64,000 nucleotides of DNA from Gammaproteobacteria bacterium (GTDB lineage: Bacteria; Pseudomonadota; Gammaproteobacteria; Nitrococcales; Nitrococcaceae): positions 1-64,000 of the forward strand of contig JAUILK010000008.1 of assembly GCA_030433275.1 (NCBI GenBank), in the 5' to 3' direction. Shown in pieces: positions 1-64,000 of the stretch. The notes beneath the pieces were generated by a model, which saw only the letters and a program-made list of their open reading frames with translations, ran no database searches and was not told the origin of the DNA. The first letter of the stretch is position 1. The number at the start of each line of letters is the position of its first letter. The position numbers and the translations under genes were made by a program.

Positions 1-26
1 CTTATGGAAGAACTGCGAGCGTAAGA

Positions 27-326
27 TTAATACCAGTCTGCAGTTCGTCCATCTGGCGTTCTTGACACTGTTGCTCCGGAGATTGTGAACAGGCTCTTAG
101 AAACAAGAAGAGGCGGCGCCCCGTTAAATGCGCACGTTCCAGAGCGAAATGGAGGAAAAACCCTTATCTCTTTGCCATTATAATGGATATTTTTTGGCTG
201 CCAATTATCTATTTTTTCAGCATATATCCAAAATGGAAAGGCAAAAAATATGCTGCTCCACCCATTGGGAAATAATTCTTTATTTGCTGCTAGAATAAAT
301 CTACGGACAAACAATAAATTTAGCAT
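27..326 (-). CDS. possible hypothetical protein, unsupported family
   Basis: An ATG-initiated frame of 99 codons in an A/T-rich stretch at the left edge. The N-terminus is hydrophobic and aromatic (LLFVRRF, IFFAFPFWIY) and the rest is basic. I recognise no family and see no convincing Shine-Dalgarno sequence before the ATG. It lies downstream of nrdJb on the same strand, about 175 bases away. The C-terminal part (SRTPDGRTADWY) looks like readthrough into unrelated sequence. It may be a remnant or chance frame. Confidence 0.2.
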   Translation of the reverse strand: MLNLLFVRRFILAANKELFPNGWSSIFFAFPFWIYAEKIDNWQPKNIHYNGKEIRVFPPFRSGTCAFNGAPPLLVSKSLFTISGATVSRTPDGRTADWY

Positions 327-340
327 AACTACAAGCAGGG

Positions 341-377
341 TTCATAAATGGTGTGTTATCTTGCACCATAAATGGTG
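341..377. repeat. repeated CATAAATGGTG with a short palindrome
   Basis: The word CATAAATGGTG occurs twice, near 343-353 and 367-377. The second copy is the right part of the near-palindrome CACCATAAATGGTG at 364-377. It lies between the end of nrdJb and the small frame at 27-326. It could be an operator or a decayed element end. No protein can be assigned to it. Confidence 0.35.
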
Positions 378-500
378 AATAATCGCACTAAAGACATAGC
401 AAGCACCTGATCGGCCGTAGGAGACTGGCTGATAAACACCACATATACGGGATGGAAATACACACAGGTGGCTGTTTAATCAGCCCGGAGTTTTAATATT

Positions 501-1205
501 TTATGAACACTTACTCTCCCCACAGCTAAGGCAAGTCAGACATCCCTCCATCTGAACCATGGCCTTGGTGTGGCAGCGGGGGCACAGGACGGCGCTTTCG
601 GGGTACGGGCTTTCGCCGTTGGCGCTGTCCTCGCAGTCGGCGGCCACTTGGCTCACCGGTGCCTGGCGGGAATCGTATTCGGCACGCTTGGCTTGGACGT
701 AGGCTTGTTGGTGGGGGTCCAGCCTTTCCGCATCGAGCAGACCGATGCTCTTGAGGTGCTGTTCGATGACATCGCCGATCTCGGCCACCAGCGAGGGCAT
801 GAATCGGCCGCCGCGCTTGAAGTAGCCCCCGCGCGGGTCGAACACCGAGCGCAGCTCTTCCACCAGGAAGGTGCAATCCCCGCCTTTGCGGAATACCGCC
901 GAGACGATCCGGGTGAGCGCCACGATCCACTGGAAGTGATCCATGTTCTTCGAGTTGATGAAAATCTCGAAGGGCCGGCGCACCTCATGCGGCGTCCCCT
1001 CATTCAACACCACATCGTTGATCGTGACGTACAAGGCATGCTCGGAGAGCGGGGTTTTGATCTTGTAAGTTCGACCTACCAGCGTCTCCGGGCGCTGGAT
1101 CTTCTCGTGCATCTGTTCGATGTCATCGCCCGGCCCTTTGGTGCGCTCGGCGTCGGCCTTGGCGACTTCGTAGTCGATGATCTTGCTGTCGATTTTGATC
1201 GCCAT
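501..1205 (-). CDS. nrdJb: NrdJb, small TSCPD-type subunit of class II ribonucleotide reductase
   Basis: Predicted 234-residue protein matching in size and position the NrdJb partner that accompanies split class II ribonucleotide reductases in pseudomonads. The central region carries the TSCPD-domain pattern of the family. The C-terminus is a probable zinc ribbon (CPRC, then CLTC and C near the end). In the Pseudomonas system both parts are needed for full B12-dependent reductase activity; that role is family knowledge. The ATG at 1205 is preferred because the protein proper begins MAIKID; a longer in-frame start at 1268 would overlap nrdJ. It begins 56 bases after nrdJ stops, on the same strand, so the two are probably co-transcribed. 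Confidence 0.85.
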   Translation of the reverse strand: MAIKIDSKIIDYEVAKADAERTKGPGDDIEQMHEKIQRPETLVGRTYKIKTPLSEHALYVTINDVVLNEGTPHEVRRPFEIFINSKNMDHFQWIVALTRIVSAVFRKGGDCTFLVEELRSVFDPRGGYFKRGGRFMPSLVAEIGDVIEQHLKSIGLLDAERLDPHQQAYVQAKRAEYDSRQAPVSQVAADCEDSANGESPYPESAVLCPRCHTKAMVQMEGCLTCLSCGESKCS

Positions 1206-1261
1206 CGTCGGATTACTCGCTTCGCTGTCGATTGCAGAGCCGGTGCATGGGGGCCTCGGGG

Positions 1262-4200
1262 TCACCATTTGCCGTAATAGCCTTCCTTCAACGCGTCATA
1301 GAGGTTGGCGGCGGTGTGAACCTCGCCGTCGTACTCGATCTCGTCGCCCCCTTTGACCTCGACCGACCGTCCGTCTTCGAGCCGGAAGCGATAGGTCGTG
1401 TTCGCCAGATCCTGCTCCTTGACCAGCACGCCCTGAAAGGCTTCCGGATTGAAGCGGAACGTCGTGCAGCCCTTGAGCCCTTGCTGGTAGGCGTAGCGAT
1501 AGATGCCTTTGAAGTCCTCGTAGGGGTAATCCGTAGGGACGTTGGCAGTCTTGGAGATGCTGGAATCGATCCATCTCTGCGCCGCGGCTTGGATATCCAC
1601 ATGCTGCTGCGGAGTGATGTCATCAGCGGTAACGAAGTACTCGGGCAGGTTGCGGGTCTGCGGATCCATGCTCGGCAGGGCCTGCGAATCGATGAAGTGG
1701 CGGTACGCCAGCAGCTCGAAGGAGTAGACATCGACCTTTTCCTTCGACTTGCGGCCCGCCCGGATTACGTTGCGGAAGTAATGGTGCGCAAAGCTCGGCT
1801 CGATGCCGTTGGAAGCGTTGTTGGCGAGCGAGAGCGAGATGGTCCCGGTCGGCGCGATGGAGCTGTGGTGGGTAAACCGAGCGCCCTTCTCCGTAAGCCG
1901 TTCGATGAGCTCCGGGTCCGCCTCGGCGATGCGCTGCATATAGCGGCTGTAGCGTGCCCAGAGCACCCGGCCCTTGACCTTTTGACCCACCCGGTAGCCG
2001 TCTTTTTGCATCTGCGGGCGCTTGGCGAGCAGTGCTTCGGTGAGCGTGAATTCCTCGTCCATGATCGGCGCGGGTCCCTTTTCTTCGGCGAGTTCGAGGC
2101 CGGCCCGCCAGCCGGCCAACGCCATCTCCTTGGCTGCGCGCTCGGTGAAGACGAGCGAGTCCGGCGCACCGTATTCCATGCGCAGCATGGTGAGCGCCGA
2201 GCCGAGCCCGAGAAAACCCATGCCGTGGCGGCGCTTGCGCAGGATCTCCTCGCGTTGGTGCTCGAGCGGCAGGCCGTTGATCTCCACCACGTTGTCGAGC
2301 ATGCGGGTGAAGACCGCGACCACCCGGCGGTACTCCTCCCAATCGAACCAGGCCCGCTCGGTGAACGGCTCGCGCACGAACTTGGTGAGGTTGACCGAAC
2401 CAAGCAGACAAGCACCGAAAGGCGGAAGCGGTTGCTCGCCGCATTGCCCTGTCACCAAGCCATTGAAAACAACTGTATTTTTATCCTGCTGTGTCGTGTC
2501 ATAGACCGGCTCGCGGCCCGCGTAGGTGATGGAAGCAATACGGCTGGCAAAGCGCTGCGTTTTGCGCAGGACACGCCCGTTGGTCCATTGGCGGTAACGT
2601 GCGTTCTTGTAGTCGAGCAGGAAGCCGACCTCCCGCATGAAGACCTCGCGGGATTCGCCATCGATGATCAGCTCATGGTCGGCGCGGCACGCGTACGCCC
2701 GGCTTCCGCCGCGACCATCGGGCAGCTTACGGCAACCGGCCTTTCGGCGCGTCCGGAGGCGGCAGAACACACCGAAGTTCGCCAACAGCATCTGCACGTC
2801 CTTGAGCAGGCTCGGGTAGCTGGACGCCAGCCGGATCGAGCAGCTCAGACTCTTGCTGGAGATGTTGACGGTACCGTCGGCCTGGAACAGCCCCTGCAGG
2901 TAGGTCTTGACGCATTCCTGCGAACCGCGCCAGATGACTTCGGGCACGCGCAGCTTGCTGTGGCGCGTAAACCCATAATGCGCGAGCACGCGGGCGAGGA
3001 GGATAGAGCGGATAAATACCTGCTTGCGCTGCGGCACCGCCACCGGATTCACATGATATTGGCGGGAGCTGACAGCCACCTCGGCGATCAGGCTGTTGAC
3101 GTAGCCGGCCACGGCATCGGCCAAAGAGCGCTCCTGCCCCCAAAAGTTGATGACCACGGCTTCTTTGCCACTGCCGCGGTTGGTGAAATGACCGTCGCCG
3201 GTTATAAGTCCGAGCAGCTTGCCGAGCTCGGGCGAACCCTCGACGCCAAACTGGCCCTTGCCGGACTGCACCAGCAGGCGATCCCCCGCCCCGAGATCGC
3301 GCAGTTTGACCTTGCCACGCTCGGTATAGAAATCGTGCCACTCGGTGGCCTTGATTTCGTAGCCGTCCTCGGTGACCACGCGATAGACATCGGCCTGCCG
3401 TGCCGTCATGAAGGCCGGTTTCGCCGTTCGGGCTGCCGTACCGCGCCCCTCACCGAGGGCGCGCTTGTCCACCGTGGCCTCGATCGGCACGCCGGATGCC
3501 TGCAGCTCACCGATCGGCACCAGCCCATGTTGGGTATGGAGCCGGGTATCGGCCGTCACGCACGGGTTGGTCGCCCGAATTTCCTCGCAAAACCAGTTGT
3601 TGTTCAGCTCGTTGACCCGGTCGATCAGGATGAAACCCGGCTCGGCGTAGTCGTAGGTGGCCGACATGATCATATCCCAGATGCGCTGAGCCTTGATCCG
3701 GCGAAAGATCCGGCAAGCCACCAGGCCGTCTTTGCGCGTCACATAGGTCTGCGGGCTCGGCCACTCGCGCCAGATCACCTGCTCGGGATCGTCGAGGTCG
3801 ATGCCGTCAGCCGCCGCCTCCTGCGCACCCAGAGGGAAGGCGAGCGGCCAGTCGGCACCGCGCTTCACGGCCTCCATGAACTCATCGGTGATCAGCAGAG
3901 AGAGATTGAATTGCCGCAGCCGGCCGGCTTCGCGCTTGGCGCGGATAAAATCGAGCACATCCGGATGACCGACGTCGAAGGTGGCCATCTGCGCCCCGCG
4001 CCGCCCACCGGCGGAGGACACCGTGAAACACATCTTGTCGTAGATATCCATGAACGAAAGCGGCCCCGAAGTGTAGGCCCCGGCTCCGCAGACATAGGCC
4101 CCTTTCGGTCGCAGAGTGGAAAACTCGTAACCGATGCCGCAGTTGTGAATCACCATCAAGCCGTTTTCGCCGGCTAGGTAGTTATTGTGTTTTTCGACTG

Positions 4201-5863
4201 TAAAATCGTAGAAACGCTCGGATATCTCCAGCCTGCGCCGGACGGCGTCGATTGGACGCAGGGTGCGGGCAAAGGCGATCAGCGCGCCTAGCTCGGGAAA
4301 GCACGCGCTCCAACGCTCCAACCAGATCCGGCTAACCACGGCGCGACGATGATAACCATGATAAAAGCCGAGCGCCTGGCGCTCCGTACGGTTCAGCGCT
4401 GCGCTCTTGCGCTCCAGTGCCTGGGCGAGTTCGCCCGGCAGCACGTAATGATCGTATTGCCCGGCCTGGCTGCAATGTTCGATGATACGCCGGCGTGTAC
4501 CACCGGCCGCCATATAGTCGGCGACGCGTGCCAGGAAGGCCATGTCGGTGATTTTGAGTAGTACGCCGTTTTGCTTCGGCCCGGTGCTGCCCGAAAGGGA
4601 GGCCCGCCGGTTAACGACGCGAGGCATGGCCACCCCATGCACACCGAACAGGCCCAGCAGCCCCGTGAGCCGCTCGGCCATGGCGCGGCTGGGCAAGACG
4701 AGAGCAACGTGACCGCATTCGCCTCTCACGCGGCCGCAGGCCTCGATCAGGCCAGCGAGAAATGGCAGGAAATATTTTTGCGGCTGCATTGCGACCCACT
4801 CGGGTAGCTGCGCCTCGTGGTCTTTCCCGATCAGGCCTTCAGCCCCACCGCCTGTTTCCATATCGAAGGCTGCGATCGGATAGTCCCAGGCCGGTGTGCC
4901 CGGCGGCGTATCGACCACGACCATCCGTGGCTGCTGCCCCCCAAAGGCCGCGGCGAGTTCCCAGCCGCGTTTGACGAGATCCCGGCCGACAGCGCCGAAC
5001 TTAAAGAGCAGCCGCGTGGCGCTGATCCGTGCTCGGTGCCGCCGGAACCGCACCAGGGGAAAGGCTGGCCTCTGCGCCGAGCCCGACTGAGTCGAGCAGC
5101 CACGGCCCCAGCGCACGCCCGCTTGCCAGGCCCATAACGCACTTGCCTGTTCGGCCGTCCAGGGGAAAGCATAGTGAACCAAAGCATCGCTCGGGCAGAT
5201 TTCATCAGCGCGGACATAGCGCAGCCGGTTTTGCCGATAGACCAACACCGGGTGCCGGATGGAGGTCTTGAGCGCCGCTCCGTTGGAGACGATCTCGATG
5301 TTTTCCTCGCGCGACACGTGGGTGGTCATATGGCGCTCGATGCGCCGCATCTCGAAGCACTTGCGCTCGCGATCGTAACAGAGCATCCGAGCGTGCCGCT
5401 CGCGCACGGCGCGCTCGGCGCTGACCACACCGTATTCGGTAACGACCCGGCTGGTAGCCGCGACACAGCCGGCCTTCAGCGTCAGTCCGGCTTCATGGAC
5501 CTTGCCCAGGATATCGTCCATCGAGTCTTCGATGGTCGCCGAGACGGTGCAATTGATGGTGGAGGTGGCCGGTTTGTGCGCCCAGGCCCCGGCGTTGGAA
5601 ATAATGCGCCCGGCCGGGATAGCCCCGTGGCGCAGCGCCCAGATGAATTCCTCGTACCACCGCGCCCGCAGTTCCGGGGTCTCCTCGATGTCGGCCAGCG
5701 CTCGCGCCACCCGTTGGAAGGTGGCATCCAAAGTCTCATCGAGAATTTGACCGGCTTTTGTCTTCAGCCGGTACTTGGTGTCCCAAATGTCCTGGGAAGC
5801 GGGCTGCAGAGGGATGTCCGTAACGGTTTCCAACGCCACACCAGCCTGCGCTGCTTTAGCCAT
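1262..5863 (-). CDS. nrdJ: class II (adenosylcobalamin-dependent) ribonucleotide reductase NrdJ carrying two inteins
   Basis: A 1533-codon gene whose host protein is about 718 residues once two inteins (residues 133-574 and 768-1140) are removed. The host protein is a class II ribonucleotide reductase, which makes deoxynucleotides using an adenosylcobalamin-generated thiyl radical. Family marks include the N-terminal Cys in STINCTVSAT, the LKAG/CGIGYEFS segment, the finger-loop NPCGEQPLPP with the radical cysteine 1141 (N-x-C-x-E), and SSIAPTGTISL near the C-terminus. The start is placed at the ATG at 5863 because GGAG lies 10 bases upstream; the ATG at 5872 would leave only one base. NrdR-box-like palindromes lie upstream. 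nrdJb follows. Confidence 0.93.
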   Translation of the reverse strand: MAKAAQAGVALETVTDIPLQPASQDIWDTKYRLKTKAGQILDETLDATFQRVARALADIEETPELRARWYEEFIWALRHGAIPAGRIISNAGAWAHKPATSTINCTVSATIEDSMDDILGKVHEAGLTLKAGCVAATSRVVTEYGVVSAERAVRERHARMLCYDRERKCFEMRRIERHMTTHVSREENIEIVSNGAALKTSIRHPVLVYRQNRLRYVRADEICPSDALVHYAFPWTAEQASALWAWQAGVRWGRGCSTQSGSAQRPAFPLVRFRRHRARISATRLLFKFGAVGRDLVKRGWELAAAFGGQQPRMVVVDTPPGTPAWDYPIAAFDMETGGGAEGLIGKDHEAQLPEWVAMQPQKYFLPFLAGLIEACGRVRGECGHVALVLPSRAMAERLTGLLGLFGVHGVAMPRVVNRRASLSGSTGPKQNGVLLKITDMAFLARVADYMAAGGTRRRIIEHCSQAGQYDHYVLPGELAQALERKSAALNRTERQALGFYHGYHRRAVVSRIWLERWSACFPELGALIAFARTLRPIDAVRRRLEISERFYDFTVEKHNNYLAGENGLMVIHNCGIGYEFSTLRPKGAYVCGAGAYTSGPLSFMDIYDKMCFTVSSAGGRRGAQMATFDVGHPDVLDFIRAKREAGRLRQFNLSLLITDEFMEAVKRGADWPLAFPLGAQEAAADGIDLDDPEQVIWREWPSPQTYVTRKDGLVACRIFRRIKAQRIWDMIMSATYDYAEPGFILIDRVNELNNNWFCEEIRATNPCVTADTRLHTQHGLVPIGELQASGVPIEATVDKRALGEGRGTAARTAKPAFMTARQADVYRVVTEDGYEIKATEWHDFYTERGKVKLRDLGAGDRLLVQSGKGQFGVEGSPELGKLLGLITGDGHFTNRGSGKEAVVINFWGQERSLADAVAGYVNSLIAEVAVSSRQYHVNPVAVPQRKQVFIRSILLARVLAHYGFTRHSKLRVPEVIWRGSQECVKTYLQGLFQADGTVNISSKSLSCSIRLASSYPSLLKDVQMLLANFGVFCRLRTRRKAGCRKLPDGRGGSRAYACRADHELIIDGESREVFMREVGFLLDYKNARYRQWTNGRVLRKTQRFASRIASITYAGREPVYDTTQQDKNTVVFNGLVTGQCGEQPLPPFGACLLGSVNLTKFVREPFTERAWFDWEEYRRVVAVFTRMLDNVVEINGLPLEHQREEILRKRRHGMGFLGLGSALTMLRMEYGAPDSLVFTERAAKEMALAGWRAGLELAEEKGPAPIMDEEFTLTEALLAKRPQMQKDGYRVGQKVKGRVLWARYSRYMQRIAEADPELIERLTEKGARFTHHSSIAPTGTISLSLANNASNGIEPSFAHHYFRNVIRAGRKSKEKVDVYSFELLAYRHFIDSQALPSMDPQTRNLPEYFVTADDITPQQHVDIQAAAQRWIDSSISKTANVPTDYPYEDFKGIYRYAYQQGLKGCTTFRFNPEAFQGVLVKEQDLANTTYRFRLEDGRSVEVKGGDEIEYDGEVHTAANLYDALKEGYYGKW
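2444..3562 (-). other. intein 2 of NrdJ (373 residues), inserted at the radical cysteine
   Basis: In-frame insertion that splits the catalytic loop NP/CGEQ. It starts CVTADTRLHT (block A), has TEWH (block B) and two intact dodecapeptide motifs, LLGLITGDG and LQGLFQADG, each with its acidic residue. It ends VVFNGLVTGQ, so the last intein residue is Gln instead of the usual Asn and the preceding residue is Gly instead of His. The +1 nucleophile is the reductase's own thiyl-radical cysteine. Gln-terminated inteins are known but uncommon. The endonuclease looks potentially active. Confidence 0.88.
4142..5467 (-). other. intein 1 of NrdJ (442 residues)
   Basis: In-frame insertion between LTLKAG and CGIGYEFS of the reductase. 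It begins with Cys 133 (CVAATSRVVT, block A), has SIRH (block B position), and ends LMVIHN followed by Cys +1, so the splicing residues look canonical. A homing-endonuclease-like centre is present, but the first LAGLIDADG motif reads LAGLIEACG at about residues 369-377, with Cys where the catalytic acidic residue is expected. The splicing domain is probably functional while the endonuclease is probably decayed. The boundaries follow directly from reading the uninterrupted host sequence across the junction. Confidence 0.88.
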
Positions 5864-5947
5864 AGACAGCATGCTCCTTTGGTTATATCACAGCCCATTC
5901 CGGGACCGTTTTAACCGCGAAATAATCGCCAAATACAATCGATCCTA

Positions 5948-5998
5948 TACAACATATACGCTAAAAGAATTTGGTCAAGCCCAATATGTTGGGCTTGA
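5948..5998. promoter_or_regulatory. paired NrdR-box-like sites upstream of nrdJ
   Basis: The 24-base segment 5975-5998 is a near-perfect palindrome around CCCAATATGTTGGG (11 of 12 pairs). A weaker A/T-centred site, TACAACATATACGCTA (5948-5963), is centred 31 bp away, which is the spacing typical of NrdR box pairs. On the minus strand a TTGACC hexamer overlaps the strong box and A/T-rich -10-like sequence overlaps the weak one. Binding by NrdR would therefore block the nrdJ promoter. NrdR itself is not encoded in the window. Confidence 0.65.
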
Positions 5999-6092
5999 CG
6001 GGTTATTCACATTGCCTGATATAGGTTATCAATCGACTTGGAGACACAACCGACGCAGACTCGGCATCTGCACGCCTCATCAGTATGAAACG

Positions 6093-7289
6093 TTACCAAA
6101 GACCCTGCTGCGGCGAGGCGAGCGATTCATAGCCATAGCCACCTACTGGGGCATACCCTAGGAAAGGCAGGATTTTGTTTTTCTGACGAAAGGCATCAGC
6201 GTAGCCGAGATCGATCAGTTCCCGGCAATAACCCCGCTCGAAGAGCAGATAACTCATCACGGTGGAGCCCGAGGATTTGGTGGCACCGCTACCGCGGAGG
6301 AAAAACCGCATCGATAATGGTAGCTCATAAGCATGCTGACCGGCGATAGCCGTCAACGAATCGCTGGGCGCGATGGTGAGTACCTCCACCGGACGCAATC
6401 CCAAATTTTCCCGTCGGCGGACCTCCTCAGGGATCAGGGAGACGGTGCGATTGATCCGCTCCAGGCGCTCGAGATCCCCTTCCAACGTATCCAAAAAGGC
6501 ACTGTCCAGTAGATGGCCGGCGATCTGGGCAAGCGACGGCGGGCGCAGCAACACTTCCTTGTACTTCGGCGATTGCCGACTATCCTCATCCACTCCGATC
6601 ACCAAGACACGGTTGGCGCCCAAGTGAAGTGCCGGGCTGATCGGCGCCAAATGCCGTATCGAGCCGTCGCCGAAATACTCCCGGCTGATCGCCACCGCAG
6701 GGAAAATGGCCGGAATGGCTGCTGAGGCCAAAAGGTGTTCAAGGCGTATCTTAGCTGGCCTACCCACTCGCCATGCCCGACGCCAGCCATGCAGTTCCCG
6801 ACTACCCTGGAAGAAGCTCACCGATTCGCCGCTGCCATAGCTCGACGCCGTAATGGCCAGTGCTTGCAGTTCCCCTGCTTCGATTGCCTGGTTAATTCGC
6901 TCGAACCGGATCCGGCGGGCGAGCAACGCGCGCAAGGGATCGTTGTCGAGCAATGACACCGGACGGCGGGCGCCGATTCCGGCGAAGAACAGCGCACTCA
7001 GCCACCGTACCGCGCTGAGAGCCAACTTCCCGAAGTCGGTGACGTAAATATGATTTGCATGGAAATTACCCCAAATAATCTCCAGCCCGCGGATGCCGGC
7101 GCGAAAATGGGCGGTATGAGTCGCCACGGCAACGGCATTAATGGCCCCGGCCGAGGTGCCGCAAATCACGGGGAAGGGGTTGCGCGCCCGTGGGGGCAAC
7201 ATATCCGCTACCGCCTTCAGAACACCCACTTGATATGCGGCCCGTGCTCCACCTCCGGGTAGCACAAGGCCGACGATTGGCTTTGTCAC
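6093..7289 (-). CDS. patatin-like phospholipase
   Basis: About 398 residues from the GTG at 7289; a TTG at 7331 would add 14 residues with no similarity to the fold. The oxyanion-hole glycine motif (LPGGGARAAYQ) comes first. The nucleophile elbow GTSAG follows about 45 residues later. The second half of the Ser-Asp dyad is the Asp in FGDGS. These are the signature elements of bacterial patatins, which hydrolyse acyl chains of phospholipids or other lipids. No signal peptide is visible, so it is likely cytosolic or peripherally membrane-bound. The substrate cannot be read from sequence. It is transcribed away from nrdJ's promoter region and has no obvious operon partner. Confidence 0.87.
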   Translation of the reverse strand: MTKPIVGLVLPGGGARAAYQVGVLKAVADMLPPRARNPFPVICGTSAGAINAVAVATHTAHFRAGIRGLEIIWGNFHANHIYVTDFGKLALSAVRWLSALFFAGIGARRPVSLLDNDPLRALLARRIRFERINQAIEAGELQALAITASSYGSGESVSFFQGSRELHGWRRAWRVGRPAKIRLEHLLASAAIPAIFPAVAISREYFGDGSIRHLAPISPALHLGANRVLVIGVDEDSRQSPKYKEVLLRPPSLAQIAGHLLDSAFLDTLEGDLERLERINRTVSLIPEEVRRRENLGLRPVEVLTIAPSDSLTAIAGQHAYELPLSMRFFLRGSGATKSSGSTVMSYLLFERGYCRELIDLGYADAFRQKNKILPFLGYAPVGGYGYESLASPQQGLW

Positions 7290-7503
7290 ACTGCTGGTCC
7301 CGCACCCAGTCAACGCCTCTCCCCGGTGCAACCACCTCGCTGGCGATTCCTAGTGGCATGAGTACCAGCAGGCACGTTGGTTTGGCAAGCCCGTAGTGGC
7401 GAAACGCGAGGTGTCGGTCGGCCGGGCGGACACAGCCCCTCACTATGCCCGGCGCTGCCGACGGAGCAGCGTAAAGACGTGCGCGATTTACCGGGCGGGA
7501 GTT

Positions 7504-8250
7504 TCAGGCGTACTTGTGAAGGCCGCACTCACGCTTCAGGCCAAAAAACCGTGTCTCCTCCTCCTCCATACCCTCGGCCAGCGGCAAGGTGGTATGAATA
7601 TCGCCGATGGAGACATAGCCCTCGTGCCACAGCGGGTGATAGGGCAGATCATGGATCGTGAGGTAATCATAGATCTGGCGGTCGTTCCAGTCGACGATTG
7701 GGTGGACCTTCACTCGTCCATTCTGAAGCCCTACGACCGGCAAGGATCGCCGAGTTCGGGCCTGCTGGCGGCGCACTCCGGCAAGCCAAGCGTGGGCGTC
7801 GAGCTCGCGCAATGCCTGCTGCATCGGCTCGATTTTGGTGATTCGGTTATACCGATCGATTCCGTCTACGCCTTGTTCCCAAAGTTTGCCGTAGCGGGCT
7901 TCTTGCCAGGCCGGTGTCAGCTCGGAGCGATAAATTTTCAAATTGAGTGACAACCGCTCAGTCAATTCATCGACGAATCGGTAGGTTTCCGCAAACAGAT
8001 AGCCGGTATCGATTAAAATCACCGGGATATCGGGCTGCTGCCGGGTGACCAGGTGCAGCATCACCGCAGACTGGGCTCCGAAGCTCGAGGAGAGCACCAC
8101 GTGGCGACCGAATGTCTCCAAAGCCCAAGCGATTCGGCTCTCGGCATCCGCCTGTTCCAGCTCAGAGTTGGCGCGATCGAGATCCAGCTGTTCCGGATCG
8201 AGAACCATTTGTTCTTCTCTCAAAACCCGTACTGCCCTATTCATCACCAT
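7504..8250 (-). CDS. cysH: phosphoadenosine phosphosulfate (PAPS) reductase
   Basis: About 248 residues, closely resembling E. coli CysH. The PP-loop-type [14 protein letters not shown] lies near the N-terminus and the catalytic cysteine is in the C-terminal KRECGLH motif. The paired CC/CxxC cysteines that bind a [4Fe-4S] cluster in APS reductases are absent: the position reads NRITKIEPM. This is therefore the thioredoxin-dependent, iron-sulfur-free type that reduces PAPS to sulfite in assimilatory sulfate reduction. Several start codons are clustered (GTG 8253, ATG 8250, ATG 8244) and none has a strong Shine-Dalgarno sequence; 8250 is a compromise. No other cys genes are adjacent. Confidence 0.93.
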
Positions 8251-8487
8251 CACCTTCGGTAGATATGCCTCTGGGCATCAACCGGGAAAATCGATAGATT
8301 GGCAATGAAACTACGGATGCGGGTTCATATTGGGAAGGAATTAATATCTCTAACTTTAATCTTTAATGTTATAAAAATGGGTCACTACTGCGTCGGCATA
8401 ATGCACCCAACACCACCGGACCGTCGTCAGACAGCCAAACGGTATCACTCCACATCTTCCTGTATGGAATTGTGCGCAATGTGCGAA

Positions 8488-9267
8488 TCAATGCGTCCCG
8501 TCCGATGAAGAGCGAACCGGTTTAACCGGTAATGCGCCCCAGGTTTGGGTGATCGGCATAACCTCGATACTGTTGATATTCACCTGCGAGGGCATTTTGA
8601 CCACCCAATTGATGATCTCCGCGATATCTTCCGGCACGAGTGGATCGTTGCCTCGATAAAGACGCTCAGCTTTCGCCCGGTCGCCTTTAAAACGCACAAG
8701 CGAAAATTCAGTCTCACACAGCCCAGGCTCGATATTGGTCACCCGAACGCGGGTACCGATAAGATCGGCGCGCAGGTTGCGCGAGAATTGCTGCACGAAA
8801 GCTTTGCTCGCCCCATAGACATGGGCACCAGGATATGGCCAATTTCCGGCGATCGAACCCAGGTTGACCACATGCCCACGGTTGCGCTCCACCATTCCAG
8901 GCAGAATGGCGCGGGTTACATACAACAAACCCTTGATGTTGGTGTCGACCATTGTGTCCCAATCATCCAGATCGGCTTGCCATGCCGGCTCGAGCCCTAA
9001 CGCCAGCCCAGCATTGTTGACCAGCAGCCTCACGTCGCGAAACGGTGCCGGCCGCTCGCCGAGCTTTGTTGTCACAGCCGCACGATCCCGTACGTCCAGC
9101 TCTATTACGTAAACCTTCGCCTCGCCGCCAAGCTCCTCTTGCAGCCTTCGCAGCCGTTCCATACGCCGCGCGACGAGCACCAAACGCCAACCCTCGTTGG
9201 CAAATCGTCGGGCGAGCGCTTCACCGAAGCCACTCGATGCACCCGTGATCAAGGCCGTTGAACTCAC
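8488..9267 (-). CDS. short-chain dehydrogenase/reductase, YdfG-like
   Basis: Classical SDR of about 259 residues. The cofactor motif TGASSGFG lies at the N-terminus, then NNAG in the middle. The active site has Ser in NLGSIAG and the YGASK (Tyr-x3-Lys) pair. The C-terminal region (VPEDIAEIINWVV, INSIEVMP) follows the pattern of the E. coli YdfG group, which are NADP-dependent 3-hydroxy-acid dehydrogenases. The substrate here is inferred only. Start placed at the GTG at 9267 (adjacent GTG at 9270), just after a GGGGAAGGG purine run; a longer start would add residues that do not belong to the fold. It begins 20 bases after the upstream hypothetical gene stops, so they probably form a two-gene operon. 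Confidence 0.85.
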   Translation of the reverse strand: MSSTALITGASSGFGEALARRFANEGWRLVLVARRMERLRRLQEELGGEAKVYVIELDVRDRAAVTTKLGERPAPFRDVRLLVNNAGLALGLEPAWQADLDDWDTMVDTNIKGLLYVTRAILPGMVERNRGHVVNLGSIAGNWPYPGAHVYGASKAFVQQFSRNLRADLIGTRVRVTNIEPGLCETEFSLVRFKGDRAKAERLYRGNDPLVPEDIAEIINWVVKMPSQVNINSIEVMPITQTWGALPVKPVRSSSDGTH

Positions 9268-9286
9268 CACGCCCTTCCCCCGAATG

Positions 9287-9772
9287 TCAACATTCGATCT
9301 CGTCTTCAAGAACTGCAATGAAGCGTACTCCGTCGCATTCAGGCTGCAATACTACGATATCCCCCTTGCGAAAGACGCCGGGCCCGAGGCCGTTGTTGCT
9401 ATGGCCGAGCGCTTCCATAGCCGGGCTGCGTTTGACCGATGCCGGCAGCTGCAAAAAAAAACCCACGATTTTGTCATCGCGCTGCGCCGCAACCCATTGC
9501 ACCTCGTTATACACCCGATCGATCTCGCGCTGCAGGTCAGGATCCTCCGAGTGATAACAACGCCCGCTGGCAAGCGCCCAGAGCAACTGCTCGCCAAGCG
9601 TGTGCATCGCGGCCTCATCATCGGGACAACCGGGTACCTGAATACCCCCCTCGGCGACAAACACCTCGGCAAATACCAACGGATCATCAGTGCCGTTGTC
9701 ACGCAACACTTCGCGTGCTGCAGCGACAGCATCGCGGATGGCCGCGAGTTGTCGAGCGCGATAACCGACCAT
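9287..9772 (-). CDS. hypothetical protein, about 161 residues
   Basis: ATG-initiated frame of 161 residues on the same strand as the SDR gene and ending 20 bases before it. The protein is acidic, without signal peptide or membrane segments. The first half is helical-looking (RARQLAAIRDAVAAAREVL); the second half has alternating hydrophobics suggesting beta strands (KGDIVVLQPE, VRFIAVLED). I do not recognise a family. The operon position and sensible composition make it a plausible real gene. Its job cannot be inferred beyond possible co-expression with the SDR. Confidence 0.6.
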   Translation of the reverse strand: MVGYRARQLAAIRDAVAAAREVLRDNGTDDPLVFAEVFVAEGGIQVPGCPDDEAAMHTLGEQLLWALASGRCYHSEDPDLQREIDRVYNEVQWVAAQRDDKIVGFFLQLPASVKRSPAMEALGHSNNGLGPGVFRKGDIVVLQPECDGVRFIAVLEDEIEC

Positions 9773-9886
9773 CGGGCTAGCTTAGCTCCCAAAACATTGA
9801 CTGTAGCAACCGTTCTGCGGCTACCCTGCTCGCCCGAGCGCCACGGCCTAGCCACGGGCGGCCCATGCAAGTTCTAATGCTGCGGA

Positions 9887-10381
9887 TCATTCGTAATGAT
9901 CGAAATCACGGTAATAACCACGGCTGTAACGACGCTGAACGCGCAACTTGGCAGCAATGAAATCTTTGTGCTCCACGTGCAGAAGGTTCGCGATCTTGCG
10001 AACCAAACGCTCTTCATAGCGATCCATTTCAGCGTCGGAAAGGCATACGCGCCACAGCAGCTCCACCACCTGGCACTTCTCAGCGTAGTCGTATTGTTCG
10101 TCTACGAGATTGGTGAACTCAAAACGATCCGTCGCCTCATGCGCTTCGTGATCGGCGAGTTCGATCAGCGCAATAGTATCCTCGTCCGTGAGATTGAATA
10201 CTTCGCGGATACCCTCGTGGATGGCCTGGAATTCGACACTGTGACGTTCATTGTCGGCCTGTGCCACTTCAAGAAGCAGCGCCGCCGTCGCAAGTTGCAG
10301 CCTGCGCTGGGGTGAAGCTTGGCTGGTAGCACTGGTGGGACTGATATGGTCTGAGTAGAAGTGCTTGATGGCCTCCAGCAT
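9887..10381 (-). CDS. TerB-family-like protein
   Basis: 164 residues, all alpha by appearance, with the pattern of the TerB/DjlA N-terminal helical family. It has a helix ending LLLEVAQADNE, then the acidic and His/Glu-rich segment HSVEFQAI, and a second copy-like stretch VVELLWRVCLSDAEMDRYE. Family members are linked to tellurite resistance loci and to metal or membrane-associated stress complexes, but many stand alone with unknown roles, as here. No other ter genes are in the window. The ATG at 10381 has GGGAG six bases upstream. It is separated from the cardiolipin synthase gene by a divergent intergenic region. Confidence 0.72.
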   Translation of the reverse strand: MLEAIKHFYSDHISPTSATSQASPQRRLQLATAALLLEVAQADNERHSVEFQAIHEGIREVFNLTDEDTIALIELADHEAHEATDRFEFTNLVDEQYDYAEKCQVVELLWRVCLSDAEMDRYEERLVRKIANLLHVEHKDFIAAKLRVQRRYSRGYYRDFDHYE

Positions 10382-10853
10382 GACGGCTCCCGTTGATTCT
10401 CCGGTTTTTAGCGTGGTTTTGTACTGGCTGGAGTGAGGCTCATACTAGCCCGCATAGGAAATGGTGCGCCTGAGGCAACGAACGCGCCTTCTCGACGCGA
10501 GTTACTCCATGCCGTACCCTACGTGTTGAGCAGATCGGTGACGTTACGATTTCGCCCTCGAAGGCAAGACTCATGCCCCTTGCGGCTTCGCCGAGCCGCG
10601 AGCACCGATGCGATGGTATTTGCTCGGCCCTTAATCCTAAAGTGATACTGATAGTTGCGCTGGCCAACACATTCGGCGGAATCATCACCCTCTCAAGCTT
10701 TGACCGTGGTGGTTTCGACCGTCTGCTCATTTTATAGAATACTATTGATCGCATCGGAAGTTGATTCAAGCCTCGAGCGCCGCCCGCTCGGCGCCTCCCA
10801 GCGGATTTCAGGCCTCGCGTGGGGGAAGGCGCGCTGAGAATCGAAGGAAGCGC
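10382..10853. other. divergent intergenic region, no gene seen
   Basis: About 470 bases between the TerB-like gene (minus) and cardiolipin synthase (plus). Frames exist on both strands, but they have poor starts and low-complexity Arg/Ser translations typical of chance frames in GC-rich DNA. Presumably it carries both promoters. No clear repeat or RNA structure was recognised. Confidence 0.5.
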
Positions 10854-12263
10854 ATGGAAATCGTGTACTGGATCGGTGCCCTCGCCAATGGCCTCCTTGC
10901 AACCGGCACCGCCCTACACGCTTTGCTAAACAAGCACGAACCGGCGGCGGCATTTGGCTGGATCGCCGTATCCTTGCTGTTTCCCATCATCGGCCCGCTG
11001 CTCTACTTTCTCCTCGGCATAAACCGTATCCACATGCGCGCCCGGGCGTTACGCGCCGAACAAAAGCCGCTGCGCTTCGGTACCGTGAAGCTCGAACGCG
11101 GCAGCCGGGTGCCGCCTGAATTCTTGCAGCAGGCGCGGATCTCACGCGCCGTTACCGGATTGCCGCTGATGCCGGGCAACCGTGTCGAGACCCTGCACAA
11201 CGGCGAGAGCGCTTACCCGGCGATGCTCGATGCAATCGAGTGCGCGCAACGCACAGTTTTCCTATCAACCTATATCTTCGAAAACAACCGCACCGGGCGG
11301 AAGTTCGCAGATGCATTGGCACGGGCCGTGGTTCGTGGTGTAGACGTCCGCGTTTTGCTCGACGGCGCCGGCGAATGGTACTCATTGCCCCGCATTCGGC
11401 CTATCTTGCACCGGCGCGGCGTTCGAGTCGCCGTCTTCCTGCCACCGCGGCTACTGCCACCGCGGCTACTACTCAACTTGCGAAATCATCGAAAAATCCT
11501 CGCCATCGACGGTGATATCGCCTTCATCGGTGGGATGAACATCGGTGATCGGCACCTGATTCACCGTTACGACGGCCGCCGCGGAATCACGGACATGCAC
11601 TTTCGCATCGAAGGTCCGGTGGCCCGCCAAATCGAGTCCGTCTTCCTAGGCGACTGGCTGTTCACCACGGGGGATGTCCAGCTGCCCGAACATCCACCGT
11701 CGACTACAGTGGGCAACGCTTTCTGCCGAGCCATCATCGATGGCCCCAACGAGAGCCTCAACCGGCTGTCCATGGTATTGGTAGGGGCCATCGCCGCGGC
11801 TCGTCACCGTATCGCGATTATGACTCCTTATTTCCTGCCACCGCGTGATCTGATCTCCGCCCTGCAGGCCGCCACCATTCGGGGAATTCGAGTGGACATC
11901 GTACTGCCGGAGCAAAACAACCTGCCCTTCATGCATTGGGCGACTCGGAATATGCTTTGGCAACTGATCGATTGGGGCGTGCACGTCTATTACCGCCCCC
12001 CGCCCTTTAGCCATACCAAACTGTTCGTGGTCGACGGCCATTACGCGCAGCTCGGCTCGGCCAACCTGGATCCGCGCAGCCTATTTTTGAATTTCGAGCT
12101 GGTAGTGGAAGTCTACGATCCGACCATTGCCGGCGGGCTTGCTTATCATGCCGATCAGGTTCGCTTGGGCAGCCGTGAGGTCACGCTGCGGGAACTCGAT
12201 GAAAGACCCTTTCCGGCCCGCGTACGGGATGCTTTCTGCTGGCTGTTCATGCCGCATCTGTGA
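10854..12263 (+). CDS. cls: cardiolipin synthase (phospholipase D superfamily)
   Basis: 469 residues. Two N-terminal membrane segments (about residues 3-24 and 33-55, the latter AFGWIAVSLLFPIIGPLLYFLLG without its first bases) anchor the enzyme. Two HKD motifs follow: HRKILAID with downstream GGMNIGD, and HTKLFVVD followed by GSANLD. Enzymes of this family join two phosphatidylglycerols to cardiolipin at the inner membrane. The ATG at 10854 is chosen because GAAGGA lies just upstream and the protein then starts like its relatives; the frame is open for another 31 codons upstream but without family character. An in-frame 15-base tandem duplication near 11439-11468 repeats LPPRL. Confidence 0.9.
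   Translation: MEIVYWIGALANGLLATGTALHALLNKHEPAAAFGWIAVSLLFPIIGPLLYFLLGINRIHMRARALRAEQKPLRFGTVKLERGSRVPPEFLQQARISRAVTGLPLMPGNRVETLHNGESAYPAMLDAIECAQRTVFLSTYIFENNRTGRKFADALARAVVRGVDVRVLLDGAGEWYSLPRIRPILHRRGVRVAVFLPPRLLPPRLLLNLRNHRKILAIDGDIAFIGGMNIGDRHLIHRYDGRRGITDMHFRIEGPVARQIESVFLGDWLFTTGDVQLPEHPPSTTVGNAFCRAIIDGPNESLNRLSMVLVGAIAAARHRIAIMTPYFLPPRDLISALQAATIRGIRVDIVLPEQNNLPFMHWATRNMLWQLIDWGVHVYYRPPPFSHTKLFVVDGHYAQLGSANLDPRSLFLNFELVVEVYDPTIAGGLAYHADQVRLGSREVTLRELDERPFPARVRDAFCWLFMPHL
11439..11468 (+). repeat. 15-bp perfect tandem duplication inside cls
   Basis: CTGCCACCGCGGCTA occurs twice head to tail and adds five residues in frame just before the first HKD motif. It is probably a recent slippage product. 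Confidence 0.8.
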
Positions 12264-12314
12264 GACGGGTCGCAGACTCGGGGGGCAATAAACAGGCGCA
12301 CAGCCCCTGGCCGC

Positions 12315-13388
12315 TCACGCATCACCACAGCCGTGGACCGGTGCATGGCGTTGACGCGCGAACTCCAGCATCCGGCCCAGCGAAACCCGCGCCCGCGCGG
12401 CGATGGGCGGCTCGACGAAGATTTCATTGTCCAGGCGCTCCAGCACTCCCGCCAAAGCATGCAGCCCGTTCATCGCCATCCAGGGGCAGTGCGCGCAGCT
12501 CTGGCAGGTTGCGCTCTTGCCCGCGGTCGGAGCCTCCAATAGGGTCTTCTCCGGTGCCGCCTCACGCATCTTATGGAAAATACCGCTGTCCGTGGCGACG
12601 ATGAATACCGGCGCCGGCATCTCTACGACGGCCTTGAGCAACTGCGAGGTCGAGCCGACCCGGTCGGCCTGCGCGATGACGGCGGCTGGCGATTCGGGAT
12701 GCACCAGCACCTTGGCTTGCGGATACTGCCCCCGCAGTTGCTTCAGCTCCCGTGCCTTGAACTCCTCGTGGACGATGCAGGCACCGTCCCAAAGCAACAT
12801 ATCGGCACCGGTCTGGCCGCGTATGTATTCACCGAGGTGGCGATCCGGCGCCCAGAGAATTTTCTTTCCCAAAGCATGCAGATGGCGAACCACGTCGACG
12901 GCAATGCTCGAAGTCACAACCCAGTCGGCCCGGGCCTTGACTGCGGCGCTGGTATTGGCATAAACCACCACTGTGCGCTCGGGATGCTGCTCGCAGAAAG
13001 CGGCGAACTCATCAGGGGGGCAACCGACATCGAGCGAGCAGGTCGCTGCCAACTCGGGCATGATCACCCGCTTCTCAGGCGTCAGAATCTTGGCCGTCTC
13101 GCCCATAAAACGAACCCCCGCCACCACCAAGGTTTCAGCCGGATGCTCGGCGCCGAAGCGGGCCATATCGAGAGAATCGGAGATATGCCCGCCAGTCGTC
13201 TCGGCGAGGGCCTGGATATCGGGCGCGGTGTAATAATGGGCGACGAGCACCGCATTGCGCTCTCGTAACAGCGTGCGAATACGCCCTATCAGCGCCTCGC
13301 GTTGCGCCGGTACAAGCTGTTCGTCCGCCTCGAAGGCGCGCTTGCGCAGATAACGAACCGTCTTCTTCTGCGGCACCGCCTGCGTCAT
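12315..13388 (-). CDS. nadA: quinolinate synthase A
   Basis: 357 residues. NadA condenses iminoaspartate and dihydroxyacetone phosphate to quinolinate in NAD biosynthesis. The three conserved cysteines expected to bind the [4Fe-4S] cluster are Cys117 (AATCSLD), Cys204 (DGACIVHEE) and Cys301 (CAHCPW), matching the spacing of the E. coli enzyme. Other signatures are LVAHYY, SDSLDMA and HPES. The ATG at 13388 is preceded by GGAGG and AAAGG. The gene converges on cls. nadB and nadC are not in the window. Confidence 0.95.
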
Positions 13389-13988
13389 ATTACCTTTGAC
13401 CTCCGTAGCACTCCGGTTCGAAGCACCGGAGCGTGGACTTTATTTAATGATCGGCGGCTTGATAGGGCGGACTGATCGGTGCCCACCGGATCGATACTTC
13501 GCATCGGTTGCCTAGGATGCGACTCAGCGAGCTATCCTGCTTGCGGAAGTTGCCTTGCCCACCGATTCGCCGAGTGGCACTCGTTGGGATCGGCTGGAAT
13601 TATTCCGTCCTGGCATCCGTTACGGCACGATCGCGAAAGATGCGAACTTCACAGCGCCACCTGCCGTGCCTCAGCTCTGGTAATGGTATTAAGATGATCG
13701 AAAGTCAATCCCGGCGAATTGCGGACCGCCGGCCACCGCTTGCCAAACCATCACCCCGTGCAGCGCCAGCTGCGTTCAGCCGAGGTATCGAGCCATCGGT
13801 CTATAATAGCGTCAATGCCGTACACGGGCATCCGTGTACGGCATTGACGCGTATCCCTTTCAACCGCACCAGCGCCTCTGTCAAGTTCCCGGTTATAGGG
13901 CACACTCGCTAAAGCGGCCTATGCAAACGTACCCAACCGCCCTTGGTAACGGTCAATAAATTTCAACAGTCCTCCTCAGGGTACCGCC
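13389..13988. other. 600-base intergenic region with one strong hairpin
   Basis: The region lies between the nadA start and the DUF4410-type gene's end. Frames here look spurious. The only notable element is the long perfect inverted repeat at 13809-13850, listed separately. Confidence 0.55.
13809..13850. repeat. perfect 19-bp inverted repeat with 4-base loop
   Basis: The left arm 13809-13827 (GCGTCAATGCCGTACACGG) is the exact reverse complement of 13832-13850, separated by GCAT. There is no T-tract on either side, so it is not a standard intrinsic terminator. A TATAAT hexamer sits immediately before the left arm on the plus strand. Possible roles are a structured RNA start, an operator, or a mobile-element site. 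Confidence 0.75.
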
Positions 13989-14774
13989 TCAGTCGATCCA
14001 GCCCTGCTCCTGAAAACGCTGCCTGAGCACCTTGGCAATTTCTTCGACGGCATCCTCGACCCGGCCTTCGATTTCGCTGCTGCCCGTTACCTCGCCGCTC
14101 ACTTTCACCGCGCTGGAGACGATCAGCCCGACCGGATTCGCGGTAGCCACAAAGGCGGCTGCCCCCACGGCCCCACCTGGAGTAGCACCGCCGCCGCCGG
14201 CTTCCACTGCGCCGCCGCCGATCTTACGCATACCGTGAGCCGTTTTTTGGAACCCTTCGACGGCTGTTTTCATCGAAGACGCACCGGAGCCGAAACCAAT
14301 CGTGAGGCGCTTGGTCCTGCTACCCTCGTCGATGGCGACGATGTAACCGCGCAATATAATGTCGTTGACCTCGGGCATCGCCCCTCGAGCGGCGTGTACG
14401 CCGGGCATTCCCATCTCGCGGATCGCCGCGGCCAACTGCGTCGCAAGCAGAGCACCCACCTTCCGGCCGAGCTCGATCTGTTCGGGGGTTTGGGCTGTGG
14501 CCTCCACAGAGTATTGACTGACAACGTTGGAATAGGCGGGCACATCGGCCGGCGTGGCGGCGAAGTCGTAAACGAATATATGCTTGGGCCGCGGCAACTG
14601 CTCCGTCACGAGTTGCTTGTGGTCGACGATCTTGGTGGAGGTGCAGCCGAAAACCAAGCCCATGCTCAGCAAGCACAGAACGGTTACTGAGAAGTACTTG
14701 CGAAGCGTTACCGCTTCACCCGATGATCTCGCCGAAGCGGGGTGCGGCCCGTTACAGCCGGTTAGGTGATTCAT
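13989..14774 (-). CDS. DUF4410-type putative lipoprotein
   Basis: 261 residues from the ATG at 14774, which has GGAG eight bases upstream. A hydrophobic export segment (YFSVTVLCLLSMGLVFGC) ends in a lipobox-like LVFGC about 42 residues in, after an unusually long polar N-terminus. The mature part resembles DUF4410 proteins: HIFVYDF, a GxxLA-type helix, DIILRGYIVAIDEG, and TIGFGSGAS. A Gly/Ala-rich segment follows and the end is acidic and helical. Family function is unknown; members are envelope lipoproteins. It is followed upstream by another glycine-rich exported protein. Confidence 0.75.
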   Translation of the reverse strand: MNHLTGCNGPHPASARSSGEAVTLRKYFSVTVLCLLSMGLVFGCTSTKIVDHKQLVTEQLPRPKHIFVYDFAATPADVPAYSNVVSQYSVEATAQTPEQIELGRKVGALLATQLAAAIREMGMPGVHAARGAMPEVNDIILRGYIVAIDEGSRTKRLTIGFGSGASSMKTAVEGFQKTAHGMRKIGGGAVEAGGGGATPGGAVGAAAFVATANPVGLIVSSAVKVSGEVTGSSEIEGRVEDAVEEIAKVLRQRFQEQGWID

Positions 14775-15004
14775 AGCGGATTCTCCTTTTTTTTGCATAG
14801 CGCCAGATGGCTTCTAAAGTGTTTGAACTTGTAGCCCGGCCGTTTACATATGGCTTGAGCAAAACGTCCCTTACTCAAAACACTAGACGATGCGGGCACC
14901 GCGATGTCACCATCTCCGCCAGTTATCAGCGTGTCGTAAGACTGTGAGGGCATGCCGCCGGCGGTTCGAATCATAGCGCCGCGCTCGCTTAACCACGCAC
15001 GGCA

Positions 15005-15490
15005 CTATTTAATGACATAACCGCGCCCTTCCATACACGCAGCGAACGCCTTTCGGTAACGAGCGAGTTCTTCTAAAACCTGTTTCTGCTGCGTTTCGGT
15101 GGCTTGCTCAGCGCTGCGTTGGGTACGGCGCTGACTCGCGATTCCCCCCAACCCGCCGGTCGCTGCACCGATCGCCGCACCCTTACCGGCGTCGCCGGCA
15201 ATCGCACCTATTAAAGCGCCGGCACCCGCGCCCCGGGCCGCCCCCCTGACCCCTCCATGTTGCGATGCGCTAGAATTCGGTGACGCGTTCGCTTGCGCCT
15301 CGGCCAGGGCGGTGGGATCCACTCCCGTATTCTGCTGTGCCCAGCCCTGGCATTCTGCCGTGTCCTTACTTTGCTGCTCCGCGCTCTGCCCTTTCGAGGG
15401 ATAAATGATGGGCGCCTGCGCCATCGCCGAATGCACCACCCACAATGCCGCTGCGCCGACAATGACGTGACTCAAAATACGCAATTTCAT
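15005..15490 (-). CDS. glycine-zipper exported protein
   Basis: 161 residues. A clear signal peptide (LRILSHVIVGAAALWVVHSAMAQA) is followed by a short region with a lone Cys in TAECQGWAQ. A Gly/Ala-rich zipper (GAGAGALIGAIAGDAGKG) follows, and a helical, Gln/Arg-rich C-terminus ending CMEGRGYVIK. This architecture is that of YMGG/glycine-zipper family proteins found in the periplasm or outer membrane. The two cysteines could form a disulfide. The ATG at 15490 has AGGA just upstream. It is on the same strand as the preceding DUF4410-type gene with about 230 bases between, so linkage is uncertain. Confidence 0.78.
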   Translation of the reverse strand: MKLRILSHVIVGAAALWVVHSAMAQAPIIYPSKGQSAEQQSKDTAECQGWAQQNTGVDPTALAEAQANASPNSSASQHGGVRGAARGAGAGALIGAIAGDAGKGAAIGAATGGLGGIASQRRTQRSAEQATETQQKQVLEELARYRKAFAACMEGRGYVIK

Positions 15491-15520
15491 CTTCCTATCA
15501 CCTTCAAAGAAGTCTCATGA

Positions 15521-16260
15521 TCAGCTACTGAAACAGAGTTGTCGGACAGGGCGTTCTCCTATCGAGCAACCTTGCGATAAGCTTTCCATCCGCCCCCTTC
15601 CCGAAAGCACGTGGCACTCACCAAACGCCGCGTCAGGGTTCAGCTCGGGATAATCGGCACGCTTCAGGCGTGCTCGGCTTTCGCCGGTTCGAAACATGTA
15701 GGCGATACCCAGGCGCGGCCCGAACTCCTTGACATCATAGAAATAGTAGTCCGAATCGCCGGGATTGTCGTTTTCAAAATCAACAGTCCGGTGGATGAAA
15801 TACAGACCCACATGCCATGACCGAGCAAACTGGCAGGTCAGCTAAGTTTCGAAGTCCCAATAAGAATCCGGCTCCCCGAAGCCCACGGCAATTCGGTTCT
15901 CCCATACCAGCGTGGCGGTAAGCGGATACTCGTGGATCAGGCCGGCGAGATAGGTGAACCAGCCCTGATTAAGCGAGCGTTTATGCTGCGTGTTGCCATC
16001 CGAAACCCGTGTGTTGTATTTCTGCTGCGTATATTTCATGCCGGCCAACGCGCATTACAGATGACCTCGCGTTTCAGCAAACCGTTAGACGGCCAATACT
16101 TCCGCGTAGTCGTAATTCAAGTTGAACTTGCTTTTTAGCGGCGGCAATGCGCCACCGGCAATATCGATACTCGACTCATCAGCATCACTGAAACCGCCGG
16201 TGCCCAAAACCAGCCGCGCCACCCTGAGCAGGGCATCCGTTGCTCTATCTCAGAAATTTC
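15521..16260 (-). pseudogene. decayed outer-membrane beta-barrel protein
   Basis: Three minus-strand pieces read like strands of one outer-membrane barrel. About 16120-16240 gives RLVLGTGGFSDADESS and FNLNYDYAEV. 15842-16048 gives a stretch with GWFTYLAGLIHEY and TATLVWENRIAVG. 15521-15811 gives SDYYFYDVKEFGPRLGIAYMF. They are in different frames and separated by stops, and no start or closing aromatic residue is intact. The exact family is not assignable. It lies directly downstream of the arylsulfatase gene, on the same strand. Confidence 0.5.
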
Positions 16261-16356
16261 ATGGCAGTTCGGTTGAGCAACGGCGCGCAAACGTCAACCG
16301 CTTCAACCGGCTGTTGTTAGCTGGCGCTTCGCATTACACCCGGCGATGAGACACTC

Positions 16357-18714
16357 TTACTGCACGCTCACCGTCACCTTTGGGATGTGACCGGTGAAAC
16401 GCGACTCGCCTTCCGAGCCGATCGTCTCGACCACCGGCGTTGCAAGGTCAATACCGACATCGGCGGTCTCATCGGCCGAAAAGATATTTGGCTGCGTACG
16501 CGCGATGCGCCCCTCGCCCACCTTGCGGCCATTGACATAGAGCGTACCCATACCGCCCTTGCCTACGCCGCCGCCATCGTAGGCGAACTCGAAGCGGATC
16601 GTGGACTTGCCGGGTTCAAGCACTTCGTCAGCCGCAACCGTGAAACGCTGCAACCCGAGGAAGTTATAATCGTAGGCGGGTTTGCCGTCCTTGACGTAGA
16701 GCGCCCAACCGCCGAAGCGACCACCCTGCGCGATGATGACCCCGTTGGCCGTCGTGCCTTCAGGCACGACCACTTCCGCCGTGACGGTGTTGGACTTGTT
16801 CTTGATGCTGAGGAACACGTTCTCGGTCATACCGGTCATGCCGTCGGCCAGCGTCAGCGAGGTCCGCCCCGCCAGCAGCTCGGGGCGACCCACATGCTCC
16901 GCAACGATGCGATCAAACAGGCGATCGTCGAGCGGCAGCACATGATTCATCTCAGCCTCGTACATGAACAGCGCCTGCAGCGCGGCCAGCCTTTGCGGAT
17001 ATTTCGCCGAGAGATCATCCGTCAGGCTGAAGTCACTGCGGGTATCGTACAACTCCCAGACGTCATCGGAGAGCGCTCGACGCGGCTTGGCCTCCCAGGG
17101 TGCCCTGTGAATTGTCCTGGCCAACCAGCCGTCGTGGTACATAGCCCGGTTGCCGAACATTTCGAAGTACTGGATGATGTGTCGGTCCTTCGCTTTGGCG
17201 TCATCGAAGCTATAGACCATGCTGGTGCCGTCCATCGGCCGTTGCGGCACGCCATTGACCACTCTAGGCTCAGGCAGATCAGCGGCTTCAAGGACAGTCG
17301 GGGCGACGTCGATCACATGGTGGAACTGCGTGCGCAGCTCGCCCTTGGCCTTGATGCCCTTCGGCCACTGAATGGCCAAGTCGACCTTGGTGCCGCCATA
17401 GTCCGATCCGACCTGCTTGGTCCACTGGTACGGAGTGTCGAAGGCGACGGCCCAGCCCGCGGCCATATGCGGATAGGTTTGGGGGCCGCCCCACTGATCG
17501 AGGTGCTTGAGCATGTCCGACACCGTCTCCTGCACGCCGTTGAAGTAGGTCATCTCGCTGAACATGCCATTGCGGCCACCCTCGGCGCTGGTGCCGTTAT
17601 CGCCATAGATGAGGATCACCAGAGTATTGTCGAGCTGTCCGGTTGCCTCGACCGCCTTGATGAGCCGACCGATCTCATGGTCGGTCATCTCGACATAGGC
17701 AGCGAACACCTCCGCCTGGCGGGCGAACAGCCGCTTTTCATCGGCCGAAAGCGTGCTCCAATCGGGGATGGCCTCGGGCTTGGGTGCCAGCTCGGTGCCC
17801 TCGGGCGCGATGCCGCGCTCGATCTGGCGCGCCAGGATCTCCTCGCGCAGCTTGTCCCAACCCTGATCGAACTTGCCCTGCCAGTGTGCGATCCACTCCT
17901 TCGGTACATGGTGCGGCGCATGCGTGGCGCCCGGTGCATAGTAGACGAAGAACGGCTTGTCCGGTGTCAGCGCTTTCTGGTACTTGACCCAGGCGACAGC
18001 TTGGTTGGTCATGTCGGTCAGGAAATGGTAGCTCGGATCCTCCGGCAGCTCGACCGGATGGGTGCCATCATAGATGAACGGCGCCCACTGATTGGTCTCG
18101 CCGCCGAGGAAACCGTAGAACTTGTCGAACCCCCGGTGGGTCGGCCACCGGTCGAACGGACCGGAGACGCTCGCTTCCCAGGCGGCAAGCTCATGCCACT
18201 TGCCAAACGCGGCGGTGCTGTACCCGTTCAGGCGTAGCATCTCGGCGAGTGGAGCCACGTCTTGGGGTATCTGACCGGTGTTGCCGGGGAACGCCGTGCC
18301 GGTTTCGATGATCGAGCCCATGTTGGCGACATGGTGGTTGCGTCCGCTTTTCAGTGCGGCGCGTGTCGGTGAGCACACGGCCGTAGTGTGGAAATTATTG
18401 TAGTGCAGCCCCGCATTGGCGATGCGGTCGAAGGTGGGCGTACCGACCGGACCGCCGAACGTGCTGGTGCCGGCAAAGCCGAGGTCGTCGATCAGTACGA
18501 GCAGCACGTTCGGCGCACCCTCCGGGGCCTTGACCTCGAAATGTGGCGGTGGCTTCGCATCGCGCACGTCCAACTCGGTGTATGAGGGCCGCTTGGGCTC
18601 GAGGATCGGCAAGACGGTGCGGTTGAGCCCAACGTTCCCTTCCTGTGCGAACACCGCCGCGCTCCACAGACTCGCCAGCGAGCTGAACACCAAGGTTCGG
18701 TTGATCGTGCCCAT
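16357..18714 (-). CDS. secreted arylsulfatase (formylglycine-dependent)
   Basis: 785 residues. A signal peptide (LVFSSLASLWSAAVFAQ) predicts export to the periplasm. The sulfatase core has metal-binding LIDDLG at about 74-79 and the modification site CSPTR, with Cys114 expected to be oxidised to formylglycine. GKWHE and YGDNGTSAEGG follow. The C-terminal ~180 residues form a beta-rich extension seen in large arylsulfatases. These hydrolyse sulfate esters, and the natural substrate is unknown. No formylglycine-generating enzyme or anaerobic sulfatase maturase is encoded in the window, so maturation must come from elsewhere. The ATG at 18714 has AAGGA about ten bases upstream. Confidence 0.93.
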   Translation of the reverse strand: MGTINRTLVFSSLASLWSAAVFAQEGNVGLNRTVLPILEPKRPSYTELDVRDAKPPPHFEVKAPEGAPNVLLVLIDDLGFAGTSTFGGPVGTPTFDRIANAGLHYNNFHTTAVCSPTRAALKSGRNHHVANMGSIIETGTAFPGNTGQIPQDVAPLAEMLRLNGYSTAAFGKWHELAAWEASVSGPFDRWPTHRGFDKFYGFLGGETNQWAPFIYDGTHPVELPEDPSYHFLTDMTNQAVAWVKYQKALTPDKPFFVYYAPGATHAPHHVPKEWIAHWQGKFDQGWDKLREEILARQIERGIAPEGTELAPKPEAIPDWSTLSADEKRLFARQAEVFAAYVEMTDHEIGRLIKAVEATGQLDNTLVILIYGDNGTSAEGGRNGMFSEMTYFNGVQETVSDMLKHLDQWGGPQTYPHMAAGWAVAFDTPYQWTKQVGSDYGGTKVDLAIQWPKGIKAKGELRTQFHHVIDVAPTVLEAADLPEPRVVNGVPQRPMDGTSMVYSFDDAKAKDRHIIQYFEMFGNRAMYHDGWLARTIHRAPWEAKPRRALSDDVWELYDTRSDFSLTDDLSAKYPQRLAALQALFMYEAEMNHVLPLDDRLFDRIVAEHVGRPELLAGRTSLTLADGMTGMTENVFLSIKNKSNTVTAEVVVPEGTTANGVIIAQGGRFGGWALYVKDGKPAYDYNFLGLQRFTVAADEVLEPGKSTIRFEFAYDGGGVGKGGMGTLYVNGRKVGEGRIARTQPNIFSADETADVGIDLATPVVETIGSEGESRFTGHIPKVTVSVQ

Positions 18715-19415
18715 GAAGTGTCTTTTCCTTATTCTACGTATAAATCACGCCACATAATGCCGAGTTCAGCATTGCGGCTTGCCGCCATCGTCCGGACGCC
18801 CTCTCAAACTTAGCTGCCTGATGCGCCACCGACTATCGGACTTTGGTCTCACATTGCCTTGTAGCGCAGTGAAACCGTATCCGCAAGTGCGCAAGGACAG
18901 CCCGCTCTCAAGAAACAGTGCTGAAGGCGGCCATTTGCATCCCGTTGCCCTTACGGAGTGAATCTGCAAGCCCAGGGCTGCAGTACGTGCGTTGTTTCTT
19001 CGGGAACACCTGGTCTGCGCACGGGCTTGGGTGTTCAGTGATACTTGAAGGTAAGAACCGGTTTACAATGCCGGCTGGGCGGCTTTGACGCAGCCACGCG
19101 CGGGCAACCAGCCCGCTATGGAAATGCCATCGGACTCCATCTGAACGGAGTCGAGCAGTGAGTTCATTGCTATGCCGTTAAGATTGGCGAGCAGCACGCG
19201 GGAGTTCCAGGCAACCCCAAGGGCATCTGTCGCACCGGTGTCCCCACCCGCGCTATGCACTCGCTCCTCACTAAATCTTTTCGAAATCGCCGCTTGGGCA
19301 AGGCTTGTATGGACCACCCAAATATTATCAATGACAAAATAGCACAGCCTAATCTGCTCCTATCGGCACTCATGCGCTCCCGTATACATGACAGCGCTAA
19401 ATCGTGAAACGTCCC
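18715..19415. other. intergenic region with weak coding remnants
   Basis: About 700 bases upstream of the arylsulfatase. A minus-strand GTG frame at 19063-19317 (84 residues, Gly/Ala-rich middle, no recognisable family) may be a remnant of an exported protein. No repeat or RNA was recognised. The arylsulfatase promoter should lie near 18715-18850. Confidence 0.4.
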
Positions 19416-19535
19416 TTACGCAGACAACACGATGCCAACGGCATAAAAGAAACCCAGCGTCGTATAGAACAGACAAGCGATCAAGCCGGCGGAAAATGCG
19501 GCGATCAGAGGCGTGTCAATCGTTGAATACGACAC
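19416..19535 (-). CDS. possible small membrane protein (39 residues)
   Basis: A GTG start at 19535 has GAGG eight bases upstream and gives a 39-residue peptide with one long hydrophobic stretch (LIAAFSAGLIACLFYTTLGF plus a few residues) and a short polar N-terminus. It lies just downstream of the MoCF-domain gene on the same strand. It is too short to assign a family. It could also be the end of a decayed gene, since the frame stays open upstream into the neighbouring gene. Confidence 0.3.
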   Translation of the reverse strand: MSYSTIDTPLIAAFSAGLIACLFYTTLGFFYAVGIVLSA

Positions 19536-19620
19536 CGCGAAGCCCTCACTCGCGTCGGTCGCAAGCTCATGCCAGACCGGCAACGCCCCGCAGGGCTTGC
19601 CTCTGGACTGAAAGCAAAGC

Positions 19621-20388
19621 TCACCGCTGCAACTGCTCGACGGGCTTCCAGACAAAGCCGAGCGCCTCGACTCCGGCCTTGATTTCCTGCATGGCCGCAC
19701 CAACGGTGGCGAGAGGGCCACGCACGCCGAGCTCGAGTTCGTAGCGCCCTGGGTGGGTAGCCGGAAGGCACGACAGGCGCAGTTCGGGGTGGCGCGTCAC
19801 GAAAGCCTCCATGAGCGGGATCACATCGCTCTCGCGAGCGTTGAGCACAGTGATGGCCTGCTCGGTTCGCACGCCTGGCGCGTGCAAAGGCGCATAGATC
19901 GTGTCCAGCACCCATTCGATCATCGGCCAAGCCATACTCGGGAATCCGGGTACGAAGTAGTGTTCACGTATGTAAAAACCCGGCACCCGGTTCACCGGGT
20001 TGGGAATGATTTGGGATCCCTTCGGAAACTCGATCAGCCGCAAGCGTTGACTCGGCGCGACCGGCCGTCCAAAACGCGCCTCCAGCTCGCGCACACCGTC
20101 CGGATGCCGCTTAAGCTCGACTCCAAGCGCAGCCGCCGCGCTCATGCGCGTGCGATCATCTGGCGTTGCCCCGATGCCGCCACAGCTGAAAGCGATATCC
20201 CTGCTGGCAAAGCTCTCGCGTAATGCACGGGTCACCAGATCCGCGTCGTCGCCGACAAAGCGACACCAGGAGAGTTCAAGACCACGAACAGTCAACAGCT
20301 CGATGAGCTTGGTCAAATGCTTGTCTTGGCGCTTACCGGAGAGCAGTTCATCGCCGATCACGATCAAGCCGAAGCGGCGCTCACTCAT
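19621..20388 (-). CDS. MoCF/CinA N-terminal-domain protein (competence/damage-inducible protein A-like)
   Basis: 255 residues from the ATG at 20388 (AGGGA seven bases before). The molybdopterin-binding MoaB/Mog fold is recognisable from LIVIGDELLSGKRQDKH at the N-terminus and FSCGGIGATPDDRT at about 60-80. The C-terminal part (VPGFPSMAWPMIEWVLD) matches the second half of the CinA N-terminal region. The nicotinamide-nucleotide amidase domain (PncC) of full-length CinA is absent. Substrate is unknown in most such stand-alone proteins. It follows the HAD phosphatase gene by 94 bases on the same strand. Confidence 0.8.
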   Translation of the reverse strand: MSERRFGLIVIGDELLSGKRQDKHLTKLIELLTVRGLELSWCRFVGDDADLVTRALRESFASRDIAFSCGGIGATPDDRTRMSAAAALGVELKRHPDGVRELEARFGRPVAPSQRLRLIEFPKGSQIIPNPVNRVPGFYIREHYFVPGFPSMAWPMIEWVLDTIYAPLHAPGVRTEQAITVLNARESDVIPLMEAFVTRHPELRLSCLPATHPGRYELELGVRGPLATVGAAMQEIKAGVEALGFVWKPVEQLQR

Positions 20389-20482
20389 GGCCAGTCCCTG
20401 CGTGCCCCATCGCAACGGGTCTACAATTCGCCTTGAACATCCAGCCCCCAGAGCACGCCTGCGCATCACATCGAGCGAACGA

Positions 20483-21217
20483 TCAAAGCACTACATCCGC
20501 CGTCAGCATCGTACACAGCTCCTGCAGGTTCCGGCATTCGAGATAGGGAACGCGCGCCAGATTGCTGGGCCAGTCCGCAGCGTGACGGTTGAGCCACACG
20601 GCCTGCAGCCCGTTGCACGCTGCGCCGAAGACATCGCTCTCGGGGTCATCGCCGATGTGGACCACCTGCCGGGCCGGAACACCGGCCTGCGCGCCGACGA
20701 CATCGAATATGAGATGAGAGGGCTTGGAAGCACCCACTTCGACGGCCGAGACAACAAAATCAAAATAATGCTCCAGGCGCAGTCTCCGAACATCGGCATT
20801 GCCATTAGTCACCGCTCCGATAGGGAAACGGCCATGCAAAGCCTCCAATGCGGGGATAGCGTCGTCGTACAAGACAACTTCGTGGCGAGCTTCCCAAAAC
20901 TCCGTATACGTATCCGCCACCAGTGTGTCGAGCTCACGGTCGCGGTAACCGAGTGTCTCACCGGCCGTACGAAACACCGCTTTGCGCAGCTCGGTCACGT
21001 TGTGACGCAAAAACGCGTTTTCCGAAGCCAAACGCCGGTGCAGGTCGCGTAGCGCCTGCACCTCGAACCGCGCTCCAACTTCCGGGTAACGGGTGGCGAG
21101 GAAACGTTGGGCCCGTTCCTCCGCCTGCTCGATCACTCCGGTGAGATCCCAAAGCGTGAAATCAAGATCGAAAGTAATCGCCTTTACCGCAGCGCCAAAC
21201 CGCATACGCTCGATCAT
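20483..21217 (-). CDS. yigB: HAD-family phosphatase, YigB-like
   Basis: 244 residues. The HAD nucleophile motif reads FDLDFTLWD near the N-terminus. The second motif is AVTNGNAD, the lysine motif VGASKPSHLIF, and the acidic motif HIGDDPESDV, in standard order with a helical C1 cap between. The length and pattern fit YigB, which dephosphorylates the riboflavin intermediate 5-amino-6-(5-phosphoribitylamino)uracil and other small phosphoesters. Specificity is inferred. The start codon overlaps the dnaQ stop by four bases (ATGA), implying translational coupling with dnaQ. Confidence 0.85.
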   Translation of the reverse strand: MIERMRFGAAVKAITFDLDFTLWDLTGVIEQAEERAQRFLATRYPEVGARFEVQALRDLHRRLASENAFLRHNVTELRKAVFRTAGETLGYRDRELDTLVADTYTEFWEARHEVVLYDDAIPALEALHGRFPIGAVTNGNADVRRLRLEHYFDFVVSAVEVGASKPSHLIFDVVGAQAGVPARQVVHIGDDPESDVFGAACNGLQAVWLNRHAADWPSNLARVPYLECRNLQELCTMLTADVVL

Positions 21218-21951
21218 GCCTCCTCACCCGCCTCGCGCTCGAGCCGTCGCCACACGCAAGAGCCGCCCACCGCTTGATCCAACTCGTCCAACCACCGCCG
21301 ATGCTCGGCCTGCTCCGCCGGGCTAGCCTGCACCACCGGCAGCCGGGGCCGCGCGGGGTCGAGTCGGCGCATCCCGCCCGCGAGCGCCGAATCAGCGGAT
21401 AGTTTTGCGCCGCTCTCCAACGACAGCGCGGTCTGCCCGCCGGTCATGGCTAAGTAGACTTCGGCCAGCAATTCGGCGTCGAGTAGCGCTCCGTGCAGAC
21501 TCCGCTGCGCGTTGTCAACAGCGTATCGGGAACATAAAGCATCCAGGCTATTACGCTGACCGGGGTGGCGTTCACGCGCGAGCGCCAGCGTGTCCGTCAC
21601 CTGACAGTAATCGGTCAGCCGCCCCCAACTACCGGCCAAACGACTGAGTTCATGGTCGAGGAAGCCGACATCGAAGGGAGCATTATGAATGATCAGCTCG
21701 GCATCCCGGATGAATTCGATAAAATCCGAGGCGATCTCGCAAAAACGCGGCTTGTCGGTGAGGAATTCGTTAGTGATCCCATGCACCTCGATCGCGCCCA
21801 TTTCCACTTCCCGGTCGGGATTGAGATAGTGGTGAAAGGTACGCCCGGTCGCCCGGCGATAACACAGCTCGTAGCAACCGATTTCGATAACTCGGTGACC
21901 ATCCGCGGGCTCCAGCCCCGTCGTCTCCGTATCCAGCACAATCTGGCGCAT
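21214..21951 (-). CDS. dnaQ: DNA polymerase III epsilon subunit (3'-5' proofreading exonuclease)
   Basis: 245 residues, close to the 243 of E. coli epsilon. The three exonuclease motifs are present: DTETTGL at the N-terminus, HNAPFDVGFL, and HGALLDAELL (His-x4-Asp), the DEDDh arrangement. The C-terminal tail is helical and would bind the alpha subunit. The ATG at 21951 gives the family start MRQIVLDTE; the frame stays open upstream only because of overlap with rnhA. It sits 22 bases after rnhA on the same strand and overlaps yigB by four bases. Confidence 0.95.
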   Translation of the reverse strand: MRQIVLDTETTGLEPADGHRVIEIGCYELCYRRATGRTFHHYLNPDREVEMGAIEVHGITNEFLTDKPRFCEIASDFIEFIRDAELIIHNAPFDVGFLDHELSRLAGSWGRLTDYCQVTDTLALARERHPGQRNSLDALCSRYAVDNAQRSLHGALLDAELLAEVYLAMTGGQTALSLESGAKLSADSALAGGMRRLDPARPRLPVVQASPAEQAEHRRWLDELDQAVGGSCVWRRLEREAGEEA

Positions 21952-21973
21952 CGCTCGATTTACCCCTGCAAAT

Positions 21974-22417
21974 TCAGCCTCTTGCCAGCATTTCGTCGAC
22001 GCCTTGGTTTGCCAGACGATCGGCCTGTTCGTTTCCGGGGTGTCCGTCGTGTCCCCGAACCCACCGCCAGTCGATTTCATGATGCGCGGCCAAGATATCC
22101 AGGCGCTGCCATAAATCGGCGTTCTTCACGGGCTTGCGCTCCGCGGTACGCCAACCGCGGCGCTTCCAATTGGGCAGCCACTCGGTGATTCCGCGGCGCA
22201 GATACTGTGAATCGGTGGTCAGCACCACCCGGCACGGTCGCTTCAAACTCTCCAGCGCTTGAATCGCAGCGGTCAACTCCATGCGGTTGTTGGTAGTCTG
22301 CGCCGCGCCACCATACAGACTCTTCTCGTATCCTCCGTAACGCAGCACAACCCCCCATCCACCGGGTCCCGGATTGCCGCGGCAGGCGCCGTCGGTATAG
22401 ATTTCAACCAGCGCCAT
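21974..22417 (-). CDS. rnhA: ribonuclease HI
   Basis: 147 residues. The enzyme cleaves RNA in RNA-DNA hybrids, removing primers and R-loops. Catalytic residues appear in order: Asp in [11 protein letters not shown], Glu in MELTAA, Asp in TTDSQY, and Asp in NEQADRLAN; the basic protrusion NWKRRGW is also present. The start overlaps the end of the yafS-like gene by 14 bases, and dnaQ follows 22 bases on. In E. coli rnhA and dnaQ are neighbours but divergent; here they run in the same direction, forming yafS-rnhA-dnaQ-yigB. Confidence 0.96.
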
Positions 22418-23138
22418 TCACTCGACTCCGAGCGCTCGGCTGCTCCAAACCATTCGGTACGACGGTCAGGCGTGGCCGGCTTACCGGCTGAGCCGGAATC
22501 ATACCGGTCACGCGCTTATGGCCGACCGTCAGATAAATGCCACCGAACCAACCCAGGTAGCGTGGTCCTACTTCTTCGAGCCGCCGCAGACGCCCGAGCA
22601 TGGCGCGGTTATTCACTGGGGGGCGGAAATACAACCGCTCCCGGCACTCGATTTTCAATCCCAGCAGCGTCATCCAATCCTCGATGCGCGCTTGCGAGCG
22701 ATAACGCCCCGTCCACGGCGGACCACAGCAGCGGCGCCTGGTGAACAGGTAGCGCAGGCCCCATAAGCTAAACGGGTTGAACCCTAAAACCAGCATGTGC
22801 CCCTCCGGACTCAGCACCCGTTCGCCTTCACGCAGGATCTGATGCGGATTATCGCTGAATTCCAGCTGATGGATGAGCACGACCACATCCATGGTTTCGT
22901 TCTGGAACGGCAGCTCAATCGGCGATGCGGCGATATCCACCGGTCCGCCCGGCCAGTTTTCCAACACCCACTGACGCGCGCCGCAGAACAATGCCGGACG
23001 TTGCCCACCACCGAACCCACCCACCTGCAACACACGACGAGCATAGAGACAAGCCAGTCGTTGACTGAGCAACCGACATTCAGCCTCGACCACGGAGTAG
23101 CCCAAAGGAGTACAGAACCACTCGTGAATGCCCTTCAT
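22404..23138 (-). CDS. yafS: class I SAM-dependent methyltransferase, YafS-like
   Basis: 244 residues from the ATG at 23138. A Rossmann methyltransferase core is indicated by [12 protein letters not shown] (motif I), a following acidic position, [21 protein letters not shown], and [16 protein letters not shown]. The position next to rnhA and gloB is that of E. coli yafS, whose substrate is unknown. A basic segment (FTRRRCC) lies in the C-terminal half. The rnhA start lies inside its 3' end. It is divergent from gloB, with about 240 bases between start codons. Confidence 0.85.
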
Positions 23139-23377
23139 AGCGCACAAGAACTCAAATCGGATCTGCAAACAACACGGCAACACCCAGGATACCGCGCCCG
23201 ACGATTGCCGTCAGCCGCTATTCTAACCGCTGAGCCCAGTTCCTAAATGCCGGTAGTTTCGTAACCCATCAGGTACTGGGAGGGCTGGCTCTGAAAACTG
23301 TAGGGACTCGATCCGTGAGAGTGCACGACCCGCGTCCGGGTTTATTCCACGACGTAAACTCGTTACCATCGGTCCCC

Positions 23378-24151
23378 ATGATAGATCCAGCATTTCCACT
23401 TAGGGCCTTCCGAGATAACTATATTTGGGCGCTGCACGATGCGCAGAAACAGCGCGTCTGCGTGGTCGATCCGGGCGATCCGGATCCTGTCCTGCGCTTT
23501 CTGAAACAGGAGAGACTCGAACTCACCGGCATTCTAGCAACGCATCACCATGCAGATCATGTCGGCGGAATCACACGGCTTTTGAAAGAACATTCGGTAC
23601 CTGTCTACGGCCCCGCCAAAGAGCCTATCCCGGGATTGACTCATCCGCTCGGCGAGGGTGATCGAGTACGCTTGGAGGCACAGGACCTCGAGTTCGAAGT
23701 CTTGGACGTGCCCGGTCATACCGCTGGACACATCGCCTATGTCGGGCATCAGATGCTGCTGTGCGGCGATACCTTGTTCGCAGCGGGCTGCGGCCGAATC
23801 TTCGAAGGCACAGCGGAGCAGATGTATACTTCCTTGTGCAAGTTTGCCGAGCTCGATAACCGTACACGAGTCTATTGCGCGCACGAATACACCCAGGAGA
23901 ACCTACGTTTCGCCGTCACGGTCGAACCTGATAACACAGCGGTCTGGGAACGTTATACACACATTCGAACCATGCGGGCCAACGACGAGATTACCTTGCC
24001 CTCCACCATTGGCATCGAGCTCGAAACCAATCCCTTTCTACGCCCCGATATCGCGACTGTGAAACGGTTGGCAGAGCAACATTCGGGCCGTAAGCTAACC
24101 TCCCCTGTAGACGTATTCGCCGCCGTGCGGGCCTGGAAAGACACCTTCTAA
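23378..24151 (+). CDS. gloB: hydroxyacylglutathione hydrolase (glyoxalase II)
   Basis: 257 residues. The metallo-beta-lactamase fold is shown by the metal motif THHHADH, then VPGHTAGHIAY, CGDTLFAAGCGRIFEG, and CAHEYTQENLRFA, which are diagnostic of glyoxalase II. It hydrolyses S-lactoylglutathione in methylglyoxal detoxification. The C-terminal glutathione-site lysine/arginine segment (GRKLTSPVDVFAAVRAWKD) is present. The ATG at 23378 starts the family sequence (MIDPAFPLRAFRDNY); the 21 codons upstream are not conserved in style. It is followed by mltD 91 bases downstream, as in enterobacteria. Confidence 0.95.
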   Translation: MIDPAFPLRAFRDNYIWALHDAQKQRVCVVDPGDPDPVLRFLKQERLELTGILATHHHADHVGGITRLLKEHSVPVYGPAKEPIPGLTHPLGEGDRVRLEAQDLEFEVLDVPGHTAGHIAYVGHQMLLCGDTLFAAGCGRIFEGTAEQMYTSLCKFAELDNRTRVYCAHEYTQENLRFAVTVEPDNTAVWERYTHIRTMRANDEITLPSTIGIELETNPFLRPDIATVKRLAEQHSGRKLTSPVDVFAAVRAWKDTF

Positions 24152-24242
24152 GCGTCCCTAAAAAAACTGATTCCAAACTCGATTCGGCTAGACTATGAAC
24201 ATATAGCTACAAAAATCTTAAGATCAATAAGGAGACTCGGGG

Positions 24243-25859
24243 GTGGGGGCAAACGCTTTGGTCGCAGGCGTAAGGGCGATCGGTGCGGGTTCGACCGCCG
24301 TATTACTGCTCGTCGGTTGCGCCCAAGTGGAAGTTGAGCACACCAGCTCAGATCCACCGCCGTCCGCTCAAGAGGCCGAAACTCACTCCCCAACAGAGCG
24401 CGCGCCGCAAAACGACACACCTAACAACCTTCCTGCGACAGCATCGCCTGACCATCCAGCCGATCTCTGGACTCGCATACGAAAAGGCTTCGCGCTACCC
24501 GAGGCCGGTGAGCAACCGTTGGTGCGCCAAGAAATCGCGTATTTCACCGGCCGTCAGGACTACGTGGACCGCGTCGCCAAGCGCGCCCGGCCTTATCTAT
24601 CCTATATCGTACAAGCGCTGGAGCAACGCGGCATGCCGACGGAGATCGCGCTGCTGCCAATCGTCGAAAGCGCTTTCCGCCCATTCGCTTATTCGGCGGG
24701 ACAGGCTGCGGGTATTTGGCAGTTTATTCCGACCACTGCGGAATACTACGGGCTACAACAGAACTGGTGGTATGATGGCCGACGCGATGTGATCGCCGCC
24801 ACCCAAGCCGCACTCGATTATCTACAGCGGCTCGACGAACTCTTCGCCGGTGACTGGTTATTGGCCATCGCCGCTTACAACGCAGGCGAGGGTACTGTCC
24901 TAAGGGCGGTCAAACGTAACGCCGCCCAAGGCCAACGCACGGACTTTTGGCATCTTGATTTACCCTTGGAGACCGAAACTTACGTCCCACGGTTGCTTGC
25001 CTTGCGCAGTCTCATCGCCACGCCGCTCGCCTATGGCCTGAGGCTCCCGACGATATCGGATGAGCTTCCGATTGCCGTCGTAGAAATCCGCTCTCAGATC
25101 GATCTGGCGCTGGCCGCGCAACTCGCAGGGCTTAGTGTTGCCGATCTCTACCAGCTCAATCCCGGCTACAACCGTTGGGCGACAGCGCCGGATGGCCCGC
25201 ACCGGCTGGTGTTGCCGGTAGACCGGGTGGGGCGATTCAAGCAAGGGCTCGCCGCAATCCCATCGGAGGAACGTGTGCACTGGCGGCGCCATCGGGTAGT
25301 ACGAGGCGACACGCTCAGCGGGCTTGCGCAGCGCTACCATACGACGCCTGCCGTCCTGAAAGCCATCAACGGATTGCGCAACAACCGCATCCGCACCGGC
25401 AGCCACCTGCTCATACCACTGAACCGGCGATCAGCCAGAGCCGCTGCTGCGGCGCTCAATTCGAACGGCCAGCGCGCTTCGAATCGGCCAACGATCTACA
25501 CCATCCAGCGCGGTGATAGCCTATGGGGAATCGCTCAGGCACACCAGACCACGGTGAGCCAGCTCTGCCGTTTGAATCAAATCGCTCCAGACAGTGCGCT
25601 CCATCCAGGCCAGACCCTGGTCCTGGGAAAAGCACGATCAAGCGCAGCCGCCTTAGCCAACATGCAGCATTCAGAGGCGATCCAGCTAGTCCGGTATACG
25701 GTCCAACGCGGTGACTCGCTCTATCAAATCGCCCAACGCTTCAAGGTGACCGTCGGCGAACTGCGGCACTGGAACGACCTGCCCAAGGGGCAATTCCTGC
25801 AGCCCGGCCAGAGACTGCAACTGCACGTGGACGTCACCCATCTCAGCGACCGGCGCTGA
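24243..25859 (+). CDS. mltD: membrane-bound lytic murein transglycosylase D with three LysM domains
   Basis: 538 residues. The GTG start has AAGGAG eleven bases upstream. A lipobox LLLVGC puts the lipidated Cys at residue 26, so it is an envelope lipoprotein. The SLT domain spans about 115-230 with the catalytic Glu142 in PIVESAF and the motif AAGIWQFIPTTA. Three LysM peptidoglycan-binding domains follow at about 307-352, 420-463 and 483-527, each recognisable from VxxGDSLxxIAQ. The enzyme cleaves glycan strands to make 1,6-anhydromuropeptides. Gene order gloB-mltD matches E. coli, though there mltD precedes gloB. Confidence 0.94.
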   Translation: MGANALVAGVRAIGAGSTAVLLLVGCAQVEVEHTSSDPPPSAQEAETHSPTERAPQNDTPNNLPATASPDHPADLWTRIRKGFALPEAGEQPLVRQEIAYFTGRQDYVDRVAKRARPYLSYIVQALEQRGMPTEIALLPIVESAFRPFAYSAGQAAGIWQFIPTTAEYYGLQQNWWYDGRRDVIAATQAALDYLQRLDELFAGDWLLAIAAYNAGEGTVLRAVKRNAAQGQRTDFWHLDLPLETETYVPRLLALRSLIATPLAYGLRLPTISDELPIAVVEIRSQIDLALAAQLAGLSVADLYQLNPGYNRWATAPDGPHRLVLPVDRVGRFKQGLAAIPSEERVHWRRHRVVRGDTLSGLAQRYHTTPAVLKAINGLRNNRIRTGSHLLIPLNRRSARAAAAALNSNGQRASNRPTIYTIQRGDSLWGIAQAHQTTVSQLCRLNQIAPDSALHPGQTLVLGKARSSAAALANMQHSEAIQLVRYTVQRGDSLYQIAQRFKVTVGELRHWNDLPKGQFLQPGQRLQLHVDVTHLSDRR

Positions 25860-25929
25860 TATCCGCAGGCTGCAGAACCCTCAACAAAACCCATCTTGCA
25901 GATGGTTCTCTACCCTAGCGGAGGTAAAC

Positions 25930-26217
25930 TCAACGTACTCGAGCGGAAGTCTCCGTGCCGTCTGGAAGCGTGATGTTGAGCTCTAAAACCTCGCAATCAC
26001 CTTCTTGATCCAGCTGCATGCGCACAGCGTTGCGGTCAACCTGAATATACTTTCGAACAACCGCCAGCAGTTCATCCTGCAGCATGGGCAGATAGTCTGG
26101 CCCCCCAGCGCACTGCAGGCGTTCGCGGGCGACGATGATCTGCAGCCGCTCCTTGGCGCGCGCCGCACTCGACGCATTTTTTTTGCGCTGGGAGCGGAAA
26201 TAGCTCAAAAAACTCAT
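25930..26217 (-). CDS. minE: cell division topological specificity factor MinE
   Basis: 95 residues. It drives MinD ATPase cycling and pole-to-pole oscillation. The N-terminal membrane-targeting amphipathic segment (MSFLSYF) is followed by the MinD-binding region (AKERLQIIVARER) and the C-terminal dimerisation domain (LPMLQDELLAVVRKYIQVD, then NITLPDG). The start overlaps the minD stop by four bases. It is the last gene of minC-minD-minE. Confidence 0.95.
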   Translation of the reverse strand: MSFLSYFRSQRKKNASSAARAKERLQIIVARERLQCAGGPDYLPMLQDELLAVVRKYIQVDRNAVRMQLDQEGDCEVLELNITLPDGTETSARVR

Positions 26218-27029
26218 GCGCTAGAGCCCCCAAAGAGCCGTCCGAACAATCCCTTCTTCTCGGTCAAAAACCGATGCTCGCGCTCCTCACCGAGGAAGCG
26301 CGCCACTGCATCCTGGTAAGCTTGGCCGGCATCGGAGCGGGCTTCCAGTATCACCGGCATGCCGGAATTGGAGGCATTGAGCACCGTCGTGGACTCCGGT
26401 ATAACGCCTAACAGTTCGATCGCCAGAATCTCCTGAACATCCTCGACGCTGAGCATTTCGCCCTTACCCACCCGTGATGGCGCATAGCGGGTCACCAACA
26501 ACCGCTCTCGTACCGACGGTTCGCCACGCTCGGCACGTCGGGTTTTACTGGCCAGCAGTCCAAGGACCCGGTCGGAGTCTCGCACTGAAGAGACTTCGGG
26601 GTTGGTTACCACAATGGCCTCGTCGGCAAAATACATGGCGAGGTAGGCGCCGCGCTCAATGCCGGCCGGTGAGTCACAGATAATGTAGTCGAACTCTTCG
26701 CTGAGTTCGTCGAGCACCCGCTCTACCCCTTCCGTCGTAAGCGCATCCTTATCCCGCGTTTGCGAGGCCGGCAGAATAAAGAGCCCGGGGATGCGCTTAT
26801 CTTTGATCAGAGCCTGCTTGAGGGCCGCCTCCCCGTTGATGACGTTTATGAAATCGTAGACCACTCGGCGCTCGCAACCCATGATTAGATCCAGGCTGCG
26901 CAGCCCTACATCGAAATCGATTACAGCAGTTCGTCTACCGGCACTTGCCAGCCCGGCTGCAAAGGCGGCGCTGGTGGTGGTTTTCCCTACCCCACCCTTG
27001 CCAGAAGTCACGACGATAATTCTCGTCAC
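26214..27029 (-). CDS. minD: septum site-determining ATPase MinD
   Basis: 271 residues. The deviant Walker A KGGVGKTT near the N-terminus, DFDVGLRSLD, and DYIICDSPAGIE identify it. The C-terminal amphipathic membrane-targeting helix is the basic/hydrophobic tail GLFGRLFGG. MinD binds the inner membrane when ATP-loaded and recruits MinC and MinE. The start is GTG at 27029 with GGGAGGG upstream. A 114-base gap separates it from minC. Confidence 0.96.
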   Translation of the reverse strand: MTRIIVVTSGKGGVGKTTTSAAFAAGLASAGRRTAVIDFDVGLRSLDLIMGCERRVVYDFINVINGEAALKQALIKDKRIPGLFILPASQTRDKDALTTEGVERVLDELSEEFDYIICDSPAGIERGAYLAMYFADEAIVVTNPEVSSVRDSDRVLGLLASKTRRAERGEPSVRERLLVTRYAPSRVGKGEMLSVEDVQEILAIELLGVIPESTTVLNASNSGMPVILEARSDAGQAYQDAVARFLGEEREHRFLTEKKGLFGRLFGGSSA

Positions 27030-27143
27030 GTTGTTTCCCTCCCCCGAAGATTCGGTGGCTATACCAGCCCTTTGCTTATACGATCGACGATCCAGCGGGG
27101 TTTCGCCGTGTTGCTCCTCCCCGATAAACCGCTCAGCTACCTT

Positions 27144-27866
27144 TTAGCCAAGTGGCGCAACGTACAGCGAATCGCCTTGCAGAAAGATTTGCACCTGGCG
27201 GCCCCGATCAGCCTCACCGATCTGCTCGCTCACCTGGTAGTGCCCGGCGATGGCGATCAACTCTGCGTTCAAGCTTTGACAGAAAATTCGCGCCTCGGTA
27301 TTGCCCTGAACACCCGCCAAAGCACGCCCCCGTAATGCACCATAAACATGGATATTGCCATCGGCAAGCAGCTCCGCCCCTGGACTTACCGATGAGAGGA
27401 CGACCAAATCACCCCCGCGGGCATAGATTTGTTGGCCGGAGCGCACCGGCTGCTGCACGATACGCCCCGGCACCGAGCTGACTTCGGCAGGCGGAGCCGA
27501 TCCATCGTAACGCTGCGGCTCCGGACTGTCCGCGAGCTGGCGCAGGATTCCCAGGCCGGTCTCGGTGGCCAAGCGCTCGAGATCCTCTCCCGCGCCCCTG
27601 AGCGCAATGGGTACTAGCGCTCTGCGGCGCAGCTCCACGAGCAACGCTGCCAGGCGCGATGCCGACAATTCCGTAGCGACCGGCTGTGGATCCAAAACGA
27701 GCGGTAACGCGCGAAGCAAATCGGGTGCGGCCGCCATCCGCTCATCCAACTGTCTGACGAGGGTTTCGATGTCGGTACTGCTCAGGCGCAGTACAGTTAA
27801 GGTCACCATCCGACCTTTCAGATCGAAAGTGGCCGCCCGGGATTCAGGAATTATTTGCGAGGCCAT
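27144..27866 (-). CDS. minC: septum site-determining protein MinC
   Basis: 240 residues. The N-terminal domain (about 1-110) inhibits FtsZ polymerisation and the C-terminal beta-helix (from about 130) binds MinD. The latter is recognised from VRSGQQIYARGGDLVVL, VSPGAELLADGNIHVYG and GRALAGVQG. The linker is proline-rich (PEPQRYDGSAPP). The ATG at 27866 has AAGGGA six bases upstream. It is the first gene of the min operon. Confidence 0.95.
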   Translation of the reverse strand: MASQIIPESRAATFDLKGRMVTLTVLRLSSTDIETLVRQLDERMAAAPDLLRALPLVLDPQPVATELSASRLAALLVELRRRALVPIALRGAGEDLERLATETGLGILRQLADSPEPQRYDGSAPPAEVSSVPGRIVQQPVRSGQQIYARGGDLVVLSSVSPGAELLADGNIHVYGALRGRALAGVQGNTEARIFCQSLNAELIAIAGHYQVSEQIGEADRGRQVQIFLQGDSLYVAPLG

Positions 27867-27970
27867 GTGCTTCCCTTGGCCGATTCGGAATGGATCAGCG
27901 CGCCCCGTAGGCTATATTCCCATTTACCTGAGCGGGGCGGCGCATCCGGTTTTTATAACGCGACCATCCA

Positions 27971-29908
27971 TTAGCCGCAAGCGTAACGCGTACTGAGCAG
28001 CCCATTCAAACGCTGAACGAAGGCAGCCGGATCTTCCAGTTGCCCACCTTCGTTCAACACGGCTTGTTCGAAGAGCAGCTTCGCCCAATCCTCGAAACGC
28101 CCATCGTCCTTCCCTTCCTTGAGCCGGCGAACAATTTCATGTTCCGGGTTAATCTCCAAGGCCGGCTTACCGGCCGGCAGCGGCTGACCGGCAGAGCGTA
28201 GCATGCGCATCACACCCGCGCCGAGTTCGTGCTCACCCACTACCAAGCATGCCGGCGAATCGGTCAACCGATGGCTTACCCGGACATCAGCAACATGCTC
28301 ATCGAGCGTTTCGCGCAGCCGCCCAACCAGATTCTTGTACTCTTCTTGAGCCTGCTGCAAGGCCGCTTTACTCTCGGCATCTTCCAAACCACCCAGATCG
28401 AGCTCACCTTTGGCGACCGAGTGGAGGGGTTTCCCATTGTACTCAAGCAGATAGGTCACCAGCCATTCGTCCACTGGTTCGTGGAGCAGCAAAACCTCCA
28501 ATCCTTTCTTGTTGAAGACCTCAAGATGCGGACTCCGGCGCGCGCCGCCCAAAGTCTCCGCCGTCACATAATAGATCGCCTTTTGCTCGGGTTTCATGCG
28601 CTTGATGTAATCTTCGAGCGAGACATTGGCTTGCTCGCTGGTTTCATGTGTCGAGCAAAAGCGCAATAAACCGGCGATGCGCTCTCGATTGCCGGTGTCC
28701 TCGACAACGCCTTCCTTGAGTACGGTACCAAAGCGGGTCCAAAACTCTTGATAATTTTTGGGCTCCTTTTTCGCCATCTTCTCCAGCAACTCCAGAATTC
28801 GGCGAATCGAGCCGGCACGGATAGTATCGATCAGGCGATTGTGCTGAAGCAGCTCGCGGGAGACGTTCAACGGCAGATCATCGGTATCCACGATGCCCCG
28901 CACGAAGCGCAAATAGCGCGGCATCAGGTGTTTGGTGTCCTCCATCACGAACACCCGGCGCACGTAGAGTTTCACCCCACGAGTCTGCTCGCGCGCATAC
29001 AGATCAATCGGGCGCAGGCTCGGGATGTAGAGCAAGGCTGTGTAGGGATGCGCACCCTCGACTTTGTAATGAACCCAGTTCTGCGGCTCTTCGTAGTCAT
29101 GGGCGACGTGCTTGTAGAATTCGATGTACTCCGGATCGGAAATCTCGATCTTAGGGCGCATCCAAAGTGCGGAGGCGCGATTCACCGTCTCCTCTGTCGG
29201 CTGCTCGCTTGGCTCGGAGGCCGCCTCCTCTTTGGTTTCGTCCTTGGGCTTGTCCGCCGGCAACGCCGGCATGACGATCGGGAGCGAGATGTGGTCGGAG
29301 TAGCGTCGAATAATCTCCCGCAACCGCTTCCCATCCAAGTATTCTTCTGCATCCATGCGCAGATGCAGTACCACCGCGGTACCGCGCTGGGTGCGGTGCT
29401 CGTATTCCACGGAGTAGGCACCCTCGCCGGCGGACTCCCAACGCACGCCGTACTCAGGATTTTCACCGGCTTTGCGCGTGTGCACAGTGACTCGGTCGGC
29501 GACGATAAATGCCGAGTAGAAGCCGACCCCGAACTGACCGATGAGCCGGGCGTCTTGCGCCTCGTCTCCAGTGAGCGAATCGATGAACGCGCGCGTTCCG
29601 GAACGGGCGATCGTACCGAGATTGCCCACTACATCGTCACGGCTCATACCAATGCCGTTATCGCTTATTGTGATGGTGCGCTCGGTAAGGTCGAAATCGA
29701 CCCGAATCTTGAGCTCCGGATCGTCCTCGAGTAGCGACTCGTCACGCAGCGCGTCAAAGCGCAGCCGGTCGGTGGCGTCCGAGGCATTGGAAATCAGCTC
29801 GCGCAGAAAAGCTTCGCGGTTGCTGTACACTGATTGGATCATGAGCTTCAGCAGCTGCTGAACCTCGGCTTGGAACTCGAGTGTTTCCTTCTCTGCCTGT
29901 ACGGTCAT
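27971..29908 (-). CDS. htpG: molecular chaperone HtpG (Hsp90)
   Basis: 645 residues (E. coli has 624). The GHKL ATP-binding site is visible in ELISNASDATDRLRF, DNGIGMSRDDV and GQFGVGFYSAF. A charged linker at about 218-245 (KDETKEEAASEPSEQPTEET) precedes the middle domain, whose RGIVDTDDLPLNVSRE is typical. The C-terminal dimerisation region ends the protein. It assists folding of client proteins, especially under heat stress. No clear heat-shock promoter was read in the short upstream gap. Confidence 0.97.
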   Translation of the reverse strand: MTVQAEKETLEFQAEVQQLLKLMIQSVYSNREAFLRELISNASDATDRLRFDALRDESLLEDDPELKIRVDFDLTERTITISDNGIGMSRDDVVGNLGTIARSGTRAFIDSLTGDEAQDARLIGQFGVGFYSAFIVADRVTVHTRKAGENPEYGVRWESAGEGAYSVEYEHRTQRGTAVVLHLRMDAEEYLDGKRLREIIRRYSDHISLPIVMPALPADKPKDETKEEAASEPSEQPTEETVNRASALWMRPKIEISDPEYIEFYKHVAHDYEEPQNWVHYKVEGAHPYTALLYIPSLRPIDLYAREQTRGVKLYVRRVFVMEDTKHLMPRYLRFVRGIVDTDDLPLNVSRELLQHNRLIDTIRAGSIRRILELLEKMAKKEPKNYQEFWTRFGTVLKEGVVEDTGNRERIAGLLRFCSTHETSEQANVSLEDYIKRMKPEQKAIYYVTAETLGGARRSPHLEVFNKKGLEVLLLHEPVDEWLVTYLLEYNGKPLHSVAKGELDLGGLEDAESKAALQQAQEEYKNLVGRLRETLDEHVADVRVSHRLTDSPACLVVGEHELGAGVMRMLRSAGQPLPAGKPALEINPEHEIVRRLKEGKDDGRFEDWAKLLFEQAVLNEGGQLEDPAAFVQRLNGLLSTRYACG

Positions 29909-30020
29909 GTCTGATCAACCCCTAAACCCGTTGATAGCCGAATTCGATAAGTCCGATGGAAATGGGCGCACGCATGTAATAATTCAAGCGCTGCGGCTCC
30001 TTAAGGCCTGCTAACAGCCG

Positions 30021-30500
30021 CTAGTTCCGTTCATGCTCGAGCAGCCAGCTTTTGATTGCGAGCATACTGCCCTCAACAAAACCGGCGAAGCCACCGATCC
30101 CGCCGGCGGCGATGACCCGATGGCAGGGAACGACCAATGGCACCGGATTGGCGCGACAGGCCCCGCCAATCGCGCGCGCCGAAGTGCTCAGCTCCTGGGC
30201 CAATGCGCCGTATGTGCAGGCGCCACCCGCCGGGATCCGCCGCAAACGCTCCCATACTCGGTTCTGGAACACCGTGCCATTCGCACGTACCGGCAAGGCC
30301 AGCCGATGGCGGCCGTCTCTGAGATATGCCTGGAGTTCTGCCCTCACCTGCGCGGCAAAACCGCTCATGGCGCGCGTTGATCTAACCGGTCGGCTCAACA
30401 AATCGAGCTCGGTGATCGCCGCCGCCTCGCAACGCACGGCGATCGCGCCAAAAGGCGTCGCGACCACCACATCGTAGTCTCCGTGCAAGGCGCCGTTCAC
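30021..30500 (-). CDS. ogt: methylated-DNA--protein-cysteine methyltransferase
   Basis: About 159 residues from the GTG at 30500; a GTG at 30596 would add 32 residues without family character. The active-site motif VPCHRVIAAGG holds the acceptor cysteine that takes methyl or alkyl groups from O6 of guanine. FQNRVWERLRRIPAGGACTYGALA is the winged-helix DNA-binding region with the arginine finger (residues RAIG). It is a suicide repair protein. It sits alone between htpG and galE on the same strand. Confidence 0.92.
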   Translation of the reverse strand: MNGALHGDYDVVVATPFGAIAVRCEAAAITELDLLSRPVRSTRAMSGFAAQVRAELQAYLRDGRHRLALPVRANGTVFQNRVWERLRRIPAGGACTYGALAQELSTSARAIGGACRANPVPLVVPCHRVIAAGGIGGFAGFVEGSMLAIKSWLLEHERN

Positions 30501-30645
30501 TCTATCAATTTTCGAATCGACCGGTGGCGTGCCCGCGCATAATGCCGTGCCCCTTCGGCTTGGGCAAGCTTGCCCTCTCACCAAACACCGCTTCACTTGC
30601 GCGGCTCGCAGCGAAACAAATGGCTAGAATGATAATTTCGCCGCA

Positions 30646-31635
30646 TCAATCGCGCTGTTGCATTGCCTGATAGGCCCGCTCCCAGGCCAGCGCATGAGCG
30701 ACGATCCGCTCCAGATCATCATACGCCGGTTGCCAGCCGAGCACCCGGCGAATGCGGGTGTTGTCGGCAACCAAGGCAGGCGGGTCGCCAGGCCGCCGAC
30801 CAACCTCCTCGATTGGAAAGCGCGCATCCGCAACCGCCTGCACCCGATTCAACACCTCACGCACACTGTAACCATGCCCGTAGCCGCAGTTGAGAACCTC
30901 GCTCGCACCGCCCGCGGCCAGGTACTCTAGCGCCATCACGTGGGCACGGGCGAGATCTTCGACATGGATGTAGTCGCGGATACAGGTCCCATCGGTGGTC
31001 GGATAATCGGTCCCATACAACTTCAGTCCCGAGCGGACGCCGAGCACCGCCTCACAGGCGACCTTAATGAGGTGAGTGGCCTGCGGAGTGGCTTGGCCGA
31101 TCCGCGCCTTGGGCTCAGCGCCTGCGACATTGAAGTAGCGCAGAATCACATAACGCAGTTCCGAAGCAGCCGCCAGGTCTTGGCAGATGCGCTCACTCAT
31201 CATTTTGGAGGCGCCGTAAGGATTGATCGGCGCCAATGGTGCCTCCTCCGTCACGGCCGAACTGGCGGGCAGGCCGTAGACCGCCGCCGTAGAGGAGAAA
31301 ACGTACCAGGGTACGCGATAGCGAGCAATAAGTTCGAGCAGACCTAGCGTGTTACGCGTGTTGTTAGCATAGTAGGCGAGTGGTACGGCAAACGACTCGG
31401 GGACTACCGTGCTGGCGGCAAAATGGATCAGCGCCTCGAAGCAGCTGCGCTCCATGAGCTGTGATAATTTCTCGTGCTCTGCCAGATCTCCTTCGACCAA
31501 CGGTACATCTGCTACCGCCCAGCGGTGCCCGGTAGATAAGTTGTCGTAGACGATGACTTCGTGGTCGGCGGCGATGAGCTGGCGAACGACATGTGAGCCG
31601 ATGTAGCCAGCGCCCCCCGTGACTAGAACCTTCAT
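30646..31635 (-). CDS. galE: UDP-glucose 4-epimerase
   Basis: 329 residues. The NAD-binding TGGAGYIGSH begins at residue 6. The catalytic Ser/Thr is in SSTAAVYG and Tyr-x3-Lys in NPYGASK. RYFNVAGA and CIRDYIHVEDLA are diagnostic of GalE. It interconverts UDP-glucose and UDP-galactose, supplying galactose for surface polysaccharide. The ATG at 31635 has a strong GGAGG five bases upstream, which decides the start over an open frame that continues 48 codons further. The neighbouring O-antigen ligase and CapD-like genes fit a surface-glycan role. Confidence 0.95.
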   Translation of the reverse strand: MKVLVTGGAGYIGSHVVRQLIAADHEVIVYDNLSTGHRWAVADVPLVEGDLAEHEKLSQLMERSCFEALIHFAASTVVPESFAVPLAYYANNTRNTLGLLELIARYRVPWYVFSSTAAVYGLPASSAVTEEAPLAPINPYGASKMMSERICQDLAAASELRYVILRYFNVAGAEPKARIGQATPQATHLIKVACEAVLGVRSGLKLYGTDYPTTDGTCIRDYIHVEDLARAHVMALEYLAAGGASEVLNCGYGHGYSVREVLNRVQAVADARFPIEEVGRRPGDPPALVADNTRIRRVLGWQPAYDDLERIVAHALAWERAYQAMQQRD

Positions 31636-32232
31636 GATGCCTCCATCCTCTGGATAGCGGAGTAAAAAACCAAACGGACGCAAATGAGCTGGCGCAGTGG
31701 CCATCCACGAATTCCTGCCAATCAGCTCACCCGTTTTCGTCCGTGCCCCTATTGCTGCGCTGCGCCGGTATCGGTGCAAAGTGATTTTTCATGCCCCAAA
31801 CGCACATCCCCCGCTCGGCTTGAGAGAACACCTCAACAAGGTTTTCCCGATAACGCACCGCAACCGCAGTCTTGTTGGCCCAAAGGGAAGGCACCGGCGC
31901 CAGCGCGGCTACGCACCGGATCGATCGGATTGGGTAAGCGTAGGGCCTCGCGTGCCAAGCTCATGACCATGCCCAGCTTGTTCATCGACGCAGCCTCCGT
32001 GCAGGAACGTTCCATAGCGAGGATACCACCTCCTATTAGCACCCGATTCCGGCTACCGAATGTTCGGCTATCAGCCAATCCCGCCAAGGCCGCGCGAACA
32101 AGAGCCGTTGGGGCACTCTCAATTACCGGATTACGCCCAACGTGCCGGTGACTTCGGGCGAGGTGCGTCACGCATGGCTCGGCATATGGGGCCTATTGTC
32201 CGCCGTCGCGCGGCTGCGCATACTCATGCACC
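31636..32232. other. 597-base intergenic region, no convincing gene
   Basis: Overlapping frames on both strands (for example minus 31833-32171 and plus 31684-32151) cannot both be real. Neither shows a recognisable family or a good ribosome-binding site. The galE promoter should lie at its left end and the ligase promoter at its right. Confidence 0.5.
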
Positions 32233-33600
32233 TTGATAAGCCAAGACCGACACGAAACTAGAGGTAACAAAGCCATCATCAGCGTAGCCAATAATGCGCG
32301 GCCAACGCCACCGCTGCGTCTGACAAGTACCTGGATCGGGGTCGGTGCGCTCTACCTATTCGCCGCCTCGGCATGGGTGAGTACTGCCCTCGCCAATCTC
32401 GCCCTCGGCGTATGTCTGCTTGCTTTCCTCGTACAAATCCCCGGTGAATGGTCACGTATCCGCCACGAACCCATGTTCAAGCTAGTGATCATCGCCGGTA
32501 TTTACTTGCTGGGCAGTACGCTGTGGGCTATGAAGCAACACCCGCCCCTAGCGGCCGCGCAGCCGGGGGCAGCGCTGAACTGGCTCAGTCTCTGGCTATT
32601 CGTTGTCATTGCCTGGTGGTGCGCGGGAAACAATCGCCGCCCCGCGATCGTTTTGAGCCTGGCCTTCGCAAGCCTGGTCATGTCTTTGTTTTTGGATTTT
32701 GATTGGGATCGATGGCATGCGATTTTGATTGAAGCTCGACGCTCTGGAATCGGTTTCACGGCCGCAGCAACTGGCCTTTATACAGCCACGGCGCTACTTG
32801 GCTGGCTCTTGCTCGCAAGACCTCGGGTTTTCGATCAGAGAAGCCGCCTCAGCTCAAGCTTCGCCTTCGTTGCTTGGGTCGCGATAATGCTCTGGTTACT
32901 TCAGGTAATCGCCATTGCTCAATCGCGCACAACTTGGCTGGCACTGCTCCTGGTTGGGTTTGTGTTAGCGGCCTTTGCTGGCTACATCCATCGGGATGCA
33001 ATCAAGACACTGTCGCAAGGGCAATTTTTAAAAATAATCGTCGGCGTAAGCGTTATCGTAATTTGCCTGCTGGGGTTTCTTTTTATCAACGACGAATTGA
33101 TTGTGAGGCGTTTCCGTGTTTTCAAAAAATTCGCTCTGGCTGACTGGACCGATTTGCCCCTTGCGTCGATCGGTGTCCGGCTTTCTCTCGATCACTATGG
33201 TTTCCAAAAGCTTCTTGAGCGACCACTTTTAGGTTGGGGGCCCAGTACGGCCGTAACCCGCGAATTTGCCACCGCAGATGGCTTCTCCGCGCTTGCCAAG
33301 CAACCGGATCTGCATAACAGCTTTCTGGTACTGCTCGTGCGCCTGGGTCTGCTCGGAGGGCTCATCTATCTTGCTGGAGCCGTGCACCTTAGTCGGCGGG
33401 TTTGGCAAGCTTATCACCGCCGCGCGGTATCACACGGGATGTTCTTATTTCTTCTGGGAGCAGCCGGCCTGACCTTTCTCGCCTCGCTCATGAATTTTCG
33501 CTGGATTCACATCGATTTTCGTTTCTTCTGGCTAATACTTGCCGGTGTTGCCTTCTCCTATGCGTTGAACAAATCGCCGGCCGCCCCGCCAGCCGATTGA
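32233..33600 (+). CDS. O-antigen ligase family (Wzy/WaaL-type) membrane protein
   Basis: 455 residues with about ten to twelve hydrophobic segments (for example WIGVGALYLFAASAWV, AWVAIMLWLLQVIAIA, IIVGVSVIVICLLGFLF). The long periplasmic loop carries the family pattern: RxxxW-like SRTTWLALL, then the region around LLGWGPS and KQPDLHNSFLVLLVRLGLLG, where the HN-S/xxL motif is typical of WaaL/Wzy ligases. It probably joins O-antigen or another glycan to lipid A-core in the periplasm. The start is uncertain: TTG at 32233 is the first codon in frame and no strong Shine-Dalgarno sequence is seen. Confidence 0.82.
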   Translation: MISQDRHETRGNKAIISVANNARPTPPLRLTSTWIGVGALYLFAASAWVSTALANLALGVCLLAFLVQIPGEWSRIRHEPMFKLVIIAGIYLLGSTLWAMKQHPPLAAAQPGAALNWLSLWLFVVIAWWCAGNNRRPAIVLSLAFASLVMSLFLDFDWDRWHAILIEARRSGIGFTAAATGLYTATALLGWLLLARPRVFDQRSRLSSSFAFVAWVAIMLWLLQVIAIAQSRTTWLALLLVGFVLAAFAGYIHRDAIKTLSQGQFLKIIVGVSVIVICLLGFLFINDELIVRRFRVFKKFALADWTDLPLASIGVRLSLDHYGFQKLLERPLLGWGPSTAVTREFATADGFSALAKQPDLHNSFLVLLVRLGLLGGLIYLAGAVHLSRRVWQAYHRRAVSHGMFLFLLGAAGLTFLASLMNFRWIHIDFRFFWLILAGVAFSYALNKSPAAPPAD

Positions 33601-33617
33601 GTCCCCAATGCGCTCGA

Positions 33618-35615
33618 TTAAGGTTCGATCGCCTGTGCGCCGGAGGCGGCGGCCCGCCCTTCTTCGATATGCCGCACGATTGCCACTGCAGGCCGGGGCT
33701 CGCGCTGCCAGATCAAATCATGGATTCCCTGCGCCGGGTGGAACCCGTTCACCGTCTCCAAGAGCAGCTTGCGCACCGCTTCGCAGTTAAACCGGTCACA
33801 GGCTCGCAACAGCTGATCCAGGCAGCACCGCAGCTCTGACCAAGGCTGAAAGGCCTCATGGGCTCGCCGAATCATCGGATGCTGCGTGGGCGCGTCCGCA
33901 TCCCCGATCAAAAGCTCCTCATAGAGCTTCTCGCCCGGACGCAGGCCAGTGAACGTAATGCCGATGTCACCGTCCGGGTTCTCTTCGTCGCACACCTCAT
34001 AGCCCGCCAGATGAATCATGCGGCGGGCCAAATCCACGATTTTCACCGCAGCCCCCATATCCAGCACGAAAACATCTCCGCCTTGCCCCATAGCACCCGC
34101 CTGAATAACGAGCGCGGTCGCCTCGGGAATGGTCATGAAATATCGAGTGATTTCCGGATGGGTGACGGTAACCGGACCGCCGCTTTGGATCTGCTCGCGA
34201 AACAGCGGTACCACCGAACCTGAGGAACCCAGCACATTACCGAACCGAACCATGCAAAATCGAGTCATCGAGCCGTTTCCCCGGTCAGCTCGATCGTGCA
34301 GCCCCTGCAGCACGAGTTCCGCCAGGCGTTTGCTGGCTCCCATAACATTGGTCGGGCGCACGGCTTTGTCCGTTGAGACCAACACGAAACGCTCTACACC
34401 AGCCGCTAGTGCCGCCTCGGCAGCATACCAGGTACCGAAAACATTGTTGCGCACGCCGCTGATGTAGTTATGTTCGACGATAGGCACGTGCTTATAGGCC
34501 GCAGCATGGTAGACCGTGTGCACCCCCCAGCTGGACATTACCCGCCGCAGCATCGCACGCTCCGTAACGGAGCCCAGCAGAGGGACCACTTCCACGGCTA
34601 TGCCTTCGACTTTCACCAGGCGCCGCAACTCTCGCTCAATGCGATACAAGGCGGGCTCGGCGAACTCGTATAAGATCAATACCTGCGGAGCAAGACGCAG
34701 AATTTGCCGACACAGCTCACTGCCGATCGTTCCCCCCGCTCCAGTAACCATGACCACCTTGCCGTGGATGCATTGCCCCAGCAGTCGCTGCTGCGGGACC
34801 ACTGGATCGCGTCCCAGCAAATCCTCGATGTCGACTTCTCGAAACTCGTCCACCCGCGCCGTTCCGGAGACCAGATCCGCCAGCCCAGGCAAAGTCTTCA
34901 CTCGGACGGGCAAAGACTCCAGCCCGTCCAAGATGGTATTACGCCGTACCCGCGACAAGGAGGGCATCGCCAACAGCACATAGGAAACCTCGAGCGCCGC
35001 CGTCAGCTTCGGTAGAAGCTCGGGTGGGTGCACCTTGATGCCGTGCATCACCATGCCCTGCAGAGCCGGGTTGTCGTCCACGAAGGCCACTGGTTCGTAT
35101 TCGTTACCATTGAGCAGTGCGGCCGCGCTTTGCAGGCCCGCCGCCCCGGCCCCATAGATAACGACCGGCTCCTTATTGGTGCGCCGCCGGATGAGGCTTT
35201 GCAACGAAGCGCGGATAAGAAACCGGGTTCCGCCGATATAGAGCAAAGCAAGCAATCCGTACAGCAGGACCACCGATCGTGGCAAGCCCCGCATATCCAA
35301 CATTAGACTCATCGCGATGATCAGCAGTGCCGATAGCCCTACCCCATTTATCACCGCAAAAACCGCCTGAGTACTCATGTAGCGCACTACCGCCCGATAT
35401 AGGCCAAGCGCATATAAGATCGGGATGGTCAGTAGGGGGGTGGCTATGAACAGCCACCAAAAACGGTCCAGATAGGGCGGTGCGACGGTACCAAAGCGCA
35501 GGGCAAACGCAGACCATACCGCAAGCGGCAGCATGGCCATATCCGCCCCCACCATAATGAGTTGTTTCGTGCGACGGGACAGTGCAGCGAGTATCCGATG
35601 CATCTTGGTTCTCAT
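33618..35615 (-). CDS. membrane-anchored nucleotide-sugar dehydratase/epimerase (CapD/WbpM/PglF-type)
   Basis: About 665 residues from the ATG at 35615 (ATG 35603 and GTG 35633 are alternatives). Four N-terminal membrane helices come first, then a nucleotide-binding segment (VVIYGAGAAGLQSAAAL), then the SDR dehydratase domain with VTGAGGTIGSELC, YHAAAYKHVP, LVSTDKAVRPTNVMGASKR and RFGNVLGSSGSV. These are signatures of UDP-GlcNAc 4,6-dehydratases, which make precursors of rare amino-sugars for O-antigen or capsule. It converges with the O-antigen ligase, 17 bases apart. Confidence 0.9.
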   Translation of the reverse strand: MRTKMHRILAALSRRTKQLIMVGADMAMLPLAVWSAFALRFGTVAPPYLDRFWWLFIATPLLTIPILYALGLYRAVVRYMSTQAVFAVINGVGLSALLIIAMSLMLDMRGLPRSVVLLYGLLALLYIGGTRFLIRASLQSLIRRRTNKEPVVIYGAGAAGLQSAAALLNGNEYEPVAFVDDNPALQGMVMHGIKVHPPELLPKLTAALEVSYVLLAMPSLSRVRRNTILDGLESLPVRVKTLPGLADLVSGTARVDEFREVDIEDLLGRDPVVPQQRLLGQCIHGKVVMVTGAGGTIGSELCRQILRLAPQVLILYEFAEPALYRIERELRRLVKVEGIAVEVVPLLGSVTERAMLRRVMSSWGVHTVYHAAAYKHVPIVEHNYISGVRNNVFGTWYAAEAALAAGVERFVLVSTDKAVRPTNVMGASKRLAELVLQGLHDRADRGNGSMTRFCMVRFGNVLGSSGSVVPLFREQIQSGGPVTVTHPEITRYFMTIPEATALVIQAGAMGQGGDVFVLDMGAAVKIVDLARRMIHLAGYEVCDEENPDGDIGITFTGLRPGEKLYEELLIGDADAPTQHPMIRRAHEAFQPWSELRCCLDQLLRACDRFNCEAVRKLLLETVNGFHPAQGIHDLIWQREPRPAVAIVRHIEEGRAAASGAQAIEP

Positions 35616-36095
35616 TCCCTGGCTATACGCCACCCCCTATTCCGACGGCGTTTCTCCTCGCCATCCTAATCTCCCTTATTCTTTTCACAACCCCTAAAAA
35701 AAGACCAATGATCCGATTCCCATGCGTTGTTTAGGCGATCAGGCAGTTTGGTCATCTCTGTATACCGATGCAGCCTCCAACGGACACGCCGGCGCCGACT
35801 ACCGGCAAGAGCATCCGCCGCCAGATGCCCGATCGTAAAAGACTGAACCAACCCGCGGCAAGCTTGGATGCGATGCATCTTTTCGTATACAAATAGGTAG
35901 GTTAGCATATGTTTTTCACGCAAATTAAAGTCTCGGCCTGCAAACACCCCATGTCGCCGAGCACGCCGCCCTAAGCATCAGTTCAGGCCGTGCCAGAGCG
36001 AGTTTCTTAGTTTAAGCTCGGTATTGGTTTTTGTGTGGGTCCCGACACACCGGATGTAAACGCTCGATCATCAGCCTGTCAGGCAGGAGACCTTT
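35616..36095. other. 480-base divergent intergenic region
   Basis: A minus-strand frame at 35666-35947 (up to 93 residues, basic) has no recognisable family and no good ribosome-binding site, so it is left uncalled. The region should carry promoters for the CapD-like gene and the SDR gene. No repeats were recognised. Confidence 0.45.
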
Positions 36096-36761
36096 ATGAG
36101 CCAGACCGTCGTAATCACTGGCGCGAATCGTGGTATCGGACTGGCGTTGGCCCGGACCTGGAAAAATCGTGGCGACAAAGTCATTGCCGTATGCCGTCAG
36201 CCTTCCGAAGGGCTCCAGGGACTCGGCGTGCAGATAATCAAAGGGATTGATGTCAGCCACACCGAAGACATCCAGCGGCTTCGTGCGACGCTTGACACGA
36301 CACGTATCGACATCCTTTGTAACAACGCCGGCATCATGCTCAGTGAAACTCCCCGTGCCATAGACTTTGCACCGCTTCGCAAGCAGTTCGAAATCAACAC
36401 TCTGGGCCCCCTGCAAGTAACCTTCGCCCTACTGGATCGAATGGCAGCCAATGGCAAAATCGGGTTGATCACCTCGCGTATGGGCTCGATCGAGGACAAC
36501 ACCTCCGGTGGAAAATACGGCTACCGAATCAGTAAAGCCGGTCTCAATGCCGCCGGCAAATCCCTGGCGATCGATTTGAAACCCCAGGGTATTGCCGTAG
36601 CCATTCTGCATCCCGGCTACGTCCGTACCGATATGACGCACCACAGCGGACATATCGAACCGCAAGAGGCGGCCGAACGACTGGTTCAGCGGCTGGATGA
36701 GCTAAACTTGGGCAACACCGGTACCTTCTGGCATTCGGACGGAAGCGTCCTCCCCTGGTAA
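36096..36761 (+). CDS. short-chain dehydrogenase/reductase (C-factor-like)
   Basis: 221 residues. The cofactor motif is TGANRGIG, the mid motif NNAGIM, and the active site Ser in TSRMGSI with YGYRISK (Tyr-x3-Lys). HPGYVRTDM is the usual C-terminal signature. The size and pattern match the CsgA/C-factor-like and SniffER-type SDRs often annotated only as oxidoreductases; the substrate is unknown. The ATG at 36096 has AGGAGA seven bases upstream. The next feature downstream is the decayed PEBP gene in the opposite orientation. Confidence 0.85.
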   Translation: MSQTVVITGANRGIGLALARTWKNRGDKVIAVCRQPSEGLQGLGVQIIKGIDVSHTEDIQRLRATLDTTRIDILCNNAGIMLSETPRAIDFAPLRKQFEINTLGPLQVTFALLDRMAANGKIGLITSRMGSIEDNTSGGKYGYRISKAGLNAAGKSLAIDLKPQGIAVAILHPGYVRTDMTHHSGHIEPQEAAERLVQRLDELNLGNTGTFWHSDGSVLPW

Positions 36762-36851
36762 GCGCCGATAGATCCTGGGAGCATGCCTTCGCTGTTTATT
36801 GGACCACCGCCACACGCCGATCCAAAAGAAAGCGCGCCCCAACTTCTCACT

Positions 36852-37545
36852 TGGGGCCCAACAGACGGTTCATGCCCAGCACGTGCGGCTCAGCCTGCTC
36901 CAGGGTAAGACTGGGCGCCACATTCAGCGTCTGATCCATAGCAACCACCCAAAAATGGTAATGGTGGGTACCGTGTCCTTTGGGTAGTACTGACCCCTCA
37001 TAGCCCATTTTGCCGAACTCGGGCATCTTCCTTCAGACTCATCAGCAATTCTAATTATGGCGCTGCACACAAAGATTGTTGGGTGTCAGCGTGCAGCAGA
37101 TGGCGGGAAAAGCGCTTGGGGACGGCATCGTGGCAGTCTTGGTGGTCGCAGCCGGTGGCCGGGCCGACTAAAATTCCCGGCCTGGGTGCCAAAATTAGTA
37201 TTGCTGCAGACTCATCGCCGGGTTGGACAATATATTGTATTGCCCGGCGTATCCTCGACAGGGCCTCTCTCCAGGCCTGTCGTGGAGGCGAGGAGGTTGA
37301 GGTTGCAGAGAGCCCAATGCACGAAACCCACACGCGAGCGACTTCATCAGGGGGAGCGTAGTGGGATCGTGGCAGAATATGGCGAACGCCTGCATATCTT
37401 GCAGTGCGTTTGTCCATGCCTGCGGCGACGAGCCCTCACCCCCTTCGCCGGCGTAGGTTTTTGGAACCGTGCCGTGATGCGCAAACCCGCTGCTCATTAG
37501 TTGGTTGTATGTTGGACAGCGCAAACCCTCTAAAGCGCTGAGCGA
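36852..37545 (-). pseudogene. decayed PEBP (YbhB/YbcL) paralogue interrupted by unrelated sequence
   Basis: The minus strand gives GFALSNIQPTN, then in another frame SGFAHHGTVPKTYAGEG and FAIFCHDP, matching the N-terminal half of the intact PEBP gene at 39788-40264. After roughly 260 bases of unrelated sequence the C-terminal half resumes with GHGTHHYHFWVVAMDQTLN and EQAEPHVLGMNRLLGPK. Frameshifts and the insertion make it non-functional. It is the left partner of a duplicated pair that brackets the broken helicase. Confidence 0.75.
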
Positions 37546-37586
37546 GTTGCCGGCACGCAGCGAGCGGGGCAACCCAGGAAGTTTTC

Positions 37587-39537
37587 ATGCCCAGGCAAAC
37601 CTTCGGCAAAACATGGTGGGGCGCACAGTGGCTGCATGCACTACGCGAAATCGACTGGGAGAACCGTCTGCCGCGGGGAAGGCGGTACGCGAATAACGGC
37701 TCCGTCGAGGAACTCGCGATCGACGGCGACCCGTTTCTCGTCTTCCACCTGCGCGGCGTCGATCTCGCTGCTGAACTCGAGCACCGTGGACTTGCCATTA
37801 CCGCGGAGGTCAAAGGCGCGCCTCCTGGGCTCGACGAGCTCGCCCTCGCGGGCGCGGATGAGAACGAACGTGAGCCCGCACCCGAGCCGGACTCCCTCAC
37901 CCACATCGATTACTCGGGCCTATCCGACCTGGTTGACCCGCTGCCCCAAGCCTTGCCGCCGAATCCATCATTCAGCCCGGCGGGTGATTTCCGCAAGCGC
38001 TGGACAACCCAGATGCGCCGCCTAGCGAAGGCCGCCCGCCGGCAGTTAGAGCACGGTGGAACAGAGGCGGAGACACATCCCACAATCCGCCTCACGAGCG
38101 ATGACAAACCGCTGCTGCTCGTCGACGCAAACGCAGACACCACCGTCATTGACGCCGCAACCGTGACGGAGCTTGCCGACCTGCTCGCCTCCCTTGGTGC
38201 GCTAGACCCAGCTGACCTGCCGAATTATCAACCCGAGCTGGCCGGGCTGCATGCCACCAACCGAGCCGCGTTGCACCTCCTCCAGGCGGGTGCAACCGTT
38301 CCTTGGGTCTTTGCCCTCCCAAGAGGTGGCATCGGCCTGTTATGGCTGCCTGCGACGTTTGACCCCAGCGTGCGGACACTCATCGAGCACCTCGCCCGCG
38401 GGTTACCCTCGAGTCTGCTGCGCTTGCGACTGGAGAATCGCCAGCGACGGCTCTCGGCGCGAATGCAGGCCCGCCTACTGTGCGGGCTGTTCATGGATCA
38501 TTGGCTGCGTGAGTGGGGTAGCGAGCTCACGGAAGCCCAGCGCGGCGACAAGGTCATGGGGCTGTTTTTCGGCGCTGGCTCCGAGTGGTTCGACGGCCCC
38601 GGCGAAGGGGCCATAGCGGGAAGCATCCGCATCTGGCTTGCACGACTCCATCTCACCGAGGGCGATCACACGCCGCTTCTGCGCCTGGAGGAAGACACCG
38701 CCACATTCACCCTGTCCATCGACGTCACGGCGCGCAACGATGCCCCGGCGCGGGCACCGACGCCTCTCGCGCAGATCCTCCAGAATCCGCAGTGGGCGAC
38801 GCAGCGCGGCCGCATCTTGCAAACCATTTCGATGCTCGGCGAGTCCTACCCGCCCATCAACGACTATGTACGCGCCGGAGCCAGCGCACCGATGCGCATT
38901 GCGGCCGAACAGCTTCCCGAGTTGCTCTTCGACGTCTTGCCCATCATCCAACTCCTCGACATCCGCACTCTCTTACCATGCGGATTGGAGCAGTTGTTGA
39001 GACCAAAGCGCTCCCTGGAGGTCACCGCCAAAAAGAGAGAAACGAGCGGATTTCTCAGTGCCGATGATCTGTTCAACCACCCACTGCCATTCACGCGGAG
39101 CTGCGTCCCTACCAGCAACGCGGGTTCCAGTGGCTTTACGGCAACACCCACGCGGGACTTGGCAGCATCATTGCCGACGACATGGGGCTTGGAAAGACAT
39201 TGCAGGTCCTTGCCACCGCGCTCAAACTCAAGGAGGACGGCGAGATCGGCAACCACGCAAGCGCGCTGATCGTCGCCCCCACCAGTCTGCTCACTAACTG
39301 GTGCAAGGAGATCAAGCGCTTCACGCCGTCGCTATCGATCCACGTCTATCATGGCCCCGGCCGCGCCCTACCTGCTCCCGGTGCGCAACTGGACTTGGTA
39401 GCCACGACCTACGGTCATGCGCGTAGCGATCTGGCGGGCCTTACGGCGCTTGTCGTGGCGCGTTGTCATCGTCGACGAGGCGCAGAACATCAAAAACCCC
39501 TCCGCCGCCCAGACCAAAGCCATCAAGTCCATTACCT
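37587..39537 (+). pseudogene. broken SNF2-family helicase with a SWIM-protein-like N-terminus
   Basis: The reading frame is open from ATG 37587 to 39269. The first ~40 residues (FGKTWWGAQWLHAL, LPRGRRYANNG) resemble the start of SWIM zinc-finger proteins that usually neighbour SNF2 helicases. From about 39090 the SNF2 core continues in another frame: ELRPYQQRGFQWLY, the Walker A DDMGLGKTLQVL, and IVAPTSLLTNW. From about 39456 it returns to the first frame with WRVVIVDEAQNIKNP (DEAQ box). Sequence then stops abruptly near 39537 at an IS630 fragment, so helicase motifs III-VI and the whole second RecA domain are missing. Two frameshifts plus truncation make it a pseudogene; it may record a deletion that fused a SWIM gene to its helicase neighbour. 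Confidence 0.75.
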
Positions 39538-39571
39538 TTATTGAAAAAGCCTCATACATTAATCTAGCGGT

Positions 39572-39784
39572 ATGAGATGCAAGCGAGAAACCGATGGCCG
39601 GCGCCTCGATGAGGCCGGCAAGGAGGCGATCCGCCTTCGAGCGGTGCGGATGGTGAACAAGGGTCTTTCGCCGGAGCGGGTGGCGAAGGATTTGGACATT
39701 AACCGGCGCACGATCTACAGCTGGCTTGAGAAGTATCACTACGGGGGCTGGCAGGCGCTCAAGCGCAAGCCCCGGCCCGATTCA
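39572..39784 (+). mobile_element. IS630-type transposase N-terminal fragment
   Basis: About 70 codons encode a helix-turn-helix of the IS630/winged transposase type: KEAIRLRAVRMVNKGLSPE, VAKDLDINRRTIYSWLEKY and GGWQALKRKP. The catalytic DDE region is absent: the reading frame runs directly into the antisense of the PEBP gene's 3' end at about 39785. A CTCAT...ATGAG inverted pair just before the ATG (39551-39576) may be part of the element end. It truncates the helicase pseudogene on its left. Confidence 0.7.
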
Positions 39785-39787
39785 GTT

Positions 39788-40264
39788 TCAGCCGCGCCGA
39801 TATGTTCCAACCAGCCGATTCATACCCAGCACGTGCGGTTCAGCCTGTTCGAGAAACTGCCCCAGGGTAAGCCCCGGCGCCAGGTTTAACACCTCATCCA
39901 AGGCAAACACCCAAAAGAAGTAATGATGGGTGCCATGTCCTTCGGGTGGCATCGGTCCACCATAGGCCGTTTTGCCGAAATCGGTAAACCCCAGCGTGCC
40001 CTCGCCGCTGCCCTCCTCCAAGTCTATCGTTGCACCGGGAAGGTTGTAGAGCACCCAATGCACGAAACCGTACGCCCCCATTTTCACCAACGGCGCATCG
40101 GGATCATGGCAAATCACGGCGAATGATCGGGTGCCCTCGGGCACACCGGTCCAGGCCAGCGGCGGCGAGACGTCGATTCCTTCGCCGGTATACCGCACGG
40201 GTATCTTGCCGTGGTGCGTAAACGCGGTGCTCGTCAGTTGCATGTTCGACAGCGCGAATCCCAT
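39788..40264 (-). CDS. YbhB/YbcL family (phosphatidylethanolamine-binding-like) protein
   Basis: 158 residues. The PEBP family is recognised by HHGKIPVRYTGEG, DVSPPLAW, FAVICHDPDAP, FVHWVLYNLP and YGGPMPPEGHGTHHYFFWVFALD. The conserved Asp-Pro-Asp and His residues form the anion-binding pocket. The bacterial function is unclear; members are cytosolic and may bind small ligands or inhibit proteases. The ATG at 40264 has GGAGG about nine bases upstream. The decayed paralogue lies 2.2 kb away in the same orientation. Confidence 0.92.
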   Translation of the reverse strand: MGFALSNMQLTSTAFTHHGKIPVRYTGEGIDVSPPLAWTGVPEGTRSFAVICHDPDAPLVKMGAYGFVHWVLYNLPGATIDLEEGSGEGTLGFTDFGKTAYGGPMPPEGHGTHHYFFWVFALDEVLNLAPGLTLGQFLEQAEPHVLGMNRLVGTYRRG

Positions 40265-40300
40265 CTGTCTCCCTCCTTCACTGCTTTCTCATCAATCCCA

Positions 40301-40903
40301 TCAATCCGTTGCGCAGGCACTGCAATACGACTTATCCGCCCGGTCCGGCTCGCGCTGAGCGGTCTCGATCGTAATGCAATCGTGCAGTGCCTGATACTCC
40401 GCCGCGACCTCAGGTCCGAACAGCGGATCCGGCCGTCGATGGAACATTGCCTCGATCTGAAACCAATCCATCGCCGTTAGCAACGCCTCGGCCGCCGTCA
40501 GGATTTCCTCGTTTTCGCGCTGCATGTGAGCGCGGTACTCGCGCGTGAAGGCACGCCCAGAAGCGTACACTTCCGTACGCGCGACGAGTTCTTCATTCAA
40601 CACCCGCTCGACGAGCGTCAGAGTTTGCCAGCCGATCGCAGCGAGTCGGTCGTGCTCTGCAAGGAAATATTCAACCACGTTGGCCATGCCCGGCACGCGT
40701 TCGGCGAGCCGGTCATACACTAAATCCTCATAGGGATGATGATAGTGGTTGGGATATTCCATGAGGTAATAAAGGATATTCCGCATCAGGTGATAGTCGG
40801 GAGTCCTCTCCCCACGGATGGCATCCAGCTGCCGCTCGAGCACGTCGAACAGCCGGGATAAGTCCCAATGCTCCTGCCTGAGGCGTTGAGTGGCCGTAAT
40901 CAT
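40301..40903 (-). CDS. hemerythrin domain-containing protein
   Basis: 200 residues, all-helical. A di-iron hemerythrin site is suggested by the ordered ligands: His in RQEHWDLSRLFD, NHYHHPYEDLVYDR (His-x3-Glu-like), EHDRLAA, and EYRAHMQREN. Proteins like this sense or carry oxygen or nitric oxide, or help repair iron-sulfur centres. The C-terminus has a small Cys pair (SYCSAC). The ATG at 40903 has GGAG seven bases upstream. It starts 37 bases upstream of the PEBP gene on the same strand, so the two are likely co-transcribed. A palindrome lies about 80 bases upstream. Confidence 0.88.
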   Translation of the reverse strand: MITATQRLRQEHWDLSRLFDVLERQLDAIRGERTPDYHLMRNILYYLMEYPNHYHHPYEDLVYDRLAERVPGMANVVEYFLAEHDRLAAIGWQTLTLVERVLNEELVARTEVYASGRAFTREYRAHMQRENEEILTAAEALLTAMDWFQIEAMFHRRPDPLFGPEVAAEYQALHDCITIETAQREPDRADKSYCSACATD

Positions 40904-41541
40904 GGCTTATCTCCATTACCGCGACTTGCTACAGGCTCGACACATCTCCTTGATACTTCCTGCCGCAGTCCAACCATATTAGGTATATATTAAATATACT
41001 TTTTACTTGGGGTGATTCTCAAGGCCCGGCTTATATGGCGCCTATCAGCAATGATAGCTTTGCTCAATCGAGGAACCTCGGGATAAATGCGCAGTCCGGA
41101 CACGCAACAATTGGTGATGTTCCCCAACGTTCCAGGGAGGGGCGCGGTACCTATGGATCGTCCGACCCGTAATTTTCCGGAGCGGCTGAAGACAATTCAC
41201 GCAGGATTGAATCCCCTACCGGCGGGACGCTATGCCGGCAATGGCTGCCTATCGACTCCGCCGGCGCGGGTTGCTCATGGAGCGCTTGACGACCACGGCT
41301 ACAGGCGCGGGTGAGCTGGACCTCCGCCTCCTACGACCCGGTCCGCATTGCTGACATCGGCCCGGGGCCGCCTCTTCATCGAGTTGATGGCAGCTACTGC
41401 GAAAAGGGCTTTAGCGGAGAAATCTGGCGGTACTCACCAGCCTGACAGGCCCGAGAAAATCGATGCGCGATGCTGCCCGCGCTCCAAATTCTCGAAACGT
41501 CCGCACCCCTGATTCTGTTTTTTCCCGTGAGCATCCTTCAG
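40904..41541. other. 638-base intergenic region
   Basis: Apart from the palindrome at 40983-40999, I see no gene. A plus-strand frame at 41087-41314 has no family or ribosome-binding site. The right end lies behind the zinc-ribbon protein gene. Confidence 0.5.
40983..40999. promoter_or_regulatory. A/T-rich palindrome upstream of the hemerythrin gene
   Basis: GTATATATTAAATATAC is a 17-base palindrome with seven of eight pairs matched around a central T. It lies about 80 bases before the hemerythrin start. Hemerythrin-type genes are often under NsrR or FNR control, and this site loosely resembles NsrR half-sites, but the regulator is inference. Confidence 0.4.
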
Positions 41542-41946
41542 CTATGCATTACGTTTCGCGATGCCACGGCACTTGGGGAAAGCGCTGCATCCCCAAAATT
41601 GCTGACCGGCACTGCCTCCCAATTTAGACTTTTGAAGAACCATCGGCGCGCCACATTTAGGACAATCTGGCGCGGCTGCTTTCGGTACCTCTGACGCTAG
41701 AGTGACTGTTGCTCGAGGGTGTCTTTTAGGTGCTTCGGGGGCGCTGCGTGGACCAGCATTAGCTCGCAGCCGCTCCATCGCTTCTACCCTGGATGCATGC
41801 GCAGCTCCTTCCTCGGTCGGCGATTTCTCGCGCCGTCCGAGGGCTCCCGCGATTTGGCGCCTGATATCGGCGGCCGTGGGTCTGGTAAGGAAAACTGCAG
41901 CTCCGGCGATGACGATAACGATTACTACCCAAACTAATGTGCTCAT
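41542..41946 (-). CDS. membrane protein with topoisomerase-type zinc ribbon
   Basis: 134 residues from the ATG at 41946. A single N-terminal membrane helix (LVWVVIVIVIAGAAVFL) is followed by a charged linker with repeated basic and acidic residues. A C-terminal zinc ribbon reads CPKCGAPM... WGCSAFPKCRG. The ribbon is the type found at the end of DNA topoisomerase I and in restriction-like proteins. Tethering such a nucleic-acid-binding ribbon to the membrane is seen in small proteins of unknown function. A longer start at 42018 would add a polar stretch before the helix. Confidence 0.75.
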   Translation of the reverse strand: MSTLVWVVIVIVIAGAAVFLTRPTAADIRRQIAGALGRREKSPTEEGAAHASRVEAMERLRANAGPRSAPEAPKRHPRATVTLASEVPKAAAPDCPKCGAPMVLQKSKLGGSAGQQFWGCSAFPKCRGIAKRNA

Positions 41947-42284
41947 CTTTTCAATGCCCAACGGTGTAACGATAAACGGCTCATTGGGATCCGGGTTCGA
42001 TGCCCGGCTTCCGACCAACGTATTATCACGAACTCGACGACAATATACGGCCCGCTGCGATTATGCGAAGGAGTAGCCGAATGGATTGGAGCGACAGACC
42101 ACTCCCCGGATCTCGGCGGCGGCCCACATCCGGTATATACACTCCCCCTGCATGCAGAACTCTGTCTGTTATTGCAGTATAGCGCACGAAAATCTCCTAC
42201 TTCTCGGAACCCGACTTATTCAAGATACCGAGGAAAGGGGATCAAATAATCAAAAGATAGACTACAAAATCAGTCTGTCATCCT
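41947..42284. other. intergenic region, no gene seen
   Basis: About 340 bases. It contains a T-arm-like sequence at 41991-42007, which I do not accept as a tRNA. Frames here are poor. The right end passes into a transposase remnant. Confidence 0.45.
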
Positions 42285-42455
42285 CCGTCGAACGACGACG
42301 GCGGTTCCCGTTCACTCCGATTCTGTGGCGGCACCGGCTTACCCCGCCTCATCCGCCGCCCCGGCGCAGCCGACACTTGTGCCTGAAACCGTATCCTCTT
42401 CCGCGAAGAAACACGCCTGGCGATTATTGCCGCGCTTATTAGCCGTACCCCCTGC
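42285..42455 (-). pseudogene. internally deleted RAYT transposase remnant
   Basis: Reading plus-strand sequence, the left part (around CCGCCGCCCCGGCGCAGCC) corresponds to the 3' end of the intact RAYT gene at 45106-45813. The right part (GCGAAGAAACACGCCTGGCG and following) corresponds to its 5' end. About 500 bases of the middle are missing. Identity is patchy, indicating age. Confidence 0.65.
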
Positions 42456-42456
42456 A

Positions 42457-43257
42457 CTAGCCATGGCGCTGTCTTAAGTGCCTTAGGCTTCCCCAGATCC
42501 CGGCAAATGCGCCGAGTGCGGAAACGATCGCAACGACGGTTTTCACGAATCCGGTCAGTTCGGTATCTTCCCGCTCATAGGTGACACGCAGAGTCGGCAC
42601 GCCTGTCCGGCCGAAGCTGGCGCGCTCACGAGACCAAAATCGCACGAATCCCAGCGATTCGTTGGAGCCAAACCGTTCTCTGGGAATGATTTCACGCTCA
42701 CCGCCTGCCAGCTTCGGAATCCGAAAGGCGGGAACGACAAATGTTAACCGCAAACCGCCACTTCCAATCGCCTTGGAGACGCTCTGCGCGACATCCCATT
42801 GGAACAGCTTCGGAAGCTCGGTCCCGTCGATCGCCACGACGTCTTCTGCTTGCTTCAGACTGGGGCATGCGCGGTTGCTCCAAGTCATCTTCGCTTCCAC
42901 CCAACTTGAGTCCGAACACGGCGCCATGCTCACAAGGAAATGGCTATCCGAACGGGCAAGCCCCGTTGATTGCGCAAAGAGACTTACGGTAGCTCGTGTA
43001 ACGCGGGTCTTTTTGAAAAAGGAGGACTTGGGGATGTCCGCCAAACTATAGCGTATATAAGCGAACATCCGGCCTACTTTACGGCCACGGCCGATGCCGG
43101 CCTGAAGAAGGGCAGTGTTATTCGTATTGTTATCGGGATTGCTCTCAAACACATACACGTCAGCCTCGGCGGGAATAATCTCTGTCGATACAGCCAGCGC
43201 TATGGCCGGCATCATGCCGACGGCAGAGAGCAGCACCGCCAACGGAATCGCCCGCAT
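42457..43257 (-). CDS. exported DNRLRE-like protein with C-terminal membrane helix
   Basis: 266 residues. The ATG at 43257 has GGGAG seven bases upstream, which decides the start; the frame is open 38 codons further. A signal peptide (IPLAVLLSAVGMMPAIALA) is followed by DVYVFESNPDNNTNNTALLQAG, shortened here, the opening motif of DNRLRE-type beta-sandwich domains. The body has VTRATVSLFAQ, MTWSNRACP and a disulfide-capable Cys pair, as in that family. A C-terminal hydrophobic helix (VKTVVAIVSALGAFAGIWGSL) would anchor it. DNRLRE domains are common in surface and carbohydrate-related proteins; the function here is unknown. Confidence 0.65.
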   Translation of the reverse strand: MRAIPLAVLLSAVGMMPAIALAVSTEIIPAEADVYVFESNPDNNTNNTALLQAGIGRGRKVGRMFAYIRYSLADIPKSSFFKKTRVTRATVSLFAQSTGLARSDSHFLVSMAPCSDSSWVEAKMTWSNRACPSLKQAEDVVAIDGTELPKLFQWDVAQSVSKAIGSGGLRLTFVVPAFRIPKLAGGEREIIPRERFGSNESLGFVRFWSRERASFGRTGVPTLRVTYEREDTELTGFVKTVVAIVSALGAFAGIWGSLRHLRQRHG

Positions 43258-43552
43258 CTGTCTACTCCCGGTTTGAGCACGGCTTGCTCGCATGTCCCGT
43301 TCCGTACACGCAAGCCGGAATGCTTCCAAAAGCCGTCCCCCACTCTGTCCAAGGCTCATGGAAATTTCCAAAGAAAATATGGGGCCAAATCAGGCAAATC
43401 TTGACTTGGAATGGCTGAGGGGTTCTGTCGATGCGCCCGCAGATTAACCTGAAAAATAGGTTTCGCCGCGTCACTGCTGAAAAATTGGCTTATGGTAGAC
43501 TCTCAAGAGAAATGACCTGCCACGGGCTGCGTACTCCGCCTTGACCGGACTG
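43258..43552. other. intergenic, promoter region for the DNRLRE-like gene
   Basis: Nearly 300 bases with a noticeably A/T-richer part around 43380-43520. It separates two exported-protein genes on the same strand. No repeats were recognised. Confidence 0.4.
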
Positions 43553-44569
43553 TTATTTCAATAAAAACAGATCAGGAACCGATCTGTCGCCATCATGCTC
43601 CAAATAATGCCGTAGGCCCGACAGCCCCGCATAGCTTCCCCCTACGTATCTCCACGCCGCAGGATTGGGTTTTCTATTCTCCCTTGGATAAAGCTTGTAG
43701 ACGGTCGTGCTTAATGCCCGCCCTTCTGAGTCGCACAAGGTTTTAATCCAAGTGTTGCCGTTCCGGGTCCATGAAGAAAGCGACCATTGGCGCGCGGTCG
43801 GAAATGGGGATCCCCCAAAACTGTAGTACCGATTGCCACGTTTCCAGAGTGGGCTGCCAGGCCCCTGGATGATCGCGCCATCGAATTGCCTGTGAGTCTT
43901 CCCCACCTCGCCAAACTGGATGCAACTCCCTGCCTCGGCCGAGCGCGCAGGGCCAGGAGTCGTTGCAGGGCGGGCACGAACGGCCACATCGATCACCGTC
44001 TTCCGTGACTGGCTATCGATCGTGTCCCAAAGCACCCTGATTGACTGATTCGCCAGACTTGCCGTGGGAGTGATGCAGAACATGGCATTTCTAATCGGCG
44101 CGGGACCGACGGTGCGGCACTCGACATACCGGAAGCCGCCCCATGTGTTACCCGAGGACTGAAATAGCGACGGACCACAATCGAGTCCGTTTTCTCCAGA
44201 CACGCTTATACTGCCGACGCTCGGGGGAATGACCCCGAATCTCAATCTGCGCCCAGCTGCCCCTTGAGATAGGCGTCCGCTGAAGCAAAGCGGCTCTCCA
44301 ACTTGAACTCGCCCACCATGGCGCTTTCGATAACCCGGCGGATTTGCAATCGTTCTGTTGATCCCTGCGTCATCCGGATCGGTGTATTGCGTTCCGTCGG
44401 CGGGCGAAACACGCCAAAGAGAGCCCCTAAGCCCCGCCCCTGTTGCAGTATTGAAGAGCGCGCACGCGAGTAACAGGACTACCGCGTATCCGCACGCACT
44501 TGCAACGTTTGCCAGGCGAAACTGGATTTGCCCAGCCCTGGATAAACCGGTGTGGATTACCGACTGCAT
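43553..44569 (-). CDS. exported protein of unknown function
   Basis: 338 residues. The ATG at 44569 has GGAG seven bases upstream. A membrane or export segment (YAVVLLLACALFNTATGAG) lies at residues 28-46 after a polar N-terminus. The mature part has six to eight cysteines spaced as if for disulfides (PLCFSGR, GLDCGPS, VECRTVG, MFCITPT, SCIQFGE, TLCDSEG). There are many Gly/Ser/Trp-rich beta-like stretches (WKRGNRYYSFGG, WSLSSWTRNGNTW). I recognise no family. It ends with LFLLK. A tiny CxxC protein gene overlaps its start. Confidence 0.6.
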   Translation of the reverse strand: MQSVIHTGLSRAGQIQFRLANVASACGYAVVLLLACALFNTATGAGLRGSLWRVSPADGTQYTDPDDAGINRTIANPPGYRKRHGGRVQVGEPLCFSGRLSQGAAGRRLRFGVIPPSVGSISVSGENGLDCGPSLFQSSGNTWGGFRYVECRTVGPAPIRNAMFCITPTASLANQSIRVLWDTIDSQSRKTVIDVAVRARPATTPGPARSAEAGSCIQFGEVGKTHRQFDGAIIQGPGSPLWKRGNRYYSFGGSPFPTARQWSLSSWTRNGNTWIKTLCDSEGRALSTTVYKLYPRENRKPNPAAWRYVGGSYAGLSGLRHYLEHDGDRSVPDLFLLK

Positions 44570-44709
44570 TCCGGGTCTCCGAAACGGCGGGCCTGATCTT
44601 GTCTTTTTTCCGCCAAGGTCCTTCGATCCGCACCGTTCGCCTTATGCGGCTTGCAAAGGAGGCAACCGCCCCGTGCATTCTTGGGTTTCCGACGTTTATG
44701 GTGTGCCAT
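44557..44709 (-). CDS. small CLLCKPHK-motif protein (about 50 residues)
   Basis: From the ATG at 44709 the frame encodes a very basic 50-residue peptide with KRRKPKN, then GGCLLCKPHKANG, then RRTLAEKRQDQ. The CxxCKPHK core followed by an Arg/Glu-rich helix recalls small hypothetical proteins seen sporadically in bacteria, possibly metal-binding. A TTG upstream at 44820 would extend it by 37 residues. Its 3' end overlaps the start of the exported-protein gene by 13 bases, suggesting translational coupling. The overlapping longer frame at 44427-45008 is considered spurious. Confidence 0.5.
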   Translation of the reverse strand: MAHHKRRKPKNARGGCLLCKPHKANGADRRTLAEKRQDQARRFGDPECSR

Positions 44710-45105
44710 TCGCAGATCGTTGTGCGGTTTTTTGCTTTTCGTTCGCAAAGCCCTGTTCCGACGCCGAAGGCGATCCGGATCTTTCCGGCACTGCTTCTTA
44801 TTCTTAATGAAGCCGGCCAAAATGCGCGGAACCGGTATCGCTCGATGCTCTTACCGAGACTGTCCGAAATTATAGCGGCCTTAACGAGATAAGCGACAAC
44901 AGAAGACAGGTTGCAGGGGTCTGTTAACTTCCGTCGAACCCAGTCGGCAACGACTGGTAATACGCCATGACCGGCGTAAAATGGCTCAGGAACGGGAAGG
45001 GTCTTCAATCAAGAGTCTGTCTTAACGCTGCCTTAACCGACCAACACGGAAAATTTAGAAAATTTAGGGACAGACCACTATTTTAGCTTATCAACCTTCA
45101 TCGAA
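44710..45105. other. 396-base intergenic region left of the RAYT gene
   Basis: No gene is seen. The right end holds GGGACAGACCAC (45067-45078), the left copy of an inverted repeat that brackets the RAYT gene. Confidence 0.45.
45067..45078 (+). repeat. left copy of RAYT-flanking inverted repeat
   Basis: GGGACAGACCAC; its exact reverse complement GTGGTCTGTCCC lies at 45862-45873 on the other side of the RAYT gene. Such short repeats flank REP-associated transposases and may be REP-like recognition sites. Confidence 0.65.
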
Positions 45106-45813
45106 CTAAACCGGCGACTCCGGCTCGCTGCGCTTCCGCGGCCGCCCGGACTTGCCCTGGGTCACCCGCCGCCCCAGCGCGGCCGCTATCTGTGCCTGGA
45201 ACCGTGAACCGCCCAGGGCGAAGTTGCCATTCGTCGCGGCGCGAATTTCGTCGACCGTCCCCGGATCAAGTTGGTAGCAGAAAAGCTCCCGGTAGGCGGC
45301 TTGCCGGGCCTCGGCGTCATTACCCAAAGCCGTGTAGAGCCGGTGCGGTGTCAACAGCGTGGAAGGCTCGCCCTGGGCGTTGGCCCGGTAGCTTGACCAG
45401 GGATACTCCGCCGGGTGTCCGACCAGTCTCGCACGCACTGGATTGAGTTCGATGTAGCGATAGCAACCCAGCACATAGTCCTCTTCCTGAGTCAGGCAAG
45501 AACGAAAGCGACCCTCCCAGAGGGTGCCGCTGCGACGCGTGGTTCGATTGACGTATTGGACGTAGCGCTGCCCCAACCGTTTCATCAGTTCGCTGGCGCC
45601 GGTCGATGTGCGGGGCGTCAGGAGCAGATGGACATGGTTGGTCATAAGGACGTAGGCGTAGATGGCACAAGCGCTCGACTGTGCGTATTCCTCCAGCCAG
45701 CCAAGATAAGCGCGGTAGTCCTCATCGGCGAAGAAACAGGCCTGGCGATTGTTGCCGCGCTGAATCAGGTGCAACGGTACCCCGGCAAGCATAACCCGTG
45801 GCCGTCTTGGCAT
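45106..45813 (-). mobile_element. REP-associated tyrosine transposase (RAYT, Y1/HUH family)
   Basis: 235 residues and apparently intact. The N-terminus PRRPRVMLAGVPLHLIQRGNN and the HUH motif in MTNHVHLLLTP are diagnostic of the IS200-like Y1 superfamily. The nucleophile Tyr is probably in RYVQYVNR, within the GTLWEGRF context. ELNPVRARLV and PWSSYRAN are further RAYT marks. The basic C-terminus (GRPRKRSEP) may bind DNA. RAYTs are linked to REP sequences and generally do not mobilise their own gene; most are single-copy. A 12-bp inverted repeat flanks it. Confidence 0.92.
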
Positions 45814-45861
45814 TTGGCGATCCTTCTTGATCGAATCGGCCGACAGGTCACCAAGAAAACC

Positions 45862-45873
45862 GTGGTCTGTCCC
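45862..45873 (-). repeat. right copy of RAYT-flanking inverted repeat
   Basis: GTGGTCTGTCCC, exact reverse complement of 45067-45078, located 48 bases upstream of the RAYT start. Confidence 0.65.
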
Positions 45874-45924
45874 CTATTGTTAGAGGCGGCACGCTTATCG
45901 GGAACTCTTCCGTACTCATTTTGT

Positions 45925-46079
45925 ACCCGGACGCGATCCACAGCATTCGCGACGCATTGAACCAATCGCAAGTGCTGGGCAGCGAGCACTTCAAAGATGA
46001 GATTGAATACCAACTACGACGCAGGGTACGCCCCGGCCAGCCAGGACGGCCTAAAAAACGACAGGAGAAACGCAGCTAA
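45925..46079 (+). pseudogene. C-terminal fragment of a second RAYT transposase
   Basis: The plus strand reads SIRDALNQSQVLGSEHFKDE, shortened, then RRRVRPGQPGRPKK and a stop at 46079. This is the typical end of a RAYT, parallel to GNFALGGSRFQ and GKSGRPRKR in the intact gene. No N-terminal part or HUH motif is present. It is in opposite orientation to the intact copy. Confidence 0.7.
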
Positions 46080-46276
46080 TTAAAAGGCAGTCTGACCCCG
46101 TTTTTCCTATTGCACATTAGCAGGCTCGCGACTGCGATGAGGTGCAAAGCCTTCCGCGAGTCTGGACTAAGATTCCCATGGGCCTTTGGATTTCGGATGC
46201 CGGTCATGGACAGCGCGAAAATCTGCATGTAGCTCTGCCGCGTATTCCGAGTTGATGCGGTTGTTAGGCATTGATA
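46080..46276. other. short intergenic region downstream of the 1180-residue gene
   Basis: It contains the tail of the RAYT-associated sequence (TCTGACCCCGTTTTT) and a GTTAGGC heptamer at 46263-46269 just outside the large gene. No gene is seen. Confidence 0.4.
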
Positions 46277-49200
46277 CTAGTCGTCATCCTGATCTTCGTG
46301 ATCGCTAATTATTCGTTCAGCCTCTCGGTCGTAGCCGTCCGCCAATTTTCTCAAGGTAACAGCAAATCGCTGAAAACCGACGTTCTCCACTTCCTCGGCT
46401 TTACTTCGGAACTGCTCAGCCAGTTCTCTCTCCGGTTTGCCGGTTGGATCAACCCAATGAACTCCGCGTGAGTTGTATGTGCCTGTACTAAAGCCATTGC
46501 GCATGTCCTCAGCTTCACGGTCATTCAGTGCAGCGGCGGCAGCGCGGTGTATCCATAAGCCGCCTGGGTCGGGTGGTGTGTGAATCAATACTTCACCAAT
46601 ATTGATGAATGCAACTTCCAGGTGGCCGGATTCCGTACAGACGTTCTTGACCCTTTGGAGCCATTCGGTGAAGCGCTCTGCGCTGAACGTTCCATCTTCT
46701 TGTAGCCCCGGCGGCGTCTTCCACTCATGGAGCAGCCGCCAGGCATTTGTTGCGATTGCCCTTGTTTCCTCGGTGGGTTCCTTCGGGGGCTGATCTTCTT
46801 TTGTGGATCGGTAAATCAGTCGGATTACCTCTGAAAAGAACTCGGGATCACTGGCCAGCCTGTTTTCAAGGAGTAGGGGCGCGGCACCTTGATGACGGTC
46901 CAGCAAGGGAACGTATGCCCACTCCACTCTGAAAAGGTCGTCCTGGTTGACCGTAGGCTCCGCCTGAAGCAACTTGATCAGTTCGACGATGTGGTATCCG
47001 TCCATGGCGTAGCTAGGCTCATTGGAGGAAAGAGCTGCGAGCAAAGCTCGAAGACATTGATTAACATCGATTGGCTGCTTGGCATGACGCATCCTGTCCA
47101 GGCACTGGATTGCCGCGTGTGGTCGGCCATGTTCAATGAGCTTTTCAATAGCAATGGCAAGACTGCCATCAGCCTGATACGCATTGGCGCCAGTGCGGGC
47201 CCAATATTCACTCTCGTCTTTTTGAAGCCATGCAGAAGCACGATCCCATGCTTCCTTGGTAAATGGCAAACAGGCCAGGAATTGCCCTACTTGCTCTGGC
47301 GTCCAATCAGATTTATCGATGTCGTCGCACCAATCCCAACCTTTGGCGTGGTAGCGCCGCCATATAAAACCGCCCACCAATGCCATACGCTTGTTGTCCG
47401 ATGAATCCAAAAAATGGGATAAAAAGGACCGTTCAAACACATCATCGGCAATAACGCCAAGCGCGTCCCCAACCTGTCCGGGTGAAGAAACGGCTTCTGC
47501 AAACCGAATAACACCCTCGGCACCATTTTGCTGATAGATTTCTGCTATGGCCGTTTGTCGTCGCGTGTCGAGTTTCTTTCGCTGCTTCTCCCAATCGCCG
47601 TTCTCCTCGTAGAGATCAAAATCACGATCCGTAAAGAGGTGCTGATATAAAATGAACGGGTTCGTTGGGGCGAGCTCTTCGGCAACTTGTTCAATGCGGG
47701 TAATCAGTTCGTTGGGCAATGCCCATTTTGCATCGGAGAAGCGCCGGTGTTTGTTTGTGAATTTCGTCAGATGGTCCCACATCGAAAAACGTTGTTCTTC
47801 AGGAAGTTCTGAAATGGGCTGGGAGGCCAGAGCTTCGAGTAGTTGATCAAACGCGAGTTTAGAGAGGTTATCAAAATGGTCAATCAATGCAGAAAGCCGA
47901 GCGGTATCTTGACCTGCGGCAGCCACTGCAAGTTCCGCGCAAAAAGATGCCTGCTGCCAATATTCCTGATGCGTAACGCTTTTTTTCCCGTCGTCGGGGA
48001 TTGTTTTACGCCAGCTGGGTCTGTGCGATCCGGAAGAGATCTGGTGCTGACCCGGCAGAAGCTGAATGATCAGATTCCAAGCGATATCCGGCCATTCGTG
48101 AAGGATCGTCCGCACCGCCACCTTGCGTTTGTCAACGGACGCCAACGTTTGCGGCAGCCAAGGCAGCAAAATGGTTACAAGGGAATTGAATGGGCGATTG
48201 GCCCACTGGCCACCAGGGTCATGGCTGGCAAGTTCACCAAGAGCAACACACACACGAACCAGGTATTCTTCGTCCCAGGCTAGCCCTTCCAAAGCCCAGA
48301 GCAGGCCAGTTAAATAATTGCCACCGGTGATGCCGTTACCTTCCTGCGAAAAAAGCTCATCAAACGGGAACGGCGTAAGACGCATCGCCTTCTCGACGGC
48401 ATTAAGAAATTCATCGGGAGCGGCTTCGGCCAGAATGGGCAATAAACTATCCAATGTGCCCCAAAGAACCCAGTCAGCGTCGATCATAAGTTCACGTATC
48501 ACCAACACGCAGGTTGCTTCAGCTTTTTCTTGCGAGCAGTTACCACAAGCATCGGGCTGGGCACCCAGAATGGCTAGACCCTCCGCGATTCCTTTTCGCA
48601 ATACGTGCGAACACTTCAGCACCTTGCCATGAATACTCGCCGCGTATCGCTCTTCGGCAGGTAGTTCAAAAGCGGGGTCTGGCTCTTTCAGTACGGAAAC
48701 TACCAGCGATCTAAACGTATCGAGGTTCTGATCAAGGATACGCGATCCCAGCTGGTTCCAGAGTTCGGTTCGATTGACAACTTTCCAGATACCGTTTTTA
48801 AGAGACAACGCGCTGTTAGGGCAATGCAATATTTCCCTTGCCTTCTTTAGCCATTCGTCATAGCTGATGCCGAGCAACTGGGTTATCGCTTCAAGGTCGC
48901 ATTGACTCTTTTCGCTCCAGGAACCAATTAAAACTGCCAGGGCCAGATAAGTGGCATCGGGGTGATGAGTCCAATCAATTTTAGGTTTCTCTTGCGCTTC
49001 CTTGAACTCCTCGGGCATCTCCGCCACGGCATTTTGCTTAAAGGCTTCCAGAAGATCGTCCGGTAGCTTTTCAGAAGTGATAGTGCCGGCATCCTGATTC
49101 CACGTCTGTACGATATCAACGATCCTTGACCAGACCCGCTGCGGAAACTGCTGCTGGAACTGGGAAATGTGGGAATGCAACAGAGATAGAACAACGCCGA

Positions 49201-49819
49201 ACTCGTTACCAAGATCGTAGCTAAGTAGATGGAAGTGGTTTAGGAAGTCATAGAGTTCGTCCCTTGAAACCTCATTGCCGCCGTTTGCTGCCTTCAGGTG
49301 GTGTCGAATAACATCAAGTTTGTCGATGCTTTGCGGTGGACTGAACTTCGCCTGCTGGACATTTCTGAGAAACTCGTCAACGTTCTTGGTGTGCCTCGCC
49401 TGGTTCAGCAGCCATTGTATATTGCGTGCATCGGTCGCGTTGAGCGGGCCTGTGAGCAGCGCAATAATATCCTTATCCCTTGTGAATACCTTGGGATTAT
49501 TGAAATCATTCCATGCAGCCTGCATCACCTCTCCAAACAGAGCGCTGCCCTGGGTGATGTAAATGGAATGCTTGACCTGCCCGAGAAGTTTCTGCCGTTC
49601 CTTGCTGTTTACGTTTTCTACGACAACAACGAGGTCGTCTGTATTAAAACCGTCGATCTTGCCCTGAAGTTTTATTTCCTTAATGGGCCAGCAAGGAAGA
49701 CAGGGGGCGTGCCCGCCGGTAAGCATAAGCGCAACAAATGACGCCTGGACATGCGCTTCAAAATGAACGCCGCCACCTCCTGTGGAAAATGGATTGCTTA
49801 GATTCATCTTTTCTGCCAT
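46277..49819 (-). CDS. large standalone protein with putative PD-(D/E)xK (Cap4/DUF4297-like) nuclease N-terminus
   Basis: 1180 residues. The first ~120 residues begin NPFSTGGGGVHFEAHVQASF and continue LMLTGGHAPC, KLQGKIDGFNTDDLVVVVEN and LLGQVKHSIYI. The order Glu in FEAHVQ, Asp in DGFNTDD and QVK is that of the Mrr/Cap4-type QxK nuclease fold used in many antiphage proteins. The remaining ~1000 residues look all-helical with repeated Leu-rich helices and many Trp, like HEAT or TPR repeats. I find no Walker A motif, toxin motif or membrane helix. The ATG at 49819 (or 49807) has only a weak Shine-Dalgarno sequence. It is A/T-richer than its neighbours and lies beside transposase remnants, fitting a transferred defence gene; that function is inference. 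Confidence 0.7.
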   Translation of the reverse strand: MAEKMNLSNPFSTGGGGVHFEAHVQASFVALMLTGGHAPCLPCWPIKEIKLQGKIDGFNTDDLVVVVENVNSKERQKLLGQVKHSIYITQGSALFGEVMQAAWNDFNNPKVFTRDKDIIALLTGPLNATDARNIQWLLNQARHTKNVDEFLRNVQQAKFSPPQSIDKLDVIRHHLKAANGGNEVSRDELYDFLNHFHLLSYDLGNEFGVVLSLLHSHISQFQQQFPQRVWSRIVDIVQTWNQDAGTITSEKLPDDLLEAFKQNAVAEMPEEFKEAQEKPKIDWTHHPDATYLALAVLIGSWSEKSQCDLEAITQLLGISYDEWLKKAREILHCPNSALSLKNGIWKVVNRTELWNQLGSRILDQNLDTFRSLVVSVLKEPDPAFELPAEERYAASIHGKVLKCSHVLRKGIAEGLAILGAQPDACGNCSQEKAEATCVLVIRELMIDADWVLWGTLDSLLPILAEAAPDEFLNAVEKAMRLTPFPFDELFSQEGNGITGGNYLTGLLWALEGLAWDEEYLVRVCVALGELASHDPGGQWANRPFNSLVTILLPWLPQTLASVDKRKVAVRTILHEWPDIAWNLIIQLLPGQHQISSGSHRPSWRKTIPDDGKKSVTHQEYWQQASFCAELAVAAAGQDTARLSALIDHFDNLSKLAFDQLLEALASQPISELPEEQRFSMWDHLTKFTNKHRRFSDAKWALPNELITRIEQVAEELAPTNPFILYQHLFTDRDFDLYEENGDWEKQRKKLDTRRQTAIAEIYQQNGAEGVIRFAEAVSSPGQVGDALGVIADDVFERSFLSHFLDSSDNKRMALVGGFIWRRYHAKGWDWCDDIDKSDWTPEQVGQFLACLPFTKEAWDRASAWLQKDESEYWARTGANAYQADGSLAIAIEKLIEHGRPHAAIQCLDRMRHAKQPIDVNQCLRALLAALSSNEPSYAMDGYHIVELIKLLQAEPTVNQDDLFRVEWAYVPLLDRHQGAAPLLLENRLASDPEFFSEVIRLIYRSTKEDQPPKEPTEETRAIATNAWRLLHEWKTPPGLQEDGTFSAERFTEWLQRVKNVCTESGHLEVAFINIGEVLIHTPPDPGGLWIHRAAAAALNDREAEDMRNGFSTGTYNSRGVHWVDPTGKPERELAEQFRSKAEEVENVGFQRFAVTLRKLADGYDREAERIISDHEDQDDD

Positions 49820-50009
49820 CTATAGCCACTACCTGACTGATTAAGCCAAACCGTGATTAGGTATCAGGCACGCATATTGAGTGAACCTGCCAGCACGATA
49901 TTGACGATGACGCGTCATAGGTCGGGGGCGCAAGTCCTTGTTCGCTCTATGGCGACGCCCGCATGGAGGGGCAGGCGCGGTAATAAATCGTTTCTATCTT
50001 CGGCACCGC

Positions 50010-51125
50010 TCACTCCCAACTCAACGCCCCACCTGTCCGATATTCAGTGACCCGTGTCTCAAAAAAGTTTTTCTCCTTTTTGAGATCCACCAGCTCGCTC
50101 ATCCACGGCAGGGGGTTCTCGGCGCCCGGGAACGCCTCGGTGAGGCCGATCTGGGCGAGGCGGCGGTTGGTGATGAAGCGCAGGTATTCCTCGATCATCT
50201 CGGCGTTCAGGCCGAGCACGCCGCGCGGCAGGGTGTCACGGGCGTATTCGACCTCGAGCGCCATGCTCTCGAGGATGACGCGCCGGGCGGTGGCCTGGAA
50301 CTCGGCGGTCCAGAGATGCGGGTTCTCCTGCTTGATCTGGTTGATGACGTCGATGCCGAAGTTAAGATGCATGGACTCATCACGCAGGATGTACTGGAAC
50401 TGCTCGGCGGTGCCGGTCATCTTGTTGCGCCGGCCCATCGCCAGCACCTGCGCGAAGCCGGTGTAGAAGAAGATCCCCTCGAAGCACACGTAGAAGGCGA
50501 TGAGGTCGCGTAGCAGCCGCTGGTCCGCCGCCGGCGTGCCGGTGTGGAAGTCCGGGTCGCCCAGGCTCTCGGTGAACGGCAGCGCCCATTCCGCCTTGCG
50601 GGCGACCGAGGGCACCTCCCGGTACATGTTGAACACCTCGCCCTCGTCCATCGCCAGGGATTCGATGACGTACTGGTAGGCGTGCGTGTGCAGCGCCTCC
50701 TCGAAGGCCTGCCGTAACAGGTACTGCCGGCACTCGGGGTTGGTGATGTGGCGGTAGACGGCGAGCACCAGGTTGTTCGCCACCAGCGAGTCCGCGGTGG
50801 AGAAAAACCCCAGGCTGCGCTTGACGATGGTGCGCTCGTCCTCGGTCAGCCCGTCGCGGCTTTTCCAAAGCTCGATGTCCCGGCCCATGGGGATCTCCTG
50901 GGGCATCCAGTGGTTGGCGCTGCCCTGCAGGTATTTCTCCCAGGCCCAGTGGTACTTGAAGGGCACCAGCTGGTTGAGGTCGGCGCGGCAGTTGATGATG
51001 CGCTTGTCGTCGACGCGCACCCGCGCGGCGCCGCGCTCGGGCGCATCGAGGCCGGTAGGGCTGCTCGCAGCCGGCACGGGTGTCGGGTGAGTAGCAGCGA
51101 CGGTGGGCTCGTTCCAGTTCAGCAT
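50010..51125 (-). CDS. nrdB: class Ia ribonucleotide reductase, beta (R2) subunit
   Basis: 371 residues. All di-iron ligands of R2 are visible: Asp112 (STADSL), Glu143 and His146 ([10 protein letters not shown]), Glu216 (FEGIFF), and Glu250 and His253 ([10 protein letters not shown]). Tyr150, four residues after His146, is in the position of the radical tyrosine (Tyr122 in E. coli). The C-terminus ([11 protein letters not shown]) should dock onto NrdA. It generates the tyrosyl radical used by NrdA in aerobic deoxynucleotide synthesis. The ATG at 51125 has AAGGAG about ten bases upstream. It lies 67 bases after nrdA on the same strand. Confidence 0.96.
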
Positions 51126-51192
51126 GATCGGTTGTCTCCTTCCTTGATTTGATGCGTGACGGGGGAGGCAGCGGCGAGCGTTGCGCCGCCCT

Positions 51193-54100
51193 TTACTGGC
51201 AGGCCTCGCAATCGGGGTCTTCGACGTTGCAGCTCTGCGCCGCGGGCTCGGCCGCCACCCGGTTGAGGGCGCCGTCGGCGACGGTGGACTTCTCCACGTG
51301 CGTCGCCCCGAGCGAGCGCAGGTAATAGGTCGTCTTCAGCCCGCGGCGCCAGGCGTTGCGGTAGAGCGCATCGAGCTTCGGCCCCGAGGCCTCGGCCATG
51401 TAGAGGTTGAGCGACTGGGACTGATCGAGCCATTTCTGCCGGCGGCTCGCGGCCTCGACCAGCCAGTTGGGGTCGATCTCGAAGGCGGTGGCATAGAGCG
51501 CCTTGAGCGCCTCGGGCACCCGCTCGATGACCTGCACGGAGCCGTCGAAGTACTTGAGGTCGTTGACGAGCACCGCATCCCAGAGCCCGCGCGCCTTGAG
51601 CGCCGCGACCAGATGGGGATTCACCACGGTGAACTCGCCGGAGAGGTTCGATTTCACGAAGAGGTTGCGGTAGGTGGGCTCGATGCTCGGCGAGACGCCG
51701 ACGATGTTGGCAATGGTCGCGGTGGGGGCGATCGCGAGGCAGTTCGAGTTGCGCATGCCGGTGCGCCGGATGCGCTCGCGCAGGGCGTCCCAGTCGAGCG
51801 TGGCGGAGGTGTCCATGTCGAGCGCCTCGCCGCGCTGCTCGGCGAGCAGGCGAATGGAGTCGATCGGCAAAATGCCCCGGCTCCACAGCGAACCGGCGAA
51901 GCTCGCGTACGGGCCGCGCTCCTCGGCCAGCTCGGTGGAGGCCGCGATGGCGTGGTAGCTGACCGCCTCCATGGAGCGGTCGGCGAACGCCACCGCCTCA
52001 TCGCTCGCGTACGGCAGCCCGAGCCGGTAGAGGGCGTCCTGAAAGCCCATCACCCCGAGACCCACGGGCCGGTGGCGGAGATTCGCTCGCCGCGCCTGGG
52101 GGACGCTGTACCAGTTGATGTCGATGACGTTGTCGAGCATGCGCATCGCGGTGCGCACGGTGCGCTCCAAGCGTACGGCATCGAGGCCCTCGGCGCCGAC
52201 GTGGGCGGCGAGGTTCACCGAGCCGAGGTTGCACACGGCGATCTCATCGCCCGAAGTGTTGAGCGTGATCTCGGTGCAAAGGTTGGAGGAGTGCACCACA
52301 CCGGCGTGCTGCTGCGGCGAGCGGGCGTTGCACGCGTCCTTGAAGGTGATCCAGGGATGGCCGGTTTCGAAGAGCATGGTGAGCATGCGCCGCCATAGCG
52401 AAACGGCCGAGACGCGCTTGTAGTTGCGGATCTCGCCGCGCTCGGCGCTCGCCTCGTATTCGCGGTAGCGCGCCTCGAACGCCTCGCCGTAGAGATCGTG
52501 CAGATCGGGAACCTCATCCGGCGAGAACAGCGTCCAGTCCGCCTCGTCGATCACCCGGCGCATGAACAGATCCGGCACCCAGTTGGCGGTGTTCATGTCG
52601 TGGGTGCGGCGGCGATCGTCGCCGGTGTTCTTGCGCAGCTCCAGAAACTCCTCGATATCGAGGTGCCAGGTCTCCAGATAGGCGCAGACCGCCCCCTTGC
52701 GTTTGCCGCCGTTGTGTGCCAGCGCAGCGGCGGTCATATAGGACGGATCGCCCTCCACCTTGAGGTCGTAGACGCAGGACGCCGGTTCAATCTCCCGGCA
52801 AGCGCGCACGCGGCTAAAAATGCAGCCCCCATGCTCGATCCAGTTGCGCTTGGTCAACGTCCGACAACCGATGCGCTCAGCGAGCTCTGCCACCGCCGGG
52901 ATACGGAGGTCCACGGCCTTGACCGTGCCCATGAACCGTACAGCGCTACCATCGCTGCGGCGGCCCTCGTGGTTTTGCAAGCGCTCCCGATATTGCCCAG
53001 CGGTGGGCACGCCCAAGCGTAGGAGCTGATAGCGCAGCCCCTCAGCCAGCGCTCGCGAGGTGCTGGTGAAGTAGATTTCCTTGCCCCGGCTGATCCCACC
53101 ATCGGTTTCCAGCAGGCCCTGCACCAGGGACAGGGTCTGCGAACGCGGCAGATGGCTGAAGCGCCGATGAATGCGCTTGTTGCCTTGCGGGTCGCACAGA
53201 TCGTCATATGTAAACGGCAGAGTGGCAACGCCGGCCCCGGTGATTCGGCCAGTGGTGGCATCACGCAGCACACCGCACCCGGCCGCCCAGTGGACCTGGG
53301 CGTAGCTCGTGCCTCGGGCAGTCGTCCAAAAATGGATACCACGGGCTTTGAGGTAATCGCGCACGAATCGAAGATGGCCGTCCTTCTCGGGATTGCCGGA
53401 CACGCCCCACTGTCGGCCGCCCTTGGAGAGATGACCATCGCCGAGCAGAATACCGTACAGTCGGGCGTCGTCATCATTCAGCCCATCGACGGGCACTACT
53501 TCCTTGGGGACCACCTGAGCGACGTAATCACCCCGCGTCAATTCGCCGGCCGCGACCCACTGCGGTTTCACCTTACCTTTGCTCAACCAACTCTCGGTTC
53601 GATGGCCGGCCTGTTCCATCGGTACACCGCGCAACGCCCACAACGGATGTCCGGTAGTCACCCGGATCGGCTCGATGGCGTGCTTGATGTTCAACTCCAC
53701 CATGGGCTCGGTCTGGTGATACGAGAATTTATCTTCGACCTGCCGGTACTCGCCGCGCTGACCCACTACCAGATCACGCGTTGTGACCTCCGCAATCGGC
53801 TTCGCGCCGTCTGCTGTATGCACCGGCGTGTCGGCGGCGAAACACTGATTGACCGCGACCGCCGTATCGTTGGCCACCTTGAGGAAAGGCACCACGCCCT
53901 GGGAGCGCCCGTTGGTGCCCTTGATGTGGGCGCCGAGCGCGCGCACGCCGGTCCAGTCGTTGCCGAGCCCGCCGGCGAACTTGGAGAGCAGCGCGTTGTC
54001 GCGGATGGCCGAGTAAATGCCGTCGAGATCGTCGGGCACCGTGGTGAGATAGCAGCTCGATAACTGCGGGCGGCGGGTGCCGGCGTTGAACAGCGTCGGC

Positions 54101-55143
54101 GTGGAACTCATGAAATCGAACGAGGCGAGCAGGCGGTAGAACTCCTCGGCGCGGTCCTCGCGGTCGATCTCGTTCAGCGCGAGCCCCATGGCGACGCGCA
54201 TGAAGAACGCCTGGGGCAGCTCGAAGCGCGTGCCGTCGCAGTGCAGGAAGTAGCGATCGTAGAGGGTCTGCAGACCGAGGTAGCCGAACTGGCGGTCGCG
54301 CGCCGGTTCGAGCGCCCGGCCGAGCCGCTCGAGATCGAATTCGAGCAGCCGCGAATCGAGCAGCTCGAGCTCCACGCCCCGGCGCACGTAGGCGGTGAAA
54401 TACTCCGGATAGCGCTGCGCCATCTCCTCGAAGCCGGCGGCCGCCGCGGCGCCGGCGAGAAAGCTCAGCGCCTCACGGCGCAAGGCGTCCAGCAGCAGAC
54501 CGGCGGCGACGTAGCTGTAGCCGGGCTCCTGCTCGATCAGCGTGCGCGCGCACATCACCAGCGCGGTGTCGATCTCTCTCTCCGGCACGCCGTCGTAGAG
54601 GTTGCGCCGCGTGGCCTCGATGATCGCCACCGGGTCCACACCGGCGACGCCGTGACAGGACTCGGCGACGAGGTGATGCAGGCGGGCCTCGTCAAGCGGT
54701 ACTTGGCGGCCGTCCGCCCGAGTCACGCGCAGACTCTCGGCCTGCGCCGCCGCCGGCTCGGCCTGATCTTGCCGGGCACGGGCGCGCTCCTCGCGGTAGA
54801 GCACGTAGGCGCGCGCCACGCGGTGTTCGCCGGCGCGCATCAGCGCAAGCTCGACCTGATCTTGAATATCCTCGATGTGGACGCGGCCGCCGGCGGGTTG
54901 GCGGCGGGCCAGCGCCTCGACCACCTGGCTGGCCAGACGCGCCACCGTCTCACGGATGCGCTGCGAACCCGAGGCGTTGGCACCCTCGACGGCCAGGTAG
55001 GCCTTGGTCATGGCCACGGTGATCTTGTCCGGATCGAAGGACGAGACCTGGCCGTCCCGGCGGATGACGTGAAGGTCTATGGCCTGGGATTCAGAGTGTT
55101 CGAACGATTCAGCTGGCGGGGAAACGACGCTTTGAGCCGGCAT
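51193..55143 (-). CDS. nrdA: class Ia ribonucleotide reductase, alpha (R1) subunit, with one intein
   Basis: 1316 codons; the host protein is about 938 residues after removing the intein at 434-811. Two N-terminal ATP-cone-like regions ([17 protein letters not shown], then [19 protein letters not shown]) point to allosteric control by ATP/d[12 protein letters not shown] and SSCYL are the barrel start. The radical cysteine lies in [10 protein letters not shown], and the C-terminal redox pair ends the protein (DCEACQ). The ATG at 55143 is chosen because GGAGG lies six bases upstream; the open frame continues 93 codons further but overlaps the cobalamin riboswitch. NrdR-box-like sites lie over the promoter. 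nrdB follows. Confidence 0.95.
52711..53844 (-). other. intein of NrdA (378 residues), Gly at the +1 position
   Basis: In-frame insertion between DTAVAVNQ and [13 protein letters not shown]. It starts [10 protein letters not shown] (block A), has TTGHP (block B), two intact endonuclease motifs (LYGILLGDG and [10 protein letters not shown]), and ends ALAHN. The following residue is Gly812. Canonical inteins need Cys, Ser or Thr at +1, so the junction is atypical. The host sequence on both sides matches the uninterrupted enzyme, so the boundary reading is firm. Whether it splices by a variant mechanism or only cleaves is inference. Confidence 0.88.
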
Positions 55144-55390
55144 GGTTACCTCCGGTATCAGATCCTTCGATCGGAGGAACCCGCGCGCGCAGTCACCGGG
55201 CAGGGACAGCCCACGAAGCGGAATGCACCCATACCGGGAGCCTTTGACGCGAAGGTCTCCTACGGCGGACACCGCCGCGAGCGACGGCATCCGTGGCCTC
55301 GGGTGGTGATCGGGCTTCGCGGTCAAAACCGCGTTACCGTTGCGCGACAGCCCCGGATTTACACCGGCGTTCCCCACCCCTGACAACCTA
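55144..55390 (-). ncRNA. cobalamin riboswitch leader of nrdAB
   Basis: Read on the minus strand, the leader contains GGGGAACGCCGG, the core GGTGTAAATCCGG, then CTGTCGCGCAACGGTAAC. After a short CGCGG/CCGCG hairpin comes the B12-box-like AGCCCGATCACCACCC (55301-55316). GGGTGG at the 5' side can pair with CCACCC of the box. Near the gene, GGTTCCTCCG (55172-55181) is complementary to CGGAGGTAACC over the ribosome-binding site (55144-55154), giving a sequestering hairpin. The expected effect is to turn off B12-independent reductase when cobalamin is plentiful, as known for Streptomyces nrdAB. Confidence 0.85.
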
Positions 55391-55431
55391 AATATAGGAT
55401 GTAGAGTAATATTGAGGCCCAATATATTGGG
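55387..55431. promoter_or_regulatory. paired NrdR-box-like sites upstream of nrdA
   Basis: CCCAATATATTGGG at 55418-55431 is a perfect 14-base palindrome. CCTAAATATAGG at 55387-55398 is a second, weaker palindrome centred 32 bp away. On the minus strand TTGGGC with an A/T-rich -10-like segment about 17 bases on suggests the boxes overlap the promoter. The strong box shares its CCCAATAT core with the site upstream of nrdJ. Confidence 0.7.
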
Positions 55432-55458
55432 TGACGACGCCTAAAGCAAGCTCGTTGT

Positions 55459-56385
55459 TCAGACACCGAGCGGCTCGATTCCGCTCAGCCGCTCGGCGGT
55501 TACCGCGCGGGCGAGCCTCAGGAAGGCCTCGATGAACGGAGCCGCCCGGCTCTCTTCGCGGACTGCGGCATACAATGGGCTCCAGAGCCCGCCGCGGCCC
55601 AAGGGGCGGGCGACCAACTGCCCTTGATCCCGGTATTCGTCCAGCGCCCAGTTCGGCAGGGCCGCCACGCCGCGCCGGCTCACCACGAGCTGAATGATCA
55701 TCACGGTCAGCTCCGAAGTCCGCACGGCCGCCGGCTCCACGCCGGCCGGCTCGAGAAAGCGGGCGAACACGTCCAAACGGCTGCGGCACACCGGATAGGT
55801 GATCAGCGTCGTGGCGGCCAGATCCTGCGGCGCCAGCCAGGCTTTGCTCGCCAAGGGTGATCCGGTATGCATCGCCAATAGCACCTCGTGGCGGAACAAC
55901 GGCTCGTAATGAATCCCCCGCAGGTCCGGGTCCGGATCGGAGGTCACCACCAAATCGATTTCGCCGCGCACCAAGGCCGGCAAGGGATGGAAGCTGAACC
56001 CGAGCGAGAGGTCCATCTCCACCACCGGCCAGTCCTCCCGATAACGGTCCATGGTGGGCAACAACCACTGGAAGCAGCTGTGACATTCAATGGCAATGTG
56101 CAACCGGCCTTGGCGCCCGAGCGCCATGCCCGCGAGCCGCTGCTCCGCCGCCACCACCTCGGGCAACAGCCGCTCAGCGAGATCCGCCAGCAGCTCTCCG
56201 GCCGGGCTCAAACGCAGCGGCCGGGACTGCCGGAAGAACAGCGTCGTATCGAAGTGCTGCTCCAAGGCTTTTATCTGGTGCGACAAAGCGCTTTGCGTGA
56301 CGTGCAGCCGCGTCGCGGCTCCGGCCAGGCTCCCGACAGCGCGGATTGCCTGCAGCGTGCGTAGGTGACGAAATTCCAGGTACAT
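55459..56385 (-). CDS. metR: LysR-family regulator of methionine biosynthesis MetR
   Basis: 308 residues. The winged HTH is N-terminal (RHLRTLQAI, AATRLHVTQSALSHQIKALE). The effector domain (about 90-300) includes MDLSLGFSFHPL and the YEPLFRHEVLLAMH segment typical of MetR. The divergent position to metE and the site between them match E. coli MetR, which activates metE with homocysteine as co-effector. It converges on nrdA's leader with about 30 bases between its stop and the NrdR boxes. The ATG at 56385 begins MYLEFRHL, as in relatives. Confidence 0.9.
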   Translation of the reverse strand: MYLEFRHLRTLQAIRAVGSLAGAATRLHVTQSALSHQIKALEQHFDTTLFFRQSRPLRLSPAGELLADLAERLLPEVVAAEQRLAGMALGRQGRLHIAIECHSCFQWLLPTMDRYREDWPVVEMDLSLGFSFHPLPALVRGEIDLVVTSDPDPDLRGIHYEPLFRHEVLLAMHTGSPLASKAWLAPQDLAATTLITYPVCRSRLDVFARFLEPAGVEPAAVRTSELTVMIIQLVVSRRGVAALPNWALDEYRDQGQLVARPLGRGGLWSPLYAAVREESRAAPFIEAFLRLARAVTAERLSGIEPLGV

Positions 56386-56403
56386 GGGTGAATCCGCAGC
56401 TAA

Positions 56404-56422
56404 ATATGAAAATAATTCATAT
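56404..56422. promoter_or_regulatory. MetR operator between metR and metE
   Basis: The 19-base palindrome ATATGAAAATAATTCATAT contains TGAAAATAATTCA (56407-56419), an exact match to the MetR consensus TGAA-N5-TTCA. It lies about 90 bases before metE and 20 bases before metR, suiting activation of metE and autoregulation. Further TGAA-type words follow to 56445. Confidence 0.8.
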
Positions 56423-56509
56423 TATCTTTGAATAATTTGAAATTGTCTCATAGCCAATCAACGCCGACACTGAATGGCTGACAAATGAGGCACTTTATTG
56501 GAGGATACT

Positions 56510-58804
56510 GTGGCCACCACACATGCATTGGGCTTCCCGAGGATCGGAGCGCGCCGCGAGCTCAAACGTGCGCTCGACACCTACTGGCGGGGTGAAATCG
56601 ACCAGGATACGCTGCTACGCACGGGGCGTGACTTGCGCTCCCGGCACTGGGCGCTGCAGGCCGAGGCCGGCCTCGATCTCGTGCCGGTGGGGGATTTTTC
56701 CTTCTACGACCACGTGCTGGATACCTCCGTACTGCTCGGCGTGATACCCGAGCGCTTCGGCCGGAAGATTGGCGAGGATAACGTCGACCTCGACCGCTAT
56801 TTTCGAATGGCTCGCGGCCGAGCCCCGCGCGGTGAGGACGTCACCGCCTGCGAGATGACCAAGTGGTTCGATACCAACTACCACTACATCGTTCCCGAAT
56901 TGGCCCATGACCAGCGTTTCACCCTGCATGCGCACACGTTCGAGGCGCAACTCGACGAAGCCCGCGCCGAGCGTCGGCGCAGCAAACCCGTGCTGCTCGG
57001 CCCCCTCACCTATTTGTGGCTCGGCAAGCCTCGCGGCGCGGCGTTCGACAAACTCGAACTGCTGGAGCGGCTGCTGCCGATCTACGCCGAGCTCCTCCAA
57101 CGACTCGCCGTGCGCGGCATCGAGTGGGTCCAAATAGACGAGCCCATCCTGGTCTGCGACCTCGACGCGGCCTGGCAGGCCGCCTTCAAAGCGGCTTACC
57201 AACAGCTCGCAGCCCAACAAAGCCCCAAGCTGCTGCTAACCACTTATTTCGGTGGGCTCGGCGACAATCTGGAGTGGGCCCTGCAGTTGCCGGTCGGCGG
57301 CGTACACGTGGACCTGGCGCGGGCACCGGAGCAGCTGAGTGAAATCCTGTCGCGGCTTCCCGATAATAAAGTGCTCTCCGCCGGAGTGGTCGATGGCCGC
57401 AACATCTGGCGCACCGACCTAGAGGCTTGGCTCGAACCGCTGGAGCGTGTCCACGACCAACTCGGCGATCGGCTCTGGCTGGCGCCGTCCTGCTCGCTGC
57501 TGCATGTGCCCGTCGACCTCACCGGCGAGACACGGCTGGATGATGAGCTCAGGAACTGGCTCGCCTTCGGCGTGCAAAAGCTCGAGGAGGTGGCGCTTCT
57601 GGGCCGGGCACTGCGCGAGGGCCGCGCGAGCCTCGCCCACGCCCTGACGGCCAACCGCGCTGCGCTTGCCGCCCGGCGGGATTCGTCGCGCATCCATAAC
57701 GCCGCCGTCCAACAACGGCTCCACGCCGTCACACCCGCCATGAGCCGGCGCGCCTCTGCCTATTCGCAGCGCGCGCCGTTGCAGCGCGCCCGTCTGAATC
57801 TGCCGCTCCTGCCCACCACCACCATCGGCTCGTTCCCGCAGACGCAATCGATCCGGGCGGCACGCCGTGACTACCGGGCCGGACGGCTGGACCGAGGCAC
57901 CTACGAAGAGCGCATGCGCGCTGAGATCAAGCACACCATCAAGGCGCAGGAGGCATTGGGACTGGACATGCTGGTCCACGGAGAACCCGAGCGCAACGAC
58001 ATGGTGGAGTACTTCGGCGAACTGCTGGAGGGCTTCGCGAGCACTCAGCAAGGCTGGGTACAAAGCTTCGGCTCACGCTGTGTCAAACCCCCCATCATCT
58101 ACGGCGATGTCCGCCGCGCCGGGCCCATGACGGTGGAGTGGATCCGTTATGCGCAATCGCTGACCGAGCGCCCGGTCAAGGGCATGCTGACCGGGCCGGT
58201 CACCATCCTGCAGTGGTCGTTCGTGCGCGACGATCAGCCCCGTGCCGATACTTGCCAGCAAATTGCTCTGGCGTTGCGCGACGAGGTGGGCGATCTGGAG
58301 GCCGCCGGCATTCGGGCGATTCAGGTAGACGAACCCGCCTTGCGCGAAGGCTTACCGCTGCGCGGCAGCGAACGAGCGGCGTATCTGGGCTGGGCCGTGC
58401 GCGCCTTCCGCCTGGCGACGGCTGGCGTGCAGGATGAAACCCAGACCCACAGCCACATGTGCTACTCGGAGTTCAATGACATCATACGCGCCATCGCCGA
58501 ACTCGACGCCGATGTGATCACCATCGAGGCCTCACGCTCGGATATGGAGCTGCTGGCCGTCTTCGCCGAGTTCGACTACCCCAACGAGATCGGCCCCGGC
58601 GTCTACGACATCCATTCCCCGCGGGTACCGAGTGTTGCGGAAATAGCGCAGCAGCTGGAAAACGCCGCCGAGGTCATCACACAGCAACGGCTCTGGATCA
58701 ATCCGGACTGCGGTCTCAAGACCCGCGCCTGGGAAGAGAGCAAGCCGGCGCTTGCCAATATGATCGCAGCCGCCCACAAGCTACGCGCGCGCATCGGCGG
58801 GTGA
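56510..58804 (+). CDS. metE: cobalamin-independent methionine synthase
   Basis: 764 residues (E. coli 753). MetE transfers the methyl group of 5-methyltetrahydrofolate-triglutamate to homocysteine without B12. The start [20 protein letters not shown] is diagnostic. The C-terminal catalytic half begins [12 protein letters not shown]. Zinc ligands are seen in HSHMCYSEF (His and Cys), the Glu in TIEASRS, and Cys in NPDCGLKTR. The GTG at 56510 is preferred, with GGAGG six bases before it; a TTG at 56498 is the other in-frame option. It is divergent from metR. Its nearness to the cobalamin-controlled nrdA fits B12 partition. Confidence 0.96.
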
Positions 58805-58805
58805 A

Positions 58806-59030
58806 GCCGGGCTCAGGTCGGCCTCGAGTCGCTGCGCCAATGCGCTCAGCACGCCGGCGCAGCGGCCGACCACCTTGAAGCTCGCCTCGGCATCCGCCCG
58901 GGTTCAGCCCTCGTTCAGCCGGGCGACGGAGATGCCCCGCGCCCTGGCCGCGCGCACGAAGCGATAGCCGGATCAGACCATGAGCGAGGGAGCGATCACC
59001 TCAGCCGTGTCCGTCTGGGCACCAGGCGTC
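58806..59030 (-). pseudogene. decayed sirtuin-like C-terminal fragment
   Basis: The minus strand reads IAPSLMV, stop, SGYRFVRAARARGISVARLNEG, shortened, stop, then TRADAEASFKV and VLSALAQRLEAD. The pattern (hydrophobic SLMV, GYRFVRAA, then a small-residue strand and TRAD) resembles the NAD-binding C-terminal part of Sir2 deacylases. Two in-frame stops and the missing N-terminus make it non-functional. Confidence 0.4.
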
Positions 59031-59338
59031 AGAAACCAATATTCGAACTCGGCGGGCCCCGCTTCAGTGGCTGGGAAGCCCGACCTACCCTGGCATCCGC
59101 TCGGCCGGTCAGCCGGCAGCTCGCCGCGTACCCAAAGCCTGTATTTACGAATGCCGAAGCGCTGCTTCTATGCAGACGCCTGGCCGCCGCACGAATCCGC
59201 ACAGGGGGCTGGATCGTAGCGCGTAGCAATATTAGCCTATGGCATTCACAGCACGGATCGATGGGTAGAGTAAGCACGGCAAAACCGTGGCGATATGCCT
59301 TTAAAATATTAAGGCACGCACTATTTTAGGTGGCCCCC
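59031..59338. other. intergenic region before the mlaC-like gene
   Basis: No gene is seen. The region near 59290-59330 is A/T-rich and probably carries the mlaC promoter. Confidence 0.4.
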
Positions 59339-60022
59339 ATGACCAATCCAGATTGGTTCGTAGCTGCATTGAGCCGAGCGCCCATGTTGATGGCGGCCGG
59401 TTTGCTGATGTTCAGCCTTTTGGTAAGCGCACAGACCGAGGCCAGCGATCGCCCCGATAGCGCCGTGCGAGCGATGATCAGCGAAGCCCTGCGTGAACTG
59501 AAGCGCTGGCTTGACAGGCTGTGCAGCGAGCGTGATGCCGTACTAACCCGGCAGCTGATTGAACGGATCACCCTGCCGCATCTTGATCTCACGCGCATGG
59601 CCCGCTATGTGCTCGGATCGTATTGGCAATGCGCCACGCCGTCCCAGTGCGAGCGGTTTCGACGAGCCTTTCGTGCGCATTTGCTCCAACTCTGCAGCCG
59701 AGCAATGGCAAAGCATGCCGCCGAACTCGCTCAGTTCGTCCATGATGTCCGGATCCATTATCGGTTGGCGCGCTATGACGTGGCACGCCGCACGGCCACT
59801 GTCCAAGTGATTGCAGCGATCCAGAGCCTGGGTTGGGTGCAACTCGAACTGCAGCTGCATAACCACGACGGCAACTGGAAAATCTACGAAATCACCTCAT
59901 CCGGCATTAATATTCTAGTTGGCATCCGCTCGGAGCTTCAGGCCCAACTGCGTTGCGGCGACCTAGAGACCGTTATCCGTCGGCTGGAGCAGCAGGTTGG
60001 TCTTCCGGCCCGTAGCCCGTGA
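59339..60022 (+). CDS. MlaC/Ttg2D-family phospholipid-binding protein
   Basis: 227 residues. A signal peptide (APMLMAAGLLMFSLLVSA) predicts a periplasmic location. The mature part has the MlaC pattern: ITLPHLDLTRMARYVLGSYW, then RFRRAFRAHLLQL, and VQVIAAIQSLGWVQLELQLHNHDGNWKIYEI, shortened, whose NWKIYEI is the typical near-C-terminal strand. MlaC shuttles phospholipids between the outer membrane and the inner-membrane MlaFEDB complex; those genes are absent here, so it is an orphan. The ATG at 59339 has AGGTGG seven bases upstream. Its 3' end overlaps the convergent AttH-like gene by about 50 bases. Confidence 0.82.
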   Translation: MTNPDWFVAALSRAPMLMAAGLLMFSLLVSAQTEASDRPDSAVRAMISEALRELKRWLDRLCSERDAVLTRQLIERITLPHLDLTRMARYVLGSYWQCATPSQCERFRRAFRAHLLQLCSRAMAKHAAELAQFVHDVRIHYRLARYDVARRTATVQVIAAIQSLGWVQLELQLHNHDGNWKIYEITSSGINILVGIRSELQAQLRCGDLETVIRRLEQQVGLPARSP

Positions 60023-61145
60023 GCTCGAGGTAGCCACGGCCGCTGATGTTGTCGCCAACTACCGATACGGCCCCTTCCCAATAGCGCACGCGCAGATCGA
60101 GCTCCTGATTGGGCATGCGTGCCTCCACGTCGAACTCCAGGTGTTGCGATGGCACCTCTACCCGCCAAGTTACCGGATAAGAAGCGCCGGTGGCCTCGCT
60201 GCGCCAATAACGCAAGGGTGTCAAAGTGAAATCCGCCGCCGTGAGGTGTTGCGATGCGCCCCCCTTACCGATCAGTGTGCCTGCGGAGTGTGGGTCGGCG
60301 GAGCCGTCCCGTCGGCGCAGGCGATAGAGCATGAGGTCGCGGCCGTCGTCGAGCTGTAGCGAGAACCAATCCCAACCGGCCTGATCGGCCGCCAATACGC
60401 TGGAACTCCACTCGCGGTCCATCCAAGCGGTTCCGCTTACCGGGTAGGATTCGCCGTCCAGACTGAGCGTGCCTTGCGCCTGCAGCCGAGTATACGAGTA
60501 ATAATAGGAGGCGTTGCCGGGCCCGGCGCTTTTACGGCTGTAGCCGGCATTCCCCTGGAGCACCAAAGGCTTGGCGCTGGTCAAATGCAGCTCGATCCCC
60601 ACGCCTTCCTGTTCGGCCTGCAATTGGGCCGGAAAAAGGCGGTCCACCGACTGCGCCCGCACCTGCCAATCGTCGAGCCAAATCCGCACCGGATGAGTCT
60701 GCGCGCCCGCCAACCCAACGGCACCGCGCTGCGAGCGCTTAAAGAAGCGAAACCGCTCGGGTGCTATGTCGCTTATGGCGAAATTGGCCACCCACATCTG
60801 CCGGGTGGCCCAATCCGACGCCCTAGGGGCCGTTGTCGGCGCCATGGCAAACCGAAAGAAAGTGAGCTCGAAACCGAAGGGACGCCCCTGCTCCGTAGCG
60901 AGGTTACCAGTAAAATACCACCACTCGATCCGGTGGTCGGGATGGGCGCCGTGGTCATCAGGGAACTGCATCGGCCGGGGACCGGTCACCTTGGCATAAC
61001 CGGCCATGTCATCATCCTCCGACGCGCGGAAAGCCGCTGCGTTAGTGACCGGTTGCTGATCTTGATCCGCCGTGCCGGCGGCAAGCCACCACCAAATTGT
61101 TCCGCCGAGGACGATCAGCGCCAGAACAGTGAGCAGATAACGCAC
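59973..61145 (-). CDS. AttH/CrtC lipocalin-like exported protein
   Basis: 390 residues from the GTG at 61145, which has a strong GGAGGAG seven bases upstream; the open frame further upstream overlaps the permease gene. A single N-terminal membrane segment (LLTVLALIVLGGTIWWWLA) anchors or exports it. The body has HRIEWWYFTGNL, FGFELTFFRF, GTAWMDREWSSS and WDWFSLQLDDG, signatures of the carotenoid 1,2-hydratase/AttH fold. It is the last gene of an ATPase-permease-AttH operon and starts directly after the permease. Family function in such operons is unclear; transport or modification of lipids is suspected. Confidence 0.88.
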   Translation of the reverse strand: MRYLLTVLALIVLGGTIWWWLAAGTADQDQQPVTNAAAFRASEDDDMAGYAKVTGPRPMQFPDDHGAHPDHRIEWWYFTGNLATEQGRPFGFELTFFRFAMAPTTAPRASDWATRQMWVANFAISDIAPERFRFFKRSQRGAVGLAGAQTHPVRIWLDDWQVRAQSVDRLFPAQLQAEQEGVGIELHLTSAKPLVLQGNAGYSRKSAGPGNASYYYSYTRLQAQGTLSLDGESYPVSGTAWMDREWSSSVLAADQAGWDWFSLQLDDGRDLMLYRLRRRDGSADPHSAGTLIGKGGASQHLTAADFTLTPLRYWRSEATGASYPVTWRVEVPSQHLEFDVEARMPNQELDLRVRYWEGAVSVVGDNISGRGYLELTGYGPEDQPAAPADG

Positions 61146-61146
61146 G

Positions 61147-63660
61147 TTACTCCTCCTGCAAACCGCGAGCCGGCAGCGTGCGCATCGCCCGCCAGGCCGG
61201 GTAGAGCGCCGCGACCAAAGCCGCGCCGACCGCCAATCCGATCCCTTCCAGCAACGGCATGGGGCTAATCGTGAACTCCATGCTCCAGCCGAAAGCCCGA
61301 TGGTTAATGACGAACACGAGCAGCCAGGCAAGCAGCAAACCCATCGGGAGCGCAAATAACCCGGCCGCCAGCCCCAACACCCCGCTTTGGGCGGTAATCA
61401 AGCCGCCAAGCTGAATGCGGGTGAAACCGATGGCGCGCAACACCGCGAGCTCGCGGGTCCTATCGAGCTGCAACGCCATCAAAGCACCCACCACACCGAC
61501 GAAGGCCACCAACGCCGCCAGCGAGCGCAGCACCGAGGTGATAACGAACTCCTGGTCGAAAACCGCCACCGAATGCTCTCGGATCGACTGGGTGTCGCGG
61601 ACTCGAACTCCGGCCAAGCCGGCGATAGCGGTCTCCAGGTGCTGATGCACCGCGCCCCGGTCGCTGCCGGCGGCAAGATGAACACCCAGCCCCGAAAGCC
61701 GATCGTCATCAAACAGCCGCTGGTAGGCCGGTCGATAGATCAACACCACGCCATAAGGAGATCCATAGTCCCGAAAGATCCCAGCCACCCGGAAAGTGCG
61801 CTCACCGAGTGCGGTGTGCAACGCCAATGCTTCCCCTACCCGTAAACCGTGTTTGTAAGCATAGGGCTCGCTGATTAGTACACCCGTACCGGAGCGAAAC
61901 GCCTGCCAGGCAGCTTCCCGATCACCGGCGCGGATATCGAAGTCCTGCCAGCCCTGCCGTTCGAGGCCCAGTGCCCAGATGGCCGTAAATCCGTCCGCGC
62001 TCGGTAACCGATAGCGGCGGGAACGGGTTATGAAGGCCACCCCGGGCAGGGATTCGATGCGTTTGGCAAGGGCATCGTCCACCGTGCCGCGCTCCTGCAT
62101 GGCGGCGATGTAGAAATCGGCACGCAAGGATTGTTGCAACCAGACGATGAAGCTGCCCCGGAAGCTATCGATCATGACCGCCACCCCGATCATGGCCGAT
62201 ATGGCCACCGCCAGCGCGGCAACTGCCACTCCGGTGCGGCTGAGCGAGGCCGCCACGCCGCGCAGCACCAAGCGCACGATGGGCCGTTGCGGAAAAAACC
62301 GAGCCAGCGCCGTGGTCGAGCGAGCAGAGGCCAATGGAGCTAGCAAAGAGGCGCCCAATATCACCCCAAACAAACCAATGAAGGCGGCAATCAGACCGGA
62401 GCTCGCCGCCAGAATCACGCCTCCGGCAAACAGCGTTAGTCCGCCGAATTGGGCGGCCCACCGGGCGCCGCGATGCACCTGCCGCTCCAGTTCGCTTCGA
62501 TCCATCGCCGCCCGGGGCGGAACCGTTGCCGCTTCGAAAGCCGGCGGTACGGCGGCCAACATCGAACCGACGATTCCGAGCAGAATCCCCTTGGCAAGAC
62601 TCAAGGGATCGATCTGAAAACGTGTTATCGCCTCAGGGAGCGAGTTATCGGTGCTGTTGCGTCCTACCAGATCGACCAATCCGACACCGAGCACCATTCC
62701 CAACACTACGCCAAGCGCCGTACCAACCAATCCGATGAGCGCGGCATCGCTCAGCACCTGGCCGAGAATCTGCCGGCGGGTCACCCCAACGGCACGCAAT
62801 ATGCCAATCATTCGGCGCCGTTGCACGACCATGAAGGAGATGGTGTTGAACACCAGGAACAAGCCGATCACCAAAGCGAGTAGGGAAAGCGCCGTCAGGT
62901 TGGTCTGGAAGGCCGCGCGCATCTGCTGCATCGCAGTGGCCCGAGTCGCCGTCGGAACCAGCATGGCACCAGATGGCAACGTGGCACGGATCCGGTTGGC
63001 CTCGTCGACGCCAGCAAGGATCAAATCGATTCTGGACAGTCGGCCGATCCGGCCGAGCACTTCCTGCGCGGTGGCGATATCCGTAAAGGCATAGCCGCTC
63101 AAATCGTGAGCGGAATCCTCCGCCACGGCTACCACATGCAGGCGCCGTTGTTGTTCGCCGACTTGCACGGCAAACGTATCTCCAGCTGCCACGCCGAGGC
63201 GCTGCGCCTCTTCCGCCGGCAATACCACGCTCCCGGCATCGAGCAACAAGTCTTGGAATATTCCCTGGGTGCCTTCGCCCTGCTGTGGCACCGCGCTGCC
63301 CCCCCGCAACGGGTCATCCGCAATGGGGTCGATCCCAAACAATGTGAGCGACCGATCGCCGGCCGCCGCAACCGTGACGCCACCCGTCAGCACCGGAGCG
63401 GTTTGCCAAAGACCATGCCGCGTGCGCAGCTTGACATAGAGCGCCTCCGGCAAACCCTCGGGACCGCCGAAAATCTGATGGGTAATCCGCCCGGTTACCG
63501 CCTCCATGGACTGCCGCATGGCCGTACTCGCGCTCTGATTGGCCAGATCCATACCGATCACCACCGCCACACCGAGCGCTACACCGGCCACCGCCAGCAG
63601 CAACTGCATGGGGTGGCGCCACAGGGCGCGCCGGCCCGCGCGCAACACGATTTGCATCAC
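61147..63660 (-). CDS. FtsX-like ABC transporter permease (fused AttFG-type)
   Basis: 837 residues. Two FtsX-type halves are visible. The first has an N-terminal helix (MQLLLAVAGVALGVAVVIG), a periplasmic MacB-like loop, then LSLLALVIGLFLVFNTIS with RAVGVTRRQILGQ. The second has VAVAALAVAISAMIGVAVM and, near the end, ELAVLRAIGFTRIQLGG and a final helix pair. About eight to ten helices in total. The architecture is that of MacB-fold permeases thought to use mechanotransmission rather than classical transport. The ATP-binding subunit gene overlaps its start by four bases, and AttH follows. Confidence 0.88.
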   Translation of the reverse strand: MMQIVLRAGRRALWRHPMQLLLAVAGVALGVAVVIGMDLANQSASTAMRQSMEAVTGRITHQIFGGPEGLPEALYVKLRTRHGLWQTAPVLTGGVTVAAAGDRSLTLFGIDPIADDPLRGGSAVPQQGEGTQGIFQDLLLDAGSVVLPAEEAQRLGVAAGDTFAVQVGEQQRRLHVVAVAEDSAHDLSGYAFTDIATAQEVLGRIGRLSRIDLILAGVDEANRIRATLPSGAMLVPTATRATAMQQMRAAFQTNLTALSLLALVIGLFLVFNTISFMVVQRRRMIGILRAVGVTRRQILGQVLSDAALIGLVGTALGVVLGMVLGVGLVDLVGRNSTDNSLPEAITRFQIDPLSLAKGILLGIVGSMLAAVPPAFEAATVPPRAAMDRSELERQVHRGARWAAQFGGLTLFAGGVILAASSGLIAAFIGLFGVILGASLLAPLASARSTTALARFFPQRPIVRLVLRGVAASLSRTGVAVAALAVAISAMIGVAVMIDSFRGSFIVWLQQSLRADFYIAAMQERGTVDDALAKRIESLPGVAFITRSRRYRLPSADGFTAIWALGLERQGWQDFDIRAGDREAAWQAFRSGTGVLISEPYAYKHGLRVGEALALHTALGERTFRVAGIFRDYGSPYGVVLIYRPAYQRLFDDDRLSGLGVHLAAGSDRGAVHQHLETAIAGLAGVRVRDTQSIREHSVAVFDQEFVITSVLRSLAALVAFVGVVGALMALQLDRTRELAVLRAIGFTRIQLGGLITAQSGVLGLAAGLFALPMGLLLAWLLVFVINHRAFGWSMEFTISPMPLLEGIGLAVGAALVAALYPAWRAMRTLPARGLQEE

Positions 63661-64000
63661 TCGCGAACCTCCAACAACCGCCCCTCGCGAATGGTCAACA
63701 TACGGTCGGCCTTACCCGCCACCTCGCGACTGTGGGTCACCATGACCAGCGTCTTGCCGCTGCTGCGGCAAAGCTCATCGAGCAACGCCACTACTCGGGT
63801 CGCATGATCCAGGTCCAAATTGCCGGTCGGCTCGTCCGCTAGAATTAGATCGGGCCCGTGTACCAACGCTCGCGCCACCGCAACCCGCTGTTGCTCGCCG
63901 CCAGAGAGTTGATCCGGGTAAGCCTCTTCCAAGCCCAAGAGCCCGACTCGATCGAGCCATTGGCTCACTGTGTCCGTGGCGCCCGCCAACCCATTGAGCT
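63657..64000 (-). CDS. ABC transporter ATP-binding subunit, partial (N-terminus beyond the window)
   Basis: About 114 codons of the C-terminal half are inside the window. The ABC signature [14 protein letters not shown], Walker [13 protein letters not shown], and the switch histidine in VMVTHS are present; Walker A is off the right edge. This is the LolD/MacB-type ATPase that pairs with FtsX-like permeases. Its stop overlaps the permease start (ATGA), implying coupled translation, and with AttH it forms an AttEFGH-like operon. The gene continues past base 64000. Confidence 0.9.

What the first reader, a model, noticed from the sequence alone, without database searches (positions are those of the whole stretch)
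55144..55390. Cobalamin riboswitch controls a class Ia (B12-independent) ribonucleotide reductase
The nrdA leader holds the conserved cobalamin-riboswitch words (GGTGTAAATCCGG, CGCGCAACGGTAAC, AGCCCGATCACC) in the right order on the coding strand. A downstream arm is complementary to the nrdA ribosome-binding site, so both aptamer and expression platform can be read. Known precedent is Streptomyces nrdABS; a gammaproteobacterial case beside an intein-bearing nrdA is notable.
Basis: partly seen in the sequence, partly recalled or inferred. Interest (0 to 1): 0.75.

Follow-up and report, generated by a model that had tools for sequence, protein, structure and literature searches.

The report
Vitamin B12 switch on nrdAB

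Summary
Confirmed. Rfam finds one RNA family at gathering threshold in the window: AdoCbl riboswitch RF01482, 58.2 bits, E 4.2e-8, at 55400-55270(-), before nrdA 55143-51193(-) and nrdB. The same window encodes B12-dependent class II NrdJ (5872-1262(-)), without a riboswitch. The genome has NrdR, a BtuB-like receptor under its other cobalamin riboswitch, MetH and MetE; CbiC, CobT and class III NrdD were not found. In the window's order, 17 of 54 genomes carry a class I RNR; 16 of these have a cobalamin riboswitch upstream of it (15 homologous nrdA leaders, one other aptamer before nrdIEF). Aptamer helices covary. The platform reads as a translational OFF switch: L5-L13 kissing (CGCG:CGCG) with P13 leaves an anti-SD free to pair the nrdA SD; without ligand, the P13 5' arm plus L13 pairs with that strand. 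Tandem NrdR-like boxes precede both nrdA and nrdJ. Precedents: Streptomyces nrdABS, Propionibacterium acnes nrdAB. The intein is incidental (1 of 15). New member of a known kind; ligand binding and switching are untested.

The parts
55444..55449 (-). weak -35-like hexamer TTGCTT
   Evidence: 17 nt from the -10-like hexamer; TTGC[CT]T kept in the 5 genus members. The promoter scan did not report it (3 of 6 matches to TTGACA).
55417..55432 (.). NrdR-like box 1, ACCCAATATATTGGGC, holding the -10-like TATATT (55426-55421)
   Evidence: score 13.5 with a weight matrix made from a recalled consensus
55385..55400 (.). NrdR-like box 2, ATCCTATATTTAGGTT, 32 bp from box 1, overlapping the 5' end of the Rfam match
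   Evidence: score 12.5
55270..55400 (-). AdoCbl/cobalamin riboswitch aptamer
   Evidence: RF01482, 58.2 bits, E 4.2e-8
55343..55346 (-). L5 loop CGCG, predicted kissing partner of L13
55302..55316 (-). B12-box-like stretch AGCCCGATCACCACC
   Evidence: resembles AGCCAGGAGACCTGCC of the canonical elements (name B12 box recalled)
55237..55260 (-). P13 hairpin, GGAGACCTT-CGCGTCA-AAGGCTCC, with L13 CGCG at 55251-55248
   Evidence: identical but for one loop base in 5 genus members; P13 with CGCG loop in 15 leaders
55172..55189 (-). switch strand CGCGCGCGGGTTCCTCCG: pairs either with P13 5' arm plus L13 (antisequestor) or, by its 3' part, with the SD (sequestor)
   Evidence: duplexes -19.0 (p 0.067) and -19.3 kcal/mol (p 0.030); cognate preference for the antisequestor, 468 of 40320 permutations as good
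55144..55154 (-). nrdA Shine-Dalgarno region CGGAGGTAACC
51193..55143 (-). nrdA, class Ia RNR alpha subunit, 1316 aa with a 378-aa intein-like insert
   Evidence: PRK07207.1, 1667 bits; PF02867, PF00317, 2 ATP-cone stretches
52711..53844 (-). intein-like insert in nrdA (aa 434-811)
   Evidence: LAGLIDADG_3 over cut-off, Hint_2 below it; junction AVNQ|C...HN|GG
50010..51125 (-). nrdB, class Ia RNR beta subunit
   Evidence: PRK07209.1, 669 bits; PF00268
1262..5872 (-). nrdJ, adenosylcobalamin-dependent class II RNR with two intein-like inserts
   Evidence: TIGR02504, 514.8 bits, cut-off 399.95; whole-genome hit
5947..5994 (.). tandem NrdR-like boxes upstream of nrdJ, 32 bp apart; no riboswitch
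   Evidence: scores 11.5 and 11.8; one search lists no other gathering-level RNA family in the window
55459..56385 (-). LysR-type regulator between nrdA and metE
   Evidence: PF03466, PF00126
56498..58804 (+). metE, B12-independent methionine synthase, no riboswitch
   Evidence: TIGR01371, 1117 bits

Best explanation
The nrdAB transcript starts within or next to NrdR box 1 and carries an adenosylcobalamin-type riboswitch that shuts off translation of nrdA when cobalamin is present. With ligand: the aptamer folds, L5 (CGCG) kisses L13 (CGCG), P13 is stabilised, the GGTTCCTCCG strand is left free and pairs with the SD CGGAGGTAACC, and translation is blocked. Without ligand: the P13 5' arm plus L13 pairs with the CGCGCGCGGGTTCC strand, which holds the anti-SD, so the SD is open. 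NrdR, through tandem boxes, would repress both nrdAB and nrdJ when dNTPs suffice, while the riboswitch adds B12 control to nrdAB only. Net effect: with scavenged B12 the cell uses NrdJ; without B12 it uses NrdAB. Shown: aptamer match, gene identities, conservation, aptamer covariation, complementarities. Inferred: ligand, direction, translational rather than transcriptional control, start site, NrdR binding, physiology.
For: RF01482 match and RF00174 match. Gene identities. Conserved leaders in 5 of 5 genus genomes and 15 of 54 genomes of the order. Covariation in P3 and P6. In 14 of 15 leaders the best duplex of the P13 5' arm plus L13 falls on a strand ending 9-16 nt before the SD region, and in 14 of 15 the SD's best partner is that near-SD strand (exceptions G035 and G007 respectively). 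Using one genome per genus (8), cognate antisequestor pairs beat all but 468 of 40320 permutations. No intrinsic terminator found at 54900-55700. Of 17 genomes in the order with a class I RNR, 16 have a cobalamin riboswitch upstream of it. NrdJ found in 14 of the 15 homologous cases, one of them partial. NrdR present; a receptor best matching TIGR01779 (B12 receptor, below that model's cut-off) under the other riboswitch; MetH present; CobT and CbiC not found; NrdD not found. In 64 kb, NrdR-like pairs spaced 30-33 bp with both scores 11.5 or more occur only before nrdA and nrdJ.
Against: RF00174 only just reaches its threshold here. Against shuffles, individual antisequestor p-values run from 0.013 to 0.58 and sequestor ones from 0.007 to 0.29, so no single leader is decisive. 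The sequestor shows no cognate preference (18245 of 40320), as expected for an invariant SD but no support. In G035 the best antisequestor duplex lies elsewhere and in G007 the SD's best partner is a neighbouring strand. In G035 and G052 the minimum-energy fold holds an antisequestor-like and a sequestor helix together (read by eye), so strict exclusion fails there in silico. G004 has the switch but no NrdJ was found (660 contigs), and G038 has a class I RNR without the switch. Nothing tests ligand binding or expression.
Confidence: 0.88

Rival explanations
1. Same aptamer, but control is transcriptional: ligand-dependent premature termination (for instance Rho-dependent) in the leader, as inferred for Propionibacterium acnes nrdAB, and not RBS sequestration.
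For: In P. acnes much nrdAB transcription appears to end before the first gene and the leader holds a cobalamin riboswitch (passages of PMC3848588). Streptomyces nrdABS is described as transcriptional (title and citing passages only).
Against: No intrinsic terminator found at 54900-55700; in 14 of 15 leaders the SD's best partner is the near-SD switch strand.
Confidence: 0.12
2. An ON switch: cobalamin raises nrdAB expression, since the P13 3' strand CTCC-C-GGTAT is also complementary to ATACC-GGAG at the SD in the window's genus.
For: The two strands are complementary in the window's genus; in G004 one pair carries a matched change, beside a new mismatch (read by eye). Activating corrinoid riboswitches exist (PMC10653944, passages).
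Against: It would raise the B12-independent enzyme when B12 is present; published B12-independent isozymes are proposed to be repressed (PMC545781). I did not test this pairing systematically outside the genus.
Confidence: 0.04
3. Degenerate relic: an aptamer-like leader that no longer binds a corrinoid, with nrdAB controlled only by NrdR.
For: Low RF00174 score.
Against: Core strongly conserved in 15 leaders across 8 genera, compensatory changes, full-length RF01482 match.
Confidence: 0.04

Closest known systems
Streptomyces coelicolor nrdABS B12 riboswitch (Borovok 2006; cited passages seen in PMC4991794 and PMC5962746, paper itself not held)
   Same: Cobalamin riboswitch before class Ia nrdAB in a genome that also has class II NrdJ.
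   Different: Reported as transcriptional control in an actinobacterium; here a translational platform is predicted. I did not look for NrdS.
Propionibacterium acnes nrdAB (PMC3848588, passages seen)
   Same: NrdR box plus cobalamin riboswitch on nrdAB; NrdR boxes but no riboswitch on the nrdJ operon.
   Different: nrdRJ is one operon there, nrdDG is also annotated with a riboswitch, a single box lies at nrdAB, and leader transcripts appear to terminate early.
delta-proteobacterial nrdDG B12 elements (PMC545781, passages seen)
   Same: B12-independent RNR under a B12 element, NrdJ in the genome, same proposed logic.
   Different: Class III RNR, not class Ia.
Escherichia coli btuB and env8HyCbl translational riboswitches (as described in PMC10653944, passages seen)
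   Same: L5-L13 kissing stabilises P13 and favours an RBS hairpin.
   Different: Here L13 itself is predicted to belong to the alternative (antisequestor) helix; the kissing sequence is CGCG and not the UCCCG-type L5.

Membership tests
AdoCbl/cobalamin riboswitch (Rfam clan CL00101) | Covariance-model score over the gathering threshold | tested here: met
   RF01482 58.2 bits against 50; RF00174 31.5 against 31.5
AdoCbl/cobalamin riboswitch (Rfam clan CL00101) | Conserved core and B12-box-like stretch with covarying helices | tested here: met
   15 leaders
AdoCbl/cobalamin riboswitch (Rfam clan CL00101) | L5-L13 kissing interaction | tested here: inconclusive
   CGCG:CGCG complementarity in 15 of 15 leaders; invariant there, so no covariation within the set; canonical elements carry a C-rich L5
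AdoCbl/cobalamin riboswitch (Rfam clan CL00101) | Binds a cobalamin with gene control | not testable with these tools
   needs in-line probing and reporters
B12 riboswitch on a B12-independent RNR (Streptomyces nrdABS kind) | Lies upstream of a B12-independent RNR on the same strand | tested here: met
   nrdA and nrdB
B12 riboswitch on a B12-independent RNR (Streptomyces nrdABS kind) | Genome also encodes B12-dependent NrdJ | tested here: met
   P0002, TIGR02504
NrdR regulon | nrdR gene and tandem boxes about 3 helical turns apart before nrd genes | tested here: met
   TIGR00244 210 bits; box pairs; consensus recalled, binding not tested

The most novel reading that the evidence does not exclude
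The leader is a three-strand switch in which the kissing-loop sequence L13 is itself half of the antisequestor: the strand beside the anti-SD carries a copy of L5's CGCG, so L5 and this mimic compete for L13, and ligand decides directly by capturing L13. This differs from the P13 3'-arm antiterminator shown for Priestia megaterium metE (PMC10653944, passages) and would be a distinct expression-platform design shared by the nrdAB leaders of this order.
Probability: 0.5. Interest if true: 0.45.

Novelty: new member of a known kind. Interest (0 to 1): 0.35.

Why it matters
It gives a gammaproteobacterial, apparently B12-scavenging lineage (Nitrococcus, by the label of a record that appears to be a genome of the same genus) a clear RNA circuit for choosing between two ribonucleotide reductases, with 15 natural variants of one expression platform. 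The near-complete rule in this order (16 of 17 class I RNRs preceded by a cobalamin riboswitch, in two different aptamer forms) shows how tightly the class I/class II choice is tied to B12. It is an orderly extension of known biology, not a surprise.

Tried and rejected
Rejected: chance match (E 4.2e-8; conserved leaders). Rejected: link between intein and riboswitch (insert in 1 of 15 riboswitch-bearing nrdA genes; the 5 insert-bearing nrdA loci among 70 of 80 that could be parsed, have no riboswitch). Not supported: an intrinsic terminator. Led nowhere: a core regular expression for riboswitches in the 80 nrdA loci missed 4 of 6 loci already known to match and was replaced by model R2; model R1 alone missed canonical ones. 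The P6 regex misread G016 and G023. MAFFT alignment A3 shifts P3 by one column between groups, so P3 was counted from strings and not from the alignment. Vitreschak 2003, Rodionov 2003 and Borovok 2006 were not held. The passages shown of PMC8123684, PMC9600662, PMC6759758, PMC4465626, PMC2864759, PMC8620254, PMC8026999, PMC3223726 and PMC2667541 report no cobalamin riboswitch before a gammaproteobacterial nrdAB.

Mended on re-check: 8 genus labels, not 10; G007 is an exception for the sequestor strand; the ON rival was not tested outside the genus; fold states were re-read.

Full report
OBSERVATION. On the minus strand upstream of nrdA the three words of the finding stand in order. A scan of all 64000 bases against 4227 Rfam families gave one match at gathering level, RF01482 AdoCbl riboswitch, 55400-55270(-), 58.2 bits, E 4.2e-8, whole model. 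With RF00174 the same place scores exactly the threshold, 31.5 bits. In the window's genome (3.41 Mb, 104 contigs, 100% complete by the tool's figure) RF00174 finds two places: this one and a strong one (115 bits) at C4:10505-10240(-), before an ORF that best matches TIGR01779 TonB-dependent B12 receptor (433.5 bits, below that model's cut-off of 599.7).

GENES. nrdA, 1316 aa, is PRK07207 (1667 bits) with two ATP-cone stretches and a 378-aa insert; nrdB is PRK07209 (669 bits). At the other end of the window lies a second RNR large chain, TIGR02504 NrdJ_Z at 514.8 bits against a cut-off of 399.95, with two inserts. So the B12-dependent and the B12-independent enzyme are in one window. The genome has NrdR, MetH and MetE (near nrdA); CobT, CbiC/CobH and class III NrdD were not found. 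The absence of CobT and CbiC suggests that B12 is scavenged; only these two markers were tested.

HOST. NrdA's nearest named record is JAKDMQ010000276.1, Nitrococcus sp. MAG (82% in the matched part); it has the same length, 3988, as contig C106 of genome G003 in the window's genus. The genus label Nitrococcus rests on this.

DISTRIBUTION. All 5 of 5 genomes of the genus have both riboswitches by RF00174 at E 5e-5 or better (the nrdA copy of G002 scores 27.7 bits, below the cut-off). In the order, 54 genomes were searched with RF01482, TIGR02504, RF00174 and PF00268. A riboswitch directly before nrdA is present in 15: G000-G008, G014, G015, G016, G023, G035, G052, in 8 genus labels and 4 family labels (recount); only 3 of the 15 pass the RF01482 cut-off, 14 of 15 the RF00174 cut-off. 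NrdB over cut-off was found in 14 genomes and nrdA without NrdB in 3 more fragmented ones (G003, G004, G007), 17 in all; a sub-threshold 76-aa NrdB-like fragment in G018 was left out. The two further class I cases are G051, where nrdI-nrdE-nrdF (PF07972, PF08343, PF02867, PF00268) follows a canonical riboswitch of 146.6 bits, and G038, an unlike class I RNR with no riboswitch in the 12 kb fetched. So 16 of 17. NrdJ is present in 14 of the 15 (G007 partial, with one stop, below cut-off); none was found in G004.

OUTSIDE THE ORDER. Rfam confirms L016 and L047, L053, L074, L077, L078; the other 11 of 12 loci had no cobalamin match at gathering level; the remaining 63 of 80 were not given to Rfam. 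L047, L053, L074, L077, L078 supplied 6 of the 12 sequences from which R2 was built, so they match by construction. The 7 loci with alphaproteobacterial titles (4 Bradyrhizobium, Afipia, Microvirga, Phyllobacteriaceae) are all positive. Some loci have under 1 kb of upstream sequence, so 11 is a lower bound.

STRUCTURE. In 15 leaders P3 pair 3 is A-U in 10 and U-A in 5; P3 pair 5 is G-C in 8, C-G in 2, A-U in 1 and no pair in 4; P6 pair 3 is C-G in 11 and U-A in 2, pair 4 G-C in 10 and A-U in 3, the other two rows (G016, G023) being misread by my regex. P13 with loop CGCG follows in all 15 and L5 carries CGCG in all 15. In G035 and G052 the bases beside both CGCG loops change together (L5 U to A, L13 U to A), as in L078 outside the order; this is not a Watson-Crick exchange and I cannot explain it.

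EXPRESSION PLATFORM. The P13 5' arm plus L13 (for example GGAACCUUCGCG in G014) is complementary to a strand just before the SD (CGCGAUGGUUCC), whose 3' part is complementary to the SD. In 14 of 15 leaders the best duplex of that arm falls there, ending 9-16 nt before the SD region; in G035 it lies 48 nt away. Energies are -16.4 to -21.0 kcal/mol; against 300 dinucleotide shuffles each, p is 0.013-0.58. Sequestor energies are -14.6 to -19.3, p 0.007-0.29; in G007 the best SD partner is a neighbouring strand. With one representative for each of the 8 genera, cognate arms and strands pair better than permuted ones: 468 of 40320 permutations are as good; for P13 1121; for the sequestor 18245. Much of the signal seems to come from G005, where the arm reads GGAAUC, the switch strand GAUUCC and the SD side AAUC, against GGAACC, GGUUCC and AACC in others: a matched change on all three strands. 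Minimum-energy folds of the region (read by eye) show P13 with the sequestor in G000, G001, G005, G014, G015, G016; the sequestor without P13 in G003; the antisequestor in G004, G006, G007, G008, G023; both an antisequestor-like helix and a sequestor in G035 and G052; another fold in G002. The aptamer was not in these folds. No intrinsic terminator was found at 54900-55700.

NrdR. With a weight matrix from a recalled consensus, 13 of 15 leaders have two boxes 31-32 bp apart among their four best positions (G005's second is weak at 9.5; G023 and G035 do not). In the window, pairs spaced 30-33 bp with both scores at least 11.5 occur before nrdA (seen on both strands, being palindromic) and before nrdJ only, both at 32 bp. 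Both RNRs would thus answer to NrdR and only nrdAB to cobalamin.

LITERATURE. P. acnes shows a like layout (PMC3848588, passages); delta-proteobacterial nrdDG carries B12 elements with NrdJ in the genome, with the same proposed logic (PMC545781, passages); Streptomyces nrdABS is known (cited in passages of PMC4991794 and PMC5962746). Searches for a gammaproteobacterial or Nitrococcus nrdAB case listed none that I recognised, but not every listed paper was opened and the founding papers are not held. The kissing-loop logic is described in PMC10653944 (passages): there the P13 3' side forms the antiterminator; here the P13 5' side and L13 would form the antisequestor.

VERDICT. Observation confirmed, interpretation supported, new member of a known kind; what may be new is the L13-containing antisequestor, which needs the bench.

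Noticed in passing
window 53844-52711 (-); L021, L022, L033, L063, L069: The nrdA insert lies at AVNQ|C...HN|GG, so the residue after the insert is Gly and not Cys, Ser or Thr; the 5 insert-bearing loci among 70 parsed nrdA loci show the same junction. Splicing by the usual route needs a nucleophile there. I recall an InBase entry of this kind for Azotobacter; not checked.
   Followed up: partly
window 5467-4142 and 3562-2444 (-): nrdJ carries two intein-like inserts (442 and 373 aa by my junction reading); the first ends HN|C, the second GQ|C. The two alternative RNRs of this genome together hold three.
   Followed up: partly
L142 (G051:C1), about 2523-9094 (-): Class Ib nrdIEF follows a canonical cobalamin riboswitch (146.6 bits), then come a second riboswitch and a TonB-dependent receptor: the same logic with another enzyme class and another aptamer form.
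   Followed up: partly
L143 (G038:C1) 5244-8056 (-): An unlike class I RNR with the NrdB-like gene before the NrdA-like gene and no cobalamin riboswitch within the 12 kb fetched: the one exception in the order.
   Followed up: partly
window 55347-55343 and 55251-55247 (-); G035, G052, L078: Bases flanking the L5 and L13 CGCG change together (U/U to A/A) though they cannot form a Watson-Crick pair.
   Followed up: no
L074 5294-5846: Bradyrhizobium cenepequi has two divergent cobalamin riboswitches back to back upstream of nrdA.
   Followed up: no
window 46277-49819 (-): A 1180-aa ORF just downstream of nrdB has no Pfam match at 1e-3 and no NCBIfam match better than E 0.2.
   Followed up: partly
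window 45106-45813 (-): IS200-like Y1 transposase gene (PF01797) downstream of that ORF.
   Followed up: no
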